Of a stretch of 51,903 bases of DNA, positions 1 through 51,903 are shown in pieces. The notes beneath the pieces were generated by a model that had not been told where the DNA came from, did no database searches, and worked only from the letters and a program-made list of their open reading frames with translations. A program made the position numbers and the translations under genes. Every line of letters starts with the position of its first letter. Position 1 is the first letter of the stretch. This stretch comes from Candidatus Nanopelagicales bacterium. GTDB taxonomy: Bacteria; Actinomycetota; Actinomycetes; S36-B12; UBA5976. The stretch lies in the NCBI GenBank assembly GCA_030157865.1, contig JAOATY010000035.1, positions 77,356 through 129,258 of the forward strand, written 5' to 3'.

Positions 1-987
1 AACTAACACTTTTGTTTTGGCTGGAACCTTAATGCCAGCCTTTTCAGCAATCCATACTGCGTCTTTGCCCACCATTTTGGTGTTGAAGTGACCTTCTGGG
101 AAAACGGTATTTCGCACGGCATCGCGCTCTTCGTCCTTCAATACATATGCACCTTCACGAGCAAATGCCGAAAGCAATTTGTCTGCAATCGCCTCTTCTG
201 CAATTACGACGCTTTCGTTGGTGCAAAGAATTGAGTTGTCGAATGACTTACTTTCAATAATTCGAGCGGCTGTTTTTGCAAGGTCAGCCGTTGCGTCTAC
301 AAGAACTGGAACGTTGCCAGGCCCAACTCCAATAGCAGGATTTCCGCTTCGGTATGCCGACCGCACAACTGGTGTGCCACCAGTTGCAACAACAACATCA
401 GTGCGCTCATCAGTCATCAAGGCATTGATAAGTGGGATCGATGGATCTTCCACAATCTGAATGATGCCGTCTGGTGCGCCGGCTGCAACTGCTGCTTCAG
501 ACATCGCCTTTGCTGCTGCAACACAAACTTTCTTTGCCATTGGGTGTGGGCTAATGATGATGGAGTTGCGAGTCATCAAGGCCAAAATAATCTTGAATGA
601 AACAGTGGCAACTGGATTCGTTGATGGAGTTAGTGCCAAGATCACGCCAGCTGGACGAGGTATCGCAACAATTTTGTTTACTTCATCGATTTCTGGTGAA
701 ACAAAATCTTGGCCGCGATAAGTCTCAACGATGCCTGTGGAGCAAGCGATGTTCTTCAAGACTTTATGTTCAACAACACCAAATCCGGTTTCCGATACTG
801 CATCACGAGCAAATTCTTGCGCTCTAGTTGCTAGAGCCGAAGCAGCAGCATCAACAATTCGATTAACAGTTGCAATGTCGTATTTTGCGTACGCACGTGC
901 TGCCCAATCAGCGCGTTCTACCATTGCGCGACCACGTGGCACGCCGGCTGGTTCAACCATTAACGGTTCAAAAGTCATTTCACTCAT
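1..987 (-). CDS. CoA-acylating aldehyde dehydrogenase, AdhE/SauS type (partial)
   Basis: The frame is open to the window edge, so only the first 329 residues are present. It starts at the ATG at 987, which overlaps the stop of the upstream aminotransferase (ATGA), so the two are probably translationally coupled. The sequence has the acylating aldehyde dehydrogenase signatures: TPSTNP in the cofactor fold, [22 protein letters not shown], and the catalytic cysteine in [10 protein letters not shown]. These resemble the aldehyde dehydrogenase half of AdhE and sulfoacetaldehyde dehydrogenase SauS more than PduP. The family converts an aldehyde plus CoA and NAD(P)+ to an acyl-CoA. Inference: it takes the aldehyde made by the coupled aminotransferase. 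Substrate is unknown; the C-terminus is outside the window. Confidence 0.85.
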
Positions 988-2291
988 GCTGATCGCTCAT
1001 TCCGAATTTCGGCATATGCTTTGCCGATCGCCAATTCAGTTCTATCTAGCATTTCTTCTGCAACTTCTGGCTTTAGCAAAATTCCTGGCTTGTATTGAAG
1101 TACTCGAGGATCCAGTGTGGAGAAGATTGCCCAAACACCATTTTCATAAAGGTGACGCATTACATATTTGGCACCTTGTGGGTGTGCAAATTCCAAACCT
1201 AGAATTACGCCGTTTTGTCGAATGCCGACAAACCAATCAGGGTAAGTGGCTTGAATTGCAGCTAAGCGCTGACCTACATAATCGGCAATGTAATGAACCA
1301 TTGAACGCGTCTCTTCGCGGGAGCAAACTTCCAAAGTTTTAAGTGCAGCTATACAGCCAAGCTCGGCACCACCAAAAGTTGAAATGTGTCCGAAGCCATC
1401 TTCATTTAGCCAGCCAGCTGCCTTCTCAGTCGCAAGGACAGCTGCAATTGGATATAAGCCGCCGGAGATTCCCTTGCCCGTAACAAGAATGTCTGGAGTA
1501 ATTCCGTGCTTCGTGATTCCCCATAGTTCACCGGTGCGCATCAATCCGGTTTGAACTTCATCTGCGATGTAAAGAGCATCGTATTTTTCACAAAGCTTCT
1601 TGACTGCTTCAAGGTAGCCAGGATTAGGTAGTGGGAAACCGTAAGTAGCTGGAATTGTTTCCATGATTACCGCAGCAACATCTCGATCACGAAGTGCGTC
1701 TTCCATTGCTTCCAAGTCATTGAACGGAACATGTGGGAATTCTTCTGGTCGATCTGAAAGAAATAGTTTCGAGAATCTGTCATCGCCAGTGCCAACAGCC
1801 AAACCAGTGTGACCGTGATAAGCCTTAATGATTGAAACAATCTTGCGCTTTTGTGTTGCGTGACGCGCAGTCTTTAATGCGATGTCAATTGCCTCGCCAC
1901 CACCTGAGCCGTAAATGACTTTAGAAAGTCCCGCTGGAGCAGTTTTGATCAATGCTTCTGCTAGCGCAGTTCTAGCTAGTGACGGAAAGTGGTGATTACC
2001 AATATCAAAATGTTGCATTGCCATAGTTACGGCTTGAACAACTTCAGGATTTCGGTGACCCAGGTTGTAAGTTCCACCATTTAGATGCGCATCAATCAGG
2101 CGCTTACCCGACATGTCATAAATGAAATACTCTTCGCGGCGATCAATAACTAATGGAACTCCAGAGTCAATCCAAAACTGAGTTTTGCCTGGGTTCCAGA
2201 ATTCTTTTGACTTCTCGAGCATCTGTTCTTTTGAATCGTATGAGAACAAGCCGTAATCGAATTCGGGTGCTGCAGTATTTTCTTGTGTCAT
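984..2291 (-). CDS. Class III PLP-dependent aminotransferase
   Basis: A 435-residue fold-type I aminotransferase of the omega-amino acid/diamine family. Visible signatures are GSGGGEAIDIALK (cofactor phosphate), ADEVQTGLMRTG (the Asp that holds the pyridine nitrogen) and VTGKGISGG, where the lysine near residue 273 forms the PLP aldimine. I place the start at 2291 because a GAAAGGG ribosome binding site lies just upstream; an 18-residue extension to 2345 is possible but has no such site. It is followed by an overlapping acylating aldehyde dehydrogenase, which suggests amine to aldehyde to acyl-CoA. The amino donor cannot be told from sequence; a taurine, putrescine or other omega-amine substrate would fit the family. 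Confidence 0.9.
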   Translation of the reverse strand: MTQENTAAPEFDYGLFSYDSKEQMLEKSKEFWNPGKTQFWIDSGVPLVIDRREEYFIYDMSGKRLIDAHLNGGTYNLGHRNPEVVQAVTMAMQHFDIGNHHFPSLARTALAEALIKTAPAGLSKVIYGSGGGEAIDIALKTARHATQKRKIVSIIKAYHGHTGLAVGTGDDRFSKLFLSDRPEEFPHVPFNDLEAMEDALRDRDVAAVIMETIPATYGFPLPNPGYLEAVKKLCEKYDALYIADEVQTGLMRTGELWGITKHGITPDILVTGKGISGGLYPIAAVLATEKAAGWLNEDGFGHISTFGGAELGCIAALKTLEVCSREETRSMVHYIADYVGQRLAAIQATYPDWFVGIRQNGVILGLEFAHPQGAKYVMRHLYENGVWAIFSTLDPRVLQYKPGILLKPEVAEEMLDRTELAIGKAYAEIRNERSA

Positions 2292-2648
2292 CCCGAACCC
2301 TTTCGTAAATCTTGAGTCAATGGCTTTGAAATTTGCCTGAACCAATGATTACACAAAATTAGACCAAAAAACCATACCTTTTAGCAACTTTTGGTTGAAT
2401 TTTGGTTTAACACCTAAAGTCCAATAAACAATGGCTTTTTTGGTAATTTTGTGCCTAAATGGGTCGATATTTCTACGAATAAAGACCAAAAATCAAAATT
2501 TGTTAACCAAAAAAGTTTGAAAAACTATCCCAATTTCGTTGTGCACGAGTCCTATTTCTGGCAAGGTCATTCCAATCGTGTGACTCAGGTCACCCGCAAG
2601 TTAGCGACGCAGGGAACTTCCCCGCGTGACAACGAAAGGGTCGAATGC
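2292..2648. promoter_or_regulatory. Divergent intergenic region with six TTTTGGT/ACCAAAA boxes
   Basis: This 357-base gap separates the minus-strand aminotransferase operon from the plus-strand permease. It holds ACCAAAA at 2363-2369, TTTTGGT at 2389-2395, 2400-2406 and 2438-2444, and ACCAAAA at 2485-2491 and 2506-2512. The pair at 2389/2400 is 11 bases apart and the pair at 2485/2506 is 21 bases apart, i.e. one and two helical turns. This arrangement suggests an operator array for a regulator controlling both directions. A long in-frame extension of the permease through this region is not convincing as coding sequence. Confidence 0.5.
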
Positions 2649-4229
2649 ATGTCGACAAATAACGAAAGCCAAAAAGGCCTTCGCAAAGGTGCTGTTGGTT
2701 TAACAGCAGTTTTGTTTATGGCGATCGCAAATGCTGCGCCAATTACTGCAATGAGCTTCAACATGCCGGTTGGTGTTGGTTGGGGTAACGGCATCGGTGC
2801 CCCTGCTGGTTTCCTATTTGCAACGATCGTTCTATCGATCTTCGCAATTGGTTTCTCGGCAATGGCAAAGTACGTTACAACTGCAGGCGCCTTCTACGGT
2901 TTCATCTCACACGGTCTTGGTCAGGTTTGGGGTATGGCAGCAGGCCTACTTGCAACCATCGCCTACATCTTGTTTGAAGGAACCCTCATCGGTGGTTTCG
3001 CATTTTTCGCTGCGAATACTTTGAGCTCAATGGCTGGTATTGAAGTTAACTGGTTGATTCTTGCAATCGGCGGCATGATCCTGATTTGGGTTCTAACCTA
3101 CTTCGACATTTCAGTTGCTGCCGCGGTTCTTGGTGTGACACTTGTTGCCGAAGTTTTGCTGCTTGCAGCTTTCGGTATCAGCGTTGCGATCAAGGGTGGG
3201 CCAGACGGATACATGGTTTCTGAAACAATCTCGCCAATGGCTGCATTCGCAGATCTTGAAGCTGGCGCATTTGGTTCTAGCGTTGCTGCAGGTACTGCTG
3301 CGCTTGGTATCTTCTTTGCTTTCTGGTCATGGATTGGCTTTGAAACAACAGCTGCATACGGTGAAGAGTCCAAGGATCCAAAGCGCGTTATTCCTCGCGC
3401 CACAATGATCGCCGTTATTGGTCTGGGTGTTTTCTACACATTCGTTTCTTGGATGGCTGTTGTAGCAAATGGCGCAAAGACATCCGTGGAAGTTGCTTCC
3501 GGATCTACTGGCAACCCAGTTGATCTTTGGTTGATTCCAGTTGAAGCAAACCTAGGTTCGCTTGCAGAAAGCACTTACCGAGTACTTTTGGTAATTGGTT
3601 CATTTGCTTGTGCCATGGCATTCCATAACGCTGCATCACGTTACTTGTATGCACTTGGTCGCGAACTTCCATTCGCTGGAATTCGTAACCGTCTATCAAG
3701 CACACACCCTAAGCACCAGTCACCAGCAGTTGCTTCAACTGTTGTGACCGTAATTAACATCGTTATGGTTCTTTTGTTTGCAACCTTCTCAACTGCTTGG
3801 ACATCTGATCCATTAGTTGAAGGTGCAACATCTGATCCAGCGTTGCTTCCATACGGTGTTATTTACACAGTTCCATCGCTTGTTGGTACTGCGTTCATCT
3901 TGGTAGTACAGGTAATCTGCTCATTCGCAGTTATCGGATACTTCTGGGGCAAGAAGAAGCACAAGGGCAATGTATTGACAACCTTGGTTGCTCCTCTTGT
4001 CGGTGCAGCAGGCATGATCTATGTCTTGACTCTACTTTTCAGTGCAGTTGGTTCCGGCTTCGCAGCTGGTTACCAGTCAAACTCGTTGATGGTTAAGTAC
4101 TTGCCGTATGAAATTGCAGGCACCTTGATCTTCGGCTTGCTGTATGCCCTATGGGTTAAGTCAAAGCATCCAGAAATCTACGAAGAAATTGGTCGTACGA
4201 CTATGGAAGAAGCTCACGAACGCGCATAG
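2649..4229 (+). CDS. APC-superfamily amino acid/amine permease
   Basis: A 526-residue polytopic inner-membrane transporter with about 12 hydrophobic segments, consistent with the AA_permease_2 branch of the APC superfamily. The first transmembrane helix carries the AAPITAMSFN region, and a later segment has FWSWIGFETTAAYGEESKDPKR, the family's conserved loop. The start at 2649 is chosen because GAAAGGG at 2634-2640 gives a good ribosome binding site; an upstream in-frame start at 2451 would add 66 residues of non-membrane, low-complexity sequence. It is divergent from an aminotransferase and acylating aldehyde dehydrogenase, so the likely role is uptake of the amine those enzymes degrade. Substrate is inferred only from context. 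Confidence 0.88.
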   Translation: MSTNNESQKGLRKGAVGLTAVLFMAIANAAPITAMSFNMPVGVGWGNGIGAPAGFLFATIVLSIFAIGFSAMAKYVTTAGAFYGFISHGLGQVWGMAAGLLATIAYILFEGTLIGGFAFFAANTLSSMAGIEVNWLILAIGGMILIWVLTYFDISVAAAVLGVTLVAEVLLLAAFGISVAIKGGPDGYMVSETISPMAAFADLEAGAFGSSVAAGTAALGIFFAFWSWIGFETTAAYGEESKDPKRVIPRATMIAVIGLGVFYTFVSWMAVVANGAKTSVEVASGSTGNPVDLWLIPVEANLGSLAESTYRVLLVIGSFACAMAFHNAASRYLYALGRELPFAGIRNRLSSTHPKHQSPAVASTVVTVINIVMVLLFATFSTAWTSDPLVEGATSDPALLPYGVIYTVPSLVGTAFILVVQVICSFAVIGYFWGKKKHKGNVLTTLVAPLVGAAGMIYVLTLLFSAVGSGFAAGYQSNSLMVKYLPYEIAGTLIFGLLYALWVKSKHPEIYEEIGRTTMEEAHERA

Positions 4230-4237
4230 TGTTCATC

Positions 4238-4274
4238 AAAAACTGGGTGTCAGCATTGCTGGCACCCAGTTTTT
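4238..4274 (+). terminator. Rho-independent terminator after permease
   Basis: A 12-base arm (AAAAACTGGGTG) pairs with CACCCAGTTTTT, with an inner CAG/CTG pairing that extends the stem, followed by a T-rich run. It sits 8 bases after the permease stop and separates it from the next cluster. The A-rich left flank means it may also work in the opposite direction. Confidence 0.9.
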
Positions 4275-4340
4275 ATTTTGCTTAGAAAACTTTTCGGTAT
4301 TTGCTCAATGTTTCACTGCTAATTCCACAAGAATAAGGAC

Positions 4341-5384
4341 ATGGCAAATGACATTGAAGTTTGTAACTGGGCTCCTGATGAGGATGCTGATCCAGCAACC
4401 CACACATTTACTTTTGGCGGTCGCGAACCAGTAATCAGTGTTAAGCCAGGAACCATTATTGATTCTTGGTCTTTTGATTGCTTTGGTGGACGCGTTAAAT
4501 CAGCAAGTGACATGTCAACGCAAGTTTGTGATCCTAGATTTCTAAATCCGCAAACCGGACCGTTCTATGTTGAAGGCGCAGAGCCTGGTGACACTCTTGC
4601 GGTTCACTTTGTGTCGATTGAACCTCGGGAAGCATGGGGCGTAAGTACTACCGTTCCATTTTTTGGAGCGCTCACATCAACACCAACTACGGCAACTTTG
4701 CAGCCTGCTCTTTTAGAACGAACTTGGATTTACGAATTAGATTTACAAGATCGCTTGGTTCGTTACGCCGCAGCTGATACAAAGTTCACAGCAGCGCTTC
4801 CTCTTGATCCGATGCATGGAACTGTTGGTGTTGCACCAGCACTTGGTGAAGTTAGATCTTCTTTAACTCCTGGCAACTGGGGCGGAAATATGGACACCCC
4901 AGAAATGCGGGCTGGCGTCACCTGCTATCTCGGCGTCAATGTTGAAGGTGCACTGTTTTCATTTGGTGATGGCCATGCACGTCAAGGTGAAGGCGAAACT
5001 TGTGGCGTTGCAGTTGAAACCGCAATGGATACAGTTTTGATTTTGGATCTAATCAAAGGTGCTCCAACACCTTGGCCGCGAATTGAATCTGATGATCACA
5101 TCATGACCACTGGATCTACGAAGCCACTCGAAGATGCATTCCGAATTGCACATTCCGAGATGGTGCATTGGGTCAGTGACCTGACCGGTCAATCGACTTT
5201 GGACAGTTACCAGTTCGTATCTCAAACTGCTTTAACACCGGTCGCAAATGTTGTTGATACGAATTACACAATGGTTGCCAAAATTGCTAAAGACTACTTA
5301 GGTAATGTAAACGTCATGCAAGGAATGCATCAAAAGATGCGAGCCCGTGCAGCGCAGTGGCACGAATATCAGAAGGGTAAGTAA
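4341..5384 (+). CDS. Acetamidase/formamidase family protein
   Basis: A 347-residue protein of the FmdA/AmdA family, which hydrolyses short amides to the acid and ammonia. Recognisable family sequence includes FGGREPVISVKPG near the N-terminus, DPMHGTVGVAP and GNWGGNMDTPEM in the middle, and FSFGDGHARQGEGE, the conserved metal-site region. An AAGGAC ribosome binding site precedes the ATG. The stop overlaps the start of the GlcG-like gene (TAATG), so it heads a tightly coupled set with the B12-dependent dehydratase genes. Inference: it supplies ammonia from an amide that enters or arises in this pathway; the actual amide is not known. Confidence 0.9.
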   Translation: MANDIEVCNWAPDEDADPATHTFTFGGREPVISVKPGTIIDSWSFDCFGGRVKSASDMSTQVCDPRFLNPQTGPFYVEGAEPGDTLAVHFVSIEPREAWGVSTTVPFFGALTSTPTTATLQPALLERTWIYELDLQDRLVRYAAADTKFTAALPLDPMHGTVGVAPALGEVRSSLTPGNWGGNMDTPEMRAGVTCYLGVNVEGALFSFGDGHARQGEGETCGVAVETAMDTVLILDLIKGAPTPWPRIESDDHIMTTGSTKPLEDAFRIAHSEMVHWVSDLTGQSTLDSYQFVSQTALTPVANVVDTNYTMVAKIAKDYLGNVNVMQGMHQKMRARAAQWHEYQKGK

Positions 5385-5818
5385 TGCCAAGAGTTGAACG
5401 CATGGAAATTGATTTAGCACTAGCAATCGAAATGACAAACGCAGCGAAGGCCAAGGCTGTTGAAATCAATGCACCTATGTCGATCGCGGTGCTCGATGCT
5501 GGAGCAAACCTACTTAGCTTTCAGCGAATGGATGGCGCTGAATTAGCAGGCCCAAATCTTGCAGTCGACAAGGCATACACCTCAGTTACTAATCGAATTG
5601 AAACAGGAGAATTACGCAGTCGAGTCGCTCCTGATGGTGACTTGCCAGGCATGAGCGCAAATGGCGGTGGACGTTACATCGCATTTGCTGGCGGCATTCC
5701 ATGCTGGGATGGCGAACGCGTAGTTGGTGCCATTGGAGTTAGTGGTGGCTCATGGGAAGAAGACCAGATTTGTGCCGAAGCCGGAATTGAAGTTTTCAAG
5801 CGGGCCAGTAACGCATGA
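5384..5818 (+). CDS. GlcG/HbpS/PduO-C domain (DUF336) protein
   Basis: A 144-residue single-domain protein of the haem-degrading/GlcG family (PF03928). The conserved features are SIAVLDAGANLLSFQRMDGA in the first half, then the glycine-rich AFAGGIPC and VVGAIGVSGGSWEEDQ, with the usual C-terminal helix. The family includes haem-binding HbpS and the C-terminal domain of the cobalamin adenosyltransferase PduO. It overlaps both neighbours (TAATG at its start, ATGA at its end), so it is co-translated with the adenosylcobalamin-dependent dehydratase. The adenosyltransferase domain itself is absent here. A role near cobalamin or the dehydratase is inferred from context only. Confidence 0.85.
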   Translation: MPRVERMEIDLALAIEMTNAAKAKAVEINAPMSIAVLDAGANLLSFQRMDGAELAGPNLAVDKAYTSVTNRIETGELRSRVAPDGDLPGMSANGGGRYIAFAGGIPCWDGERVVGAIGVSGGSWEEDQICAEAGIEVFKRASNA

Positions 5819-8049
5819 CAACTAAAGAGCCAATTGGCCGCTTTCGTTTTATGAACGAACAGCGAGTCAATCTTGATGGCTTCGCAACACCTGCACCCGA
5901 ACTCGGACTCGTCGCATTCAATGGACTTAATGACCCGAAGCCTTCGATAACAATTAAAGAAAATCGAATTGTCGAAATGGATGGGCGAAGCGAATCGGAT
6001 TTTGATTCGATTGATGAATTCATTGCTCGCCACGGAATCGACCTGAGTGTGGCCATTGAGGCAATGGCGATTGATGATTTGGACTTTGCACGAAGACTTG
6101 TAGATCCAAATCATTCGCGCGCAGATATTGTTCGACTTTCCTCTGGAATGACTCCAGCAAAATTAGCCGCAGTGCTTTCAAAACTAAGTGCTGCCGAACT
6201 AGTAATTGCAATGACAAAAATGCGAGCTCGTCGAACACCAAGTAATCAAGCGCATGTCACCAATAGATCTGACGATCCGCTTTTGCTAGCTGCAGATGCA
6301 GCCACCGCCGCCGCATTTGGTTTTCGGGAATTAGAAACTACTGTCCCGGTTGCAGCTGACGCGCCATCAAATGCTGTTGCAGTTTCAATTGGCGCAGCCG
6401 TTGGCTCCCCTGGAGTCTTAGTTCAATGTTCAGTTGAAGAATCGGCTGAACTGGCACTTGGTATGCGCGGACTTGTTTCTTATGCCGAGACCGTTTCCTT
6501 GTACGGAACCGAACAAATTTTTATTGACGGCGATGACACTCCCTGGTCGAAAGCATTCTTAACAAGTGCATACGCCAGCCGCGGCATAAAGATGCGCGTA
6601 ACTTCGGGTGGCGGATCTGAAGCGCTCATGGGTGGCGCAGAAAAGTGCAGCATGTTTTATCTCGAGGCACGTTGCGTGGCTCTTGCCCGTGCAATCGGTG
6701 CTCAGGGAGTTCAAAATGGCGGCATTGATTCTGCTGCAGTAGCTGGCGCGGTCCCAGGTGGAGTTCGCTCCTTGATGGCAGAAAACGTAATGGTCATGTT
6801 GCGAAACTTAGAAGCATGCACTGGAAACGATGCCTTGATGAGTGAATCTGATGTTCGACGCACATCACGTACTCACCCAATCTTTATTGGTGGCTCAGAC
6901 TTTATAAATAGTGGCTTTGGCTCAATTCAGCGTTACGACAACATGTTTGGACCAAGCCAGTGGAACTCAGAAGACATAGATGATTTCTTAGCTATGCAAC
7001 GTGACTGGGGCGTAGACGGTGGTCTTCGCACTGCGGACGAAGTAGAAGTAGAACGACTCAGGCGTCGAGCCACGGAAGCAGTAACCGCCGTTTACTCTTG
7101 GCTTGGCTTGGGAGATTTCTCGCAAGAATGGGCAGATCAAGCAATTGATGCGGCTGGATCAAAAGATATTTCCTCCGGCGACTTAATGCTTCCGTTGACA
7201 GCTGCGCGAACCATTATGGAAACAAATGTCACAATGCTCGATGTAATTGCAGCGCTTGCGGAAAATGGTTTCGACCTTGAAGCTCAAAGATGTCTAGACA
7301 TGCTTAAAGCTCGAGTTGCCGGTGACTACCTACAAACTTCTGCGATTTTTGATGAAGAAATGAATGTCCTTTCGTTGGTAACTGATCCAAATGAATACTC
7401 AGGACCGGGAACTGGATACCAACCAACAAGTTCTCGTCAGAACGAAATCGACACAATTCGTCAACAGCGTTCGGTTTCGGACTTGTTAGCTGAACAACAA
7501 AGCTTTGACCATAAAAACATTTTTGTTAAGGGGTCAGCAGAAACGAGTTACGATCCGCGTGACGTTGTTATTGGAGTATCGCCGGCAACCGGTAAAGACA
7601 TTTGGGTAACACTTTCTGGACTAAGTCTTGCGGATGCGATTTCAGAAGTACTTGCTGGTCTTGAAGAAGAAGGATGCACTGGAAGAATTGTGCGAATCAA
7701 CGACTCCCTCGATTTAGGAATGATTGGTTTAACAGCAGCAAGGCTTTCAGGTTCTGGAGTTAGCGTGGGACTTCAGGCAAAAGGCACTGCACTAATTCAT
7801 CGCAGAGATCTTGCACCGCTTGCAAATCTAGAGCTTTACTCGGTCGCCCCAACAATTACTCGAGACCTTTATCGAATGATGGGAATCAACGCTGGTCGCC
7901 ATGCGAAGGGTGCAACGCCTGAGCCGGTCAGAAATCCATATTCAGATGAAGCTATTGAAGCTCGGTACCACACCAAAGTTGTCTCACTCGTGGCGATTGA
8001 ACGCAATTGTGTTAACAGCCATGGCCCAGAACTGATGGAGCTTCGATAG
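5815..8049 (+). CDS. pduCD: B12-dependent propanediol/glycerol dehydratase, fused large+medium subunits
   Basis: A 744-residue fusion. Residues about 1-545 match the diol dehydratase large subunit PduC, and about 560-744 match the medium subunit PduD. The catalytic residues known for the Klebsiella enzyme are all present at a constant offset of +4: Gln145 and His147 (QAHVTN), Glu174, Glu225 (YAETVSLYG), Gln300 (VQNGG), Asp339 (CTGNDA) and Ser366 (DFINSGFGS). The enzyme uses adenosylcobalamin radicals to turn 1,2-diols or glycerol into aldehydes. The fusion replaces two separate genes of the enterobacterial pdu operon; similar fusions are, as I recall, seen in actinobacteria. Intact active site argues for a working dehydratase. 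True substrate is open. Confidence 0.95.
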   Translation: MTTKEPIGRFRFMNEQRVNLDGFATPAPELGLVAFNGLNDPKPSITIKENRIVEMDGRSESDFDSIDEFIARHGIDLSVAIEAMAIDDLDFARRLVDPNHSRADIVRLSSGMTPAKLAAVLSKLSAAELVIAMTKMRARRTPSNQAHVTNRSDDPLLLAADAATAAAFGFRELETTVPVAADAPSNAVAVSIGAAVGSPGVLVQCSVEESAELALGMRGLVSYAETVSLYGTEQIFIDGDDTPWSKAFLTSAYASRGIKMRVTSGGGSEALMGGAEKCSMFYLEARCVALARAIGAQGVQNGGIDSAAVAGAVPGGVRSLMAENVMVMLRNLEACTGNDALMSESDVRRTSRTHPIFIGGSDFINSGFGSIQRYDNMFGPSQWNSEDIDDFLAMQRDWGVDGGLRTADEVEVERLRRRATEAVTAVYSWLGLGDFSQEWADQAIDAAGSKDISSGDLMLPLTAARTIMETNVTMLDVIAALAENGFDLEAQRCLDMLKARVAGDYLQTSAIFDEEMNVLSLVTDPNEYSGPGTGYQPTSSRQNEIDTIRQQRSVSDLLAEQQSFDHKNIFVKGSAETSYDPRDVVIGVSPATGKDIWVTLSGLSLADAISEVLAGLEEEGCTGRIVRINDSLDLGMIGLTAARLSGSGVSVGLQAKGTALIHRRDLAPLANLELYSVAPTITRDLYRMMGINAGRHAKGATPEPVRNPYSDEAIEARYHTKVVSLVAIERNCVNSHGPELMELR

Positions 8050-8051
8050 CA

Positions 8052-8417
8052 ATGAATAATCAAAAAGGTTTTTCCGGAAAGAACGTCTCCGAAGTAACAG
8101 TGGAATCAATCAGGCGTGGGGACATAACGCTTGATGACGTCAGAATTCATCCAGAAACTTTGGCAATGCAAGCCCAAGTTGCCCGAGATAACGGCAATCC
8201 TCAATTGGCCGAAAATTTCCTTCGCGCCGCTGAGTTAACTTCGATTTCCGATGAAGTGGTTATGGGTTATTACGATGCCTTGCGACCTGGACGCTCAACG
8301 CCGCAACAACTCATAGAAATTGCAAATGAACTGGAACTTAAAGGCGCAATAAAGAATGCCGAACTCTTCAAGCAGGCAGCCGATGTTTACGCACGACGTG
8401 GATTAGCTGCAAAATAG
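8052..8417 (+). CDS. pduE: Diol/glycerol dehydratase small subunit
   Basis: A 121-residue protein matching PduE: it has the DVRIHPETLAMQAQVARDNG segment, RAAELTSISDEVV, and the conserved YDALRPGRSTPQQL, followed by the C-terminal helix. The enterobacterial protein is about 170 residues; the shorter N-terminus here lacks the extension that in pdu systems targets the enzyme to microcompartments. It begins 2 bases after the fused large/medium subunit gene and so completes the alpha-beta-gamma holoenzyme. No shell-protein genes occur in the window, in keeping with a cytosolic enzyme. Confidence 0.93.
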   Translation: MNNQKGFSGKNVSEVTVESIRRGDITLDDVRIHPETLAMQAQVARDNGNPQLAENFLRAAELTSISDEVVMGYYDALRPGRSTPQQLIEIANELELKGAIKNAELFKQAADVYARRGLAAK

Positions 8418-8422
8418 CTCTT

Positions 8423-10066
8423 ATGGGACTCGTTGCTGGAATTGATATCGGTAATTCCACGACTGAAATCGTTATCTCTTCCGGAAGTAAACCTGTCGCT
8501 TGGGATCGCAGACCAACTCGTGGTATTAAGGGTTCTGAAGTATCCATAAAGGCAGCGGTGTCACTGCTTCAAAGTTTGCAGCGAGAGAATCAGCTTTCAG
8601 TAGAGCGAGTAGTAGTAGCACCTTGGCTACCAGTGGAAACAACTACTTCAACGATTCACGAACCATTGCCCGATACCGGTCGATTACAGATTCTTGAAAC
8701 TGCGCACCAAAGTGTGGTTGGTGATGGCTGGGCAATTGGCGAACCTTGGTTGATTACGCAATCCCCTAAAGCTGCAGTCTCTTTAATTGCAGTTGTGTCA
8801 ACCGGAGTTGGATTTGAATTTGCGTCTGCCGCAATAAATCGCGAATTAGCCTCAGGTGCAAATATCGTCGGGGCGGTGATTGCTGATGATGAAGCGGTTT
8901 TGATTGCTAAGCGCATTAACGCAGACATACCGATTGTCGACGGTGTAGATACTGATCGTGCACAATTAGCGCAAAAACTATTTCTAGAAGTTAGACCACA
9001 AAACGCTTCACTCAAAGTGGCGACAGATGTATGGGCGCTTCGCTCTGCACTTGAATTATCCGAAGCAGACGCTGCCCCATTAAATGAAATTGTTCGCTGG
9101 GTAAAGAATGAGCGCACTGCACTTATCGGAACGTTTGCTGAATCTAAAGGTTCCCAGCAAACAACAAATGGATTCATTAGTTGGAATGATGGTTCAACAA
9201 CAGATCTATTTGAAGCAGTGGCAAGAATTGAAACTTCTCTCATTGGAGAAGCTAGAGAAATTTCGATTGCTGAATCTGTAAACACATCTGATATTTGGGG
9301 CTTTGATATCACAAAAGTCTTAGCCGAACGAGGCTTACGCCAAGTTGGCCACACGCGAGATTTAGCGCTTGCCCAGCTTTCACCACACAGCGCAAATACG
9401 GAATTAGATTTAACTGCGTTGTTTGGCGTTCCAGTACAAGTTGCAGAATCCGAAAGTTACGCTGCGCGCTTAGGTGCGAAAAGCACGCCAGGCGTTGGAT
9501 CTAATGCCGCAATTCTTGACATCGGTGGCGGCACAATCGACTTGATATCTGATGTGGAGATTTCTGCCGCAGGAGCGGGCGAGCTCTTGACCGCAGCAGT
9601 TGCCTTCGCCCTAAATACTTCAAGAGGAGCAGCGGACTGGATTAAGCGTGGCCCGGCGCAAAGACTTGAATCTCCGCAGGTATTGCTCTCGGAGGATGGC
9701 AACAAAGCATTTGTTTCAGAATCTGTGCAGTACCCAGCATCAGCAATGGGTTCACTGGTGGCACCAGGCCCAGCTGGCTTCCTGACATTTGGGCAGAATC
9801 TGCAACCCGCAGAATGGCGCATCATGCGCCAAGGTCTGAAGCAGGCTGCGATTGGTAAAAACGTGGCGCGACTTCTACGCACATTTGAAACTCAAACTGG
9901 AAACTCAAATGAATTAGATCTGGTCGTAGTTGGTGGACCAGTTGCAGACGACGAACTACTTCCCGTTTTAGCAGCGATTCCTGGAGTAAAAGGAATTGGT
10001 CGCGGCAATGTAGCAGGCATGCTCGGACATAGATTTGCTGTTGCCTATGGGCTTTCGCAGCTCTAG
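8423..10066 (+). CDS. pduG: Diol dehydratase reactivase, large subunit
   Basis: A 547-residue ATPase of the DdrA/PduG family with an actin-like fold. The N-terminal phosphate loop is GIDIGNSTTEIVIS (residues 5-18) and the second nucleotide motif ILDIGGGTIDL is near residue 365. The family exchanges damaged cobalamin for adenosylcobalamin on inactivated diol dehydratase, using ATP. It is about 60 residues shorter than the Klebsiella and Salmonella proteins. The gene starts 5 bases after the small dehydratase subunit. A gene for the small reactivase subunit (PduH/DdrB) is not seen nearby; it may be dispensable, elsewhere, or replaced by another protein. Confidence 0.92.
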   Translation: MGLVAGIDIGNSTTEIVISSGSKPVAWDRRPTRGIKGSEVSIKAAVSLLQSLQRENQLSVERVVVAPWLPVETTTSTIHEPLPDTGRLQILETAHQSVVGDGWAIGEPWLITQSPKAAVSLIAVVSTGVGFEFASAAINRELASGANIVGAVIADDEAVLIAKRINADIPIVDGVDTDRAQLAQKLFLEVRPQNASLKVATDVWALRSALELSEADAAPLNEIVRWVKNERTALIGTFAESKGSQQTTNGFISWNDGSTTDLFEAVARIETSLIGEAREISIAESVNTSDIWGFDITKVLAERGLRQVGHTRDLALAQLSPHSANTELDLTALFGVPVQVAESESYAARLGAKSTPGVGSNAAILDIGGGTIDLISDVEISAAGAGELLTAAVAFALNTSRGAADWIKRGPAQRLESPQVLLSEDGNKAFVSESVQYPASAMGSLVAPGPAGFLTFGQNLQPAEWRIMRQGLKQAAIGKNVARLLRTFETQTGNSNELDLVVVGGPVADDELLPVLAAIPGVKGIGRGNVAGMLGHRFAVAYGLSQL

Positions 10067-10091
10067 TTTTGTTCTGAATTTCTCCCCTGCA

Positions 10092-10130
10092 ACCAAAAAA
10101 TCTGGAAAAGTATCAGTAAGAAGTTTTGGT
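10092..10130 (+). promoter_or_regulatory. Candidate operator: ACCAAAA...TTTTGGT inverted pair
   Basis: In the 83-base gap before the amidohydrolase gene, ACCAAAA (10092-10098) and TTTTGGT (10124-10130) form an inverted pair. The second is followed by AAT, the same extension as the copy at 2438-2447. It is the same heptamer as in the array at 2363-2512, so one regulator may govern both clusters. This is a pattern observation without binding data. Confidence 0.35.
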
Positions 10131-10149
10131 AATGCTTTAGGGGAGAAAA

Positions 10150-11745
10150 ATGGCAACGACAGTTTGGCACAACGGCAAGGTTTGGATAAATGAAAATCAA
10201 ACTACACATGCGCTAGCTGCTAGCAATGGATTGATTGTTGCTCATGGTGACGAAGCGCTCACGCTAACTGCTGATGAAAAAATTGACTTAAATGGTGCAA
10301 CTTTGTTGCCTGGTTTTGGTGATGGCCATGCGCACCCAGTCTTTGGCGGTATTGAAACTTTATTCGCTCCGGTTCGTGGGCCAGAAAAACTTGAGCAACT
10401 TCTCGAAGCAGTCAAGACTTGGGCTGATGCAAATCCAGATGCACCATGGGTTCGTGGTGAAGGTTATGACCCGAGCCTGTCGCCGCGTGGTGAATTCGAT
10501 GCCAAGTGGTTAGATGAAATTGTTCCTGATCGTCCAGTTGTTTTACGTGCAATGGATTACCACACTGCTTGGGTTAACACCAAGGCCCTTGAACTTGCTG
10601 GAATAACCAAGGACACTCCTCAACCTGCCGATGGCGAAATTTCGCTGCGCGAAGATGGCACACCTTCCGGCACACTTCGCGAGTGGGGTGCCTGGAAAAT
10701 GGTTTACGACTTACTGCCACCACTCACTTTGGATCAGCGTGACCAAGCATTGCGTGCAGCATCAACTACTTTCTCTTCGTGCGGCGTTACTTGGGCGCAA
10801 GATGCGTGGGTTGAAGAAGACACGATGGAAAGTTGGCTGCAAGCGGCTAGGTCAGGGTCACTTAAGTTTCGCGCAAATCTAGCTTGGTTAGCTGAACCAG
10901 AAGGTGTTTGGAAAACCAAAATTGATTCCTTTGTTACAAATCGCGACAGGGTCAAAAATGAAGCCCCACAATTCCTAACAGGCAACACTGTGAAATTCTT
11001 CGCAGATGGAATCCTTGAAGGTGGCACTGCTGCAGTGCTGGAAGATTATTGCGATTGCCCAAACAAAGGTATGCCGAACTGGCGCCGTGAAGAACTAATT
11101 GAAGCAGTAGCTGCAGTTGTCGCAAAAGGTTTTCAAGCTCACATCCATGCAATTGGCGATGCCGGCATTCGTAATGCATTAGACGCATTTGAAAATGCCC
11201 GCAAAGTCGGTGGCAAGTTGATTAATCCCGTTATTGCTCATTCCCAGTTAATTGATCCAGCAGATCTTCCGCGCTTCAAAGAACTCGATGTGATTGCAAA
11301 CTTTGAACCACTTTGGGCACAGCTAGCTAATGAACAAGTCGTGCTCACAATTCCACGGCTTGGTCAGGAAAGAGCAGACCGCCAATATCCAATGGCGACG
11401 CTTTTGCATAGTGGCACCAAGATTTCCTTTGGTTCGGATTGGCCAGTGACATCCCCGGTTCCGATGGAAGGAATTGGCGTTGCAATTACACGTCAGACAG
11501 ACGAAGAATTTCCTGAAGGTGGATGGGTTCCGCAAGAACGCTTAACACTGGATGAAGCCCTCACTGCCTACACAATGGGAACTGCAGTTCAAGCCGGTGA
11601 AGCTGAACTTTGGGGTGACTTGGCAATTGGCAAACGTGCCGACGTTGTCATGATGGCTACAGACATTCATGCCCTAGAACCAATGCAGGTTCGTCGGGCT
11701 AAAGTTGCAGGCACTTGGCTCGGTGGCGTTCGAGTTTTTGGATAG
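10150..11745 (+). CDS. Amidohydrolase family 3 (YtcJ-like) protein
   Basis: A 531-residue metal-dependent amidohydrolase of the PF07969 group. The N-terminal metal motif is DGHAHPVFGG near residue 58, a later HAIGDAG motif and the C-terminal SDWPVTSPVPMEG aspartate region follow, and the protein ends with the composite beta-sandwich segment IGKRADVVMMATDIHALEP. An AGGGGAGA ribosome binding site precedes the ATG. Members hydrolyse amide or ester bonds of varied small molecules. It lies between the B12-dependent dehydratase genes and the urease-like genes, suggesting hydrolysis of an amide or cyclic intermediate; substrate is not predictable. Confidence 0.88.
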   Translation: MATTVWHNGKVWINENQTTHALAASNGLIVAHGDEALTLTADEKIDLNGATLLPGFGDGHAHPVFGGIETLFAPVRGPEKLEQLLEAVKTWADANPDAPWVRGEGYDPSLSPRGEFDAKWLDEIVPDRPVVLRAMDYHTAWVNTKALELAGITKDTPQPADGEISLREDGTPSGTLREWGAWKMVYDLLPPLTLDQRDQALRAASTTFSSCGVTWAQDAWVEEDTMESWLQAARSGSLKFRANLAWLAEPEGVWKTKIDSFVTNRDRVKNEAPQFLTGNTVKFFADGILEGGTAAVLEDYCDCPNKGMPNWRREELIEAVAAVVAKGFQAHIHAIGDAGIRNALDAFENARKVGGKLINPVIAHSQLIDPADLPRFKELDVIANFEPLWAQLANEQVVLTIPRLGQERADRQYPMATLLHSGTKISFGSDWPVTSPVPMEGIGVAITRQTDEEFPEGGWVPQERLTLDEALTAYTMGTAVQAGEAELWGDLAIGKRADVVMMATDIHALEPMQVRRAKVAGTWLGGVRVFG

Positions 11746-11788
11746 CGGAGCCTACTTAGAAATTTTCGAGTCAAGGTAGGTTTAATCC

Positions 11789-12466
11789 GTGGAGTTAACG
11801 CCTTCGGAACTTGATCGGTTACTGATCTTTAATGTTGCCCAACTTGCCCAATCTCGACGGGCACGTGGCCTAAAGCTAAATAAGCCAGAGGCTGTCGCGT
11901 TGATTTCGCACGCAGTAATTGAAGCGGCTCGAGATGGAGCAAGTCATTCAGCCGCACTTAGTGCTGGCATTGCGGCAGTTTCGGACTCTGAACTGCTACC
12001 TGGTGTTGGACCGCTTCTTACCGGAATCGCCGTTGAGGCAGTTTTCTCGGATGGTCGCCGATTAGTAGTTGTTGATTTTGAGTCTGCAGATGATGACGCC
12101 CCAGGGAAAGTAACCCGCCTTGAACCAATTGCGCACACTACAAACGCAGACAGCGTTTCATTAGTAGTTGTAAACGAATCCGATATCCAAATCTCGGTCA
12201 CAACACACATGCATTTCTTTGAAGTCAATCCCAAACTTCGATTTGATCGTGTCACGTCGTACGGAAAACATCTGCACATTCCAGCTGGCGAGCATGTTGA
12301 CTTTCCACCAGGTGTCGAAGTTTCCGTGAACTTGATTCCGATTTCGGGAAATCGAATCTTGATTGGGTTTGCTGGTCTAGTTGATGGTCCGTTGGACGCG
12401 CCTGGGACAAAAGAAAGCGCTGTCGCCAAAGCTAAGTCGCTCGGATATTTGGGATTTGAATCATGA
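11789..12466 (+). CDS. ureAB: Urease-like gamma-beta fusion subunit
   Basis: A 225-residue fusion. Residues 1 to about 100 match urease gamma (UreA: MELTPSELDRLLIF, RGLKLNKPEAVALIS, the GVGPLLTGIAVEAVFSDG segment). Residues from about 120 match urease beta (UreB: HMHFFEVNPKLRFDR, then HIPAGEHVDFPPG). Such fusions are known in some ureases. The GTG start has AAGGTAGG 8 bases upstream. A preceding CCTAC (11751-11755) could pair with GTAGG in that site. It overlaps the alpha-subunit gene by 4 bases. The beta domain is recognisable but diverged, and function follows whatever the unusual alpha subunit does. Confidence 0.88.
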   Translation: MELTPSELDRLLIFNVAQLAQSRRARGLKLNKPEAVALISHAVIEAARDGASHSAALSAGIAAVSDSELLPGVGPLLTGIAVEAVFSDGRRLVVVDFESADDDAPGKVTRLEPIAHTTNADSVSLVVVNESDIQISVTTHMHFFEVNPKLRFDRVTSYGKHLHIPAGEHVDFPPGVEVSVNLIPISGNRILIGFAGLVDGPLDAPGTKESAVAKAKSLGYLGFES

Positions 12467-14154
12467 ATCAACAAGAACTAGCTGAGATTCAGCAAGACAT
12501 AGCCGTTCATGGCGCACGCAAAGGAGACTTTGTTCGCCTCGGTGATACCCAACTTGTCGTCCGTGTGGAAGCTGATGATCGTGAACTTGGAAATGAAGTT
12601 CAGATCGGTTTTGGAAAGAACTTACGTGACGGCATTGGGATGCGTTCTGTTCCAAGTAGTGAGTCGTGCGATGTTGTAATCACGAATGTTTTGATCATTG
12701 ATGCGATTCAAGGAATCCGCGTGAGTTCAATTGGAGTTCGTGGCGGACGAATCAGTGCAATTGGTCGCGCGGGAAATCCTGACACTATGGATGACGTCGA
12801 CGTAATTATCGGCAGCGGTTCGATCGTCATATCTGGCGAAGGATTAATTGCAACTGCCGGTGGTATCGATACCCACGTCCACGCTATGTCGCCGCGAGTT
12901 TGCGATGCAGCTCTTGGCAGTGGAGTAACGACAATAATTGCGCAGGAATTTGGGCCATTTTGGGGTGTTGGAGTTAGTTCTAAGTGGGCGCTTGAACAGG
13001 CTCACAATATGTATGGAGCTTGGCCCTTGAATGTTGGAATTCTAGGAAGAGCTGCGGGTTCGACTCGCGCCCCACTTGAAGAAGCTCTTGCTGGTGGAGT
13101 TTGCGGTTTCAAGATTCACGAAGACACCGGTGCTCACCCACGAACAATTGATACAACGTTAACTTTTGCTGACGAATTTGATGTTGCCGTTGCGCTACAC
13201 ACCGACGGATTGAACGAAATGCTAAGCGTCGCTGACACTTTGAAGGTAATTGACGGCCGCGCAGTTCACGCCTTCCATGTTGAAGGTTGCGGTGGCGGTC
13301 ACTCCCCTGACGTTTTAACTATGGCTGGGCGCGAAAACATTTTGGCATCTTCTACCAATCCCACGCTTGCCTACGGTGTCAATGCTGCAGATGAACATGT
13401 CGCCATGATTATTTCGGCGCATGGCATGAACCCTGAATTGCCTAGTGATGTTCAGATGGCACGCAACCGAGTGCGGAATGCCACAATGGCTGCAGAAAAT
13501 CGTTTGCACGATATGGGAGTCATTCCAGTTACTTCATCTGATGCCCTCGGCATGGGCAGAGTTGATGACACTTGGCGGAAAACTTTTGCTATGGCAAGTA
13601 TGTTCGCAGATCACGCAATACTCGATGGTTCTGTCGCTGCTGATGATGTCGCCGTTAACAACGATCGAGTTTTAATGCATGTTGCAAAAATTACAACTAA
13701 CCCCGCTCTGGTGCATGGCTTGTCTCATGAAATCGGATCGCTACAAGTTGGACTCATGGCTGACATAGTTCTTTGGCCTTACGCGACCTTCGCATCCAAG
13801 CCAAACATGATCATTAAGAATGGTCTGCCAGCTTGGGGAGTTGTCGGTGATCCTGGGGCTACCGTTTCAAATGCTCAACCTTTGGTAATTGGGCCGCAAT
13901 TTGGTGCCTACGGAGAAACTGCCGAAGATCTAGGTGTCCATTTCACTAACGGCAATTCCGAGATTTCGTTATCTCGCAGACGCAGTGTTCCTGTAAAAAA
14001 CACCAGAACTATCAAAAGTTCAGACATGATCCGGCACGGAATTCTTGGCGAAATCCATGTCGACCACACGGGAAGTGTCGTAACGTTCAATGGTCAGCAC
14101 ATTACGAGCGAACCCCAAAACGCAGCGACACTCACCCGCACATTTTTGCTTTAG
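12463..14154 (+). CDS. ureC: Urease alpha-subunit-like amidohydrolase
   Basis: A 563-residue protein collinear with UreC (about 567 residues). Nickel ligands are kept: His138 and His140 (THVH), Lys217 for carbamylation and His219 in FKIHED, His246, His272, and Asp360 in TSSDALGMG. The flap keeps catalytic His320 and Arg336 but has Ala319 in place of the usual Cys and Gly321 in place of His. The loop after GPF (about 164-185) differs strongly from the GPAAGTNATTCTPG of true ureases. No ureD, E, F or G gene lies in the window. It may be a urease with accessory genes elsewhere or a paralogue acting on another urea-like or carbamoyl substrate. Confidence 0.85.
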   Translation: MNQQELAEIQQDIAVHGARKGDFVRLGDTQLVVRVEADDRELGNEVQIGFGKNLRDGIGMRSVPSSESCDVVITNVLIIDAIQGIRVSSIGVRGGRISAIGRAGNPDTMDDVDVIIGSGSIVISGEGLIATAGGIDTHVHAMSPRVCDAALGSGVTTIIAQEFGPFWGVGVSSKWALEQAHNMYGAWPLNVGILGRAAGSTRAPLEEALAGGVCGFKIHEDTGAHPRTIDTTLTFADEFDVAVALHTDGLNEMLSVADTLKVIDGRAVHAFHVEGCGGGHSPDVLTMAGRENILASSTNPTLAYGVNAADEHVAMIISAHGMNPELPSDVQMARNRVRNATMAAENRLHDMGVIPVTSSDALGMGRVDDTWRKTFAMASMFADHAILDGSVAADDVAVNNDRVLMHVAKITTNPALVHGLSHEIGSLQVGLMADIVLWPYATFASKPNMIIKNGLPAWGVVGDPGATVSNAQPLVIGPQFGAYGETAEDLGVHFTNGNSEISLSRRRSVPVKNTRTIKSSDMIRHGILGEIHVDHTGSVVTFNGQHITSEPQNAATLTRTFLL

Positions 14155-14163
14155 GAGTTTGCG

Positions 14164-15162
14164 ATGGCGTTAAACCTAGTCACTGCATCTGGGTCCGGCG
14201 CTGAACGCGGCGCACAAATCGGTGAGCAACTTTCAGGATTGCTTGAAACGGCTTGGAACAGATGGGTACTTCATTTCAGTAAAAACGAAGTGGATGCCGA
14301 AGAGTTAGCGCAACGATTAACTGAAGTTGGCGGCTGGGAAACTGCGGAACGTTATTGCCCAGATTTGGTTGCGGAATTGGAAGCGATGGCTGAAGCCGCA
14401 AACATGCCTTGGTATCAAGTAGCTGCACTGTCAATGCTCGATGAATCGTGGGCACTAACTGGTGGCATGGGGTGCACTGCAGTTGCGATCACTCGTGACG
14501 GTTCCCGAGCCGCTGGACAAAACATGGATTTACCGGACTGGACTAATGGATTACAAACCGTATTACGAGTTAAAGACGAATCCGGTCTTGGCGTAATTGC
14601 AGCGACGTATCCTGGATCACTTGCCACCATGGGTATGAATTCCAATGGCGTAATCGTTGTGGTTAATGCGCTAGATCTAGCTATAAACATGACGGGTATG
14701 CCGGTTGACTTTGTTACGCGAGGTGCCTTGCATCAACCAACTGCCGCAGATGCCATTTCTTACATCAGAGAAATTCCGCATGCAGTAGGTCAGAACTACA
14801 CAGTTCTCGACAGCAAAGATCTGTTCATGGTTGAAGCCGCTGCGGACAAAGTTTTGGATGTGCCGACACATCCGGAGGTATCAGGTCATACCAATCATGC
14901 ATTTACCCGTGAATACTCCGGATCCGAAGGTTCGTATGCTCGGATGGCTGCAGTCGAGGTCAATCGCAAAAGTTTAAACACGGCTGAAGACATAAAGAAC
15001 TTGCTTCTTGATAAGGATTCGGGAGTCTGCATCACACTTGGTCGATGGCGTGAAGACATGTACTCCTTTATGGGGTTAGTTGGCGACGCTGGGACAAAAC
15101 AGGCGTGGGTCAATTCAGCGCCGGCCTACGATGGCGCTTTTGAAGAAGTTTCATTTATCTAG
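14164..15162 (+). CDS. C45-type Ntn hydrolase (acyl-CoA:6-APA acyltransferase family)
   Basis: A 332-residue protein resembling the AAT family (PF03417). The expected self-cleavage site with N-terminal nucleophile cysteine is in GGMGCTAVAI near residue 103, followed by GQNMDLPDW and SNGVIVVVNAL, both typical of the fold. Members hydrolyse or transfer acyl groups from amides after autoproteolysis of the precursor. An AGGAG ribosome binding site lies 7 bases before the ATG, 9 bases after the urease-like gene, so it is in the same operon. An amide-cleaving role in the pathway is inference. Confidence 0.8.
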   Translation: MALNLVTASGSGAERGAQIGEQLSGLLETAWNRWVLHFSKNEVDAEELAQRLTEVGGWETAERYCPDLVAELEAMAEAANMPWYQVAALSMLDESWALTGGMGCTAVAITRDGSRAAGQNMDLPDWTNGLQTVLRVKDESGLGVIAATYPGSLATMGMNSNGVIVVVNALDLAINMTGMPVDFVTRGALHQPTAADAISYIREIPHAVGQNYTVLDSKDLFMVEAAADKVLDVPTHPEVSGHTNHAFTREYSGSEGSYARMAAVEVNRKSLNTAEDIKNLLLDKDSGVCITLGRWREDMYSFMGLVGDAGTKQAWVNSAPAYDGAFEEVSFI

Positions 15163-15229
15163 ATTCGGGCAAGATCCTGGAGCCGAAGTGATTTCAGGTA
15201 CTGCACATGTATGTATTTAATAAAGTCCA

Positions 15230-15235
15230 TAGGCT
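15230..15235 (+). promoter_or_regulatory. TAGGCT -10 box, probable leaderless start
   Basis: TAGGCT lies 6 bases before the ATG at 15242. With this spacing transcription would begin at or next to the start codon. AGGGAT in between could also act as a weak ribosome binding site. The same hexamer is 7-8 bases before the starts at 30170 and 45301. Confidence 0.45.
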
Positions 15236-15241
15236 AGGGAT

Positions 15242-16486
15242 ATGAGTTCACAAAATAATGTCACTGTCATTGGTGGCGGAATCATCGGTCTTGCTTGCGC
15301 CTGGGAATTAGCTAAAGATGGTGCATCGGTAATCGTTGTTGAAACTGGCGGATCAAGTTACGGCACTTCACTTGCCAATGCAGGTTGGATCAGCCCAAGT
15401 CACATCATTCCGTTTGCAGCACCTGGAATGGTTCAGACTGGATTCAAGAATTTGATCGGACGCACTGGCGCTTTTGCAATGACACCTGGTGCCGGACCGT
15501 TACTTGCTCCCTGGACTCTGAAGTTTGCGCGCTCATGCACTGACGCACATGTGGATCACTGTGCACCTGCGCTTAAAGAATTGCTTGACACCAGCATGGA
15601 TGTCATTGAAGGACTAACTGAAACAACTGACTTAAAGCGAACAAATCAACCGCAGTGGTACGTCTACACATCGGACAATGCTGAAGCAGATGCAGAACAC
15701 GAAGTTGATCTCGTTACTAAGTACGGAGTCGATGCAAAGCAACTTGATCTTGCTACCAGCTTGGAGCAAGAGCCCATCCTTAAAGACACAGTTAAAGCAG
15801 TTGTGGAGTTCAGTACTGACTTTGGATTAGACCCAGGAAAGCTCGTAGAGGTTTATCGACGTAATTGTGAAGCAATCGGCGTTACCTTCCGAAGTGAGAA
15901 TGTAACGGGAATGTCTTCAACTAGCCGGAACGTAACCGTTGTTACAACGACCGACTCTTGGATTTGTGATTACGTAGTTCTAGCTGCAGGCGTATGGTCT
16001 CGCGAACTAGCAAAGAGCGTTGGCGAAAATCTTCCAATCATGCCGGCTAAGGGCCAGTCGGTAACACTTCCAGGCGTAACCAATAGTCCTTCCAGAACTT
16101 TGATGCTTGCCGATCAGCGAATTGCAACCAATCCGCTGGATTGGGGATTCCGAATGAGCACTGGGTTTGCGCTTACCTCCCCAAGCGATATGTCGGTTAA
16201 CTCGAAGGCAACCGAGAAGTTGATAAACACTGCACGCCAGGCATTACATCTTCCTGAGAAGTTTGAAGTTAAAAATGAATTGGCTGGATTGCGTCCTGCG
16301 AGCCCAGATGGCATGCCATATATAGGTGCGCTGCCTAAGGCGCCAAGAGTGATTGCAGCCACTGGCCATGGAATGCTGGGCTTGATGATGGGGCCAGGAA
16401 CCGGAAAATTTGTCTCAGATCTAATTGCCGGACGCCCAGTTTCTCGCGATGTGTTGAAATTCTCCCCTGCTAGACCCCGTCTTTAA
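15242..16486 (+). CDS. FAD-dependent oxidoreductase, D-amino acid dehydrogenase-like
   Basis: A 414-residue DAO-family flavoprotein. The N-terminal VIGGGIIGLACAWELAKDG is the ADP-binding loop, ANAGWISPSHIIP matches the DadA N-terminal region, and the C-terminus has GLRPASPDGMPYIGALP and GHGMLGLMMGPGTGK, the conserved FAD-closing segment. The family oxidises D-amino acids, glycine or secondary amines to imines. A 79-base gap with its own TAGGCT box suggests a separate promoter from the upstream operon. The setting, beside hydrolases and a polyamine importer, fits oxidative deamination; the exact substrate is undetermined. Confidence 0.88.
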   Translation: MSSQNNVTVIGGGIIGLACAWELAKDGASVIVVETGGSSYGTSLANAGWISPSHIIPFAAPGMVQTGFKNLIGRTGAFAMTPGAGPLLAPWTLKFARSCTDAHVDHCAPALKELLDTSMDVIEGLTETTDLKRTNQPQWYVYTSDNAEADAEHEVDLVTKYGVDAKQLDLATSLEQEPILKDTVKAVVEFSTDFGLDPGKLVEVYRRNCEAIGVTFRSENVTGMSSTSRNVTVVTTTDSWICDYVVLAAGVWSRELAKSVGENLPIMPAKGQSVTLPGVTNSPSRTLMLADQRIATNPLDWGFRMSTGFALTSPSDMSVNSKATEKLINTARQALHLPEKFEVKNELAGLRPASPDGMPYIGALPKAPRVIAATGHGMLGLMMGPGTGKFVSDLIAGRPVSRDVLKFSPARPRL

Positions 16487-16614
16487 TTGAGTTTTTCAAC
16501 GTTAACAAATTGTGACTTTAGGTAAATTGCCCTTATTCAATGCCATTTCGTTGTAAGTTTCACTTGCGAAACCACTGTTTCGCATGAAATCGCAACACTT
16601 GAAAGTAGGCAACT

Positions 16615-17682
16615 TTGAGCGAGAAGTATCTCGAGATTCGCAACCTTACAAAAGTTTTCCAAACCCCTGAAGGTGGCGAAGTTCGCGCACTTGATGACGT
16701 GACTTTGGATATCGCCAGCGGCGAGTTCTTTATCTTGCTTGGTCCTTCTGGTTGTGGCAAAACTACGTTGCTTAGAAGTATCGCGGGACTCGAGTACCCA
16801 GACAGTGGCGAGATCGTGCTTCTAGGTGAGCGCATTGATGACAAACCGCCATATGATCGCCCAGTTAATACTGTGTTCCAGTCCTATGCCCTGTTCCCAC
16901 ACATGACTGTTGGCGACAACATTGCATTTGGCTTAGAGATGGAAAATGTTGATAAGGCAGAAATCGCTAAGCGAGTTGAAGAAGCTCTCGAGCAAGTTCA
17001 GCTTTCAGGTTATGCAAAGCGCATGCCATCCCAACTTTCTGGTGGACAGCAACAACGTGTTGCACTAGCTCGCGCACTTGCAAAGAAGCCAAAGGTGCTT
17101 TTACTTGACGAGCCACTTTCGGCTCTGGATTTAAAGCTTCGTCGTGGCATGCAGGTTGAACTTAAGCGCCTGCAACGTGAGACCGGAATTACCTTCGTAT
17201 TCGTTACTCACGATCAAGAAGAAGCAATGTCAATGGGTGATCGAATTGCCGTATTTAGCCAAGGAAAGATTGTTCAGCTAGATACGCCAGTTGAGGTTTA
17301 CCGTCGACCAGTTAATGCCTACGTAGCTGACTTCATTGGTGAAACAAACTTGATTAAGGGCACGGTTGCTCCTGGTGGAATTTCACTTCCTGGTGGAAAC
17401 GTTTTGCCAACCGATCAACTTGCTGCCGACTCAGTTATTCCAGCTTCTGGCGAAGTTACCGTAGCTATTCGTCCTGAAGATTTAGTTCTTGCAACCAATG
17501 GCATGATCAGTGGAACTGTGCGAGACGTTATCTTCACTGGTGACTCAGTTCGAGTTCACGTAACTGTAGGTGACGTAGAAGTTATCGCATCACTTGCTTC
17601 TTACGGAACTGAAATTCCAGCACAAGGAAGCCAGGTCACACTAAGTCCAGAGCATCGCGCTGCACGCACGGTGGCTTCATGA
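16615..17682 (+). CDS. potA: Spermidine/putrescine ABC transporter ATP-binding protein
   Basis: A 355-residue ATPase. Walker A is GPSGCGKTT, the Q-loop is [11 protein letters not shown], the signature is [15 protein letters not shown], and Walker B is [15 protein letters not shown]; a C-terminal TOBE domain (IRPEDLV) completes the PotA layout. Start is TTG at 16615, with GTAGG just upstream; no in-frame ATG sits close. It overlaps potB by 4 bases (ATGA). It powers import of the ligand bound by the two downstream lipoproteins. The 128-base gap before it shows no clear terminator. Confidence 0.95.
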
Positions 17683-18602
17683 CCGCTGTAACCACTCCGC
17701 CAAAGAAGCAGGCGCAGCGAGGTCGGCCAGGCCAATCCTCGCCAAAGCTTGCGTACTTGCCAATCTTGTTTTTGGCTTTTGCCATTGGCATCCCGCTGGT
17801 AATCATCGTTATTTACTCATTCCTTGAGAAGCCTTCACAAGGAACTGGAGTTAAGTGGGTTTTCACTCTCGAAAACTACAAAGCTTTGTTTATCCAAGAG
17901 AAGCTTGATGGCACCACCGCCATTGATACTCGCTACATAAAGGTCTTATGGGCTTCTTTCTATTACTCAGTCATCACCACGGTTGTAACCCTTGCACTAT
18001 CTATTCCAACTGCGATGTGGATTGCTACTCGTGATGCTCGTAAGCGCAACCTTCTAGTCGCCTTGGTGACTCTGCCATTTTGGATCAGCATCTTGATTCG
18101 TACTTACGGCATGCGTCAGATCATTGCTGATGAAGGTCCGATTGGAAAGTTTCTTGCGATCTTTGATGTTTCTTTCAGCATTCTTTACACGCCAACAGCA
18201 ACGATCCTTGGCCTGATTTATGTATTCCTGCCATTCATGATCTTGCCTATCTATGCATCAGCAGAGCGATTCGATTTCCGACTTGCCGAAGCTGCATATG
18301 ACTTGGGTGCAAAGCGAATGACCGTAGTTCGTCGAGTGATTTTGCCATCAATTCGCCCAGGCATCATTTCGGGAATTGCTTTGGTATTCATTCCGGCACT
18401 TGGTTCGTTCTTGCAATCTGACATGTTAGGTGGCGGCAAGACCAACATGGTTGCAAACGTCATTGCAAATAACTTTGGTCAAGCGCGAAACTGGCCATTT
18501 GGTAGCGCGCTGGCGGTATTGCTGATTGTTCTTACCTTGCTATTCGTACTCATCATGCAAGGTGTCGCACAACGACGCGGAGACAAGGTGGAATTGGTAT
18601 GA
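17679..18602 (+). CDS. potB: Polyamine ABC transporter permease
   Basis: A 307-residue membrane permease with about six transmembrane helices and the EAA-type cytoplasmic loop [27 protein letters not shown], which contacts the ATPase. The N-terminus is a short basic cytoplasmic tail. It overlaps potA and potC by 4 bases at each end. Family comparison and order (ATPase, two permeases, binding protein) identify the PotB position. Confidence 0.93.
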
Positions 18603-19417
18603 GCCATACTCAGACACCCACAAGTAAGCGTGGCAAGTTAGTAAATCTGCGAAACTTCCCTGGCTTTAATCCAACAGCCTGGTTTGTGCTGTTCTTTTTA
18701 TACATGCCGCTGATTTATGTCGTGATCTACTCATTCAACTCAAGCCGCATTGGTGCGGTTTGGGAGAGTTTCTCGCTGAAGTGGTACGGCAAAGTATTTG
18801 AGAATACTGACATTCAGCGCGCTCTAAAGAACTCACTTCAAGTTGGTCTAGTTGCAACAATTTTGTCGACAACACTTGCCGTGATGGCAGCCCTTGGACT
18901 ACTTCGAATGAAGCGAGCTGGTAAAGCCGTCGCTATTGCACTTATCGGTGCACCACTAATCATTGCTGAAATCGTTTTGGCTGTAGGAACACTTGGATTG
19001 TTTATCGCAGTCGGTGTTCCACTAGGCAAAGTTGGCTTGATTGTTGCGCACACGGCATTTTGTATTCCGTTTGCGCTGTTACCGATTCGGGCTCGCCTAA
19101 GTCAGTTAGATATGGCGCCATTCGAAGCTGCATCTGACTTGGGTGCTAATGAAAAGCAAATTCTGCGTCGCATTACCTTGCCATTACTTGCTCCTGCAAT
19201 CTTTGCTGGCGCACTTTTGGCGTTTGCAATTTCGATTGACGACTTCATTACATCGTTCTTTGTTGCTGGCCCAGGAGCCACAACATTGCCGGTCTACATT
19301 TTTGGCATGATCCGCTCAACAGTCACACCGGAAGTAAATGCAATTTCAACATTGCTTCTGTTGTTCTCGGGCAGCGTGCTAATCGGATCGTATTTGATCC
19401 AAAGAAAAAGGAGATAA
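18599..19417 (+). CDS. potC: Polyamine ABC transporter permease
   Basis: A 272-residue permease with about six transmembrane helices. The EAA loop is FEAASDLGANEKQILRRITLPLLAPA, and AFAISIDDFITSFFVAGPG is a typical PotC segment. It overlaps potB by 4 bases and is followed by potD after 2 bases. With PotB it forms the membrane channel. Confidence 0.93.
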   Translation: MSHTQTPTSKRGKLVNLRNFPGFNPTAWFVLFFLYMPLIYVVIYSFNSSRIGAVWESFSLKWYGKVFENTDIQRALKNSLQVGLVATILSTTLAVMAALGLLRMKRAGKAVAIALIGAPLIIAEIVLAVGTLGLFIAVGVPLGKVGLIVAHTAFCIPFALLPIRARLSQLDMAPFEAASDLGANEKQILRRITLPLLAPAIFAGALLAFAISIDDFITSFFVAGPGATTLPVYIFGMIRSTVTPEVNAISTLLLLFSGSVLIGSYLIQRKRR

Positions 19418-19419
19418 GA

Positions 19420-20544
19420 ATGGCTAGCAACAAGAGGCGTCGCGCCTCCTATGTAGCTGCACTTGCTGCCGCAAGCGCACTACTACTTTCTGCATGTGGC
19501 GGGGAGACCACTGCAGATTCAGGCGCGGGCGAAGCCACTGCAGCTGCAGGGGAATTCCCAACTACTGGCTCAGGCGTAGTTAATGTTTACAACTGGACCG
19601 ATTACATCGATCCAGAAGAGCTAAAGCGCTTCACTGCTGAAACTGGCATCGAAGTTATTTTGGATACCTACGACAGCAATGAAACTTTGTTGGCGAAACT
19701 TCAGTCCGGTGCAACTGGCTATGACGTCATTGTTCCTTCTGACTACATGGTGCAGCAGATGATCGAACTTGATCTGCTTCAGAACATTGGCGTAAGCAGC
19801 TTCCCTAACGGTGGCAACATCAAGGACAACTTGGTAGATGTTTACTGGGATGCAGGACGCAACTACACCGCACCTTGGAACTACGGAACTACAGGCATTG
19901 CCTGTAACTTCGCTGCTGAACCAGGTTGTGCAAACATCAAGTCTTGGAAGGACTACTTCACTGCAGGTCTTCCAAAGATGGATTCACTAAAGGATCAGGT
20001 TGAAGTTGTCTCAGCTGCACTTCGTGCAACTGGTGTTGGTCCAGATGATCTCTGCACCACCGACAAGGCTAAGTATGTTGCTGCTGAAGAATTACTTGCT
20101 GGATTCAAGCCAGCCGTAATTGAATCAGATGGCGGCATCGAGCGCGTTGTTGCTGGAACTTCAAACGTGCGTCACGCATGGAACGGTTCCACTCACCGCA
20201 TGACAGTAGAGAATCCTGATGTTCAGTTCATCTACCCAAGTGAAGGTATCAACCTATGGGCAGACAATCTAGCTGTTCCAGTCGGTGCTCCTAACTTGGA
20301 TAACGCCAAGATCTTCATCAACTGGATGATGGATCCAAAGGCTGCAGGTGCTCAGAGCAACTTCTCTGGCTACGACAACGGAATCAAGGGTTCAGATGCA
20401 TTCATGGATGAAGCACTGAAAACAGATCCAGCAGTTGTAGTTCCAGCTGACAAGCAGGCACTTATTTCACCACTTCCAAACTGTGGTGAAGAAGCCCGCG
20501 AGTTGTACACCCAGGTATTTACTACTTGGACAACTAGCCAATAA
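19420..20544 (+). CDS. potD: Polyamine-binding lipoprotein (first copy)
   Basis: A 374-residue extracytoplasmic binding protein. The basic N-terminus and hydrophobic core end in the lipobox LLLSAC (Cys about residue 26), so it is membrane-anchored. Mature features are VNVYNWTDYIDPE, SNETLLAKLQSGATGYDVIVPSDYM and YPSEGINLWADNLAVPVGAPN, typical of PotD/PotF. Start follows AAAAAGGAGATAAGA, a strong ribosome binding site. A near-identical-length paralogue follows after a terminator. Ligand (spermidine, putrescine or an analogue) is inferred from family. Confidence 0.94.
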   Translation: MASNKRRRASYVAALAAASALLLSACGGETTADSGAGEATAAAGEFPTTGSGVVNVYNWTDYIDPEELKRFTAETGIEVILDTYDSNETLLAKLQSGATGYDVIVPSDYMVQQMIELDLLQNIGVSSFPNGGNIKDNLVDVYWDAGRNYTAPWNYGTTGIACNFAAEPGCANIKSWKDYFTAGLPKMDSLKDQVEVVSAALRATGVGPDDLCTTDKAKYVAAEELLAGFKPAVIESDGGIERVVAGTSNVRHAWNGSTHRMTVENPDVQFIYPSEGINLWADNLAVPVGAPNLDNAKIFINWMMDPKAAGAQSNFSGYDNGIKGSDAFMDEALKTDPAVVVPADKQALISPLPNCGEEARELYTQVFTTWTTSQ

Positions 20545-20559
20545 GACCTTCGGGTTACC

Positions 20560-20602
20560 AAATAACGCCCGCCCCATGGATTCCATGGGGCGGGCGTTAT
20601 TT
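20560..20602 (+). terminator. Very strong Rho-independent terminator
   Basis: Arms of 21 bases at 20560-20580 and 20582-20602 are perfectly complementary around a minimal loop. The core is GC-rich (CGCCCGCCCCATGG), flanked by A and T runs, so it should work in both directions. It separates the potABCD operon from the second potD. Confidence 0.95.
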
Positions 20603-20711
20603 TTTTGTGACCTGTTGAGATTAGTTTTTTACCAAAATGTCCGTAAATGTCTTTCTGAATCAAGGTTCGTCTGGCATTCTGTAGTTACATTCCTACTTTT
20701 AAGGGAGATCC

Positions 20712-21836
20712 ATGAAGACTATGAACAAGCGCAAAGCTACTTATGTTGCAGCCCTTGCTGCTGCCGGAGCTTTGCTTCTATCCGCGTGTGGCGGAGAATC
20801 AACTGCTGGCGGAGATGCCTCTGCACCAGCTGCAGCATCAGGTGAATTTCCAACATCAGGTTCTGGCGTTGTAAACCTTTACAACTGGACTGACTACATT
20901 GATCCAGCACTGCTAGACCAGTTTGAAGCAGAAACTGGTATCGAAGTTATCCTCGATGTATTTGATAGCAATGAAACTTTGCTTGCCAAACTACAATCAG
21001 GTGCAACTGGTTACGACGTAATCATGCCTTCTGACTACATGGTTGAGCAGATGATCGGCCTTGGCATGCTTCAGGAAGTAGATGTGGCTTCATTCCCTAA
21101 TGGAAAGAACATCGCACCTGAGTTCATGGATGTGTACTTCGATCCAGGTCGTAAGTACACCGCTCCTTACATGTACGGCACAACTGGTATCGCTTGTAAC
21201 ACCAAGCTTGAACCAGAATGTGAAAACATTAAGTCTTGGAAAGATTTGATGACCGGAAACTTTGCGAATGTAAATGCTCTTAAAGATCAGGTAGAAATCG
21301 TTTCCGCTGCACTTCGTGCAACTGGCGTACCTGCTGCTGACCTTTGCACCACAGACACTGCAAAGTATGTTGCTGCCGAAGAATTGCTAGCCGGATTTAA
21401 GCCAGCAGTTATCGACAACGATGGTGGTAACGAGCGCATGATCACCGGACAGGCAAGTATCCGTACTTCTTGGAACGGCGACACTCATCGCATGAAGATG
21501 GAAAATCCAGACATCATCTTCATCTACCCAAGTGAAGGCCTTAACTTCTGGTCAGATCACATGGCAATTCCAGTCGGTGCACCGAACTTGGATAACGCCA
21601 AGATTTTCATGAACTGGATGATGGATCCTGCAAACATGGCTGCAGCAAGTAACTTCTCGGGTTACAACAATGCAATCACTGGAACTGCAGACCTAATGGC
21701 AGATGAACTAAAGAACGATCCAGGCGTTATCGTGCCTGAAGAGTTCAAGTCACTTCTAAGCCCAATTCCAAACTGTGGCGAAGAAGCTCGCGAGCTATAC
21801 ACCCAGGTATTCACCACTTGGTTGGATAGTCAGTGA
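20712..21836 (+). CDS. potD: Polyamine-binding lipoprotein (second, tandem copy)
   Basis: A 374-residue paralogue of the preceding PotD with the same lipobox LLLSAC and the same mature blocks (VNLYNWTDYIDP, SNETLLAKLQSGATGYDVIMPSDYM, NCGEEARELYTQVFTTW). Differences cluster around the presumed pocket: GIACNTKLEPECENIKS versus GIACNFAAEPGCANIKS, and MYGTTG versus NYGTTG. It has its own AAGGGAGA ribosome binding site and lies between two terminators, so it is expressed separately and could lend a second specificity to the single PotABC channel. Tandem duplication is the simplest origin. Confidence 0.94.
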   Translation: MKTMNKRKATYVAALAAAGALLLSACGGESTAGGDASAPAAASGEFPTSGSGVVNLYNWTDYIDPALLDQFEAETGIEVILDVFDSNETLLAKLQSGATGYDVIMPSDYMVEQMIGLGMLQEVDVASFPNGKNIAPEFMDVYFDPGRKYTAPYMYGTTGIACNTKLEPECENIKSWKDLMTGNFANVNALKDQVEIVSAALRATGVPAADLCTTDTAKYVAAEELLAGFKPAVIDNDGGNERMITGQASIRTSWNGDTHRMKMENPDIIFIYPSEGLNFWSDHMAIPVGAPNLDNAKIFMNWMMDPANMAAASNFSGYNNAITGTADLMADELKNDPGVIVPEEFKSLLSPIPNCGEEARELYTQVFTTWLDSQ

Positions 21837-21849
21837 TAACTCACTAATT

Positions 21850-21889
21850 AAACAAAGCAGCCTCACCTTCGGGTGGGGCTGCTTTGTTT
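21850..21889. terminator. Bidirectional terminator between potD2 and the LysR gene
   Basis: AAACAAAGCAGCC (21850-21862) pairs with GGCTGCTTTGTTT (21877-21889). A and T runs on both sides let it end both the plus-strand potD copy and the minus-strand regulator, whose stop codon overlaps the right arm. Confidence 0.93.
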
Positions 21890-22793
21890 ATGCGCCAATA
21901 ATTTGAATTTGTTTCGAGGCTTCAAAAACCGCCGATGCGCGACGTGTGAGTTTTTCTGGGTCATTTAAAAGCGCGACTAATCGGGCTGGAGGAATTGAAT
22001 CATTCAACTCAAGAATTGCGAATTTCTTTCCCTCAAGTGATTGATTGTGTGCTGGCCTTAGATTGAGAAGAGCAACACCAAATTCTCTTGCCACCATCGC
22101 CCTAACAAGCTCCGCGCTAGTTGATCGGTATGCAATTTCAAGGTCTAGACCTGCATTACTTAGTGCTTGGGAAAAATACTCACGGCTATGCGGTAGATCT
22201 AGCAGCACTAACTTCTCCCCCGCTAACTGGCGAAGAAAGATTCGCTGCGATTTTGCAAGATGGTGATTCGCTGAGACCACGACGTGGGCGGGGACATCAA
22301 CTAAATGCTCAAGCGTTACTTGTGGTGAGTGTCCAAAGTCATAACCAAAACCAATTTCAAACTTTCCGCTTAAGACGCCTTCGTTCAAATCATTTAAGTC
22401 AACCTCAGAAATCCGCGCATCAATCTCGGGGTGATCTTTCTTGAGACGAGATAGGAGCTCTGGAACGAAGTACGGCGCAATAACCGAAAAGATCCCAATT
22501 GAGATTGAACCGTTCGGGGCTGTTCCTAAATCATGTGCAACCTGCTCGAGACCCTGGGCATCTTCAATGAGATTTCGAGCCTGAATTAACAGGCGCTCAC
22601 CTGCATCAGTTAGAGAAACACCTTTGGCGTGATGGCGAACTAAAAGCTGAAGATTCATAGCTCGCTCAAGTTCACTGATTCCACTCGAAAGCGATGACTG
22701 GGAAACGTGCAAAGCAGTTGCTGCGCCGGTAACTGATCCGTGCTCGGCAACGGCAAGTAAGTATTCCAATTGGCGCAGGGTGTATGCAGGCAT
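21888..22793 (-). CDS. LysR-family transcriptional regulator
   Basis: A 301-residue LTTR. The N-terminal winged helix-turn-helix is evident in LRQLEYLLAVAEHGSVTGAATALHVSQSSLSSGISELERAM, and residues from about 90 form the LysR substrate-binding domain. AGGAAC upstream of the ATG is the ribosome binding site. It is divergent from a monooxygenase operon, the usual layout for a LysR regulator of that operon, and the shared gap has a perfect 10-base inverted repeat. The inducer is unknown; an amine or amide intermediate is plausible from context. Confidence 0.92.
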   Translation of the reverse strand: MPAYTLRQLEYLLAVAEHGSVTGAATALHVSQSSLSSGISELERAMNLQLLVRHHAKGVSLTDAGERLLIQARNLIEDAQGLEQVAHDLGTAPNGSISIGIFSVIAPYFVPELLSRLKKDHPEIDARISEVDLNDLNEGVLSGKFEIGFGYDFGHSPQVTLEHLVDVPAHVVVSANHHLAKSQRIFLRQLAGEKLVLLDLPHSREYFSQALSNAGLDLEIAYRSTSAELVRAMVAREFGVALLNLRPAHNQSLEGKKFAILELNDSIPPARLVALLNDPEKLTRRASAVFEASKQIQIIGA

Positions 22794-22819
22794 TGAAGTT
22801 CCTAATAACTAAGACTTAA

Positions 22820-22845
22820 TCGATTTATTGTATCGAATAAATCGA
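22820..22845. promoter_or_regulatory. Perfect inverted repeat, candidate LysR operator
   Basis: TCGATTTATT (22820-22829) and AATAAATCGA (22836-22845) form perfect 10-base arms around a 6-base spacer, in the 135-base gap between the LysR gene and the monooxygenase gene. It contains the T-N11-A type symmetry expected of LysR sites. A second small repeat, TTCGG/CCGAA, is at 22863-22877. Confidence 0.65.
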
Positions 22846-22928
22846 ACTTAAAAACTATCTAATTCGGCTTGACCGAACCTAATTCACTAAGCCATTGTGT
22901 AACCAGATTGCCGTTACAGGAGAACTAA

Positions 22929-24197
22929 ATGTCAGCTGAGGAATTCGAAGTCGTTGTTGTTGGTGCTGGCCAAGCCGGAGTCGCGATGAGCGAACATCTA
23001 ACCAATGCTGGAATTTCGCATGTGGTTTTGGAGCGGGCCCGAATTGCCGAGCGCTGGCGTTCCGAGCGCTGGGATTCCCTGGTCGCAAATGGCCCAGCTT
23101 GGCACGATCGCTTTCCCAGCTTGGAGTTTGAAGGCTACGACCCAGATGCCTTCGTTCCTAAAGAAGCAGTTGCTGATTACTTCGTTGCTTACGCCGAAAA
23201 ATTTAAGGCACCAATTAGAACTGGCGTAGATGTTAAGTCTGTTACAAAGAATTCCACCGATGCAGGATTTAAAGTCATTACCTCAGACGGTGAGATCAAC
23301 GCAAAGTATGTTGTAGCTGCAACTGGGCCTTTTCAAAAGCCTGCGATTCCTCCTGTCGTTCCAGTAAATGCAAGTGTCCATCAACTTCATTCCAGCGATT
23401 ACCACAATCCTGAACAGCTTCCAGAAGGTGGCGTACTGGTTGTTGGCGCTGGATCATCTGGAGTACAGATCGCTGCCGACTTAAAAAGCGCGGGCCGAGA
23501 TGTTTACCTATCTGTTGGTGAACATGATCGACCACCGAGGCGTTATCGCGGAAGAGACAATGTTTGGTGGTTAGGCGTATTAGGAAAATGGGATCTTGCC
23601 ACTCCGCCAGCTGGCGCTGAACATGTGACTATCGCAGTGAGTGGTTTTGCTGGCGGCAAGACAGTTGACTTCCGAGATCTAGCTGACAGCGGAATAACAC
23701 TGCTTGGTTTAACTTCCTCATACGAAAACGGCGTATTGAAGTTTGCCGATGACCTAGAGCGCAACATTGCCCGTGGCGATAAGAACTACTTATCTGTACT
23801 TACTGAAGCAGACGAATTCATTGCACAAAACAATCTAGATTTACCGCCTGAGCCTGAAGCTCACGTCTTAGGACCAATGCCTAAGGAGGCCGTAAACCCA
23901 ATTCGCGAAATCGATTTGGCCGCTGCGGGCATCACAACAATTCTTTGGGCCACTGGGTACGCAACTGACTACAGCTGGCTGGATGTTCCAGGCGCATTAA
24001 CCGATGCAGGCAAACCTGCGCATCAGCGTGGAGTTTCCAGTGCAAGTGGGATTTACTTCCTCGGGCAAGCCTGGCTTTCCCGTCGTGGTTCGGCGTTTAT
24101 CTGGGGAGTTTGGCACGATGCGAAATTCTTAGCGGATCAAATTCAAATCCAGCGCAGCTACAAGAGCTACGCGGGAAGTGCTCGAATCATCAATTAA
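22929..24197 (+). CDS. Flavin-containing monooxygenase (CzcO/FMO-like)
   Basis: A 422-residue two-dinucleotide-binding flavoprotein. GAGQAGVAMSEHL near residue 13 binds FAD, VVGAGSSGVQIAADL near residue 175 binds NADPH, and ATGPFQKP and ILWATGY are family signatures. AGGAGAAC gives a clear ribosome binding site. FMOs oxygenate soft nucleophiles such as amines, or act as Baeyer-Villiger or hydroxylating enzymes. It is first in a run of six plus-strand genes through 29416. An N-oxygenating step in amine breakdown is a reasonable inference, not shown. Confidence 0.88.
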   Translation: MSAEEFEVVVVGAGQAGVAMSEHLTNAGISHVVLERARIAERWRSERWDSLVANGPAWHDRFPSLEFEGYDPDAFVPKEAVADYFVAYAEKFKAPIRTGVDVKSVTKNSTDAGFKVITSDGEINAKYVVAATGPFQKPAIPPVVPVNASVHQLHSSDYHNPEQLPEGGVLVVGAGSSGVQIAADLKSAGRDVYLSVGEHDRPPRRYRGRDNVWWLGVLGKWDLATPPAGAEHVTIAVSGFAGGKTVDFRDLADSGITLLGLTSSYENGVLKFADDLERNIARGDKNYLSVLTEADEFIAQNNLDLPPEPEAHVLGPMPKEAVNPIREIDLAAAGITTILWATGYATDYSWLDVPGALTDAGKPAHQRGVSSASGIYFLGQAWLSRRGSAFIWGVWHDAKFLADQIQIQRSYKSYAGSARIIN

Positions 24198-24264
24198 CTC
24201 AAACTACTAACGGCTAACCCTGGCTTTCGACTAACGTAAAACTTGAACCTACCGAAGGAATTAA

Positions 24265-24684
24265 ATGACTCACAAGAGAATCCGGCCATTCAATACCAAG
24301 GTCACATACCCAGAGCAAAACCTGGACAACGATCTAGCTCAAGCAGTTGTTGCGGGTAACACTGTTTACCTAAGAGGACAGATTGGGCAAGACCTAGATA
24401 CCCGTGAGTCTGTGGGTATTGGCGACGTCGAAGCTCAAGCTGAGCAGGCTATGGCCAACATCAAGATGCTGCTTGATGAATGTGGTTCCGAACTAGGCGA
24501 CATTACAAAAATCACGATCTACCTAGTGGACATCAGGTACCGGGAGCCGGTTTATCGAGTTATGGGTAAGTGGTTAAAGGGAGTTCATTACGTTTCAACT
24601 GGTTTAGTTGTTACTGCGTTAGCTCGACCTGAGTGGCTAGTCGAAATTGACGCAACAGCAGTAATTCCAGAGACGCGCGACTAA
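24265..24684 (+). CDS. RidA/YjgF-family protein
   Basis: A 139-residue member of the RidA superfamily. The conserved region near the C-terminus, LARPEWLVEIDATAV, contains the Arg (about residue 121) equivalent to the catalytic arginine of RidA, and VYLRGQIGQD matches the middle strand. RidA enzymes hydrolyse reactive enamines and imines to keto compounds and ammonia. Placement after a monooxygenase and beside an aminotransferase fits removal of an imine intermediate. AAGGAA precedes the ATG, and its stop overlaps the next start (TAATG). Confidence 0.9.
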   Translation: MTHKRIRPFNTKVTYPEQNLDNDLAQAVVAGNTVYLRGQIGQDLDTRESVGIGDVEAQAEQAMANIKMLLDECGSELGDITKITIYLVDIRYREPVYRVMGKWLKGVHYVSTGLVVTALARPEWLVEIDATAVIPETRD

Positions 24685-25358
24685 TGACAATTAGCATCGC
24701 TGCCCGCTGTGAACGGACCGGAGCCTTTGGAGTTGCAATCAGCAGCTCAAGCCCTGCCGTTGGATCTCGGTGCCCAAATGTTCGAGCAGGTATAGGTGCA
24801 GTTTCAAGTCAGAATGTAACAGACCCAAGTCTTGGGCCAGCGCTCTTAGATTCTCTGCAAACAGGTTTGAGTGCACTTGATGCGTTAGCTGCAGTTAGTG
24901 CAACTGCAACACACCCTGAGTATCGCCAGTTAACGGTTGTAGATAAAAATGGTGATGCAGCTGTTTACTCTGGCGAAAAATCTCTTGGCATTAACGCAGA
25001 AGTGACTGCCAAGAATGTGGCAGCAGCCGGAAACATGTTGGCTAATCCAAACGTTATTCAGGCAATGGTGGATTCATTCAATAACTCTTCGGACAAAGAA
25101 CTAGCCGACCGATTGATTCAGGCTCTTGAGGCAGGGGTGCAAGCAGGAGGCGAAGCTGGTCCAGTTCATTCCGCTGCAGTACTCGTTGCCACCGATGTTT
25201 CTTGGCCAACTACAAACCTTCGCATCGATTGGGATGAAGATCCCATTGCAAAACTTCGTGAACTTTATAAAGTTTGGGCGCCACAGGCAAAGGATTATGT
25301 GACTCGCGCACTTAATCCAACCTCGGCTCCTTCCTATGGTGTGCCAGGAGATGAGTGA
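24684..25358 (+). CDS. DUF1028 family protein (Ntn-hydrolase-like)
   Basis: A 224-residue protein of the DUF1028 family, with the conserved TISIAARCERTGAFGVAISSSSPAVG start, GIGAVSSQNVTDP and GNMLANPNVIQAM. Structural homology to Ntn hydrolases is reported for the family, but the reaction is not established. It overlaps RidA by one base and the M20 gene by four, so it is part of the same operon. The repeated co-occurrence with RidA and M20 amidohydrolase genes suggests a role in amide or imine chemistry. No function is claimed. Confidence 0.85.
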   Translation: MTISIAARCERTGAFGVAISSSSPAVGSRCPNVRAGIGAVSSQNVTDPSLGPALLDSLQTGLSALDALAAVSATATHPEYRQLTVVDKNGDAAVYSGEKSLGINAEVTAKNVAAAGNMLANPNVIQAMVDSFNNSSDKELADRLIQALEAGVQAGGEAGPVHSAAVLVATDVSWPTTNLRIDWDEDPIAKLRELYKVWAPQAKDYVTRALNPTSAPSYGVPGDE

Positions 25359-26527
25359 CAATGTCAGATCTTAAGCAAAGCGTGATTGATCGCGTAAATG
25401 AAGTTGGAAGTGTGCTTCTTTCGTTGAGCCATAAACTTCACGCGAATCCAGAAACCGCATGGAAAGAATTTGAAAGTTCAGCTGCAGTTGCAAAGACTTT
25501 GAGTGAACATGGCTTTGATGTTGTTGAACAAGTGTCTGCGCTTCCCACAGCATTCCGGGCTGAATTTGGATCCGGCGACTTAACCGTTGCACTTTGCGCT
25601 GAATACGATGCACTACCCGGTTTGGGACATGCGTGTGGGCATAACATCATCGCTTCATCTTCTGTTGGAGCAGCGATTGCACTTTCGGCCGTTGCAAAAG
25701 AATTAAACATCAGAGTCGTAGTTCTCGGAACTCCGGCTGAAGAAGGCGGCGGTGGAAAGATTGTGATGCTAGAACGTGGCGCCTTTGATGGTATTGACGT
25801 TGCCGCTTTAGTTCATCCAGGTCCAGTTGATGTTGCATTTGCAGAACCATTTGCAGTTCGACACATCGCAGTTAAATTCTCCGGGAAGGCAGCACATGCT
25901 GCGGCTTACCCAGAGCAAGGCGTAAATGCTGCGGATGCATTCACGATTGCGCAAGTTGCAATCGGCCTGCTTCGCCAACAGTTGCCAAGCACAGTGCGAG
26001 TACATGGCGTAATGACCCGTGGTGGCGAAGCGCCAAATGCAATTCCAGAGGTAACCGAAGGTCGCTGGTACATCCGGGCAACTTCAACAAAGTTGATGGA
26101 AGAAACTTTTGATCGAGTTGCTAAGTGTTTTGAAGCAGGCGCACTGGCTACTGGTTGTGTTCTGGAGATTCATGATGAGAGTGAGCCTTATTCAGAGTTC
26201 ACAAATCATCCGAAGTTAAATGACATCTACAAAGCAAATGCCGAATCAATTGGACGGGTGTTTGATGACAACGACCCTCGGATCAAAATGAATCGCGCTA
26301 GTACAGATCTTGGAAACATCTCCAAGGTAATTGCCAGCATTCATCCATACATCGGCGTAAATAGCGGTTCCGCAGTTAACCATCAAAAGGAATTTGCTGC
26401 CGCTTGCATTACTGCTGATGCAGACCAAGCCGTACTTGATGCAGCAAAAGCCATGGCTATGACTTTGGTTGACATTGCCTCAGATTCAACGCTTCGCGAG
26501 TATGTTAAGGGGTATTCAAGGCCATGA
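25355..26527 (+). CDS. M20-family amidohydrolase
   Basis: A 390-residue metal-dependent amidohydrolase of the M20D/AbgB type. The metal site is in AEYDALPGLGHACGHN, the acidic pair follows in PAEEGGGGK, and the dimerisation domain is in the middle. The GTG at 25355 overlaps the preceding stop; the ATG at 25361 is an alternative, with AGGAG 10 bases before it. The family cleaves N-acyl amino acids, aminobenzoyl-glutamate or indole-amide conjugates. Inference: removal of an acyl or aminoacyl group from an amine conjugate before oxidation by the downstream genes. Confidence 0.88.
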   Translation: MTMSDLKQSVIDRVNEVGSVLLSLSHKLHANPETAWKEFESSAAVAKTLSEHGFDVVEQVSALPTAFRAEFGSGDLTVALCAEYDALPGLGHACGHNIIASSSVGAAIALSAVAKELNIRVVVLGTPAEEGGGGKIVMLERGAFDGIDVAALVHPGPVDVAFAEPFAVRHIAVKFSGKAAHAAAYPEQGVNAADAFTIAQVAIGLLRQQLPSTVRVHGVMTRGGEAPNAIPEVTEGRWYIRATSTKLMEETFDRVAKCFEAGALATGCVLEIHDESEPYSEFTNHPKLNDIYKANAESIGRVFDDNDPRIKMNRASTDLGNISKVIASIHPYIGVNSGSAVNHQKEFAAACITADADQAVLDAAKAMAMTLVDIASDSTLREYVKGYSRP

Positions 26528-26561
26528 TAAATCGCATTGATAAAGATACGTGGGGATCAAA

Positions 26562-28040
26562 ATGAAGACTCGTGATGAATGGGAAAAGGCGGCCGCTGGC
26601 CTTTCTTTCGATGGGCGCGCAGTAATCAATGGCAAAAGAATTGATACTGAAAAAACTTCAGAAGACATAAGTCCAGTAACTGCAAAGTCACTGGCAGACG
26701 TTTCTGAATGTGGACAGCGCGAAGTAGATCAAGCAGTTGCAAGTTCCCGTGCAGCTTTTGATAACAGCTGGTCAAGGATGTCTCCTGGTTCTCGAAAGGG
26801 CGCACTTCACAAGCTTTCGGAATTGATTCTTTCTAATGCAGATGAACTTGCCTTACTTGATGTTCTTGACATGGGTAAACCAATCTCAGATGCAACCACA
26901 ATCGATATTCCAGGTTCTGCTGCCATCTTGAATTTCTATGCTGAGGCGATCGACAAGGTAAGTGGCGAGATTCCAGTTACTGATCCAGGAAATGTGGCAC
27001 TAGTTAAGCGCGTTCCACTTGGTGTTGTTGGCGCAGTGGTGCCTTGGAACTATCCACTTGAAATGGCAATTTGGAAACTTGGCCCAGCCTTAGCTGCAGG
27101 CAACACCGTAGTACTAAAGCCTGCCGAGCAGTCCCCACTTTCTTCACTTCGTCTAGCTGAATTAGCACTAGAAGCCGGGCTGCCAGAGGGAACTTTAAAC
27201 GTTGTTACAGGTCAGGGCGAAACAACCGGCGCTGCTGTTGGATTGCATCCAGATATTGACGTGCTTACATTCACTGGCTCAACTCAAGTTGGTAAGTACT
27301 TCATGAAATACTCCGGCGAATCAAACATGAAGCAAGTTTGGCTTGAGTGTGGTGGCAAGAGTCCAAACCTAGTTTTTGCTGATACCGCGAATCTTGAAGA
27401 AGCGGCAGAGTTTGCAGCTCGTGCAATTTTCTTCAATCAAGGTGAAGTTTGTTCAGCAAACTCAAGACTGCTTGTAGAAAAAAGCATCGCTGAGCAATTC
27501 ACTGAACTTGTGATCAATCAGGCCAAGAAGATCAAGCTTGGAAATCCATTGGATCCGACAACCACTATGGGTCCACTTGTTGATCGCAATCAAACTGGAC
27601 GCGTTGCCGAATTCATTTCAAGTGGATCTGATTCTTCCAAACTTGCTCACGGTGGCTCTCGCATAACTATCGATGGTTCTGACTGCTACATCGAACCAAC
27701 TGTGTTTACCGATGTTCCATTGCAAAGCTCCATCGCAAACGATGAAATCTTTGGACCAGTGTTGTCGATTCTTTCGTTTGAAACTGAAGCTGAAGCAATT
27801 TCTATTGCCAACAACAGCATCTATGGCTTGGCGGCTTCCGTTTGGACATCTAACTTAGGTCGGGCACATCGAGTTTCTGATGCCTTACACGCTGGAACAG
27901 TTTCAGTGAACACAGTGGATGCGCTTGGAATGAACATTCCATTCGGTGGCTTCAAGCAATCAGGCTTTGGGCGCGATCTTTCGCTCCATGCGCTGGACAA
28001 ATTTACCGGGTTGAAAACAACCTGGATCCGATACGAATAG
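26562..28040 (+). CDS. NAD(P)-dependent aldehyde dehydrogenase (PuuC-like)
   Basis: A 492-residue non-acylating aldehyde dehydrogenase. Visible motifs are GVVGAVVPWNYPLEMAIWK, FTGSTQVGK (NAD site), the catalytic Glu in LECGGKSPN and the catalytic Cys in FNQGEVCSANSR. It resembles gamma-glutamyl-aminobutyraldehyde/aminobutyraldehyde dehydrogenases. I choose ATG 26562, preceded by GGGGAT; an in-frame GTG lies 12 bases upstream. Coupled with the next gene, an aminotransferase, it would oxidise the aldehyde made by deamination of a diamine to the acid. Confidence 0.9.
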   Translation: MKTRDEWEKAAAGLSFDGRAVINGKRIDTEKTSEDISPVTAKSLADVSECGQREVDQAVASSRAAFDNSWSRMSPGSRKGALHKLSELILSNADELALLDVLDMGKPISDATTIDIPGSAAILNFYAEAIDKVSGEIPVTDPGNVALVKRVPLGVVGAVVPWNYPLEMAIWKLGPALAAGNTVVLKPAEQSPLSSLRLAELALEAGLPEGTLNVVTGQGETTGAAVGLHPDIDVLTFTGSTQVGKYFMKYSGESNMKQVWLECGGKSPNLVFADTANLEEAAEFAARAIFFNQGEVCSANSRLLVEKSIAEQFTELVINQAKKIKLGNPLDPTTTMGPLVDRNQTGRVAEFISSGSDSSKLAHGGSRITIDGSDCYIEPTVFTDVPLQSSIANDEIFGPVLSILSFETEAEAISIANNSIYGLAASVWTSNLGRAHRVSDALHAGTVSVNTVDALGMNIPFGGFKQSGFGRDLSLHALDKFTGLKTTWIRYE

Positions 28041-28066
28041 AACTTAGAACAAAACTAGGAGAAGAA

Positions 28067-29416
28067 ATGGCAACCACTAAGAAGTCGACTCAAGAGCTAG
28101 CTGACATTGATCGCGCTCACATCATTCACCCTTACTTGCCAAAGTCCACGACTGAGCGAGTGATTATGGCTCGAGGCCAGGATTGTGCACTTTGGGATAC
28201 CGACGGCAAGGAATACCTTGATGCAACTGGTGGTTTATGGTTGGCGCAAATTGGTCACGGCCGTGACGAAGTGGCTGCAGTTGCTGCAGAGCAAATTTCA
28301 ACTTTGGAATACTTCACTAGCTTTTGGGAGTTCAGTAATGAACCAGCTATCAAGTTGGCTGCAAAGTTAGTTGAAATTTCTCCAGAAAACATCAATCACG
28401 TCTACTTCACTAGCGGCGGATCCGAAGGCAACGAAGCGGCTATCAAGATGGCTCGCTACTACCATCACCGTAAAGGCGAGACCGGACGTAACTGGATTTT
28501 GGCTCGTGAACGGGCATATCACGGCATCGCATATGGTGGCGGATCGCTTTCGGGATTTGATGTTTACCATGATGGCTTCGGACCAATGATGCCAAATGTT
28601 AAGCACCTGACTACTCCTTGGCCATATCGTCAAGAGCTTTACAACGGACAAGATCCAACAGACTTCTTAATTAATGAATTAGAAGAAACCATTGCAAAAA
28701 TTGGACCTGACAAAATCGCGGCCATGGTTGGTGAGCCAATCATGGGTGTCGGTGGCATGTTAGTTCCGCCTGATGATTACTGGCCGAGAGTTCAAGCAGT
28801 GCTACGTAAGCATGGAATCTTGTTGATTTTTGATGAGGTAGTTACTGCGTACGGTCGTGTTGGCGAATGGTTTGCTGCTCAGCATTTCAATGTTGAGCCA
28901 GACATCATCATCACTGCAAAGGGAATCACATCCGGCTACATTCCATTGGGTGCAGTTCTAACAACAGATGCAGTTGCAACTGAACTTGAAAAAGATTTCG
29001 GATTTCCTATGGGATACACCTACAACGGACATCCAACGGCAGCTGCTGTTGCTCTCAAGAATCTTGAAATTATTGAAGAAGAAGGGCTGCTTGAGCGCGC
29101 TAAGAAAATGGGCCAGTATCTGCATGAAGGACTGCGCACACTTTTGGATCTTCCAATCGTCGGTGAAGTTCGTTTCGTAGGAATGATGCATGCAGTAGAA
29201 CTTGTCACTGACAAGGAAAGCCGCACACCACTTCCAATGTTGCAACCTATGTTGCCGGATGTAATTCGTCGCGAAGAAGGCGTCATCGTTCGTGATTGCG
29301 CACATAACTTAGTTCTTTCACCACCGCTAATCATGACCGAGGAAGAAGCGGATCGAATGGTGGCAGCTATGCGCAAGGTGCTTGAGCGCACAACACCAGA
29401 TGGCGTAATTCACTAA
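28067..29416 (+). CDS. Class III aminotransferase, polyamine/diamine type (SpuC-like)
   Basis: A 449-residue PLP enzyme. GSEGNEAAIKMARYY holds the cofactor phosphate region, FDEVVTAYGRVGEW the conserved Asp, and ITAKGITSGYIPLGAV the Schiff-base lysine (about residue 285). It resembles putrescine/spermidine:pyruvate aminotransferases. TAGGAGAAGAA is a strong ribosome binding site. With the preceding dehydrogenase it gives amine to aldehyde to acid, matching the nearby polyamine importer. It ends at a strong terminator. Substrate is inferred from family similarity and context. Confidence 0.9.
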   Translation: MATTKKSTQELADIDRAHIIHPYLPKSTTERVIMARGQDCALWDTDGKEYLDATGGLWLAQIGHGRDEVAAVAAEQISTLEYFTSFWEFSNEPAIKLAAKLVEISPENINHVYFTSGGSEGNEAAIKMARYYHHRKGETGRNWILARERAYHGIAYGGGSLSGFDVYHDGFGPMMPNVKHLTTPWPYRQELYNGQDPTDFLINELEETIAKIGPDKIAAMVGEPIMGVGGMLVPPDDYWPRVQAVLRKHGILLIFDEVVTAYGRVGEWFAAQHFNVEPDIIITAKGITSGYIPLGAVLTTDAVATELEKDFGFPMGYTYNGHPTAAAVALKNLEIIEEEGLLERAKKMGQYLHEGLRTLLDLPIVGEVRFVGMMHAVELVTDKESRTPLPMLQPMLPDVIRREEGVIVRDCAHNLVLSPPLIMTEEEADRMVAAMRKVLERTTPDGVIH

Positions 29417-29426
29417 ACATTTAGAT

Positions 29427-29463
29427 AAACGGCAGCAGCTCCAGTTGGAGTTGCTGCCGTTTT
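29427..29463. terminator. Terminator ending the monooxygenase-aminotransferase operon
   Basis: AAACGGCAGCA...CTCC pairs with GGAG...TGCTGCCGTTTT, with A and T runs on each side. It ends the aminotransferase operon and, in reverse, the convergent LysE gene. Confidence 0.92.
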
Positions 29464-30118
29464 AGTTTAAGTACTCAATCAGCACAGGCACTATGACACC
29501 AATGCCAAGTGCCACCATTACAACAGCTCCAACTACTCGAAGAACTACTAGTCGGTTCTTTGAAGTGACAAACCAATCCCGACTTGAGCCAACTATCAAG
29601 CCCCACATGCCATCCAGAAGAAAACTTAAGATTGCAAAGATAACGCCGAACATTAAAAGCTGGAAAGTAATTGACCCGGCCTCAGCATCAACGAATTGTG
29701 GGAATACCGCCGAGAAGAAAACTAGAGCCTTTGGGTTGAGTGCTCCAACCGTAAATCCTTGACGAAGTATCTGAAAATTACTTGGCTTAACTTCTTCAAT
29801 CTTTATCATGTCGTCGGCATGCTCTTGGCGATGACGATATGCCTCTAAGCCCAAGTGGATCAAGTAAAGTCCACCGAGAACTTGAACCACCAAAAGTAGC
29901 AATTCGGATCTTTGCAGTAATGGACCTAGTCCAATCGCAATAAAGACTGACAACAAGAGCATGCCCAGGGCATTTCCGAGTGCGGTAAGTACTGCAGTTA
30001 CTCGACCCCAAGCAACCGCTCTGGCGATAACAAACATGACACTTGGTCCTGGAATCAGAATGATTGCTACCGAAGCGATGATTAGCTCTATTAGAGCCCG
30101 ACCTTCAATCACATTCAA
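29462..30118 (-). CDS. LysE/RhtB-family exporter
   Basis: A 218-residue membrane protein with about six hydrophobic segments and the family motif LIPGPSVMFVIARAVAWGR in the first third, then LGGLYLIHLGLEAYR and GALNPKALVFFSAVFPQF. The family exports amino acids and homoserine-like compounds. It is convergent with the aminotransferase and shares its terminator. Export of an excess amino acid formed in the catabolic cluster is possible but speculative. Confidence 0.88.
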   Translation of the reverse strand: MNVIEGRALIELIIASVAIILIPGPSVMFVIARAVAWGRVTAVLTALGNALGMLLLSVFIAIGLGPLLQRSELLLLVVQVLGGLYLIHLGLEAYRHRQEHADDMIKIEEVKPSNFQILRQGFTVGALNPKALVFFSAVFPQFVDAEAGSITFQLLMFGVIFAILSFLLDGMWGLIVGSSRDWFVTSKNRLVVLRVVGAVVMVALGIGVIVPVLIEYLN

Positions 30119-30155
30119 ACCCTATCTGCAGATTGGTTCTGACAAGTAGAGCAAG

Positions 30156-30161
30156 TAGGCT
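30156..30161 (+). promoter_or_regulatory. TAGGCT -10 box upstream of VanY-like gene
   Basis: TAGGCT lies 8 bases before the ATG at 30170, and no Shine-Dalgarno sequence lies between, so the transcript may be leaderless or nearly so. Confidence 0.45.
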
Positions 30162-30169
30162 CAATATTT

Positions 30170-30766
30170 ATGAAGGCCCCGCGTTTGCTTGCTTCAATTG
30201 CCACCGTTGCAATTTCATTGGCACTCACCACTGTTCCAGCGAGTGCAAATGAAGCGCCCGTTATCGACTATTGCGCCAAGAAAACAACTGGCAAAGTTAG
30301 GGCTATCACAGAGGGAGCTTGTACTAAGAAAGAACGATCACTTGGTGCTGGTCCGATCGTTCGGGGTGAAACTCATCCCAGTGCTTTAGTTCCGCAATTC
30401 AAAGCGCGTTATGAGGCCGCTAAAGCTGCAGCGAAGAAAAAGGGCCACACACTTGCAATAACTAGCGGCTTTCGCACACTTGAGCGCCAAGAAGTTTTGT
30501 ACCAACGAGCGATAAAGCGCCATGGCTCCGCAGAAGCAGCAAGTAAGTGGGTGCTGCCACCGGAAAAATCAAACCATCCTTGGGGAATTGCAATTGACAT
30601 CAACTACGGAGTTGGAGGAACTAAAGGGAAGAAAGCTGCCGCCTGGCTAGAAAAGAATGGTTACCAATATGGTTTGTGTCGACGATACAAAAATGAATGG
30701 TGGCATTTCGAACCATTGGTTGTACCAGGCCAAAAATGTCCAGCCATGGAACCTTACGCTTCTTAG
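30170..30766 (+). CDS. Secreted D-alanyl-D-alanine carboxypeptidase (M15/VanY-like)
   Basis: A 198-residue secreted peptidase. An N-terminal signal peptide (about 1-26, ending PASA) precedes the M15B/VanY domain. Metal ligands are visible in SNHPWGIAIDI and EWWHFEP, and TSGFRTLERQEVLY is the typical substrate region. The enzyme trims peptidoglycan stem peptides outside the membrane. It overlaps the convergent serine-hydrolase gene by 4 bases. Confidence 0.88.
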   Translation: MKAPRLLASIATVAISLALTTVPASANEAPVIDYCAKKTTGKVRAITEGACTKKERSLGAGPIVRGETHPSALVPQFKARYEAAKAAAKKKGHTLAITSGFRTLERQEVLYQRAIKRHGSAEAASKWVLPPEKSNHPWGIAIDINYGVGGTKGKKAAAWLEKNGYQYGLCRRYKNEWWHFEPLVVPGQKCPAMEPYAS

Positions 30767-31659
30767 CGAATTCCTAGAGTTCCTGATAGCTGCTTAGTTA
30801 TTGCATTCCAAGCCGAAATCCCCCGCTCTTGGGTTTCCCAAGAATTTGAATAGCCGGTAAAGATCCACCGTGGCGCTTTTGTCTCATCCCACACATATCC
30901 CAAAGTGTTAATTCGCCATAACCCAACCGGAGGTCGGTCGCCTTCCACCGATAGGTACCAGCCGTTCTTAACGGCAGCAGTCCAAAGTTCAGGAATTCCC
31001 CCGCTAGACCCCGCTCCCCAAGCTTGTTCAGGATTGACCCTAGACATCAAGTCTCGGAGAACTACACGTTGCGCTTCAGGTAGCGGACTTTCGGTAGTTC
31101 CAACAACTTGATTAAGCAGAACCGCTTGATCGTTGGAATTCGTCATGATCGTTCCCCAGGCGCCGCCTGTGGTTGTGCTGGCTAATGCGTAGCGAGTTGC
31201 GATTGAAATAACCGCATCATTTTTTCCGATGATTTTGAAAAGTCGATCCGCTGCGCTGTTATCTGACTCAGTGATCATAAGTTCTAGATCAGGAGCAACG
31301 GCTGCGTAATCCAAAGTTCCAGCTGCAACCATTTCTAGCACTCCAGTAGCCACAATAACTTTTCCAGTTGAAGCAGTTGGAAATGTGGCTGCGCTATCAC
31401 CCAGTGAATAGGTGCAGCCTTCGACAAGATCAACAACGGTCACATTGAAACTAGCTGCCTGGAATTCGGTAGTCCATGCATCAACAAAGCTTTGCGGCAG
31501 CGGAGTATTGCCTTCACAATCAAATGCTGGAGTTATGACCGGCACTGGGATCGGAGCGGCTGAATCATCTGTTGGTTCTGACGCAATTAGTCCTGATACA
31601 AATCTCAAAACTAAAATCACGCCAAGTAAAACTGCGCCAAAAACCAAAGTTCGACGCAT
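30763..31659 (-). CDS. Class A beta-lactamase-like serine hydrolase
   Basis: A 298-residue membrane-anchored protein. An N-terminal RR plus hydrophobic segment is followed by a proline-rich linker, then a transpeptidase-like fold with STGK (catalytic Ser and Lys), SDN in ITESDNSAADR, and KNG in place of KTG/KSG. The sequence could start at GTG 31695, 1 base from the tRNA, or ATG 31659; I use the latter because it begins right before the membrane anchor. An in-frame extension to 31755 would run into the tRNA gene and is rejected. Beta-lactam hydrolysis is not implied; a cell-wall peptidase-like role is equally possible. Confidence 0.78.
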   Translation of the reverse strand: MRRTLVFGAVLLGVILVLRFVSGLIASEPTDDSAAPIPVPVITPAFDCEGNTPLPQSFVDAWTTEFQAASFNVTVVDLVEGCTYSLGDSAATFPTASTGKVIVATGVLEMVAAGTLDYAAVAPDLELMITESDNSAADRLFKIIGKNDAVISIATRYALASTTTGGAWGTIMTNSNDQAVLLNQVVGTTESPLPEAQRVVLRDLMSRVNPEQAWGAGSSGGIPELWTAAVKNGWYLSVEGDRPPVGLWRINTLGYVWDETKAPRWIFTGYSNSWETQERGISAWNAITKQLSGTLGIR

Positions 31660-31696
31660 TAAAAAGGTCGCTCTGGTTGGACGTTGCTCACTCACG

Positions 31697-31769
31697 TGCC
31701 CGCGAAAGGAATCGAACCTTCGACCTTCTGCTCCGGAGGCAGACGCTCTATCCACTGAGCTACGCGGGC
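31697..31769 (-). tRNA. tRNA-Arg (CCG anticodon)
   Basis: A 73-nucleotide cloverleaf on the minus strand. The acceptor is GCCCGCG/CGCGGGC with discriminator A; the D-arm is AGCTCAGTGGATAGAGC; the anticodon arm TCTGC-CTCCGGA-GCAGA reads CCG (Arg, CGG codons); the T-arm has TTCGATT. CCA is not encoded. Confidence 0.97.
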
Positions 31770-31850
31770 AAAACTTACTGCCTGAGTGACTTTATCAGTG
31801 TTCGCGATTGACCCTCCTAGATGCCAAACATGACATACAGTGGGAATAGC

Positions 31851-31950
31851 AAGACACGGGAGTCCACAACCAGGTGGGCTGAGAGGGTGTCCGATCTTTG
31901 ATCATCACACCGACCGTTTAACCAGTCCGGTAATGCGGATTGCAGGAGGA
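31851..31950 (+). promoter_or_regulatory. TPP riboswitch (THI element)
   Basis: The conserved thiamine pyrophosphate aptamer elements are present: the CTGAGAGGGTG block at about 31879-31889 and CAGTCCGGTAATGCGGATTGC in the 3' half (about 31923-31943), with ACC before it. The 3' end contains GGAGGA, which is also the ribosome binding site for the ATG at 31959, so ligand binding would block translation. This is read from motifs, not a covariance search. Confidence 0.93.
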
Positions 31951-31958
31951 ATGAAGTT

Positions 31959-32567
31959 ATGTTTTCAGCATTAAATGAATTAGTTTCCACTGTTCTATTT
32001 ACAGTGTTGGGATATCAAGTAACACTTCTCGAGTTACTTGCTGTTGTTGCATCAGCTATCGGTGTTTGGCTTGGAACAACAGGAAAGCGAATCATGTGGC
32101 CATGGTGGGGTTTAAGTAGCGCACTTTATGGATGGCTGTTTTTGAACTATGACCTTTATGCCAGTGCAACACTTCAAGTTGTTTTTATTGCCGCCGCCAT
32201 TTGGGGTTGGTTCGGATGGGGTCCACAAGGAGCAAGTTCTCGAAACTTGTCATGGACATTACGTTCCTTGATTTTGGGTGGCGGAATTGCCGTCTGGCTC
32301 TTGATCACTCCACTATTGGTTTCCTTGGGAGCAGCTGCGGCACTACCCGACGCATTCGGCTTGGTATTCAGTGTGGTTGCGCAAATACTTATGGTTTTAC
32401 AGTTTCGCGAGAATTGGGTTGCCTGGCTTATCGTTGACGCGCTTTACGTCGGTCTTTATTGGTCACAAGATCTTAAATTCACTTCGTTGCTTTACGTCGT
32501 ATTTACCGCCATCGCATTAAGAGGTTGGATCAACTGGAAGAAGCTGCAACGGGCTGAAGGTCTGTAA
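31959..32567 (+). CDS. pnuT: PnuC/PnuT-family transporter, probable thiamine importer
   Basis: A 202-residue membrane protein of the PnuC family, with about seven hydrophobic segments and WPWWG, LQVVFIAAAIWGWFGWG and LVQ-like repeats typical of the fold. PnuC carries nicotinamide riboside; PnuT members carry thiamine and are usually placed under TPP riboswitches, as here. This regulatory context, not the sequence alone, supports thiamine. A ribosome binding site (AGGAGGA) is embedded in the riboswitch 3' end. It is followed after 7 bases by a small kinase gene. Confidence 0.85.
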   Translation: MFSALNELVSTVLFTVLGYQVTLLELLAVVASAIGVWLGTTGKRIMWPWWGLSSALYGWLFLNYDLYASATLQVVFIAAAIWGWFGWGPQGASSRNLSWTLRSLILGGGIAVWLLITPLLVSLGAAAALPDAFGLVFSVVAQILMVLQFRENWVAWLIVDALYVGLYWSQDLKFTSLLYVVFTAIALRGWINWKKLQRAEGL

Positions 32568-32574
32568 CCCTCTC

Positions 32575-33141
32575 ATGACTTTTTTTGATTTAGCAAAGAT
32601 CAAATCCGCCATTGAAAACAGTGATGCGCTTTGCGGTGAGACAAAAATTGTCACTATCGACGGTCCAGCTGGTTCTGGAAAAACGACCTTAGCGAATGAG
32701 CTTTCGGTTGCGTTGGCAGATGCAGATGGAGCAATGAGTGTTATTCACTTAGATGAACTTTATGAAGGCTGGAACGATGCATTAGGTCAAAAATTATTTG
32801 ATCGAATTGATGCCTGGATTTTGGCTCCAATAAGAAATGGTTTATCACCTAAGCATCTAACGTACGACTGGCATCAAGGGAGATATGCGTCTTGGTCGGA
32901 ACCTTCCCTGACATCGGTCTTGATTATCGAAGGTGTTGGGGCTGGACACAGCTCGCTGCGAAACCAGGTATCCCAAGCCATCTGGGTTGAAGCTGACGAG
33001 AGCCTGTTGCTTGATCGCGTAGTTGAGCGAGATGGTGAAGTTGTTCGCGATGAAATGTTGATTTGGAAAGCCCGCGAAAGTTCTTACTTCAAATTACATG
33101 ACGTCAAGAAATCTGCACATATACATATGCGTGGACAGTAA
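32575..33141 (+). CDS. Small P-loop kinase (uridine-kinase-like)
   Basis: A 188-residue P-loop NTPase. Walker A GPAGSGKTT is at about residues 30-38, and LDELYEGW resembles the substrate-binding acidic turn of uridine kinases. LLDRVVERDGE and the C-terminal region follow the family. It is 7 bases after the TPP-controlled transporter gene. Importers of the PnuC type trap their cargo by phosphorylation, so a thiamine (or nucleoside) kinase role is a good inference but not demonstrated. It lies 6 bases from the convergent SDR gene. Confidence 0.75.
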   Translation: MTFFDLAKIKSAIENSDALCGETKIVTIDGPAGSGKTTLANELSVALADADGAMSVIHLDELYEGWNDALGQKLFDRIDAWILAPIRNGLSPKHLTYDWHQGRYASWSEPSLTSVLIIEGVGAGHSSLRNQVSQAIWVEADESLLLDRVVERDGEVVRDEMLIWKARESSYFKLHDVKKSAHIHMRGQ

Positions 33142-33147
33142 GTCCTT

Positions 33148-33903
33148 TTACCAAGGAACTACTTGGCGGTCTTCCCAAAGCAGTCCAGTTTTAGTATCAG
33201 CGCTGTGTTCTCTCGTTACTAACCAAACGATTGTGTCTGCAGCTTCCTCAGGACTTCGTGGTGCATCAGGTCCGCCCATATCTGTGCGGGTGTGATTTGG
33301 ACACATCGCATCAACTAGAACTCCGCGTGTGCCGTTGCCTAATTCTGCTGCCAAATTCTTAGTCAGCGCATTTACGGCCGTTTTTGAAATTCGATAAGGT
33401 GCCAAGCCACCTGCAAGTCCAGGCCCAGTAAATCTTCCTAGGCATGCCGAAACGTTAATTATGCGACCAGATTTTCGTTGTGCCATTTGTGGACCAATGG
33501 CTGAAATCATATTGAAAGTGCCATCAAGATTGATGCCCATAACTCGCTGCCACTCTTCAGGAGTTGTTCGCAAAGTCTTCGCCATTTTTTCGCTCATCAC
33601 ACCAGCTGAGTTGATTAAGAAATCCGCTTGAGCAGCCAGCGAATGTTCGCCAATCTTTTTTGCGACCTGCGAGGCATCTGAAACATCAACACAAATCGCA
33701 TCGGCATCCACGCCCAATTCGAGCAAAGCTGAAACGGCAGCGCTGAGATTTTCCTCACTTCGCCCGACGAGTACGACGGTGGCACCAAGGGCTCCGAGCT
33801 GCTTCGCCGCAGCCAATCCAATACCTCGGGAACCGCCTGTAATTACTGCCACTTTTTCGGATAAATCGGAAGTAGGAAGTTCAATCTCGGGCGTTAGATT
33901 CAT
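33148..33903 (-). CDS. Short-chain dehydrogenase/reductase
   Basis: A 251-residue SDR. TGGSRGIG (cofactor), NSAGV, the catalytic Ser region NVSACLG and YRISK (Tyr-Lys catalytic pair) are all present, matching classical SDRs using NAD(P)H. AGGG/GAGG lies just before the ATG. Function cannot be narrowed; convergent to the kinase gene. Confidence 0.88.
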   Translation of the reverse strand: MNLTPEIELPTSDLSEKVAVITGGSRGIGLAAAKQLGALGATVVLVGRSEENLSAAVSALLELGVDADAICVDVSDASQVAKKIGEHSLAAQADFLINSAGVMSEKMAKTLRTTPEEWQRVMGINLDGTFNMISAIGPQMAQRKSGRIINVSACLGRFTGPGLAGGLAPYRISKTAVNALTKNLAAELGNGTRGVLVDAMCPNHTRTDMGGPDAPRSPEEAADTIVWLVTREHSADTKTGLLWEDRQVVPW

Positions 33904-34030
33904 GCCTCAACCCTGCCCTAGAGCAAGGGCTTATGCACGTTGGAGCGCCCTGCGAATGGGCGATACGCTTTCCTTATAAAGCACTGCCAAAAGCGAAATA
34001 CCTATAGTTCAACAAGGAAGGCCCCAAGCC

Positions 34031-37000
34031 GTGTCCGGACCAACAAATAGTCCATTTGGAGCCAATGACTGGCTCGTAGACGAGTTGTACCAACAGTTCC
34101 TGGAAGATAAGCAATCAGTTGACCCAGCTTGGTGGGACTTTTTCGCCGACTACTCCCCTAGTGAGTATTCACCTCATGCCTCTGCAGTTAAAGCAACTGC
34201 ACCTACGACTCCGGCTGCACCAGCTGCGACTGCACCTGTGGCACCAGCGCAACCTGCGGCTGTGCAAACTGCAACACCAACTCCAGTAGAGACTGCCGCT
34301 CCTGCTGCTAAGCCAGCACCAGCGTCACTTGCTGATGATGTAATTGAAAAACTAAAGGGAACTTCGGCACGTGTTGTAACAAACATGGAAGCAAGTCTTG
34401 AAATCCCGACTGCAACTTCGGTTCGCGCAGTTCCAGCAAAGCTAATGGTTGATAACCGCATCGTAATTAACAATCATTTAGCACGCGGCCGCGGTGGCAA
34501 AGTTAGCTTTACTCACATAATCGGTTTTGCAATTGTTCGGGCAATGCGCGAAATGCCAGATATGAATGTTTCTTACACAACCGTTGAGGGCAAACCTGCA
34601 ATTGCCCGTCATCAGCAAGTTGGATTAGGTCTTGCAATTGACCTTGCAAAGGAAGACGGGTCTCGGCAACTTCTTGTGCCGTGCATTAAGTCCGCAGACA
34701 CCATGGACTTTGCAGCTTTCTGGGCTGGCTACGAGGATGTAGTCCGCAAGGCGCGTTCAGGAAAACTTGCAGTTGAAGATTTCCAAGGAACAACTGCCAG
34801 CCTGACAAATCCAGGAACCATTGGAACTGTTCACTCAGTTCCTCGCTTGATGCCTGGACAAGGCGTAATCATTGGCGTGGGTGCCATGGATTACCCAGCT
34901 GAATGGCAAGGAGCATCCGAAGATGCGTTAGCCAAGAATGCTGTTAGCAAGATCATGACTTTCACTAGTACTTATGACCACCGAGTAATTCAAGGCGCGC
35001 AGTCCGGAGATTTCTTGCGTCGAGTTCATCAATTACTACTTGGTGCCGACGGTTTTTATGATGACATTTTCCGTTCGCTTCAGATTCCATACGAACCGAT
35101 TCGTTGGGCACAAGATCTTGCAACTTCACATGATGCTGATCTAGATAAGACTGCACGCGTTCAAGAGATGATTCATGCTTTCCGAGTGCGTGGTCATCTA
35201 TTGGCTGACATTGATCCACTTGAATACCACCAGCGTTCACATCCAGATCTTGATATCGCAAACCATGGCATGACGCTATGGGATTTGGATCGCGAATTTG
35301 CCACCGGCGGTTTTGGTGGTCGACCATTTGCAATGTTGCGCGACATCTTGGGAACTCTTCGCGATGCCTATTGCCGAACCATCGGTATCGAATACATGCA
35401 CTTGCAGGATCCAGAACAACGTAAATGGATTCAAGATCGCCTAGAACGTAAACAAGAAAAGGTCGATCGCGATGAGCAGCTTCGTATTCTGCGCAAGCTA
35501 AATGAAGCAGAAGCTTTTGAAAGCTTCCTACAGACAAAGTACGTAGGACAGAAGCGATTCAGTCTTGAAGGTGGCGAAAGTGCTATTCCTTTCGTTGATC
35601 AAATCTTGATTGAGGCTGCGAAAGATCAATTGGATGAAGTTTGCATTGGTATGCCACACCGCGGCCGTCTAAATGTTCTAGCCAACATTGCTGGCAAGGG
35701 TTACGGCCGAATCTTCAATGAATTCGAAGGCAACTACGGTGAAGAGTCAGTCCAAGGTTCGGGCGATGTTAAGTATCACTTGGGAACCAAGAGCACATAC
35801 AAGGCTGCTGGTGGCGAAGAAGTAAAGGTATATCTAGCTGCAAACCCTTCACACCTTGAAGCGGTTAATCCAGTGCTTGAAGGCATTGTGCGAGCAAAGC
35901 AAGACATCATTGCTCAGTCCAACGAGGACAGCAAGGAAAAGTACTCAGTACTACCTCTACTTATGCATGGCGATGCTGCCTTCGCCGGTCAGGGTGTAGT
36001 TGCTGAAACACTACAAATGAGTCAACTGCAGGGTTACCGAGTTGGCGGAACGATTCATTTGGTTATCAATAATCAGGTTGGCTTCACAACTTCGCCTAAG
36101 TACAGCCGCACCAGCGTTTACTCAACTGACGTGGCTCGCACAATCCAGGCACCGGTCTTCCATGTCAACGGCGACGATCCAGAAGCAGTCGTTCGCGTTG
36201 CCCAAATGGCCTACGACTTCAGACAGGCTTTCCATAAAGATGTCGTTATTGATTTAGTTTGCTACCGACGTCGTGGCCATAACGAAGCTGATGACCCATC
36301 ACTAACCCAGCCACTTATGTACGACATCATCGACCAGAAGCGTTCAGTGCGAAAGCTTTACACTGAAGCTCTTGTTGGTCGCGGTGACATCACGTTAGAA
36401 GAAGCTGAAGCAGCGCTAAAGCATTATCAAGATGAACTTGAAGGCGTATTCCAGGCGACTAAGTCAGAGACCGCTGAGCACTTTAACTCTTCAGCCTCTG
36501 AAGTTATTTCGCATGGTCAACAAACTCTTGCGCCACAAACTCCAACCTGGGAAGTTCCAACAGCAATCACTCGCGAAGTTATTGATCGTGTTGTGGCAAG
36601 CCAAACGAGCATGCCAGAAGGATTTACGGTTCATCCACGTCTTGCTCCACAACTTGCTAGACGTGCCGAGATGGTTGCAACGGATGCAATCGATTGGGGT
36701 ATGGGTGAAGCTCTTGCAATTGGTTCACTCCTAACCGAAGGAACCGTAGTTCGGTTAGCTGGACAAGATAGCCGACGCGGAACTTTTGGTCACCGTCACG
36801 CTGTCATCGTGGATAAGAAAACAGGTTGGCAGTACAAGCCACTAAAGACTTGCTACGAAGGCTCAGCAAAACTTGATGTTTACGATTCACTGTTGAGTGA
36901 ATACGCAGCAATGGGCTTCGAATACGGTTACTCCGTTATTCGTCCTGAAGCACTAACCATGTGGGAAGCCCAGTTTGGCGATTTCGCAAATGGCGCTCAA

Positions 37001-37705
37001 ACCATCATTGATGAATACATTACAACTGGTGAACAAAAGTGGGCACAAAAGAGCAGCGTAGTTTTGTTGCTTCCACATGGTTATGAAGGTCAAGGACCAG
37101 ATCACTCTTCAGCTCGTGTTGAGCGTTTCTTGCAGCAATGTGCGCAGGACAACATAACCGTGGCCATGCCTACTACCCCAGCAAGCTTCTTCCATTTGCT
37201 TCGTTGGCAGGTTAAGTCTTCGTTGACTCGACCACTTGTTGTTTTCACACCTAAGTCATTGCTGCGTGCAAAGTACGCAACCTCAAAGGTAAGTGACTTT
37301 ACTGAAGGCACATTCAAGTCGATTATTGGCGACAGTGAAATGAATCCGGATGATGTAACTACCGTTCTACTTTGCAGCGGAAAGGTCTACTACGACTTAG
37401 TGGCAGAGCGCGAAAAGTTAGGTCGCAAGGACGTAGCAATTGTTCGTCTTGAACGCCTGTACCCATTGCCAGCAATTACCTTGCCGCCTGAGCTTGCTCG
37501 GTACAAGAACTTAGCGAACGTTCGCTGGGTTCAAGAAGAGCCAGCAAATCAGGGTGCCTGGAGCTTTATGGCAATGAACCTGCCAGCTCTTATCAATCGT
37601 GCGATCACTGGTATTTCACGTCCAGCATCTAGCTCACCAGCCGTTGGCTCACACCATCGCAGTGAACTAGAACAGCAAGCTCTGGTCACCCAGGCATTTA
37701 GTTAA
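34031..37705 (+). CDS. kgd: Multifunctional 2-oxoglutarate decarboxylase/dehydrogenase (Kgd)
   Basis: A 1224-residue actinobacterial fusion. Residues 1-40 give the N-terminal NDWLVDELYQQFLEDK segment, about 45-100 form an Ala/Pro-rich linker, about 100-330 the succinyltransferase (E2o) catalytic domain with TYDHRVIQG (His near 317), and the rest the thiamine-diphosphate E1o part with GMPHRGRLNV and MHGDAAFAGQG. This is the arrangement of mycobacterial Kgd and corynebacterial OdhA (about 1230 residues). It catalyses 2-oxoglutarate decarboxylation in the TCA cycle. GTG start, with GGAAGG upstream and a TATAGT -10 at 34003-34008. Neighbours include TPP-regulated thiamine genes, though in a separate unit. 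Confidence 0.97.
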   Translation: MSGPTNSPFGANDWLVDELYQQFLEDKQSVDPAWWDFFADYSPSEYSPHASAVKATAPTTPAAPAATAPVAPAQPAAVQTATPTPVETAAPAAKPAPASLADDVIEKLKGTSARVVTNMEASLEIPTATSVRAVPAKLMVDNRIVINNHLARGRGGKVSFTHIIGFAIVRAMREMPDMNVSYTTVEGKPAIARHQQVGLGLAIDLAKEDGSRQLLVPCIKSADTMDFAAFWAGYEDVVRKARSGKLAVEDFQGTTASLTNPGTIGTVHSVPRLMPGQGVIIGVGAMDYPAEWQGASEDALAKNAVSKIMTFTSTYDHRVIQGAQSGDFLRRVHQLLLGADGFYDDIFRSLQIPYEPIRWAQDLATSHDADLDKTARVQEMIHAFRVRGHLLADIDPLEYHQRSHPDLDIANHGMTLWDLDREFATGGFGGRPFAMLRDILGTLRDAYCRTIGIEYMHLQDPEQRKWIQDRLERKQEKVDRDEQLRILRKLNEAEAFESFLQTKYVGQKRFSLEGGESAIPFVDQILIEAAKDQLDEVCIGMPHRGRLNVLANIAGKGYGRIFNEFEGNYGEESVQGSGDVKYHLGTKSTYKAAGGEEVKVYLAANPSHLEAVNPVLEGIVRAKQDIIAQSNEDSKEKYSVLPLLMHGDAAFAGQGVVAETLQMSQLQGYRVGGTIHLVINNQVGFTTSPKYSRTSVYSTDVARTIQAPVFHVNGDDPEAVVRVAQMAYDFRQAFHKDVVIDLVCYRRRGHNEADDPSLTQPLMYDIIDQKRSVRKLYTEALVGRGDITLEEAEAALKHYQDELEGVFQATKSETAEHFNSSASEVISHGQQTLAPQTPTWEVPTAITREVIDRVVASQTSMPEGFTVHPRLAPQLARRAEMVATDAIDWGMGEALAIGSLLTEGTVVRLAGQDSRRGTFGHRHAVIVDKKTGWQYKPLKTCYEGSAKLDVYDSLLSEYAAMGFEYGYSVIRPEALTMWEAQFGDFANGAQTIIDEYITTGEQKWAQKSSVVLLLPHGYEGQGPDHSSARVERFLQQCAQDNITVAMPTTPASFFHLLRWQVKSSLTRPLVVFTPKSLLRAKYATSKVSDFTEGTFKSIIGDSEMNPDDVTTVLLCSGKVYYDLVAEREKLGRKDVAIVRLERLYPLPAITLPPELARYKNLANVRWVQEEPANQGAWSFMAMNLPALINRAITGISRPASSSPAVGSHHRSELEQQALVTQAFS

Positions 37706-37726
37706 TCGAGTTCGGAAAGGCTTGCC

Positions 37727-37909
37727 ATGTACTTTACGGACCGAGGCATTGAAGAGCTTGAAAAGCGCCGTGGCGAAGAAGAAGTTACCTTTGAGTGGTT
37801 AGCGGAACGAATGCGGGAATTTGTTGATACGTTTCCCGACTTTGAAATTCCAACTGAGCGACTAGCAACCTGGCTGGCCCGCCTCGATGATGATGAGGAA
37901 GATGTCTAA
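37727..37909 (+). CDS. Small conserved DUF6104-type protein
   Basis: A 60-residue acidic protein (MYFTDRGIEELEKRRGEEE...) with a Glu/Arg-rich helix and C-terminal acidic tail DDDEED. It matches the short protein that, as I recall, follows kgd in many actinobacteria. GGAAAGG precedes its ATG, and it overlaps the next start (TAATG), so it is translated. Function is unknown. Confidence 0.75.
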   Translation: MYFTDRGIEELEKRRGEEEVTFEWLAERMREFVDTFPDFEIPTERLATWLARLDDDEEDV

Positions 37910-38871
37910 TGCGCGCTGTAGTTGCAACTAGTGGAAATCTAGAAAATCCATTTGAAGGATTCTCAATTTGCGAACATCCAGATCCAGTCGTTCCTGAAGG
38001 TTGGGTTCGGGTTGCCGTCAAAGCTGCTGCGATCAATCATCATGACGTTTGGACACTTCGTGGCGTTGCAACTGCTCCCGAGAACCTACCTATAGTTCTT
38101 GGCTCAGATGCAGCTGGAACTCTAGACGATGGAACTCCAGTGATTGTTCATGCAGTTCTTGGTGATCCTTCCAATGGTGATGAAACTCTTGATCCAAAGC
38201 GTTCACTTTTAAGTGAAGTTCATGACGGAACTCACGCCGAATATGTAACCGTTCCGGCTTACAACGTAATTCCGAAACCTGATTTCTTGAGTTTCGAAGA
38301 AGCGGCTTGCCTGCCCACAGCTTGGCTCACCGCCTACCGAATGCTGTTCACGAAGTCTGGCCTGAAAAAGGGAGACACCGTCCTAATTCAAGGAGCTGGT
38401 GGCGGCGTTGCTACTGCTCTGATTCAGCTGGCTAGTGCAGCTGGCTTTGTAACTTGGGTGACATCTCGTGATGAAGCAAAGCGCGAGTATGCCAAGTCCA
38501 TTGGTGCCAGCGAGGCTTTCGAATCAGGAGCACGTTTGCCAGGCAAAGTTGATGCCGTAATGGAAAGTGTTGGCGAAGCAACATGGTCACATTCCATGCG
38601 TAGCCTTCGACCAGGCGGAAAAATTGTTATCTGTGGAGCGACAAGTGGAGCTAATCCCCCAGCGGATTTGAATCGCCTATTCTTCTTGCAGCTTGAAGTT
38701 GTTGGCTCAACTATGGGCACACGTGCTGAATTCGAAGGTCTCATTAAATTCCTAGGTGAGACTGGAGTGCGCCCGCACATTCAACAAGTGTTCTCACTTG
38801 AGGATGCAAAGCAAGGCTATGAACTTATGCATCAGGGCGAAATTCAAGGAAAACTTGTAATCGTTCCGTAA
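37909..38871 (+). CDS. Zinc-type/quinone-reductase-like MDR oxidoreductase
   Basis: A 320-residue medium-chain dehydrogenase/reductase. The GroES-like N-terminal half has HHDVWTLRGV, and the Rossmann half has IQGAGGGVATALIQLA. LPTAWLTAYRMLF is characteristic. The usual four structural zinc cysteines are not evident, so it is nearer the NADPH:quinone reductase branch. It overlaps the DUF6104 gene by one base. Substrate unknown. Confidence 0.88.
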   Translation: MRAVVATSGNLENPFEGFSICEHPDPVVPEGWVRVAVKAAAINHHDVWTLRGVATAPENLPIVLGSDAAGTLDDGTPVIVHAVLGDPSNGDETLDPKRSLLSEVHDGTHAEYVTVPAYNVIPKPDFLSFEEAACLPTAWLTAYRMLFTKSGLKKGDTVLIQGAGGGVATALIQLASAAGFVTWVTSRDEAKREYAKSIGASEAFESGARLPGKVDAVMESVGEATWSHSMRSLRPGGKIVICGATSGANPPADLNRLFFLQLEVVGSTMGTRAEFEGLIKFLGETGVRPHIQQVFSLEDAKQGYELMHQGEIQGKLVIVP

Positions 38872-38943
38872 AGCGTTGTTTAATTGGGCAAATAAAGTAA
38901 CGCAAATCGTTTAAATATACTCGTCGCTAAGTACGCTTGAGAT

Positions 38944-39702
38944 ATGAGCAAACTAACGATTCCAAGTCTTCGTCGATTCAATTTAATTGCAGGCATTGTG
39001 CATCTGTTGCAAATGGCTGCAGTAATTGCCCTATCAACAGACTTCAGCCTTCCGGTAACTGCAACATACATGACCGGTCCGCCGGGATCCGCATTTGCTG
39101 CACCTGTTGTGGTATTCGAGACACCTCTTGCACTTGCCGTTGCGTTGTTCCTTGGTCTTTCAGCGCTGGCACACTTCATCGTTGCTAGCCCACAGTTCTT
39201 TGGTCGCTATGGCAAAGGTCTAGAAGAAAAGCGAAACTACTTCCGTTGGGTTGAATACTCAATTAGCTCATCAGTGATGATTGTTTTGATTGCTCAGATC
39301 ACAGGTATCGCCGACATATCTGCACTGATTGCAATCTTTGGCGTAAACGCATCCATGATTCTCTTTGGCTGGCTTCAAGAAAAATATGAGCAGCCAGGAA
39401 ACGGTGGCTGGGTGCCATTTATCTTTGGTTGTATCGCTGGAATCGTGCCATGGCTTGCAGTACTGGTTTACGTACTTTCTCCTGGTGGTCCACCAGAAAC
39501 CAGCGCACCAGGCTTTGTCATCGGCATCATTGTCACCATATTCGTGCTGTTCAATTCATTTGCTTGGGTGCAATACAAGCAATACAAAGCCAAGGGCAAG
39601 TGGAGTAACTACTTGCATGGCGAGCGCATCTATATTGTGTTGAGTTTGGTTGCAAAGTCCCTGCTGGCTTGGCAGATTTTCGCTAACACGCTTATCCCTT
39701 AA
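38944..39702 (+). CDS. heR: Heliorhodopsin
   Basis: A 252-residue seven-helix retinal protein that aligns along its entire length with the founding actinobacterial heliorhodopsin 48C12. The retinal lysine is K238 in LSLVAKSLLAWQ, and the counterion glutamate is E104 in RWVEYSISSS (E107 in 48C12). His20 and His77 correspond to the conserved pocket histidines. Heliorhodopsins have inverted topology compared with other microbial rhodopsins and do not usually pump ions; their cellular role is unsettled. No retinal biosynthesis genes are in the window. A TATACT -10 is at 38916-38921. The end overlaps the convergent Ni-SOD protease gene by 11 bases. Confidence 0.97.
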   Translation: MSKLTIPSLRRFNLIAGIVHLLQMAAVIALSTDFSLPVTATYMTGPPGSAFAAPVVVFETPLALAVALFLGLSALAHFIVASPQFFGRYGKGLEEKRNYFRWVEYSISSSVMIVLIAQITGIADISALIAIFGVNASMILFGWLQEKYEQPGNGGWVPFIFGCIAGIVPWLAVLVYVLSPGGPPETSAPGFVIGIIVTIFVLFNSFAWVQYKQYKAKGKWSNYLHGERIYIVLSLVAKSLLAWQIFANTLIP

Positions 39703-39991
39703 TGAGTCCTGGCTTTGGCCAGAGTCGATAGGTTGCAACACCGATTACATTCTCATGCGGAATCAGTCCGTATGTTCTGGAATCGGTGCTGACTAAATCA
39801 TTGTCGCCTTGCGCGAAAATACCTTCTGCTTCGATTCGCAATATGCGTTTTACTTCAAACTGACCGGCGCGCTCAAAAACCACAATGTCTCCAATGACAA
39901 TCGGCCCATCCGTGCGCACAAGTAAGCGCTCATCAGGAGCCAAGGTAGGGATCATGCTTAAGCCCGAAACAACTGCCATTCGATAACGCAT
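39692..39991 (-). CDS. sodX: Nickel-SOD maturation protease (S26/SodX-like)
   Basis: A 99-residue signal-peptidase-like protein. The catalytic Ser12 is in SGLSMIPTL, the general-base Lys in FEVKRILRIE, and GIFAQGDNDLVSTDSRTYG matches the S26 domain-closing region. It is divergent from sodN, whose precursor needs removal of a 12-residue leader, which is the recognised job of SodX. It lacks a clear membrane anchor. Confidence 0.88.
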   Translation of the reverse strand: MRYRMAVVSGLSMIPTLAPDERLLVRTDGPIVIGDIVVFERAGQFEVKRILRIEAEGIFAQGDNDLVSTDSRTYGLIPHENVIGVATYRLWPKPGLIKG

Positions 39992-40081
39992 ATTCCTATT
40001 GTTCCAGCCCTAAACTGCGGGCTTGAACCAGCGGCGGTAATCTTTAGGTACGCGGACATCCGCAATATCTTCGGAGGAATT

Positions 40082-40474
40082 ATGAAGCTTTTCGCATCAA
40101 CTATTGCAGTGAATGCTCACTGCGACCTACCTTGTGGCATCTACGATCCAGCACAGGCTCGTATCGAAGCACTTTCTGTTAAGGCCTGCATGGAGAAGTA
40201 CCACGCATCCGATGATGCAGACTTCAAAGCACGTGCAGTTGCTATCAAAGAAGAGCGCTCACACCAGGTTAAAGAACACCTTTGGGTTCTTTGGACTGAC
40301 TACTTCAAGGCTCCACACTTTGAAAAGTACCCAAACCTAAATGAACTATTCAATGAAGCAACAAAGCTTGCTGGCGCCGGTGGCACCAAGGGTACAAACG
40401 ATGTTGCAGTTGCTGACCAGTTGATCGCAAAGATCGACGAAATCGCAGCAATCTTCGCTGACTCAAAGAAGTAA
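40082..40474 (+). CDS. sodN: Nickel superoxide dismutase
   Basis: A 130-residue precursor. The nickel hook HCDLPCG begins at His13, so cleavage after Ala12 exposes the His1-Cys2-...-Cys6 ligand set; YDPAQARIEALSVKA and the four-helix body match Ni-SOD. The enzyme disproportionates superoxide in the cytoplasm as a homohexamer. CGGAGGAATT gives a strong ribosome binding site. It is divergent from its processing protease. No iron/manganese SOD gene is present in the window. Confidence 0.97.
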   Translation: MKLFASTIAVNAHCDLPCGIYDPAQARIEALSVKACMEKYHASDDADFKARAVAIKEERSHQVKEHLWVLWTDYFKAPHFEKYPNLNELFNEATKLAGAGGTKGTNDVAVADQLIAKIDEIAAIFADSKK

Positions 40475-40484
40475 GTCTTAACTT

Positions 40485-41042
40485 ATGATCTCGGTGCGTG
40501 AAGCTACTCCAGAAGACGTAGCTCAAATGCACCAAATGATTAACGAGTTAGCAGAGTACGAAAAAGCTCCAGAAGAAGTAATCGCGACCGAACATGACCT
40601 GATGAAGGCATTGTTCGGTCGCGATTTTTCTTCAGCTGAATACGACCAGCACGACAGCATCGCTCCAGCAGGGATTGCAAATACCCCACACGGACAGCCT
40701 GCACTTTATGCATATGTGGTCGAGGATCCAGAAGATTCAGAGCAACTTGCTGGAATGGCAATTTGGTTTTTGAACTACAGCACGTGGGACGGCACACATG
40801 GTGTCTATCTAGAAGACCTTTATGTGAGACCACAATTCCGTGGTCAAGGTATGGGTAAAGCATTAATGAAACGACTTGCTCAAGTTTGTGTGGACAATGA
40901 CTACTCAAGATTCCAGTGGTGGGTTTTGGATTGGAATCAACCGGCGATCGAGGTCTATCGAGCCATGGGCGCGAAGGCTATGGACGAGTGGACGGTTTAC
41001 CGAGTCTCGGGACAAGAACTTAAAGATCTCGCCAGCGAATAG
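40485..41042 (+). CDS. GNAT N-acetyltransferase (diamine acetyltransferase-like)
   Basis: A 185-residue GNAT protein. LEDLYVRPQFRGQGMGKALM is the acetyl-CoA loop (Q/RxxGxG/A), and the WWVLDWNQPAIEVYRAMGAKAMDEWTVYR C-terminus resembles spermidine/spermine N1-acetyltransferases. It starts 10 bases after sodN. Polyamine acetylation would fit with the PotD paralogues and catabolic cluster, but family similarity alone does not prove it. Confidence 0.85.
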   Translation: MISVREATPEDVAQMHQMINELAEYEKAPEEVIATEHDLMKALFGRDFSSAEYDQHDSIAPAGIANTPHGQPALYAYVVEDPEDSEQLAGMAIWFLNYSTWDGTHGVYLEDLYVRPQFRGQGMGKALMKRLAQVCVDNDYSRFQWWVLDWNQPAIEVYRAMGAKAMDEWTVYRVSGQELKDLASE

Positions 41043-41088
41043 TTGAGCGATTACCCGTTACGGCGCCGAAATAGGTTAACGTCGTAAC

Positions 41089-41460
41089 GTGAACACAATA
41101 GATTTAGCCGTTCCGGCAAACCCAGAATATGTTGGGTTAATTCGAAGCGCTGCCGCTCACATCGCAGCACACGCTGACTTAACTCTTGATGCAATAGATG
41201 ATTTACGACTCGCAGTTGACGAGGCGTTTGCAGTTCTGATCGCTCATAAACCTGACACAGGCGCAGTTACCATCAAGTTCACTATTCATCCCGAACAGCT
41301 AGACATTGAACTAACTGGGCCTGCCGGAAGTCCGCCGCCCGATAAGTCTTCGTTTGCTTGGACAGTTCTGAGTGCTTTAGTTAACGAAGTTTCAACGCAA
41401 ACCTCTCCGGCAGGATTAGTAACTTTGTTACTAACTGCCAAAGTTGTGGCTAGTGCCTAA
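41089..41460 (+). CDS. usfX: Anti-sigma factor for SigF (RsbW/UsfX-like)
   Basis: A 123-residue HATPase_c-type protein. DDLRLAVDEAFAVLIAHKPD is the N-box helix; it lacks the canonical Asn, as mycobacterial UsfX also does, and FAWTVLSALVNEV is the conserved helix after. GTG start without a clear Shine-Dalgarno site; a TAACGT box 6 bases upstream suggests a leaderless transcript. It overlaps sigF by 8 bases, the usual anti-sigma/sigma pair layout. It should sequester SigF until an anti-anti-sigma factor frees it; none is in the window. Confidence 0.88.
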   Translation: MNTIDLAVPANPEYVGLIRSAAAHIAAHADLTLDAIDDLRLAVDEAFAVLIAHKPDTGAVTIKFTIHPEQLDIELTGPAGSPPPDKSSFAWTVLSALVNEVSTQTSPAGLVTLLLTAKVVASA

Positions 41461-42205
41461 AGACGACTTACGATCTGCTGATCGTGAGATGTTCGAGCAA
41501 CTTGCAGCTCTAGAAGCAGGTACCGATGAACACGAGAGAATTCGTGCTGCCTTAATTGAAAGACATCTGCCACTAGTAACTTTTATGGCGAGGAAATTTG
41601 CAGATCGTGGAGAACCACTGGACGATCTGATTCAGGTCGGCACGATTGGTTTGATTAAAGCGATCGATAGGTTTGAAATCTCTAAAGGATTCGAATTCTC
41701 AACCTTTGCTACGCCAACTATTGTTGGCGAGATTAAGCGCCACTTTAGAGATAAAACTTGGGCAGTTCGTGTACCTAGAAGACTGCAAGAACTGGGTGCT
41801 TCTGTTACCAAGGCAACTACTGAATTAACCCACAAATTGGATCGCTCACCGACGCCAAAGGAAATCGCCAAGCATCTGGGAATCACTGTGGATGAGGTTG
41901 CCGAAGCTTTGGAATCTAATGCCGCTTATTCAACAGTTAGCTTGGACGTAACTACAGACACCGCATCGAGTATCGGTGACACCTTCGGTGCTCTAGACGA
42001 AGCACTTGAAGGCGTTGAATACCGGGAATCACTAAAGCCATTACTTGCCGAATTAGATGATCGGGAAAAGCGAATTCTGCAAATGAGATTTTTTGAAAAC
42101 CAAAGTCAAAGTCAGATTGCGGCTGAGCTTGGAATTTCCCAAATGCATGTTTCCAGAATTCTGAACAAAGTCTTGAGTCACCTAAGAGAAGGTTTGATTA
42201 GTTAG
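41453..42205 (+). CDS. sigF: Alternative sigma factor SigF/SigB family
   Basis: A 250-residue group 3 sigma factor. Region 2 is FMARKFADRGEPLDDLIQVGTIGLIKAIDRFE, region 2.3-2.4 is GFEFSTFATPTIVGEIKRHFRDKTWAVRVPRR, and region 4 helix-turn-helix is QSQSQIAAELGISQMHVSRILNK. I use GTG 41453 (MPKDDLRS), which overlaps the anti-sigma stop; a TTG 9 bases upstream is possible. It directs stress/stationary phase gene expression in relatives. Heliorhodopsin and Ni-SOD are near, but shared control is only a suggestion. Confidence 0.92.
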   Translation: MPKDDLRSADREMFEQLAALEAGTDEHERIRAALIERHLPLVTFMARKFADRGEPLDDLIQVGTIGLIKAIDRFEISKGFEFSTFATPTIVGEIKRHFRDKTWAVRVPRRLQELGASVTKATTELTHKLDRSPTPKEIAKHLGITVDEVAEALESNAAYSTVSLDVTTDTASSIGDTFGALDEALEGVEYRESLKPLLAELDDREKRILQMRFFENQSQSQIAAELGISQMHVSRILNKVLSHLREGLIS

Positions 42206-42548
42206 TTTGTGGAGTTTTGAGCAACGCAATAAATCCCACCGCGCTGACAATAGTTACGACTACTCCGATGACTTTGTAAATCGCTAAAGTTCCGCTGAAG
42301 AGTGTGTAACCTGCGATACCGATGAAAAGTTGCAACAAGAAAAATGGTGTTCGCGCCCAGTTTTGGTCCCGCGTAATACCTCGAGTGCAAGCTGCTAGCG
42401 ACGCCGCAAACGTTGAATAGATTATGAATTGAACAAGTGGCGAGCCAACGGAACTATGTTCAACGGTTCCTCGAACGACTATCGAAAGACCATAAAGAAA
42501 AATGGTTGCTGCTTCAATGACACCAATTATTACGGCTAATCTCTTCAC
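42198..42548 (-). CDS. Small four-helix membrane protein, function unknown
   Basis: A 116-residue protein with about four hydrophobic segments (roughly 5-27, 38-57, 66-84, 88-108). I do not recognise a specific family. It is convergent with sigF, overlapping it by 8 bases, and divergent from the next gene. The short basic loop TRGITRDQNWARTPF lies between helices 2 and 3. No function is claimed. Confidence 0.7.
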   Translation of the reverse strand: MKRLAVIIGVIEAATIFLYGLSIVVRGTVEHSSVGSPLVQFIIYSTFAASLAACTRGITRDQNWARTPFFLLQLFIGIAGYTLFSGTLAIYKVIGVVVTIVSAVGFIALLKTPQTN

Positions 42549-42595
42549 TTAACTACCGTATCGGATTCCAGAAAATTCGCAGATAGAGTTGATTC

Positions 42596-43534
42596 ATGCG
42601 TGCCCTCCTAGTTGCAAATACATTTGCAACTACTACGGATGACACGATTCAAGCTCAAGTAGTAAAAGAACTAACTAAACATCTCGATCTAACTGTCGTT
42701 AACACTTCAGCCCGAAATGATGCCATCGACATAGCCAAGACTGCCCAACAGCAAGGCTTTGAGTTGGTCATCGGCCTTGGTGGCGATGGAACAGTTAACG
42801 AGATTGCTAATGGACTTTTACTCGACGGTCCAAATTCCGATGGACCTTTACTTGCTGCTATCCCAGGCGGCAATGGAAATGTTTTTGCCCGAAACATGGG
42901 GTTGTCGGAAAACCCGCTGGACGCAACCGCGCAAATCCTCAGTGCGCTCGATTCAAAACAATTCAAAAGTATTGGCGTCGGCAAAATTGCAACTAATAAC
43001 ATTTCTCGTTGGTTTTTGTTTAATGCCGGAATTGGATTAGATGCTGCAGTTCTTGCAGAAATGGAATCTCGAAGAGCCGAAGGAAAACTAGTTAGTGACG
43101 CCTCCTATGCAGCTTTAGCCCTCAAAGAGCTGTTTGCAAAAACAGATCGCAAGCATGCATCGCTTAGCTTGGTCGCGAGTAACGGTGAAATTTTTAGAGA
43201 TGCTCACTTTGCCTTGATAGTCAATCTTGCGCCTTGGGCCTATTTGGGATCAAAGCCATTAAACCCTCTTCCGCTAGCCAGTCATGACACTGCGCTTGAT
43301 GTTTATGCTCCAACTTCCCTTTCAATGCGAGCCATCTTGCGCTTGGTTCGGCGCGCAATGGCAGGAAAGTCTGCAGAATCTGAGAAGTATGCGATCGCTC
43401 TGATCGATCAATCTCGAGTGCATATTCAGGCGGAGCGGCCAATGTGGATTCAAGTTGATGGCGATGTAGTCACTCAATCAACAGAACTTACGGCTACCCA
43501 TGTACCTAATGCGCTAAGAGTTTTGGCTAATTAA
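42596..43534 (+). CDS. Diacylglycerol/lipid kinase family protein
   Basis: A 312-residue DagK/YegS-type kinase. GLGGDGTVNEIANGL is the ATP-site motif, AIPGGNGNVFARNMG the substrate-site region and the later NAGIGLDAAV is a family hallmark. There is no Shine-Dalgarno site; TAGAGT at 42584-42589 lies 6 bases before the ATG, consistent with leaderless initiation. It phosphorylates a lipid such as diacylglycerol at the membrane. It precedes whiB1. Confidence 0.9.
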   Translation: MRALLVANTFATTTDDTIQAQVVKELTKHLDLTVVNTSARNDAIDIAKTAQQQGFELVIGLGGDGTVNEIANGLLLDGPNSDGPLLAAIPGGNGNVFARNMGLSENPLDATAQILSALDSKQFKSIGVGKIATNNISRWFLFNAGIGLDAAVLAEMESRRAEGKLVSDASYAALALKELFAKTDRKHASLSLVASNGEIFRDAHFALIVNLAPWAYLGSKPLNPLPLASHDTALDVYAPTSLSMRAILRLVRRAMAGKSAESEKYAIALIDQSRVHIQAERPMWIQVDGDVVTQSTELTATHVPNALRVLAN

Positions 43535-43632
43535 GTAATCCCAGGAATAAAGAGAAAGACAATTATTTAGCCATTTATCGGCTAAGAGGTTTGCCCAACG
43601 GAAAAATTCCTAATTTTATTGGCCTAAACCCT

Positions 43633-43649
43633 TGTGAAAACAGTCACGA
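43633..43649. promoter_or_regulatory. CRP/FNR-type binding site upstream of whiB1
   Basis: TGTGAAAACAGTCACGA fits the CRP palindrome TGTGA-N6-TCAC and the mycobacterial form GTGA-N6-TCACG. It lies about 100 bases before the whiB1 start. In Mycobacterium, whiB1 is a known CRP target, which supports the assignment. Confidence 0.7.
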
Positions 43650-43747
43650 AGTGAGAAACTGGAGTCTGCAGATTGGATCCAAGGGCAACCTGAGAGCCAA
43701 ATCTTGCAAATTGACCGTTTATCCGTACCTACATCTTGGAGGATCGC

Positions 43748-44041
43748 GTGGACTGGCGCCATGAGGCAGCCTGCCGTGACGAAGATCCAGAACTCTTCTT
43801 CCCCATTGGCAATACAGGCCCTGCAATATTACAGATCGAGGAAGCGAAGGCAGTATGCCGTCGCTGCAAGGTTATTGAACCATGCCTTAAATGGGCCCTC
43901 GAAACTGGTCAGGATTCTGGCGTTTGGGGCGGAACTAGCGAAGATGAGCGTCGTGCAATCAAGCGTCGTGCCCAGCGAGCTCGTGCTCGCGGTCTAGAGC
44001 CAACTCCGCACGTATTTGAAACTGATTTACCAAATCCTTAG
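43748..44041 (+). CDS. whiB1: Iron-sulfur transcription factor WhiB1
   Basis: A 97-residue Wbl protein. The four cluster-binding cysteines are C9, C37, C40 and C46 (MDWRHEAACRDED, CRRCKVIEPC), followed by the GVWGG turn and a basic C-terminal DNA-binding helix (RRAIKRRAQRARARG). GTG start with GGAGG 6 bases upstream; an in-frame TTG 12 bases earlier is less likely. In relatives WhiB1 is an essential NO-sensitive regulator binding the sigma factor SigA. Its upstream 213-base gap carries a CRP-type site and a TTAGCC/GGCTAA inverted repeat. Confidence 0.95.
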   Translation: MDWRHEAACRDEDPELFFPIGNTGPAILQIEEAKAVCRRCKVIEPCLKWALETGQDSGVWGGTSEDERRAIKRRAQRARARGLEPTPHVFETDLPNP

Positions 44042-44083
44042 CCTGTCACCGTAATCAAATCGCACATGGACTACCGTTGAGGT

Positions 44084-44296
44084 ATGTCAGATGTGCGCGC
44101 AGATATGGTTGCAAACGTAATGGAAATTTACGTAACTGAAGGCGCAACCCTAAACGTTGGCGACACCATCGTCCTTTTGGAATCCATGAAAATGGAAATT
44201 CCAGTTATCGCCGAGGAATCCGGAACTATCTCACGAGTTGCCGTGAGCGTTGGTGACGTAGTTCAAGAAGGCGACTTAATCGTCTCGATTTCTTAG
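44084..44296 (+). CDS. Small biotinyl/lipoyl-attachment protein (TB7.3-like)
   Basis: A 70-residue single BCCP-like domain. The target lysine is in LLESMKMEIPV (biotinylation motif MKM), with VGDTIVLLE before and VSVGDVVQEGDLIVSIS after. It matches the small biotinylated TB7.3 protein of mycobacteria, located in the same neighbourhood (whiB1, bL37, SRAP, aroA). TGAGGT is just upstream of the ATG. The partner carboxylase is unknown. Confidence 0.9.
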   Translation: MSDVRADMVANVMEIYVTEGATLNVGDTIVLLESMKMEIPVIAEESGTISRVAVSVGDVVQEGDLIVSIS

Positions 44297-44321
44297 CCCA
44301 TCTCCACCTAATTTCGGGCAT

Positions 44322-44351
44322 AAAAAAAGTCTGGCGAACCAGACTTTTTTT
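44322..44351. terminator. Bidirectional terminator
   Basis: AAAAAAAGTCTGG-CGAA-CCAGACTTTTTTT, a 13-base stem with a CGAA loop. It ends the biotinyl-protein gene and, in reverse, the bL37 gene. Confidence 0.95.
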
Positions 44352-44362
44352 GACAAATAGGC

Positions 44363-44437
44363 TTAAGCGTTTGGACGACGGCCGTGGTTTGCCTTGTTCT
44401 TCTTACGATCACGCTTTTTGCGGCCGCGCTTGCTCAT
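44363..44437 (-). CDS. 50S ribosomal protein bL37
   Basis: A 24-residue, strongly basic peptide reading MSKRGRKKRDRKK then NKANHGRRPNA. It matches the actinobacterial bL37 first seen in mycobacterial ribosome structures. GGAGTG lies just before the ATG. It is too short for routine gene callers. The terminator at 44322-44351 lies after its stop. Its location near SRAP and aroA is as in related genomes, to my knowledge. Confidence 0.93.
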   Translation of the reverse strand: MSKRGRKKRDRKKNKANHGRRPNA

Positions 44438-44536
44438 GGAGTGCTCCTTGCGTTTTAGCTTAGGTATACAGAATACGGGGTAACCGTTACTGGAGGAAAT
44501 TTGCACCGGAAACAGGTGGAATCGGACAGATAACGG

Positions 44537-45265
44537 CTAAAACAGAGTCTGATTTGTTGTTAAATCTGGGCGATTGTTTCTCACGTTACCTACTGCGGCA
44601 GAAACTTCCCAGGCCTGAATCTCAACAGATGAAGCAACATCTAAGACATCATTCAATGGGCTTTCTGGCGCACTTAACCAATCGGACTGTATTTCTGGGG
44701 TTAGAAGGACTGGCATCCGATCATGAATATAAGAAAAATCCGGCCTCGCATCTTGAGTCAATATTGCTGCCGACCAAAGCAGCTGACCATCGGGCTGTTT
44801 CCATGATTCATAGATGCCAGCAAGGCCCAAGACTTCCTCATTAACTGCAGAAAAATAAAACGGAGTTTTTTTGCCCGGACTCCCCTGCCATTCGTACCAA
44901 CCATCAGCCGGAACTATGCATCTGCGCTTTACTAACGCAGACCTAAACGAAGGCTTTTCCGCAGCTGTCTCGCTTCGGGTATTAATCATGCGAGCACCAA
45001 TAGCTGGATCCTTCGCCCAGTTAGGAACTAAACCCCAAGAAAAGGCTGCTAATAATTTTTCGTCAGCTTGCGAAACAATGGCGGGGATTTGATGAGTTGG
45101 AGCTACGTTGAAGTTGGGTTGGAAGACACTTGAATCAATTTGCTCAGCCGGCACTGCTGGCGCAGTTAGATCCGCGATTCGACCTTCCAGGACTGCAATT
45201 GAACTGACCTTGAATTGACTGGCAATCACCTTTGGGTCCGTCTTTAACGTGAATCTTCCGCACAT
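44537..45265 (-). CDS. SRAP domain protein (HMCES/YedK family)
   Basis: A 242-residue SOS response-associated peptidase-like protein. The N-terminal MCGRF supplies catalytic Cys2, with NARSET-like MINTRSETAAEKPSF, RRCIVPADGWYEW, and the C-terminal HDRMPVLLTPE histidine region. It crosslinks to abasic sites in single-stranded DNA. Divergent from aroA with a 35-base gap. Confidence 0.93.
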   Translation of the reverse strand: MCGRFTLKTDPKVIASQFKVSSIAVLEGRIADLTAPAVPAEQIDSSVFQPNFNVAPTHQIPAIVSQADEKLLAAFSWGLVPNWAKDPAIGARMINTRSETAAEKPSFRSALVKRRCIVPADGWYEWQGSPGKKTPFYFSAVNEEVLGLAGIYESWKQPDGQLLWSAAILTQDARPDFSYIHDRMPVLLTPEIQSDWLSAPESPLNDVLDVASSVEIQAWEVSAAVGNVRNNRPDLTTNQTLF

Positions 45266-45287
45266 ATTCCCCTAGTCTGCCAGCCGT

Positions 45288-45293
45288 TAGGCT
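45288..45293 (+). promoter_or_regulatory. TAGGCT -10 box for aroA
   Basis: TAGGCT lies 7 bases upstream of the GTG at 45301, with no ribosome binding site in between, so a leaderless aroA transcript is likely. Confidence 0.5.
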
Positions 45294-45300
45294 TAGTGAT

Positions 45301-46581
45301 GTGCCTGATCTATGGAATGCTCCGAACCGGACTAACCCATTAGATGCACGCGTTCGAATCCCTGGTTCAAAGTCCTTAACAAATCGTTGGTTAATCCTGG
45401 CCGCTCTGTCTGATGGTGAATGTCGGATAAACCACCCACTCCAAGCTCGCGACACACTTCTCATGGCCCAAGCACTGGCTTCGTTGGGAAGTTCGGTTGA
45501 AATTCAAGACGATGCCTTCCTTGTGATACCTGGTCGAAGCTCTGAATCAGTAGAAGTGGACTGTGGTTTAGCTGGAACAGTAATGAGATTCGTCCCGCCA
45601 GTTGCTGCCCTGAATTCGGGCAGTGTCAGATTCGATGGCGATCCACACGCCCGCGTTCGCCCGATGAAGCAGATTATCTCCGCACTCCGGGATTTGGATA
45701 TTGAAATCAATGATGATGGCCGAGGCACCTTGCCATTTACTGTGGCAGGAAAAGGTTTTGTCTCTGGCGGCTCAGTAACAATTGATGCTTCAGATTCATC
45801 GCAGTTCGTCAGTGCATTACTGCTTGCTGGATGTCGATATGACGATGGCGTAACTGTTGTTCATTCAGGTTCGGCATTGCCTTCGATGCCACACATCGAA
45901 ATGTCAGTAGAAGTTTTGCGCAAAGTTGGAATTCAGGTAGACGTTGACATCAAGGATTTAACAAAGGCCAGTTGGAAAGTTCATCCAGGAACTCCGGAAT
46001 CATTCACAGTCACTGTTGAACCAGATCTTTCAAATGCCGGACCATTTTTGGCAGCTGCACTTGTATGTGGTGGATCGGTAACCATTCCAGATTGGCCAAG
46101 TCAAACAACGCAGGCCGGTGACGCTTTAGTTGCTTTACTTCCAAAGTTAGGCGCAGTCGTAACTCGCAACGGAACTGATCTTGTTGTAACTGGTGGATCT
46201 GAAATCACAGTCATCGATGTAGATCTTCATGACGTTGGTGAACTAACCCCAGTTATTGCTGCGTTATGTGCACTGGCAAATGGTCCATCAACTTTGCGAG
46301 GCATCGCACATTTGCGAGGACATGAAACCGATCGTCTGGCTGCGCTTGCAACTGAAATAAACAAATTGGGCGGCAAAGTTTCCGAAACTCCAGATGGGTT
46401 GCACATCGAGCCAGCAACCTTGCACGGTGGTCAATTCGCTACGTACTCTGACCATCGCATGGCAATGGCTGGAGCAGTTCTTGGGCTTGCAGTCCCAGGC
46501 GTAGTTATCGAAGACATTGCAACAACTGGGAAAACTTTGCCGAACTTTGCCAGCATGTGGCACGAGATGGTTGGCTCGTGA
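45301..46581 (+). CDS. aroA: 3-phosphoshikimate 1-carboxyvinyltransferase (EPSP synthase)
   Basis: A 426-residue EPSP synthase. The N-terminal PGSKSLTNRWLILAAL binds shikimate 3-phosphate; CGLAGTVMRFVPPVAAL is the PEP-site loop, SSQFVSALLLAG is the second domain motif, and RGHETDRLAALATEI / YSDHRMAMAGAVLGL finish the fold. It catalyses the sixth step of the shikimate pathway. GTG start, probably leaderless. It overlaps the rsgA start (GTGA). Confidence 0.96.
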   Translation: MPDLWNAPNRTNPLDARVRIPGSKSLTNRWLILAALSDGECRINHPLQARDTLLMAQALASLGSSVEIQDDAFLVIPGRSSESVEVDCGLAGTVMRFVPPVAALNSGSVRFDGDPHARVRPMKQIISALRDLDIEINDDGRGTLPFTVAGKGFVSGGSVTIDASDSSQFVSALLLAGCRYDDGVTVVHSGSALPSMPHIEMSVEVLRKVGIQVDVDIKDLTKASWKVHPGTPESFTVTVEPDLSNAGPFLAAALVCGGSVTIPDWPSQTTQAGDALVALLPKLGAVVTRNGTDLVVTGGSEITVIDVDLHDVGELTPVIAALCALANGPSTLRGIAHLRGHETDRLAALATEINKLGGKVSETPDGLHIEPATLHGGQFATYSDHRMAMAGAVLGLAVPGVVIEDIATTGKTLPNFASMWHEMVGS

Positions 46582-47609
46582 GCAAATTCGACGAAGATTC
46601 CATTTCGGGTCGTCCGCTACGCGGTAACACTAGGCGTCGCACAAAAGATCGACCGGATTTTTCGAAAGCCGAAGTTGGTCAAGTAATTGGCGTTGACCGT
46701 GGTCGAATAACTTGCCTAGTGCCAGCTGGTGAAAGATTTGAAAATCAAGTTCAAGTTACAACAGTTAAAGCACGTGAACTTGGACGCAAAGGCGTAGTTA
46801 TCGGAGATCGCGTTCGCTTAGTTGGTGACCTCTCTGGAGCCGTAGATACTTTGGCACGACTGGTTGAAATTATCGATCGGGAAACTGTACTTACCCGAAC
46901 CGCAGATGACAGCGATCCAATCGAACGAGTAATTGTTGCCAACGCTGACCAAATGGCGATCGTTACAGCAGCTGCCAATCCAGAGCCACGTATTGGACTA
47001 ATCGATCGCGCACTTGTTGCCGCATTTGAAGCAGGTTTGGAACCGCTCCTGATAATCACAAAAGTTGATTTAGGTTCCCCGCAAGATTTACTTGATAACT
47101 ATTCCGGCATGGATTTACGTCACATTGAAGTAAATCAACAAACTGGTACAGGTATTTCCGAAGTGCGCGACGCGCTTTCTGGAAGAACTACGGTTTTTCT
47201 CGGACACTCTGGAGTTGGAAAATCCACCTTAGTGAACTCGCTCGCACCGGATGCATCTAGAACAACTGGCGAAGTTAATGATGTAACCGGTCGTGGAAAA
47301 CACACCTCCACCTCGGCTCGTGCAATTCCGTTGCCGAATGATTCTGGTTGGGTTATCGATACACCAGGGCTGCGTTCCTTCGGTTTGGCACACGTAAAGC
47401 CAGAAGACATCATCGAATCGTTCCCAGAATTAGTTGATGGTGCCAATGAGTGCCCAAGAGCGTGTACTCACGTTAATTCAGTTGGCCAAGCGCCACCAGA
47501 TTGCGCACTAGATGAATGGGTTAAACAAAATCATGCGGGCAGCGCTGGTGAAGGCCGCTTAATTTCCTTGCGGAGACTTTTGTTCGCCCTCCAGGCGCCT
47601 TCTAGCTAA
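46578..47609 (+). CDS. rsgA: Small-ribosomal-subunit maturation GTPase
   Basis: A 343-residue circularly permuted GTPase. An N-terminal OB-like domain is followed by G4 (ITKVD), then G1 (GHSGVGKST), G3 (DTPG), and a zinc domain with CPRACTH. RsgA releases factors and checks the 30S decoding site. GTG at 46578 overlaps the aroA stop; the longer TTG/GTG-type extension at 46557 is not needed. Its last 51 bases are antisense to the YkvA gene. Confidence 0.94.
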   Translation: MSKFDEDSISGRPLRGNTRRRTKDRPDFSKAEVGQVIGVDRGRITCLVPAGERFENQVQVTTVKARELGRKGVVIGDRVRLVGDLSGAVDTLARLVEIIDRETVLTRTADDSDPIERVIVANADQMAIVTAAANPEPRIGLIDRALVAAFEAGLEPLLIITKVDLGSPQDLLDNYSGMDLRHIEVNQQTGTGISEVRDALSGRTTVFLGHSGVGKSTLVNSLAPDASRTTGEVNDVTGRGKHTSTSARAIPLPNDSGWVIDTPGLRSFGLAHVKPEDIIESFPELVDGANECPRACTHVNSVGQAPPDCALDEWVKQNHAGSAGEGRLISLRRLLFALQAPSS

Positions 47610-47978
47610 TAAGTAATGTTCTTTGGTGATTGCTGGCCCCAGTCGCTTTAGAACCAGCATCAAAACTGCGAAGTCATCAGTGAAGCCAATTCCAGCAATT
47701 AAATCTGGAAAGAAATCTGTCGGCAAAATAAAGTAAGCAAGCGCTGCCGCCAAAGTTGCCTTGACTTTGATTGATGTATTTGGGTCTTTGATGGCGAAAT
47801 AGGCCGCCGTTAACTGCGTCTTGAATGGAATTTTGTTTGCAGTGGCTGACAACTTATCCGGAAAGGCGTTCAAGATTTTTGTGATCTTTTCCGGGTGCAG
47901 CATCAATTCATCGATTTCATTATCAAGAGCGATTTGAGCCTGAGACTCCAAATCTTTTTTAGACTTTTTCTTAGTCAT
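47559..47978 (-). CDS. YkvA family (DUF1232) membrane protein
   Basis: A 139-residue protein with a basic N-terminus, the DUF1232 block TLAAALAYFILPTDFFPDLIAGIGFTDDFAVL containing a membrane segment and the PxDxxPD motif, and a basic C-terminal tail. ATG 47978 follows GGGGGCAG; the TTG at 47999 is less likely. Its C-terminal 16 codons overlap rsgA in antisense. Function is not established. Confidence 0.85.
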   Translation of the reverse strand: MTKKKSKKDLESQAQIALDNEIDELMLHPEKITKILNAFPDKLSATANKIPFKTQLTAAYFAIKDPNTSIKVKATLAAALAYFILPTDFFPDLIAGIGFTDDFAVLMLVLKRLGPAITKEHYLLARRRLEGEQKSPQGN

Positions 47979-48038
47979 TCTGCCCCCGATCCGTGTCAAT
48001 GATTTCTTTCTATAAGCCTAAGCCAGTAGCGTGAAGTC

Positions 48039-48809
48039 ATGAACTCTGATCTCGAATTGGCTTTGGAAATGGCTGCAGTTGCAGATCAATTGGCAATGTC
48101 TAGATATCGAGCACTCGATCTCAGTGTTGAAACCAAGCCAGATTTCACGCCGGTTACTGAAGCTGATCGCGCTGTAGAAACTGCGCTTCGCGAATTACTT
48201 GCCAAAGAACGTGCCACAGACGGCGTGATTGGCGAAGAGTTTCCAAATACTAATGAAGCCGCTTCACGAACTTGGATTATTGACCCAATCGATGCCACTA
48301 AGAACTATGTGCGAGGAGTTCCAGTTTGGGCGACTTTGATTTCCCTAGCTGTAGATGGCAAGCCTCAAGTTGGCGTCGTCTCGGCTCCTGCAATGGGTCG
48401 GCGCTGGTGGGCAAGTCCAGAAGATGGCGCCTTCACCCAGGATGTTGATGGGTCTGTTCGCTCAATAACTGTTTCAGCCGTTCGAGATTTATCTGATGCT
48501 TCATTTTCATTCTCAGATTCAGTCGGCTGGGAGGCATTGGGTTCTGATGTTTTAAATCGAGTGACTTCAAGTGTTTGGCGAAGTCGTGGCTATGGCGACT
48601 TCTGGTCTCACTTACTCGTTGCAGAAGGCGCCGTTGACATTGCAATTGAACCCGAACTGCAAAGTTATGACATGGCTGCATTTGTAGCAATCTTGCAGGC
48701 TTCAGGTGGAAAAGTTACTGGCGCTGATGGCCAAGATCCACTAACTGCCGGTCATGCCATAACTACGAATGGCTTACTGCACGAAGCGGTTCTAAAACTA
48801 ATTAAGTAG
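48039..48809 (+). CDS. hisN: Histidinol-phosphatase, inositol monophosphatase type
   Basis: A 256-residue IMPase-family phosphatase. Metal-site motifs are GEEFP, IDPIDATKN (Ala replaces the usual Gly) and SYDMAAF. MSRYRALDLSVETKPDFTPVTEADRAVE resembles actinobacterial HisN. It dephosphorylates histidinol phosphate in histidine biosynthesis. No Shine-Dalgarno site; TAGCGT lies 5 bases upstream of the ATG. It overlaps the convergent P450 gene by 12 bases. Confidence 0.88.
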   Translation: MNSDLELALEMAAVADQLAMSRYRALDLSVETKPDFTPVTEADRAVETALRELLAKERATDGVIGEEFPNTNEAASRTWIIDPIDATKNYVRGVPVWATLISLAVDGKPQVGVVSAPAMGRRWWASPEDGAFTQDVDGSVRSITVSAVRDLSDASFSFSDSVGWEALGSDVLNRVTSSVWRSRGYGDFWSHLLVAEGAVDIAIEPELQSYDMAAFVAILQASGGKVTGADGQDPLTAGHAITTNGLLHEAVLKLIK

Positions 48810-50132
48810 TCGAGAAATTCGAATTGGCATTCCAGCTTCTGGGCGTAAAGTAACCGAAGCATCAATTGGCACTGGCGAGGCGTGAATTGCTTCAACATTC
48901 CAATGGGTAGCGATGTGTGCAAGAATTTTGGCGCCTTCTAGCCTGGCCATTTCCTTGCCAATACAAAGTCGAGCCCCAGCACCAAAGGGAATGTATCCAA
49001 GTTGTGGTGCACCTGATGCAAAACGATCAGGCATGAATTTCGTTGGGCTTTCCCAAGCTTTTGGATTTCTATGAACTAACCACGGACTAACAATCACCAG
49101 CGAGTTAGCTGGAATCAATACGTCATCAACGGTTATGTCACTCAGAGTGCGGCGGGTAATTACCCACGCAGGTGGATAAAGTCGCAATGATTCATCAAAG
49201 ACTTGTTGTGCTCGCATTGGATCTGATTTAAGTTTTTGCAATTCATCTGGGTTGGTTACCAATAGATGCCAAGCCCAAGTAAGTGCACTTGCTACCGTTT
49301 CATGTCCGGCCACAATGAAAGTTGCTATCTCATCACGGATTTGTTGCTTAGTTAATGGAATCTCCAAATCTGGATCCAGCAGAACGTCTAACATGTCACG
49401 AATTGGAGCATCGTCCGGAAGTTTATTCAAAGCCCTAGAACTCAAGATTGCTTCAACTGCTTTATCAAGTCGCTTAATTGCGCGCTTCATCTTTAAATTT
49501 GCAGGTGTTGGAATGAAAAGTGGAACTGAAATTGGATTACGCGCTCGTGCCACAACACCATGCAACGCGATTAATGTAGCTGCGGTAATTTCATCGACTT
49601 CGTCATCCACGTTGATGCCAAATAATGCACCACAGGTAATTTCTAAAGCAAGGGTCATCATGGCATGATCCATGTCAACAATTGCTGGGCCTTCTTCGGT
49701 CAGTTCATTCCAATGGGAATCAAGTTTGGATAATCCCGCTTCGATGTGGTGCATTGAAAGCGCGATCATCTCTTTATGAAATGCGGGCTGCAGCATACGT
49801 CGACGCGGACGCCAAGCTTGCGTATCAGCAGTTAGCAAGCCTTCTCCCGTCACTAGTGAGAGGTTGTTGTACTGCAATGTTCGCTTGGAGGTTGCATTGT
49901 GCTGATTAACTAAGACTTCTCGTGCGCCTTCAGGGCTGGTCACTAAATATGTAGCTGGTTTTGGAATCGGAAATTGAATAACGTCTCCGAATTCAGTCCA
50001 TGTGGCTTCAAGATAGTTAAGCGGATCTGAAACTATGTTCTTTAGGTTTCGCAGCATGGCTCCACCTGGTGGGCCAACAGCAGTTACTGGGGTATTCCAG
50101 CCATATTTCTTCGGGGTCTTCTGGCCAGACAT
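48798..50132 (-). CDS. Cytochrome P450
   Basis: A 444-residue P450. The I-helix is IATFIVAGHETVAS, the K-helix ExxR is ESLRLYPP, and the haem loop is FGAGARLCIGKE with Cys390 as the ligand. It resembles CYP102/CYP4-like fatty-acid or terpenoid P450s in bacteria, but the substrate cannot be assigned. It starts directly after the stop of the DMT transporter gene with no gap. No ferredoxin or reductase gene is adjacent. Convergent with hisN. Confidence 0.94.
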   Translation of the reverse strand: MSGQKTPKKYGWNTPVTAVGPPGGAMLRNLKNIVSDPLNYLEATWTEFGDVIQFPIPKPATYLVTSPEGAREVLVNQHNATSKRTLQYNNLSLVTGEGLLTADTQAWRPRRRMLQPAFHKEMIALSMHHIEAGLSKLDSHWNELTEEGPAIVDMDHAMMTLALEITCGALFGINVDDEVDEITAATLIALHGVVARARNPISVPLFIPTPANLKMKRAIKRLDKAVEAILSSRALNKLPDDAPIRDMLDVLLDPDLEIPLTKQQIRDEIATFIVAGHETVASALTWAWHLLVTNPDELQKLKSDPMRAQQVFDESLRLYPPAWVITRRTLSDITVDDVLIPANSLVIVSPWLVHRNPKAWESPTKFMPDRFASGAPQLGYIPFGAGARLCIGKEMARLEGAKILAHIATHWNVEAIHASPVPIDASVTLRPEAGMPIRISRLLN

Positions 50133-51026
50133 TTAAGATGCAATCGATTTTGCGTCACGTCGAAGTGGTAACAGACCGAGTACCAATGCGCTACCCAACA
50201 AGATACAAGCGGCACCAATTAGATCCGTGGCCGTTACGGTTTCCCCTAAAAACGCAGCACCTACGATTACCGCTACTACTGGAACCATGAACTCAGTCGT
50301 GAGTGCCTTAGTTGCACCAATCTCGGCGACTAAGCGGAAGTACAAAATGTACGCCAAGGAACTTGCGGTTCCAGCTAATAAGAACAGCCAGCCAAACGAT
50401 GCCAAAGTTGGAGTTTTAACGATTGGAACTACGAACATGAACGGCAGTAGATAAAGTCCGCCGAATGTGAAGGTGCCAATAGTCTGCTCCCAGGCACCAA
50501 TGTGCTGAGCCTTTACCTTGGAGTAATTTCCACCAAGAGCGAATCCAAATGAAGCAATAGTCGATCCAATAAATCCGAGTAAGAAGTCAATATCAAGGGC
50601 CTGCGAAGAAAGGCCAATCAGAATTACAACGCCACCGAAACCAATCCATAAACCTAAGATCATTAATTTCGTGTGCTTGGCCTTGCCCCAAACTCTTTCA
50701 ATTAATGCACTGTAAAGCGGAATGGTTGTGACCAAGATTGCAGTTAGCGCAGTTCCAAGTTTTGAAAGCGCATACGTCATGCCACCTAAATTCATGGCTA
50801 CGGAAGTCGCACCAAGTACCGCATAGTGCTTGGTGTCATTTACATCGTATGTAAGTGCAACTTTCATAACTTTGGCTAACACCAAAAGGATCAGGACTGC
50901 TGCAAAGGCTCGGAAACTAACGCCACCTACCCAGCCGAAAGTTTCAACGACTTTAGATAGCCAAACGAACGAAAGTCCCCAGAACATAAATGTCCAGAAA
51001 TACATGTTGAGTTGGCGCGTAGTCAC
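50133..51026 (-). CDS. DMT-superfamily (EamA) transporter
   Basis: A 297-residue transporter of two EamA repeats with about ten hydrophobic segments; AVLGATSVAMNLGGMTYALSKLGTALTAIL in repeat one and FRLVAEIGATKALTTEFMVPVVAVIVGAAFLGE in repeat two are characteristic. GTG start with GAGG very close. The stop is adjacent to the P450 start, so they form an operon. It probably exports or imports a small metabolite related to the P450 reaction; this is inference. Confidence 0.9.
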   Translation of the reverse strand: MTTRQLNMYFWTFMFWGLSFVWLSKVVETFGWVGGVSFRAFAAVLILLVLAKVMKVALTYDVNDTKHYAVLGATSVAMNLGGMTYALSKLGTALTAILVTTIPLYSALIERVWGKAKHTKLMILGLWIGFGGVVILIGLSSQALDIDFLLGFIGSTIASFGFALGGNYSKVKAQHIGAWEQTIGTFTFGGLYLLPFMFVVPIVKTPTLASFGWLFLLAGTASSLAYILYFRLVAEIGATKALTTEFMVPVVAVIVGAAFLGETVTATDLIGAACILLGSALVLGLLPLRRDAKSIAS

Positions 51027-51051
51027 GCCTCAACTCTATCGGCGGGCTTTG

Positions 51052-51903
51052 TCAGGAACCCAAAGTATCTATTGCATCGATCATAAGATCCCAGAATTTT
51101 TCAACGTCTAACTGCATTGCCACATCGATATTCGCCTTTTGACCAGTTGTGCCATGTAAGTCAACGACAGTTGCACCGCGGGTTAGTTCCCCGGTCAATT
51201 CAACTGACACTGGTGCTGAAACCAATTCGGCTACCGTCATGTCGATGATGATTGCTAATGCAACCGGATCGTGCACCGGTGGATCTGGCATTCCAAACAC
51301 ATCACGGTAAGTGTCGGCGAAGAATTTCATTAAGTCCACAATTGTGTGAGCTAGCTTCGTATCCAGACTTGAGATTCGCGCCAAGACTTCAGGAGTCGCT
51401 AATGCTTGGTGTGTGATGTTAAGTCCAGACATGATCAGTGGAAGGCCGCTTCGGAATACAATGTCTGCTGCCTCTGGGTCTGCCCAAATATTGAATTCGG
51501 CATAAGGTGTCCAGTTACCTCGGTCAGTGCTGCCGCCCATGAAAGAAATGTGTTCGATTCGATCGTGTAATTCAGGATGGGCCTGCAAAAACATTGCGAT
51601 GTTTGTTAGTGGTCCAGTTGGGATCAAAGTAACTTTTCGATCGCAATTTCTAACAAGTTCTGCGATTAGTTCGACAGCTGAATGGGAACTTAATTCATAA
51701 GTTGGTTCTGGAAGCTCTGCGCCATCCAAAGCTGTTGCGCCATGAATTGTCGGTGCAGCGCTTGCTTTGCCCGCTAATGGATCGTTGGCACCTTTGGCAA
51801 TTGGGACATTGATGTTGGCCAGGGCACAGATGCGCTGTGCGTTGTAAGTTACTTTCTCAAGCGAACCGTTACCGGAAACTGTTGTAATCCCTAGAAGTTC
51901 AAT
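51052..51903 (-). CDS. Nucleoside hydrolase (partial)
   Basis: The frame is open to the window end; 283 residues of the C-terminal part are present. Visible features are GITTVSGNGSLEKVTYNA and KGANDPLAG near the truncated start, TLIPTGPLTNIAMFL and EFNIWADPEAADIVFRSGLPL, and the catalytic VHDPVALA. These identify the inosine-uridine nucleoside N-ribohydrolase family. It releases bases from nucleosides for salvage. The N-terminal DxDxxxDD calcium motif lies outside the window. Confidence 0.93.
   Translation of the reverse strand: MELLGITTVSGNGSLEKVTYNAQRICALANINVPIAKGANDPLAGKASAAPTIHGATALDGAELPEPTYELSSHSAVELIAELVRNCDRKVTLIPTGPLTNIAMFLQAHPELHDRIEHISFMGGSTDRGNWTPYAEFNIWADPEAADIVFRSGLPLIMSGLNITHQALATPEVLARISSLDTKLAHTIVDLMKFFADTYRDVFGMPDPPVHDPVALAIIIDMTVAELVSAPVSVELTGELTRGATVVDLHGTTGQKANIDVAMQLDVEKFWDLMIDAIDTLGS

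Follow-up and report, generated by a model that had tools for sequence, protein, structure and literature searches.

A urease-like UreGB-UreC pair from a distinct actinobacterial clade, a candidate N-alkylurea hydrolase linked to agmatine deiminase

Urease is usually viewed as a one-substrate enzyme that relies on its own maturation machinery. The urease UreA2B2 of Helicobacter mustelae is reportedly accessory-independent, as Carter et al. are said to have described in 2011. Iron-cofactored ureases occur in Helicobacter (PMC11541087), and the urease family is thus not tied to nickel. Clusters of ure(AB)C genes lacking accessory genes were noted in Streptomyces coelicolor and S. avermitilis in 2008, and the accessible part of that paper gives neither a function for them nor a link to AguA (PMC2492869). 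AguA converts agmatine to N-carbamoylputrescine, which AguB then converts to putrescine, CO2, and ammonia (PMC9397018). A search by title, abstract, and term, mostly of literature outside subscription journals, found no paper tying the clade described here to AguA.

A urease-like gene pair in a distinct clade

The window, by which we mean the whole 51,903-nucleotide stretch of DNA analyzed here, was originally predicted to carry a divergent urease-like pair of reading frames at 11789–14154. Both were located there, with the following features.

11789..12466, plus strand: UreGB, fused urease gamma-beta subunit (Pfam PF00547 and PF00699; NCBIfam NF009671)
12463..14154, plus strand: UreC-like alpha subunit of an accessory-free clade (Pfam, NCBIfam, tree, residues, and model)
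12943..12984, plus strand: replaced pocket loop, codons 161–174 (Q161, E162 ... W167-G-V-G), from the clade alignment
13405..13437, plus strand: flap region, codons 315–325 (A319, H320, G321), from the alignment

UreGB has a GTG start and is 225 amino acids in length, and the 563-amino acid UreC-like reading frame overlaps it by 4 bp. Between them, the two proteins have all three kinds of urease domain, gamma, beta, and alpha (PF00547, PF00699, PF00449, PF01979), with Urease_alpha (PF00449) and Amidohydro_1 (PF01979) assigned by Pfam to the alpha protein. The predicted fusion of gamma and beta is evident in Pfam and NCBIfam, which place Urease_gamma and Urease_beta in one protein. We rejected this fusion as a sign of divergence, since canonical actinobacterial ureases can be fused too; NCBIfam has its own family for the fused subunit, and UreGB scores 241.6 bits against NF009671 (cut-off 243). 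The alpha protein scores 530.7 bits against the urease_alph equivalog TIGR01792, under the cut-off of 680, and passes the looser PRK13207 subfamily model. Its nearest structurally solved relatives are true ureases, at an identity of about 42% or less. The AlphaFold2 model of the alpha protein (mean pLDDT 79.7; below 50 at residues 164–169 and 362–364) matches urease alpha chains with a TM of 0.87, and H. mustelae UreA2B2 (3qga) is among its structure matches.

The UreC-like protein is a member of a distinct clade and not a single odd gene. When 70 alpha subunits, H. mustelae UreB2 and SCO5526 not among them, were placed on a maximum-likelihood tree, all 38 divergent sequences lay on one side of a branch with 100/100 support. 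On the other side are 29 canonical ureases (100/99), most of which have UreG or UreF nearby and some of which are archaeal. The original prediction had looked to the phylogeny of UreC, and the window's protein does not branch among canonical ureases. Two streptomycete-like sequences (L242 and L253) and one from Chloroflexota (L085) fall between the two sides on long branches, so their placement is unsure. L242 (4455–8411) and L253 (4465–8397) form a third urease-like group with the order UreGB-UreC-YtcJ and no UreF or UreG nearby; their UreC is ~44% identical to canonical UreC and shares the four-residue loop deletion and Gly363 described below. L085 (1690–3926) has a UreC-like sequence in which most of the substrate loop is deleted, and it is possibly another non-urease.

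The clade spans the class, with members in several families besides that of a Streptomyces-like genus, and among 397 sampled genomes from across the phylum, strong matches lie only inside the class. Reading frames in genomes of the order are without internal stops. Named plasmid copies are annotated as "urease subunit alpha". On plasmids of Streptomyces anulatus and Embleya, clade members close off an NRPS cluster at one end (L258, 1–11499, and L259, 1–11579); these clusters have a phosphotransferase and an oxygenase-like gene and no AguA, and their clade enzymes are possibly used in natural-product biosynthesis. A MAG titled Bifidobacterium breve (L048) has a UreC 87% identical to that of the window's freshwater actinobacterial locus, and the name is probably wrong.

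The absence of ureD/F/G, predicted for the surroundings of the locus, extends to the whole source assembly (1.61 Mb, 93% complete), in which no UreD, UreF, or UreG was found. The alpha protein has matches in 69 of the order's 166 genomes, 67 of these with the divergent form, and UreF was found in only 4 of the 166. Sixty-five of the 67 clade-bearing genomes are without UreF. The two exceptions (G002 and G074), as well as G004, have UreF and UreG beside another ureC, which is ~41% identical to the query. Loss of accessory genes through assembly gaps was rejected on this pattern, with 65 of 67 genomes lacking UreF and the other two keeping it by a canonical ureC. A short contig of G086, a genome without an alpha match among those listed, holds a UreF-UreG fragment, and a contig of the clade-bearing genome G009 ends in a partial UreG. 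Some streptomycete-like genomes additionally carry a canonical urease with UreF, UreG, and UreD.

Active site, substrate loop, and flap

Residues were compared between 81 clade members and 78 canonical ureases. The metal ligands H138 and H140 (Klebsiella H134 and H136), K217, H246, H272, and D360 are present in all members of both sets, as are H219, H320, and R336 (81/81 and 78/78). The predicted retention of the nickel ligands, Lys217, His320, Arg336, and Asp360 is thus a property of the entire clade. The ligand set is also that of the iron urease UreA2B2, and the metal is not readable from such a set.

Differences from canonical ureases are concentrated in a replaced loop and at a few single positions. 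Gln161 (81/81) and Glu162 (80/81) stand where canonical ureases have Gly-Gly, Trp167-Gly-Val-Gly is found in all 81 clade members, and a four-residue deletion follows position 173, leaving the 161–174 loop 4 residues shorter than the urease loop. The unrelated loop originally placed at about 164–185 is therefore a fixed signature of the clade. Position 363 is Gly in 81/81 clade members and Ala in 75/78 canonical ureases; position 249 is Gly in 78/81 versus Thr in 74/78; and position 276 is Cys in 78/81 versus Ala in 78/78. In the AlphaFold2 model, barrel strand 2 (155–161) ends at Q161, which should bring Glu162 to the barrel mouth.

The flap of the window's protein has Ala319 and Gly321, as had been predicted, but position 319 varies across the clade (V in 36, A in 17, C in 14, and S in 12 of 81). 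With Cys kept in 14 of 81 members, loss of Cys319 was rejected as the defining change. C319A variants of Klebsiella urease have been made and crystallized, so a change in the flap alone does not exclude urea as a substrate. The urease-type combination of substrate loop, A363, and Cys319-His320 flap is not found in the clade, though H320 is kept.

Agmatine deiminase linkage, gene neighbors, and proposed function

The Streptomyces-like genus has 81 clade copies in 74 of 121 genomes. An AguA-family gene lies within 3.5 kb of 80 of these 81 copies, on the same strand in 80/80; the median gap for the 80 is 54 bp, and in 76 of them AguA is directly downstream. The linkage also occurs in other families, with the gene order permuted: AguA-UreGB-UreC, AguA-TetR-UreGB-UreC, and UreGB-UreC-AguA-TetR were seen, along with convergent or divergent arrangements. 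A TetR regulator shares this neighborhood in many genomes. Across the order, the clade is present in 31 of 37 AguA-positive genomes versus 36 of 129 AguA-negative ones (Fisher p 1.3e-9, uncorrected for kinship).

In two lineages the linked AguA scores 551 and 516 bits, over the agmatine_aguA equivalog cut-off of 381.8. The Streptomyces-type AguA scores 303 bits against the same cut-off, and its nearest solved structures are agmatine deiminases; it could deiminate another guanidino compound. The catalytic GGxxHCxT motif is exact in five of six linked AguA copies checked, and the sixth has one change. The AguB equivalog (TIGR03381) was found over cut-off in none of the 166 genomes of the order and in none of the 121 of the Streptomyces-like genus; control genomes did yield it under identical search conditions. 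AguB-like nitrilases below the cut-off are present in most genomes and could act on N-carbamoylputrescine. A second clade copy lies among four AguA-family genes at L233 (323–16994), and multi-AguA regions occur in several streptomycete-like genomes, where they perhaps serve other guanidino compounds.

The AguA link is seen in the clade at large, in the Streptomyces-like genus and in other families; in the window, AguA's place is occupied by YtcJ. No AguA was found in the window's own genome, and the substrate proposed there is thus based on homologues and transporter type. The genes around UreGB-UreC are as follows.

2451..5384, plus strand: amino acid permease and FmdA/AmdA amidase, family-specific neighbors
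5815..10066, plus strand: B12 diol/glycerol dehydratase (fused large-medium subunit and small subunit) and reactivase, family-specific neighbor
10150..11745, plus strand: YtcJ-type amidohydrolase (Amidohydro_3, Pfam), 43 bp upstream of UreGB
14164..15162, plus strand: C45 autoproteolytic hydrolase, conserved within the window's family only
15242..16486, plus strand: DadA-like FAD amino acid/amine dehydrogenase, conserved within the window's family only
16615..20544, plus strand: PotABCD-type ABC transporter (ATPase, two permeases, and substrate-binding protein)
20712..21836, plus strand: second PotD-like binding protein (PotD model 164.6 bits, cut-off 582)
26550..29416, plus strand: PuuC-like aldehyde dehydrogenase and omega/putrescine-type class-III aminotransferase

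Among 68 loci, the adjacent partner is YtcJ in 31, AguA in 24, both in 0, and neither in 13, the last including the plasmid copies in NRPS clusters. The partner pattern requires three changes on the tree, and genus g24 (L132, L138, and L142) forms an AguA-linked branch inside an otherwise YtcJ-linked family. The window's family largely keeps the order permease-FmdA-dehydratase-reactivase-YtcJ-UreGB-UreC-C45-DadA-PotABCD. Beyond the family, only YtcJ and PotABCD of this order persist, and PotABCD-YtcJ-UreGB-UreC is contiguous in several genera. The amidase (FmdA), YtcJ, and C45 neighbors named in the original prediction were confirmed by Pfam and NCBIfam. The B12-dehydratase cluster is likewise present in the window, but it is family-specific and outside the conserved context. 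We rejected it as a general functional context, as dehydratase, C45, DadA, and FmdA are all limited to the family (with the one exception of an FmdA homologue near L137), and the dehydratase is probably outside the core function of UreGB-UreC.

PuuC is the best model for the aldehyde dehydrogenase (582 bits, below the cut-off of 850), and the second-best solved structure for the class-III aminotransferase is named a putrescine aminotransferase. Located 12–15 kb from UreGB-UreC, this pair of genes may plausibly, if weakly, represent downstream putrescine catabolism and is not part of the core. A riboswitch as a clue to the ligand was rejected, as Rfam gave only tRNAs in the window and seven related loci. 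The fused large-medium subunit gene of the B12 diol dehydratase is directly preceded by an HbpS/GlcG-like gene (window 5381–8417), and none of the reading frames annotated in the window was recognized as a microcompartment gene. Elsewhere in the window (34031–37705), a 2-oxoglutarate dehydrogenase E1 is fused with an acyltransferase catalytic domain.

We propose, with a probability of roughly 0.6, that UreGB-UreC is an N-alkylurea hydrolase, most likely of N-carbamoylputrescine, that fills the AguB step after AguA. The enzyme would convert an N-alkylurea to the free amine, CO2, and ammonia. Carbamylated Lys217 would carry a dinuclear metal centre that, together with His219, His320, and Arg336, polarizes the ureido carbonyl as in urease, and by analogy with urease chemistry carbamate would be the first product. 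The side chains lost at 249, at 363, and in the flap, together with the shortened 161–174 loop, may leave space for the alkyl chain, and the nearly invariant Glu162 may hold the distal ammonium of the substrate. Maturation would proceed without UreDFG. In the window, the substrate would be imported through the PotABCD-type transporter, and YtcJ might perform the guanidino-to-ureido step that AguA performs elsewhere; this is the weakest step of the proposal. The original suggestion of a carbamoyl or ureido substrate other than urea gains support from the clade-wide AguA linkage, and further from the missing AguB equivalog, the absence of ureDFG in the order's clade members, and the separate phylogeny, with the substrate itself still deduced from context.

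Two other activities come into question. UreGB-UreC might hydrolyze different ureido or carbamoyl compounds, made by other guanidino deiminases or by YtcJ, with N-carbamoylputrescine a minor substrate or none. The Streptomyces-type AguA below the equivalog cut-off, the L233 locus with its four AguA homologues around UreC, and the NRPS-cluster copies without AguA fit such a role, and the window's YtcJ, C45, and FmdA neighbors suggest amide or hydantoin chemistry; we nonetheless think it unlikely, since linked AguA passes the agmatine deiminase cut-off in two lineages and the PotABCD transporters are of polyamine type. A true urease scavenging urea, either accessory-independent like H. mustelae UreA2B2 or borrowing accessories, would explain why the metal ligands and catalytic residues are all kept in a urease fold that has 3qga among its matches, and iron-cofactored ureases do exist (PMC11541087). 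This appears distinctly improbable: the clade stands apart from all sampled ureDEFG-linked ureases, its substrate-loop and A363G changes are invariant, some streptomycete-like genomes have the canonical enzyme with UreF/G/D as well, and 80 of 81 copies are linked to agmatine deiminase, whose product is a ureido compound and not urea.

The missing nickel-insertion genes UreD/F/G could also point to a relic or a structural homologue devoid of hydrolase activity. We give this very little credence, given catalytic residues conserved in 81/81 members, reading frames free of internal stops in genomes of the order, and an operon that 80 of 81 copies in another lineage retain. The chemistry of UreGB-UreC would be urease-like, yet we do not file the pair as a urease because of its substrate loop, its equivalog score, its phylogeny, and its lack of UreD/F/G genes; a hydrolase of N-carbamoylputrescine or another alkylurea is the most likely assignment. 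The broader proposition stands in our estimate at about even odds: a urease-family branch widespread in Actinomycetes, streptomycete-like genomes among them, would have switched from urea to N-alkylureas such as N-carbamoylputrescine, would assemble its metal centre free of UreDEFG, and would replace AguB in agmatine breakdown, its ureido substrate being supplied by either AguA or YtcJ.

Comparison with known systems

If the N-alkylurea hydrolase assignment is true, this large sister clade shows how the specificity and maturation dependence of urease can shift, and it fills the gap at the second step of the pathway that agmatine deiminase opens in Actinomycetes. The label "urease subunit alpha" would then need correcting in many genomes, and with it statements that freshwater actinobacteria and streptomycetes use urea.

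The pair resembles the urease UreABC (Klebsiella aerogenes 2kau and Sporosarcina pasteurii 1ubp; EC 3.5.1.5) in subunit make-up and fold (TM 0.87) and in having all metal ligands, the carbamylatable Lys217, His219, His320, and Arg336. It differs in sequence (~40% identity) and in belonging to a separate clade, in a substrate loop that is shorter and replaced, in the A363G and T249G changes, in the loss of the flap Cys in the window, in lacking UreD/F/G, and in having AguA, or YtcJ with PotABCD, alongside. UreA2B2 (3qga) is likewise of the urease family and, with its Fe cofactor, shows a way around Ni maturation; it is not known to have an AguA context. UreA2B2 itself hydrolyzes urea and is found in Helicobacter of carnivores (PMC11541087). 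AguB (nitrilase family, TIGR03381) shares the proposed reaction and the pathway partner AguA, but its fold is unrelated to that of the clade protein, a urease-family amidohydrolase. As mentioned in passing in the 2008 paper, the ure(AB)C genes of S. coelicolor and S. avermitilis have in common with the window's pair a fused UreAB with UreC and absent accessory genes (PMC2492869), and they, SCO5526 among them, probably belong to the same clade.
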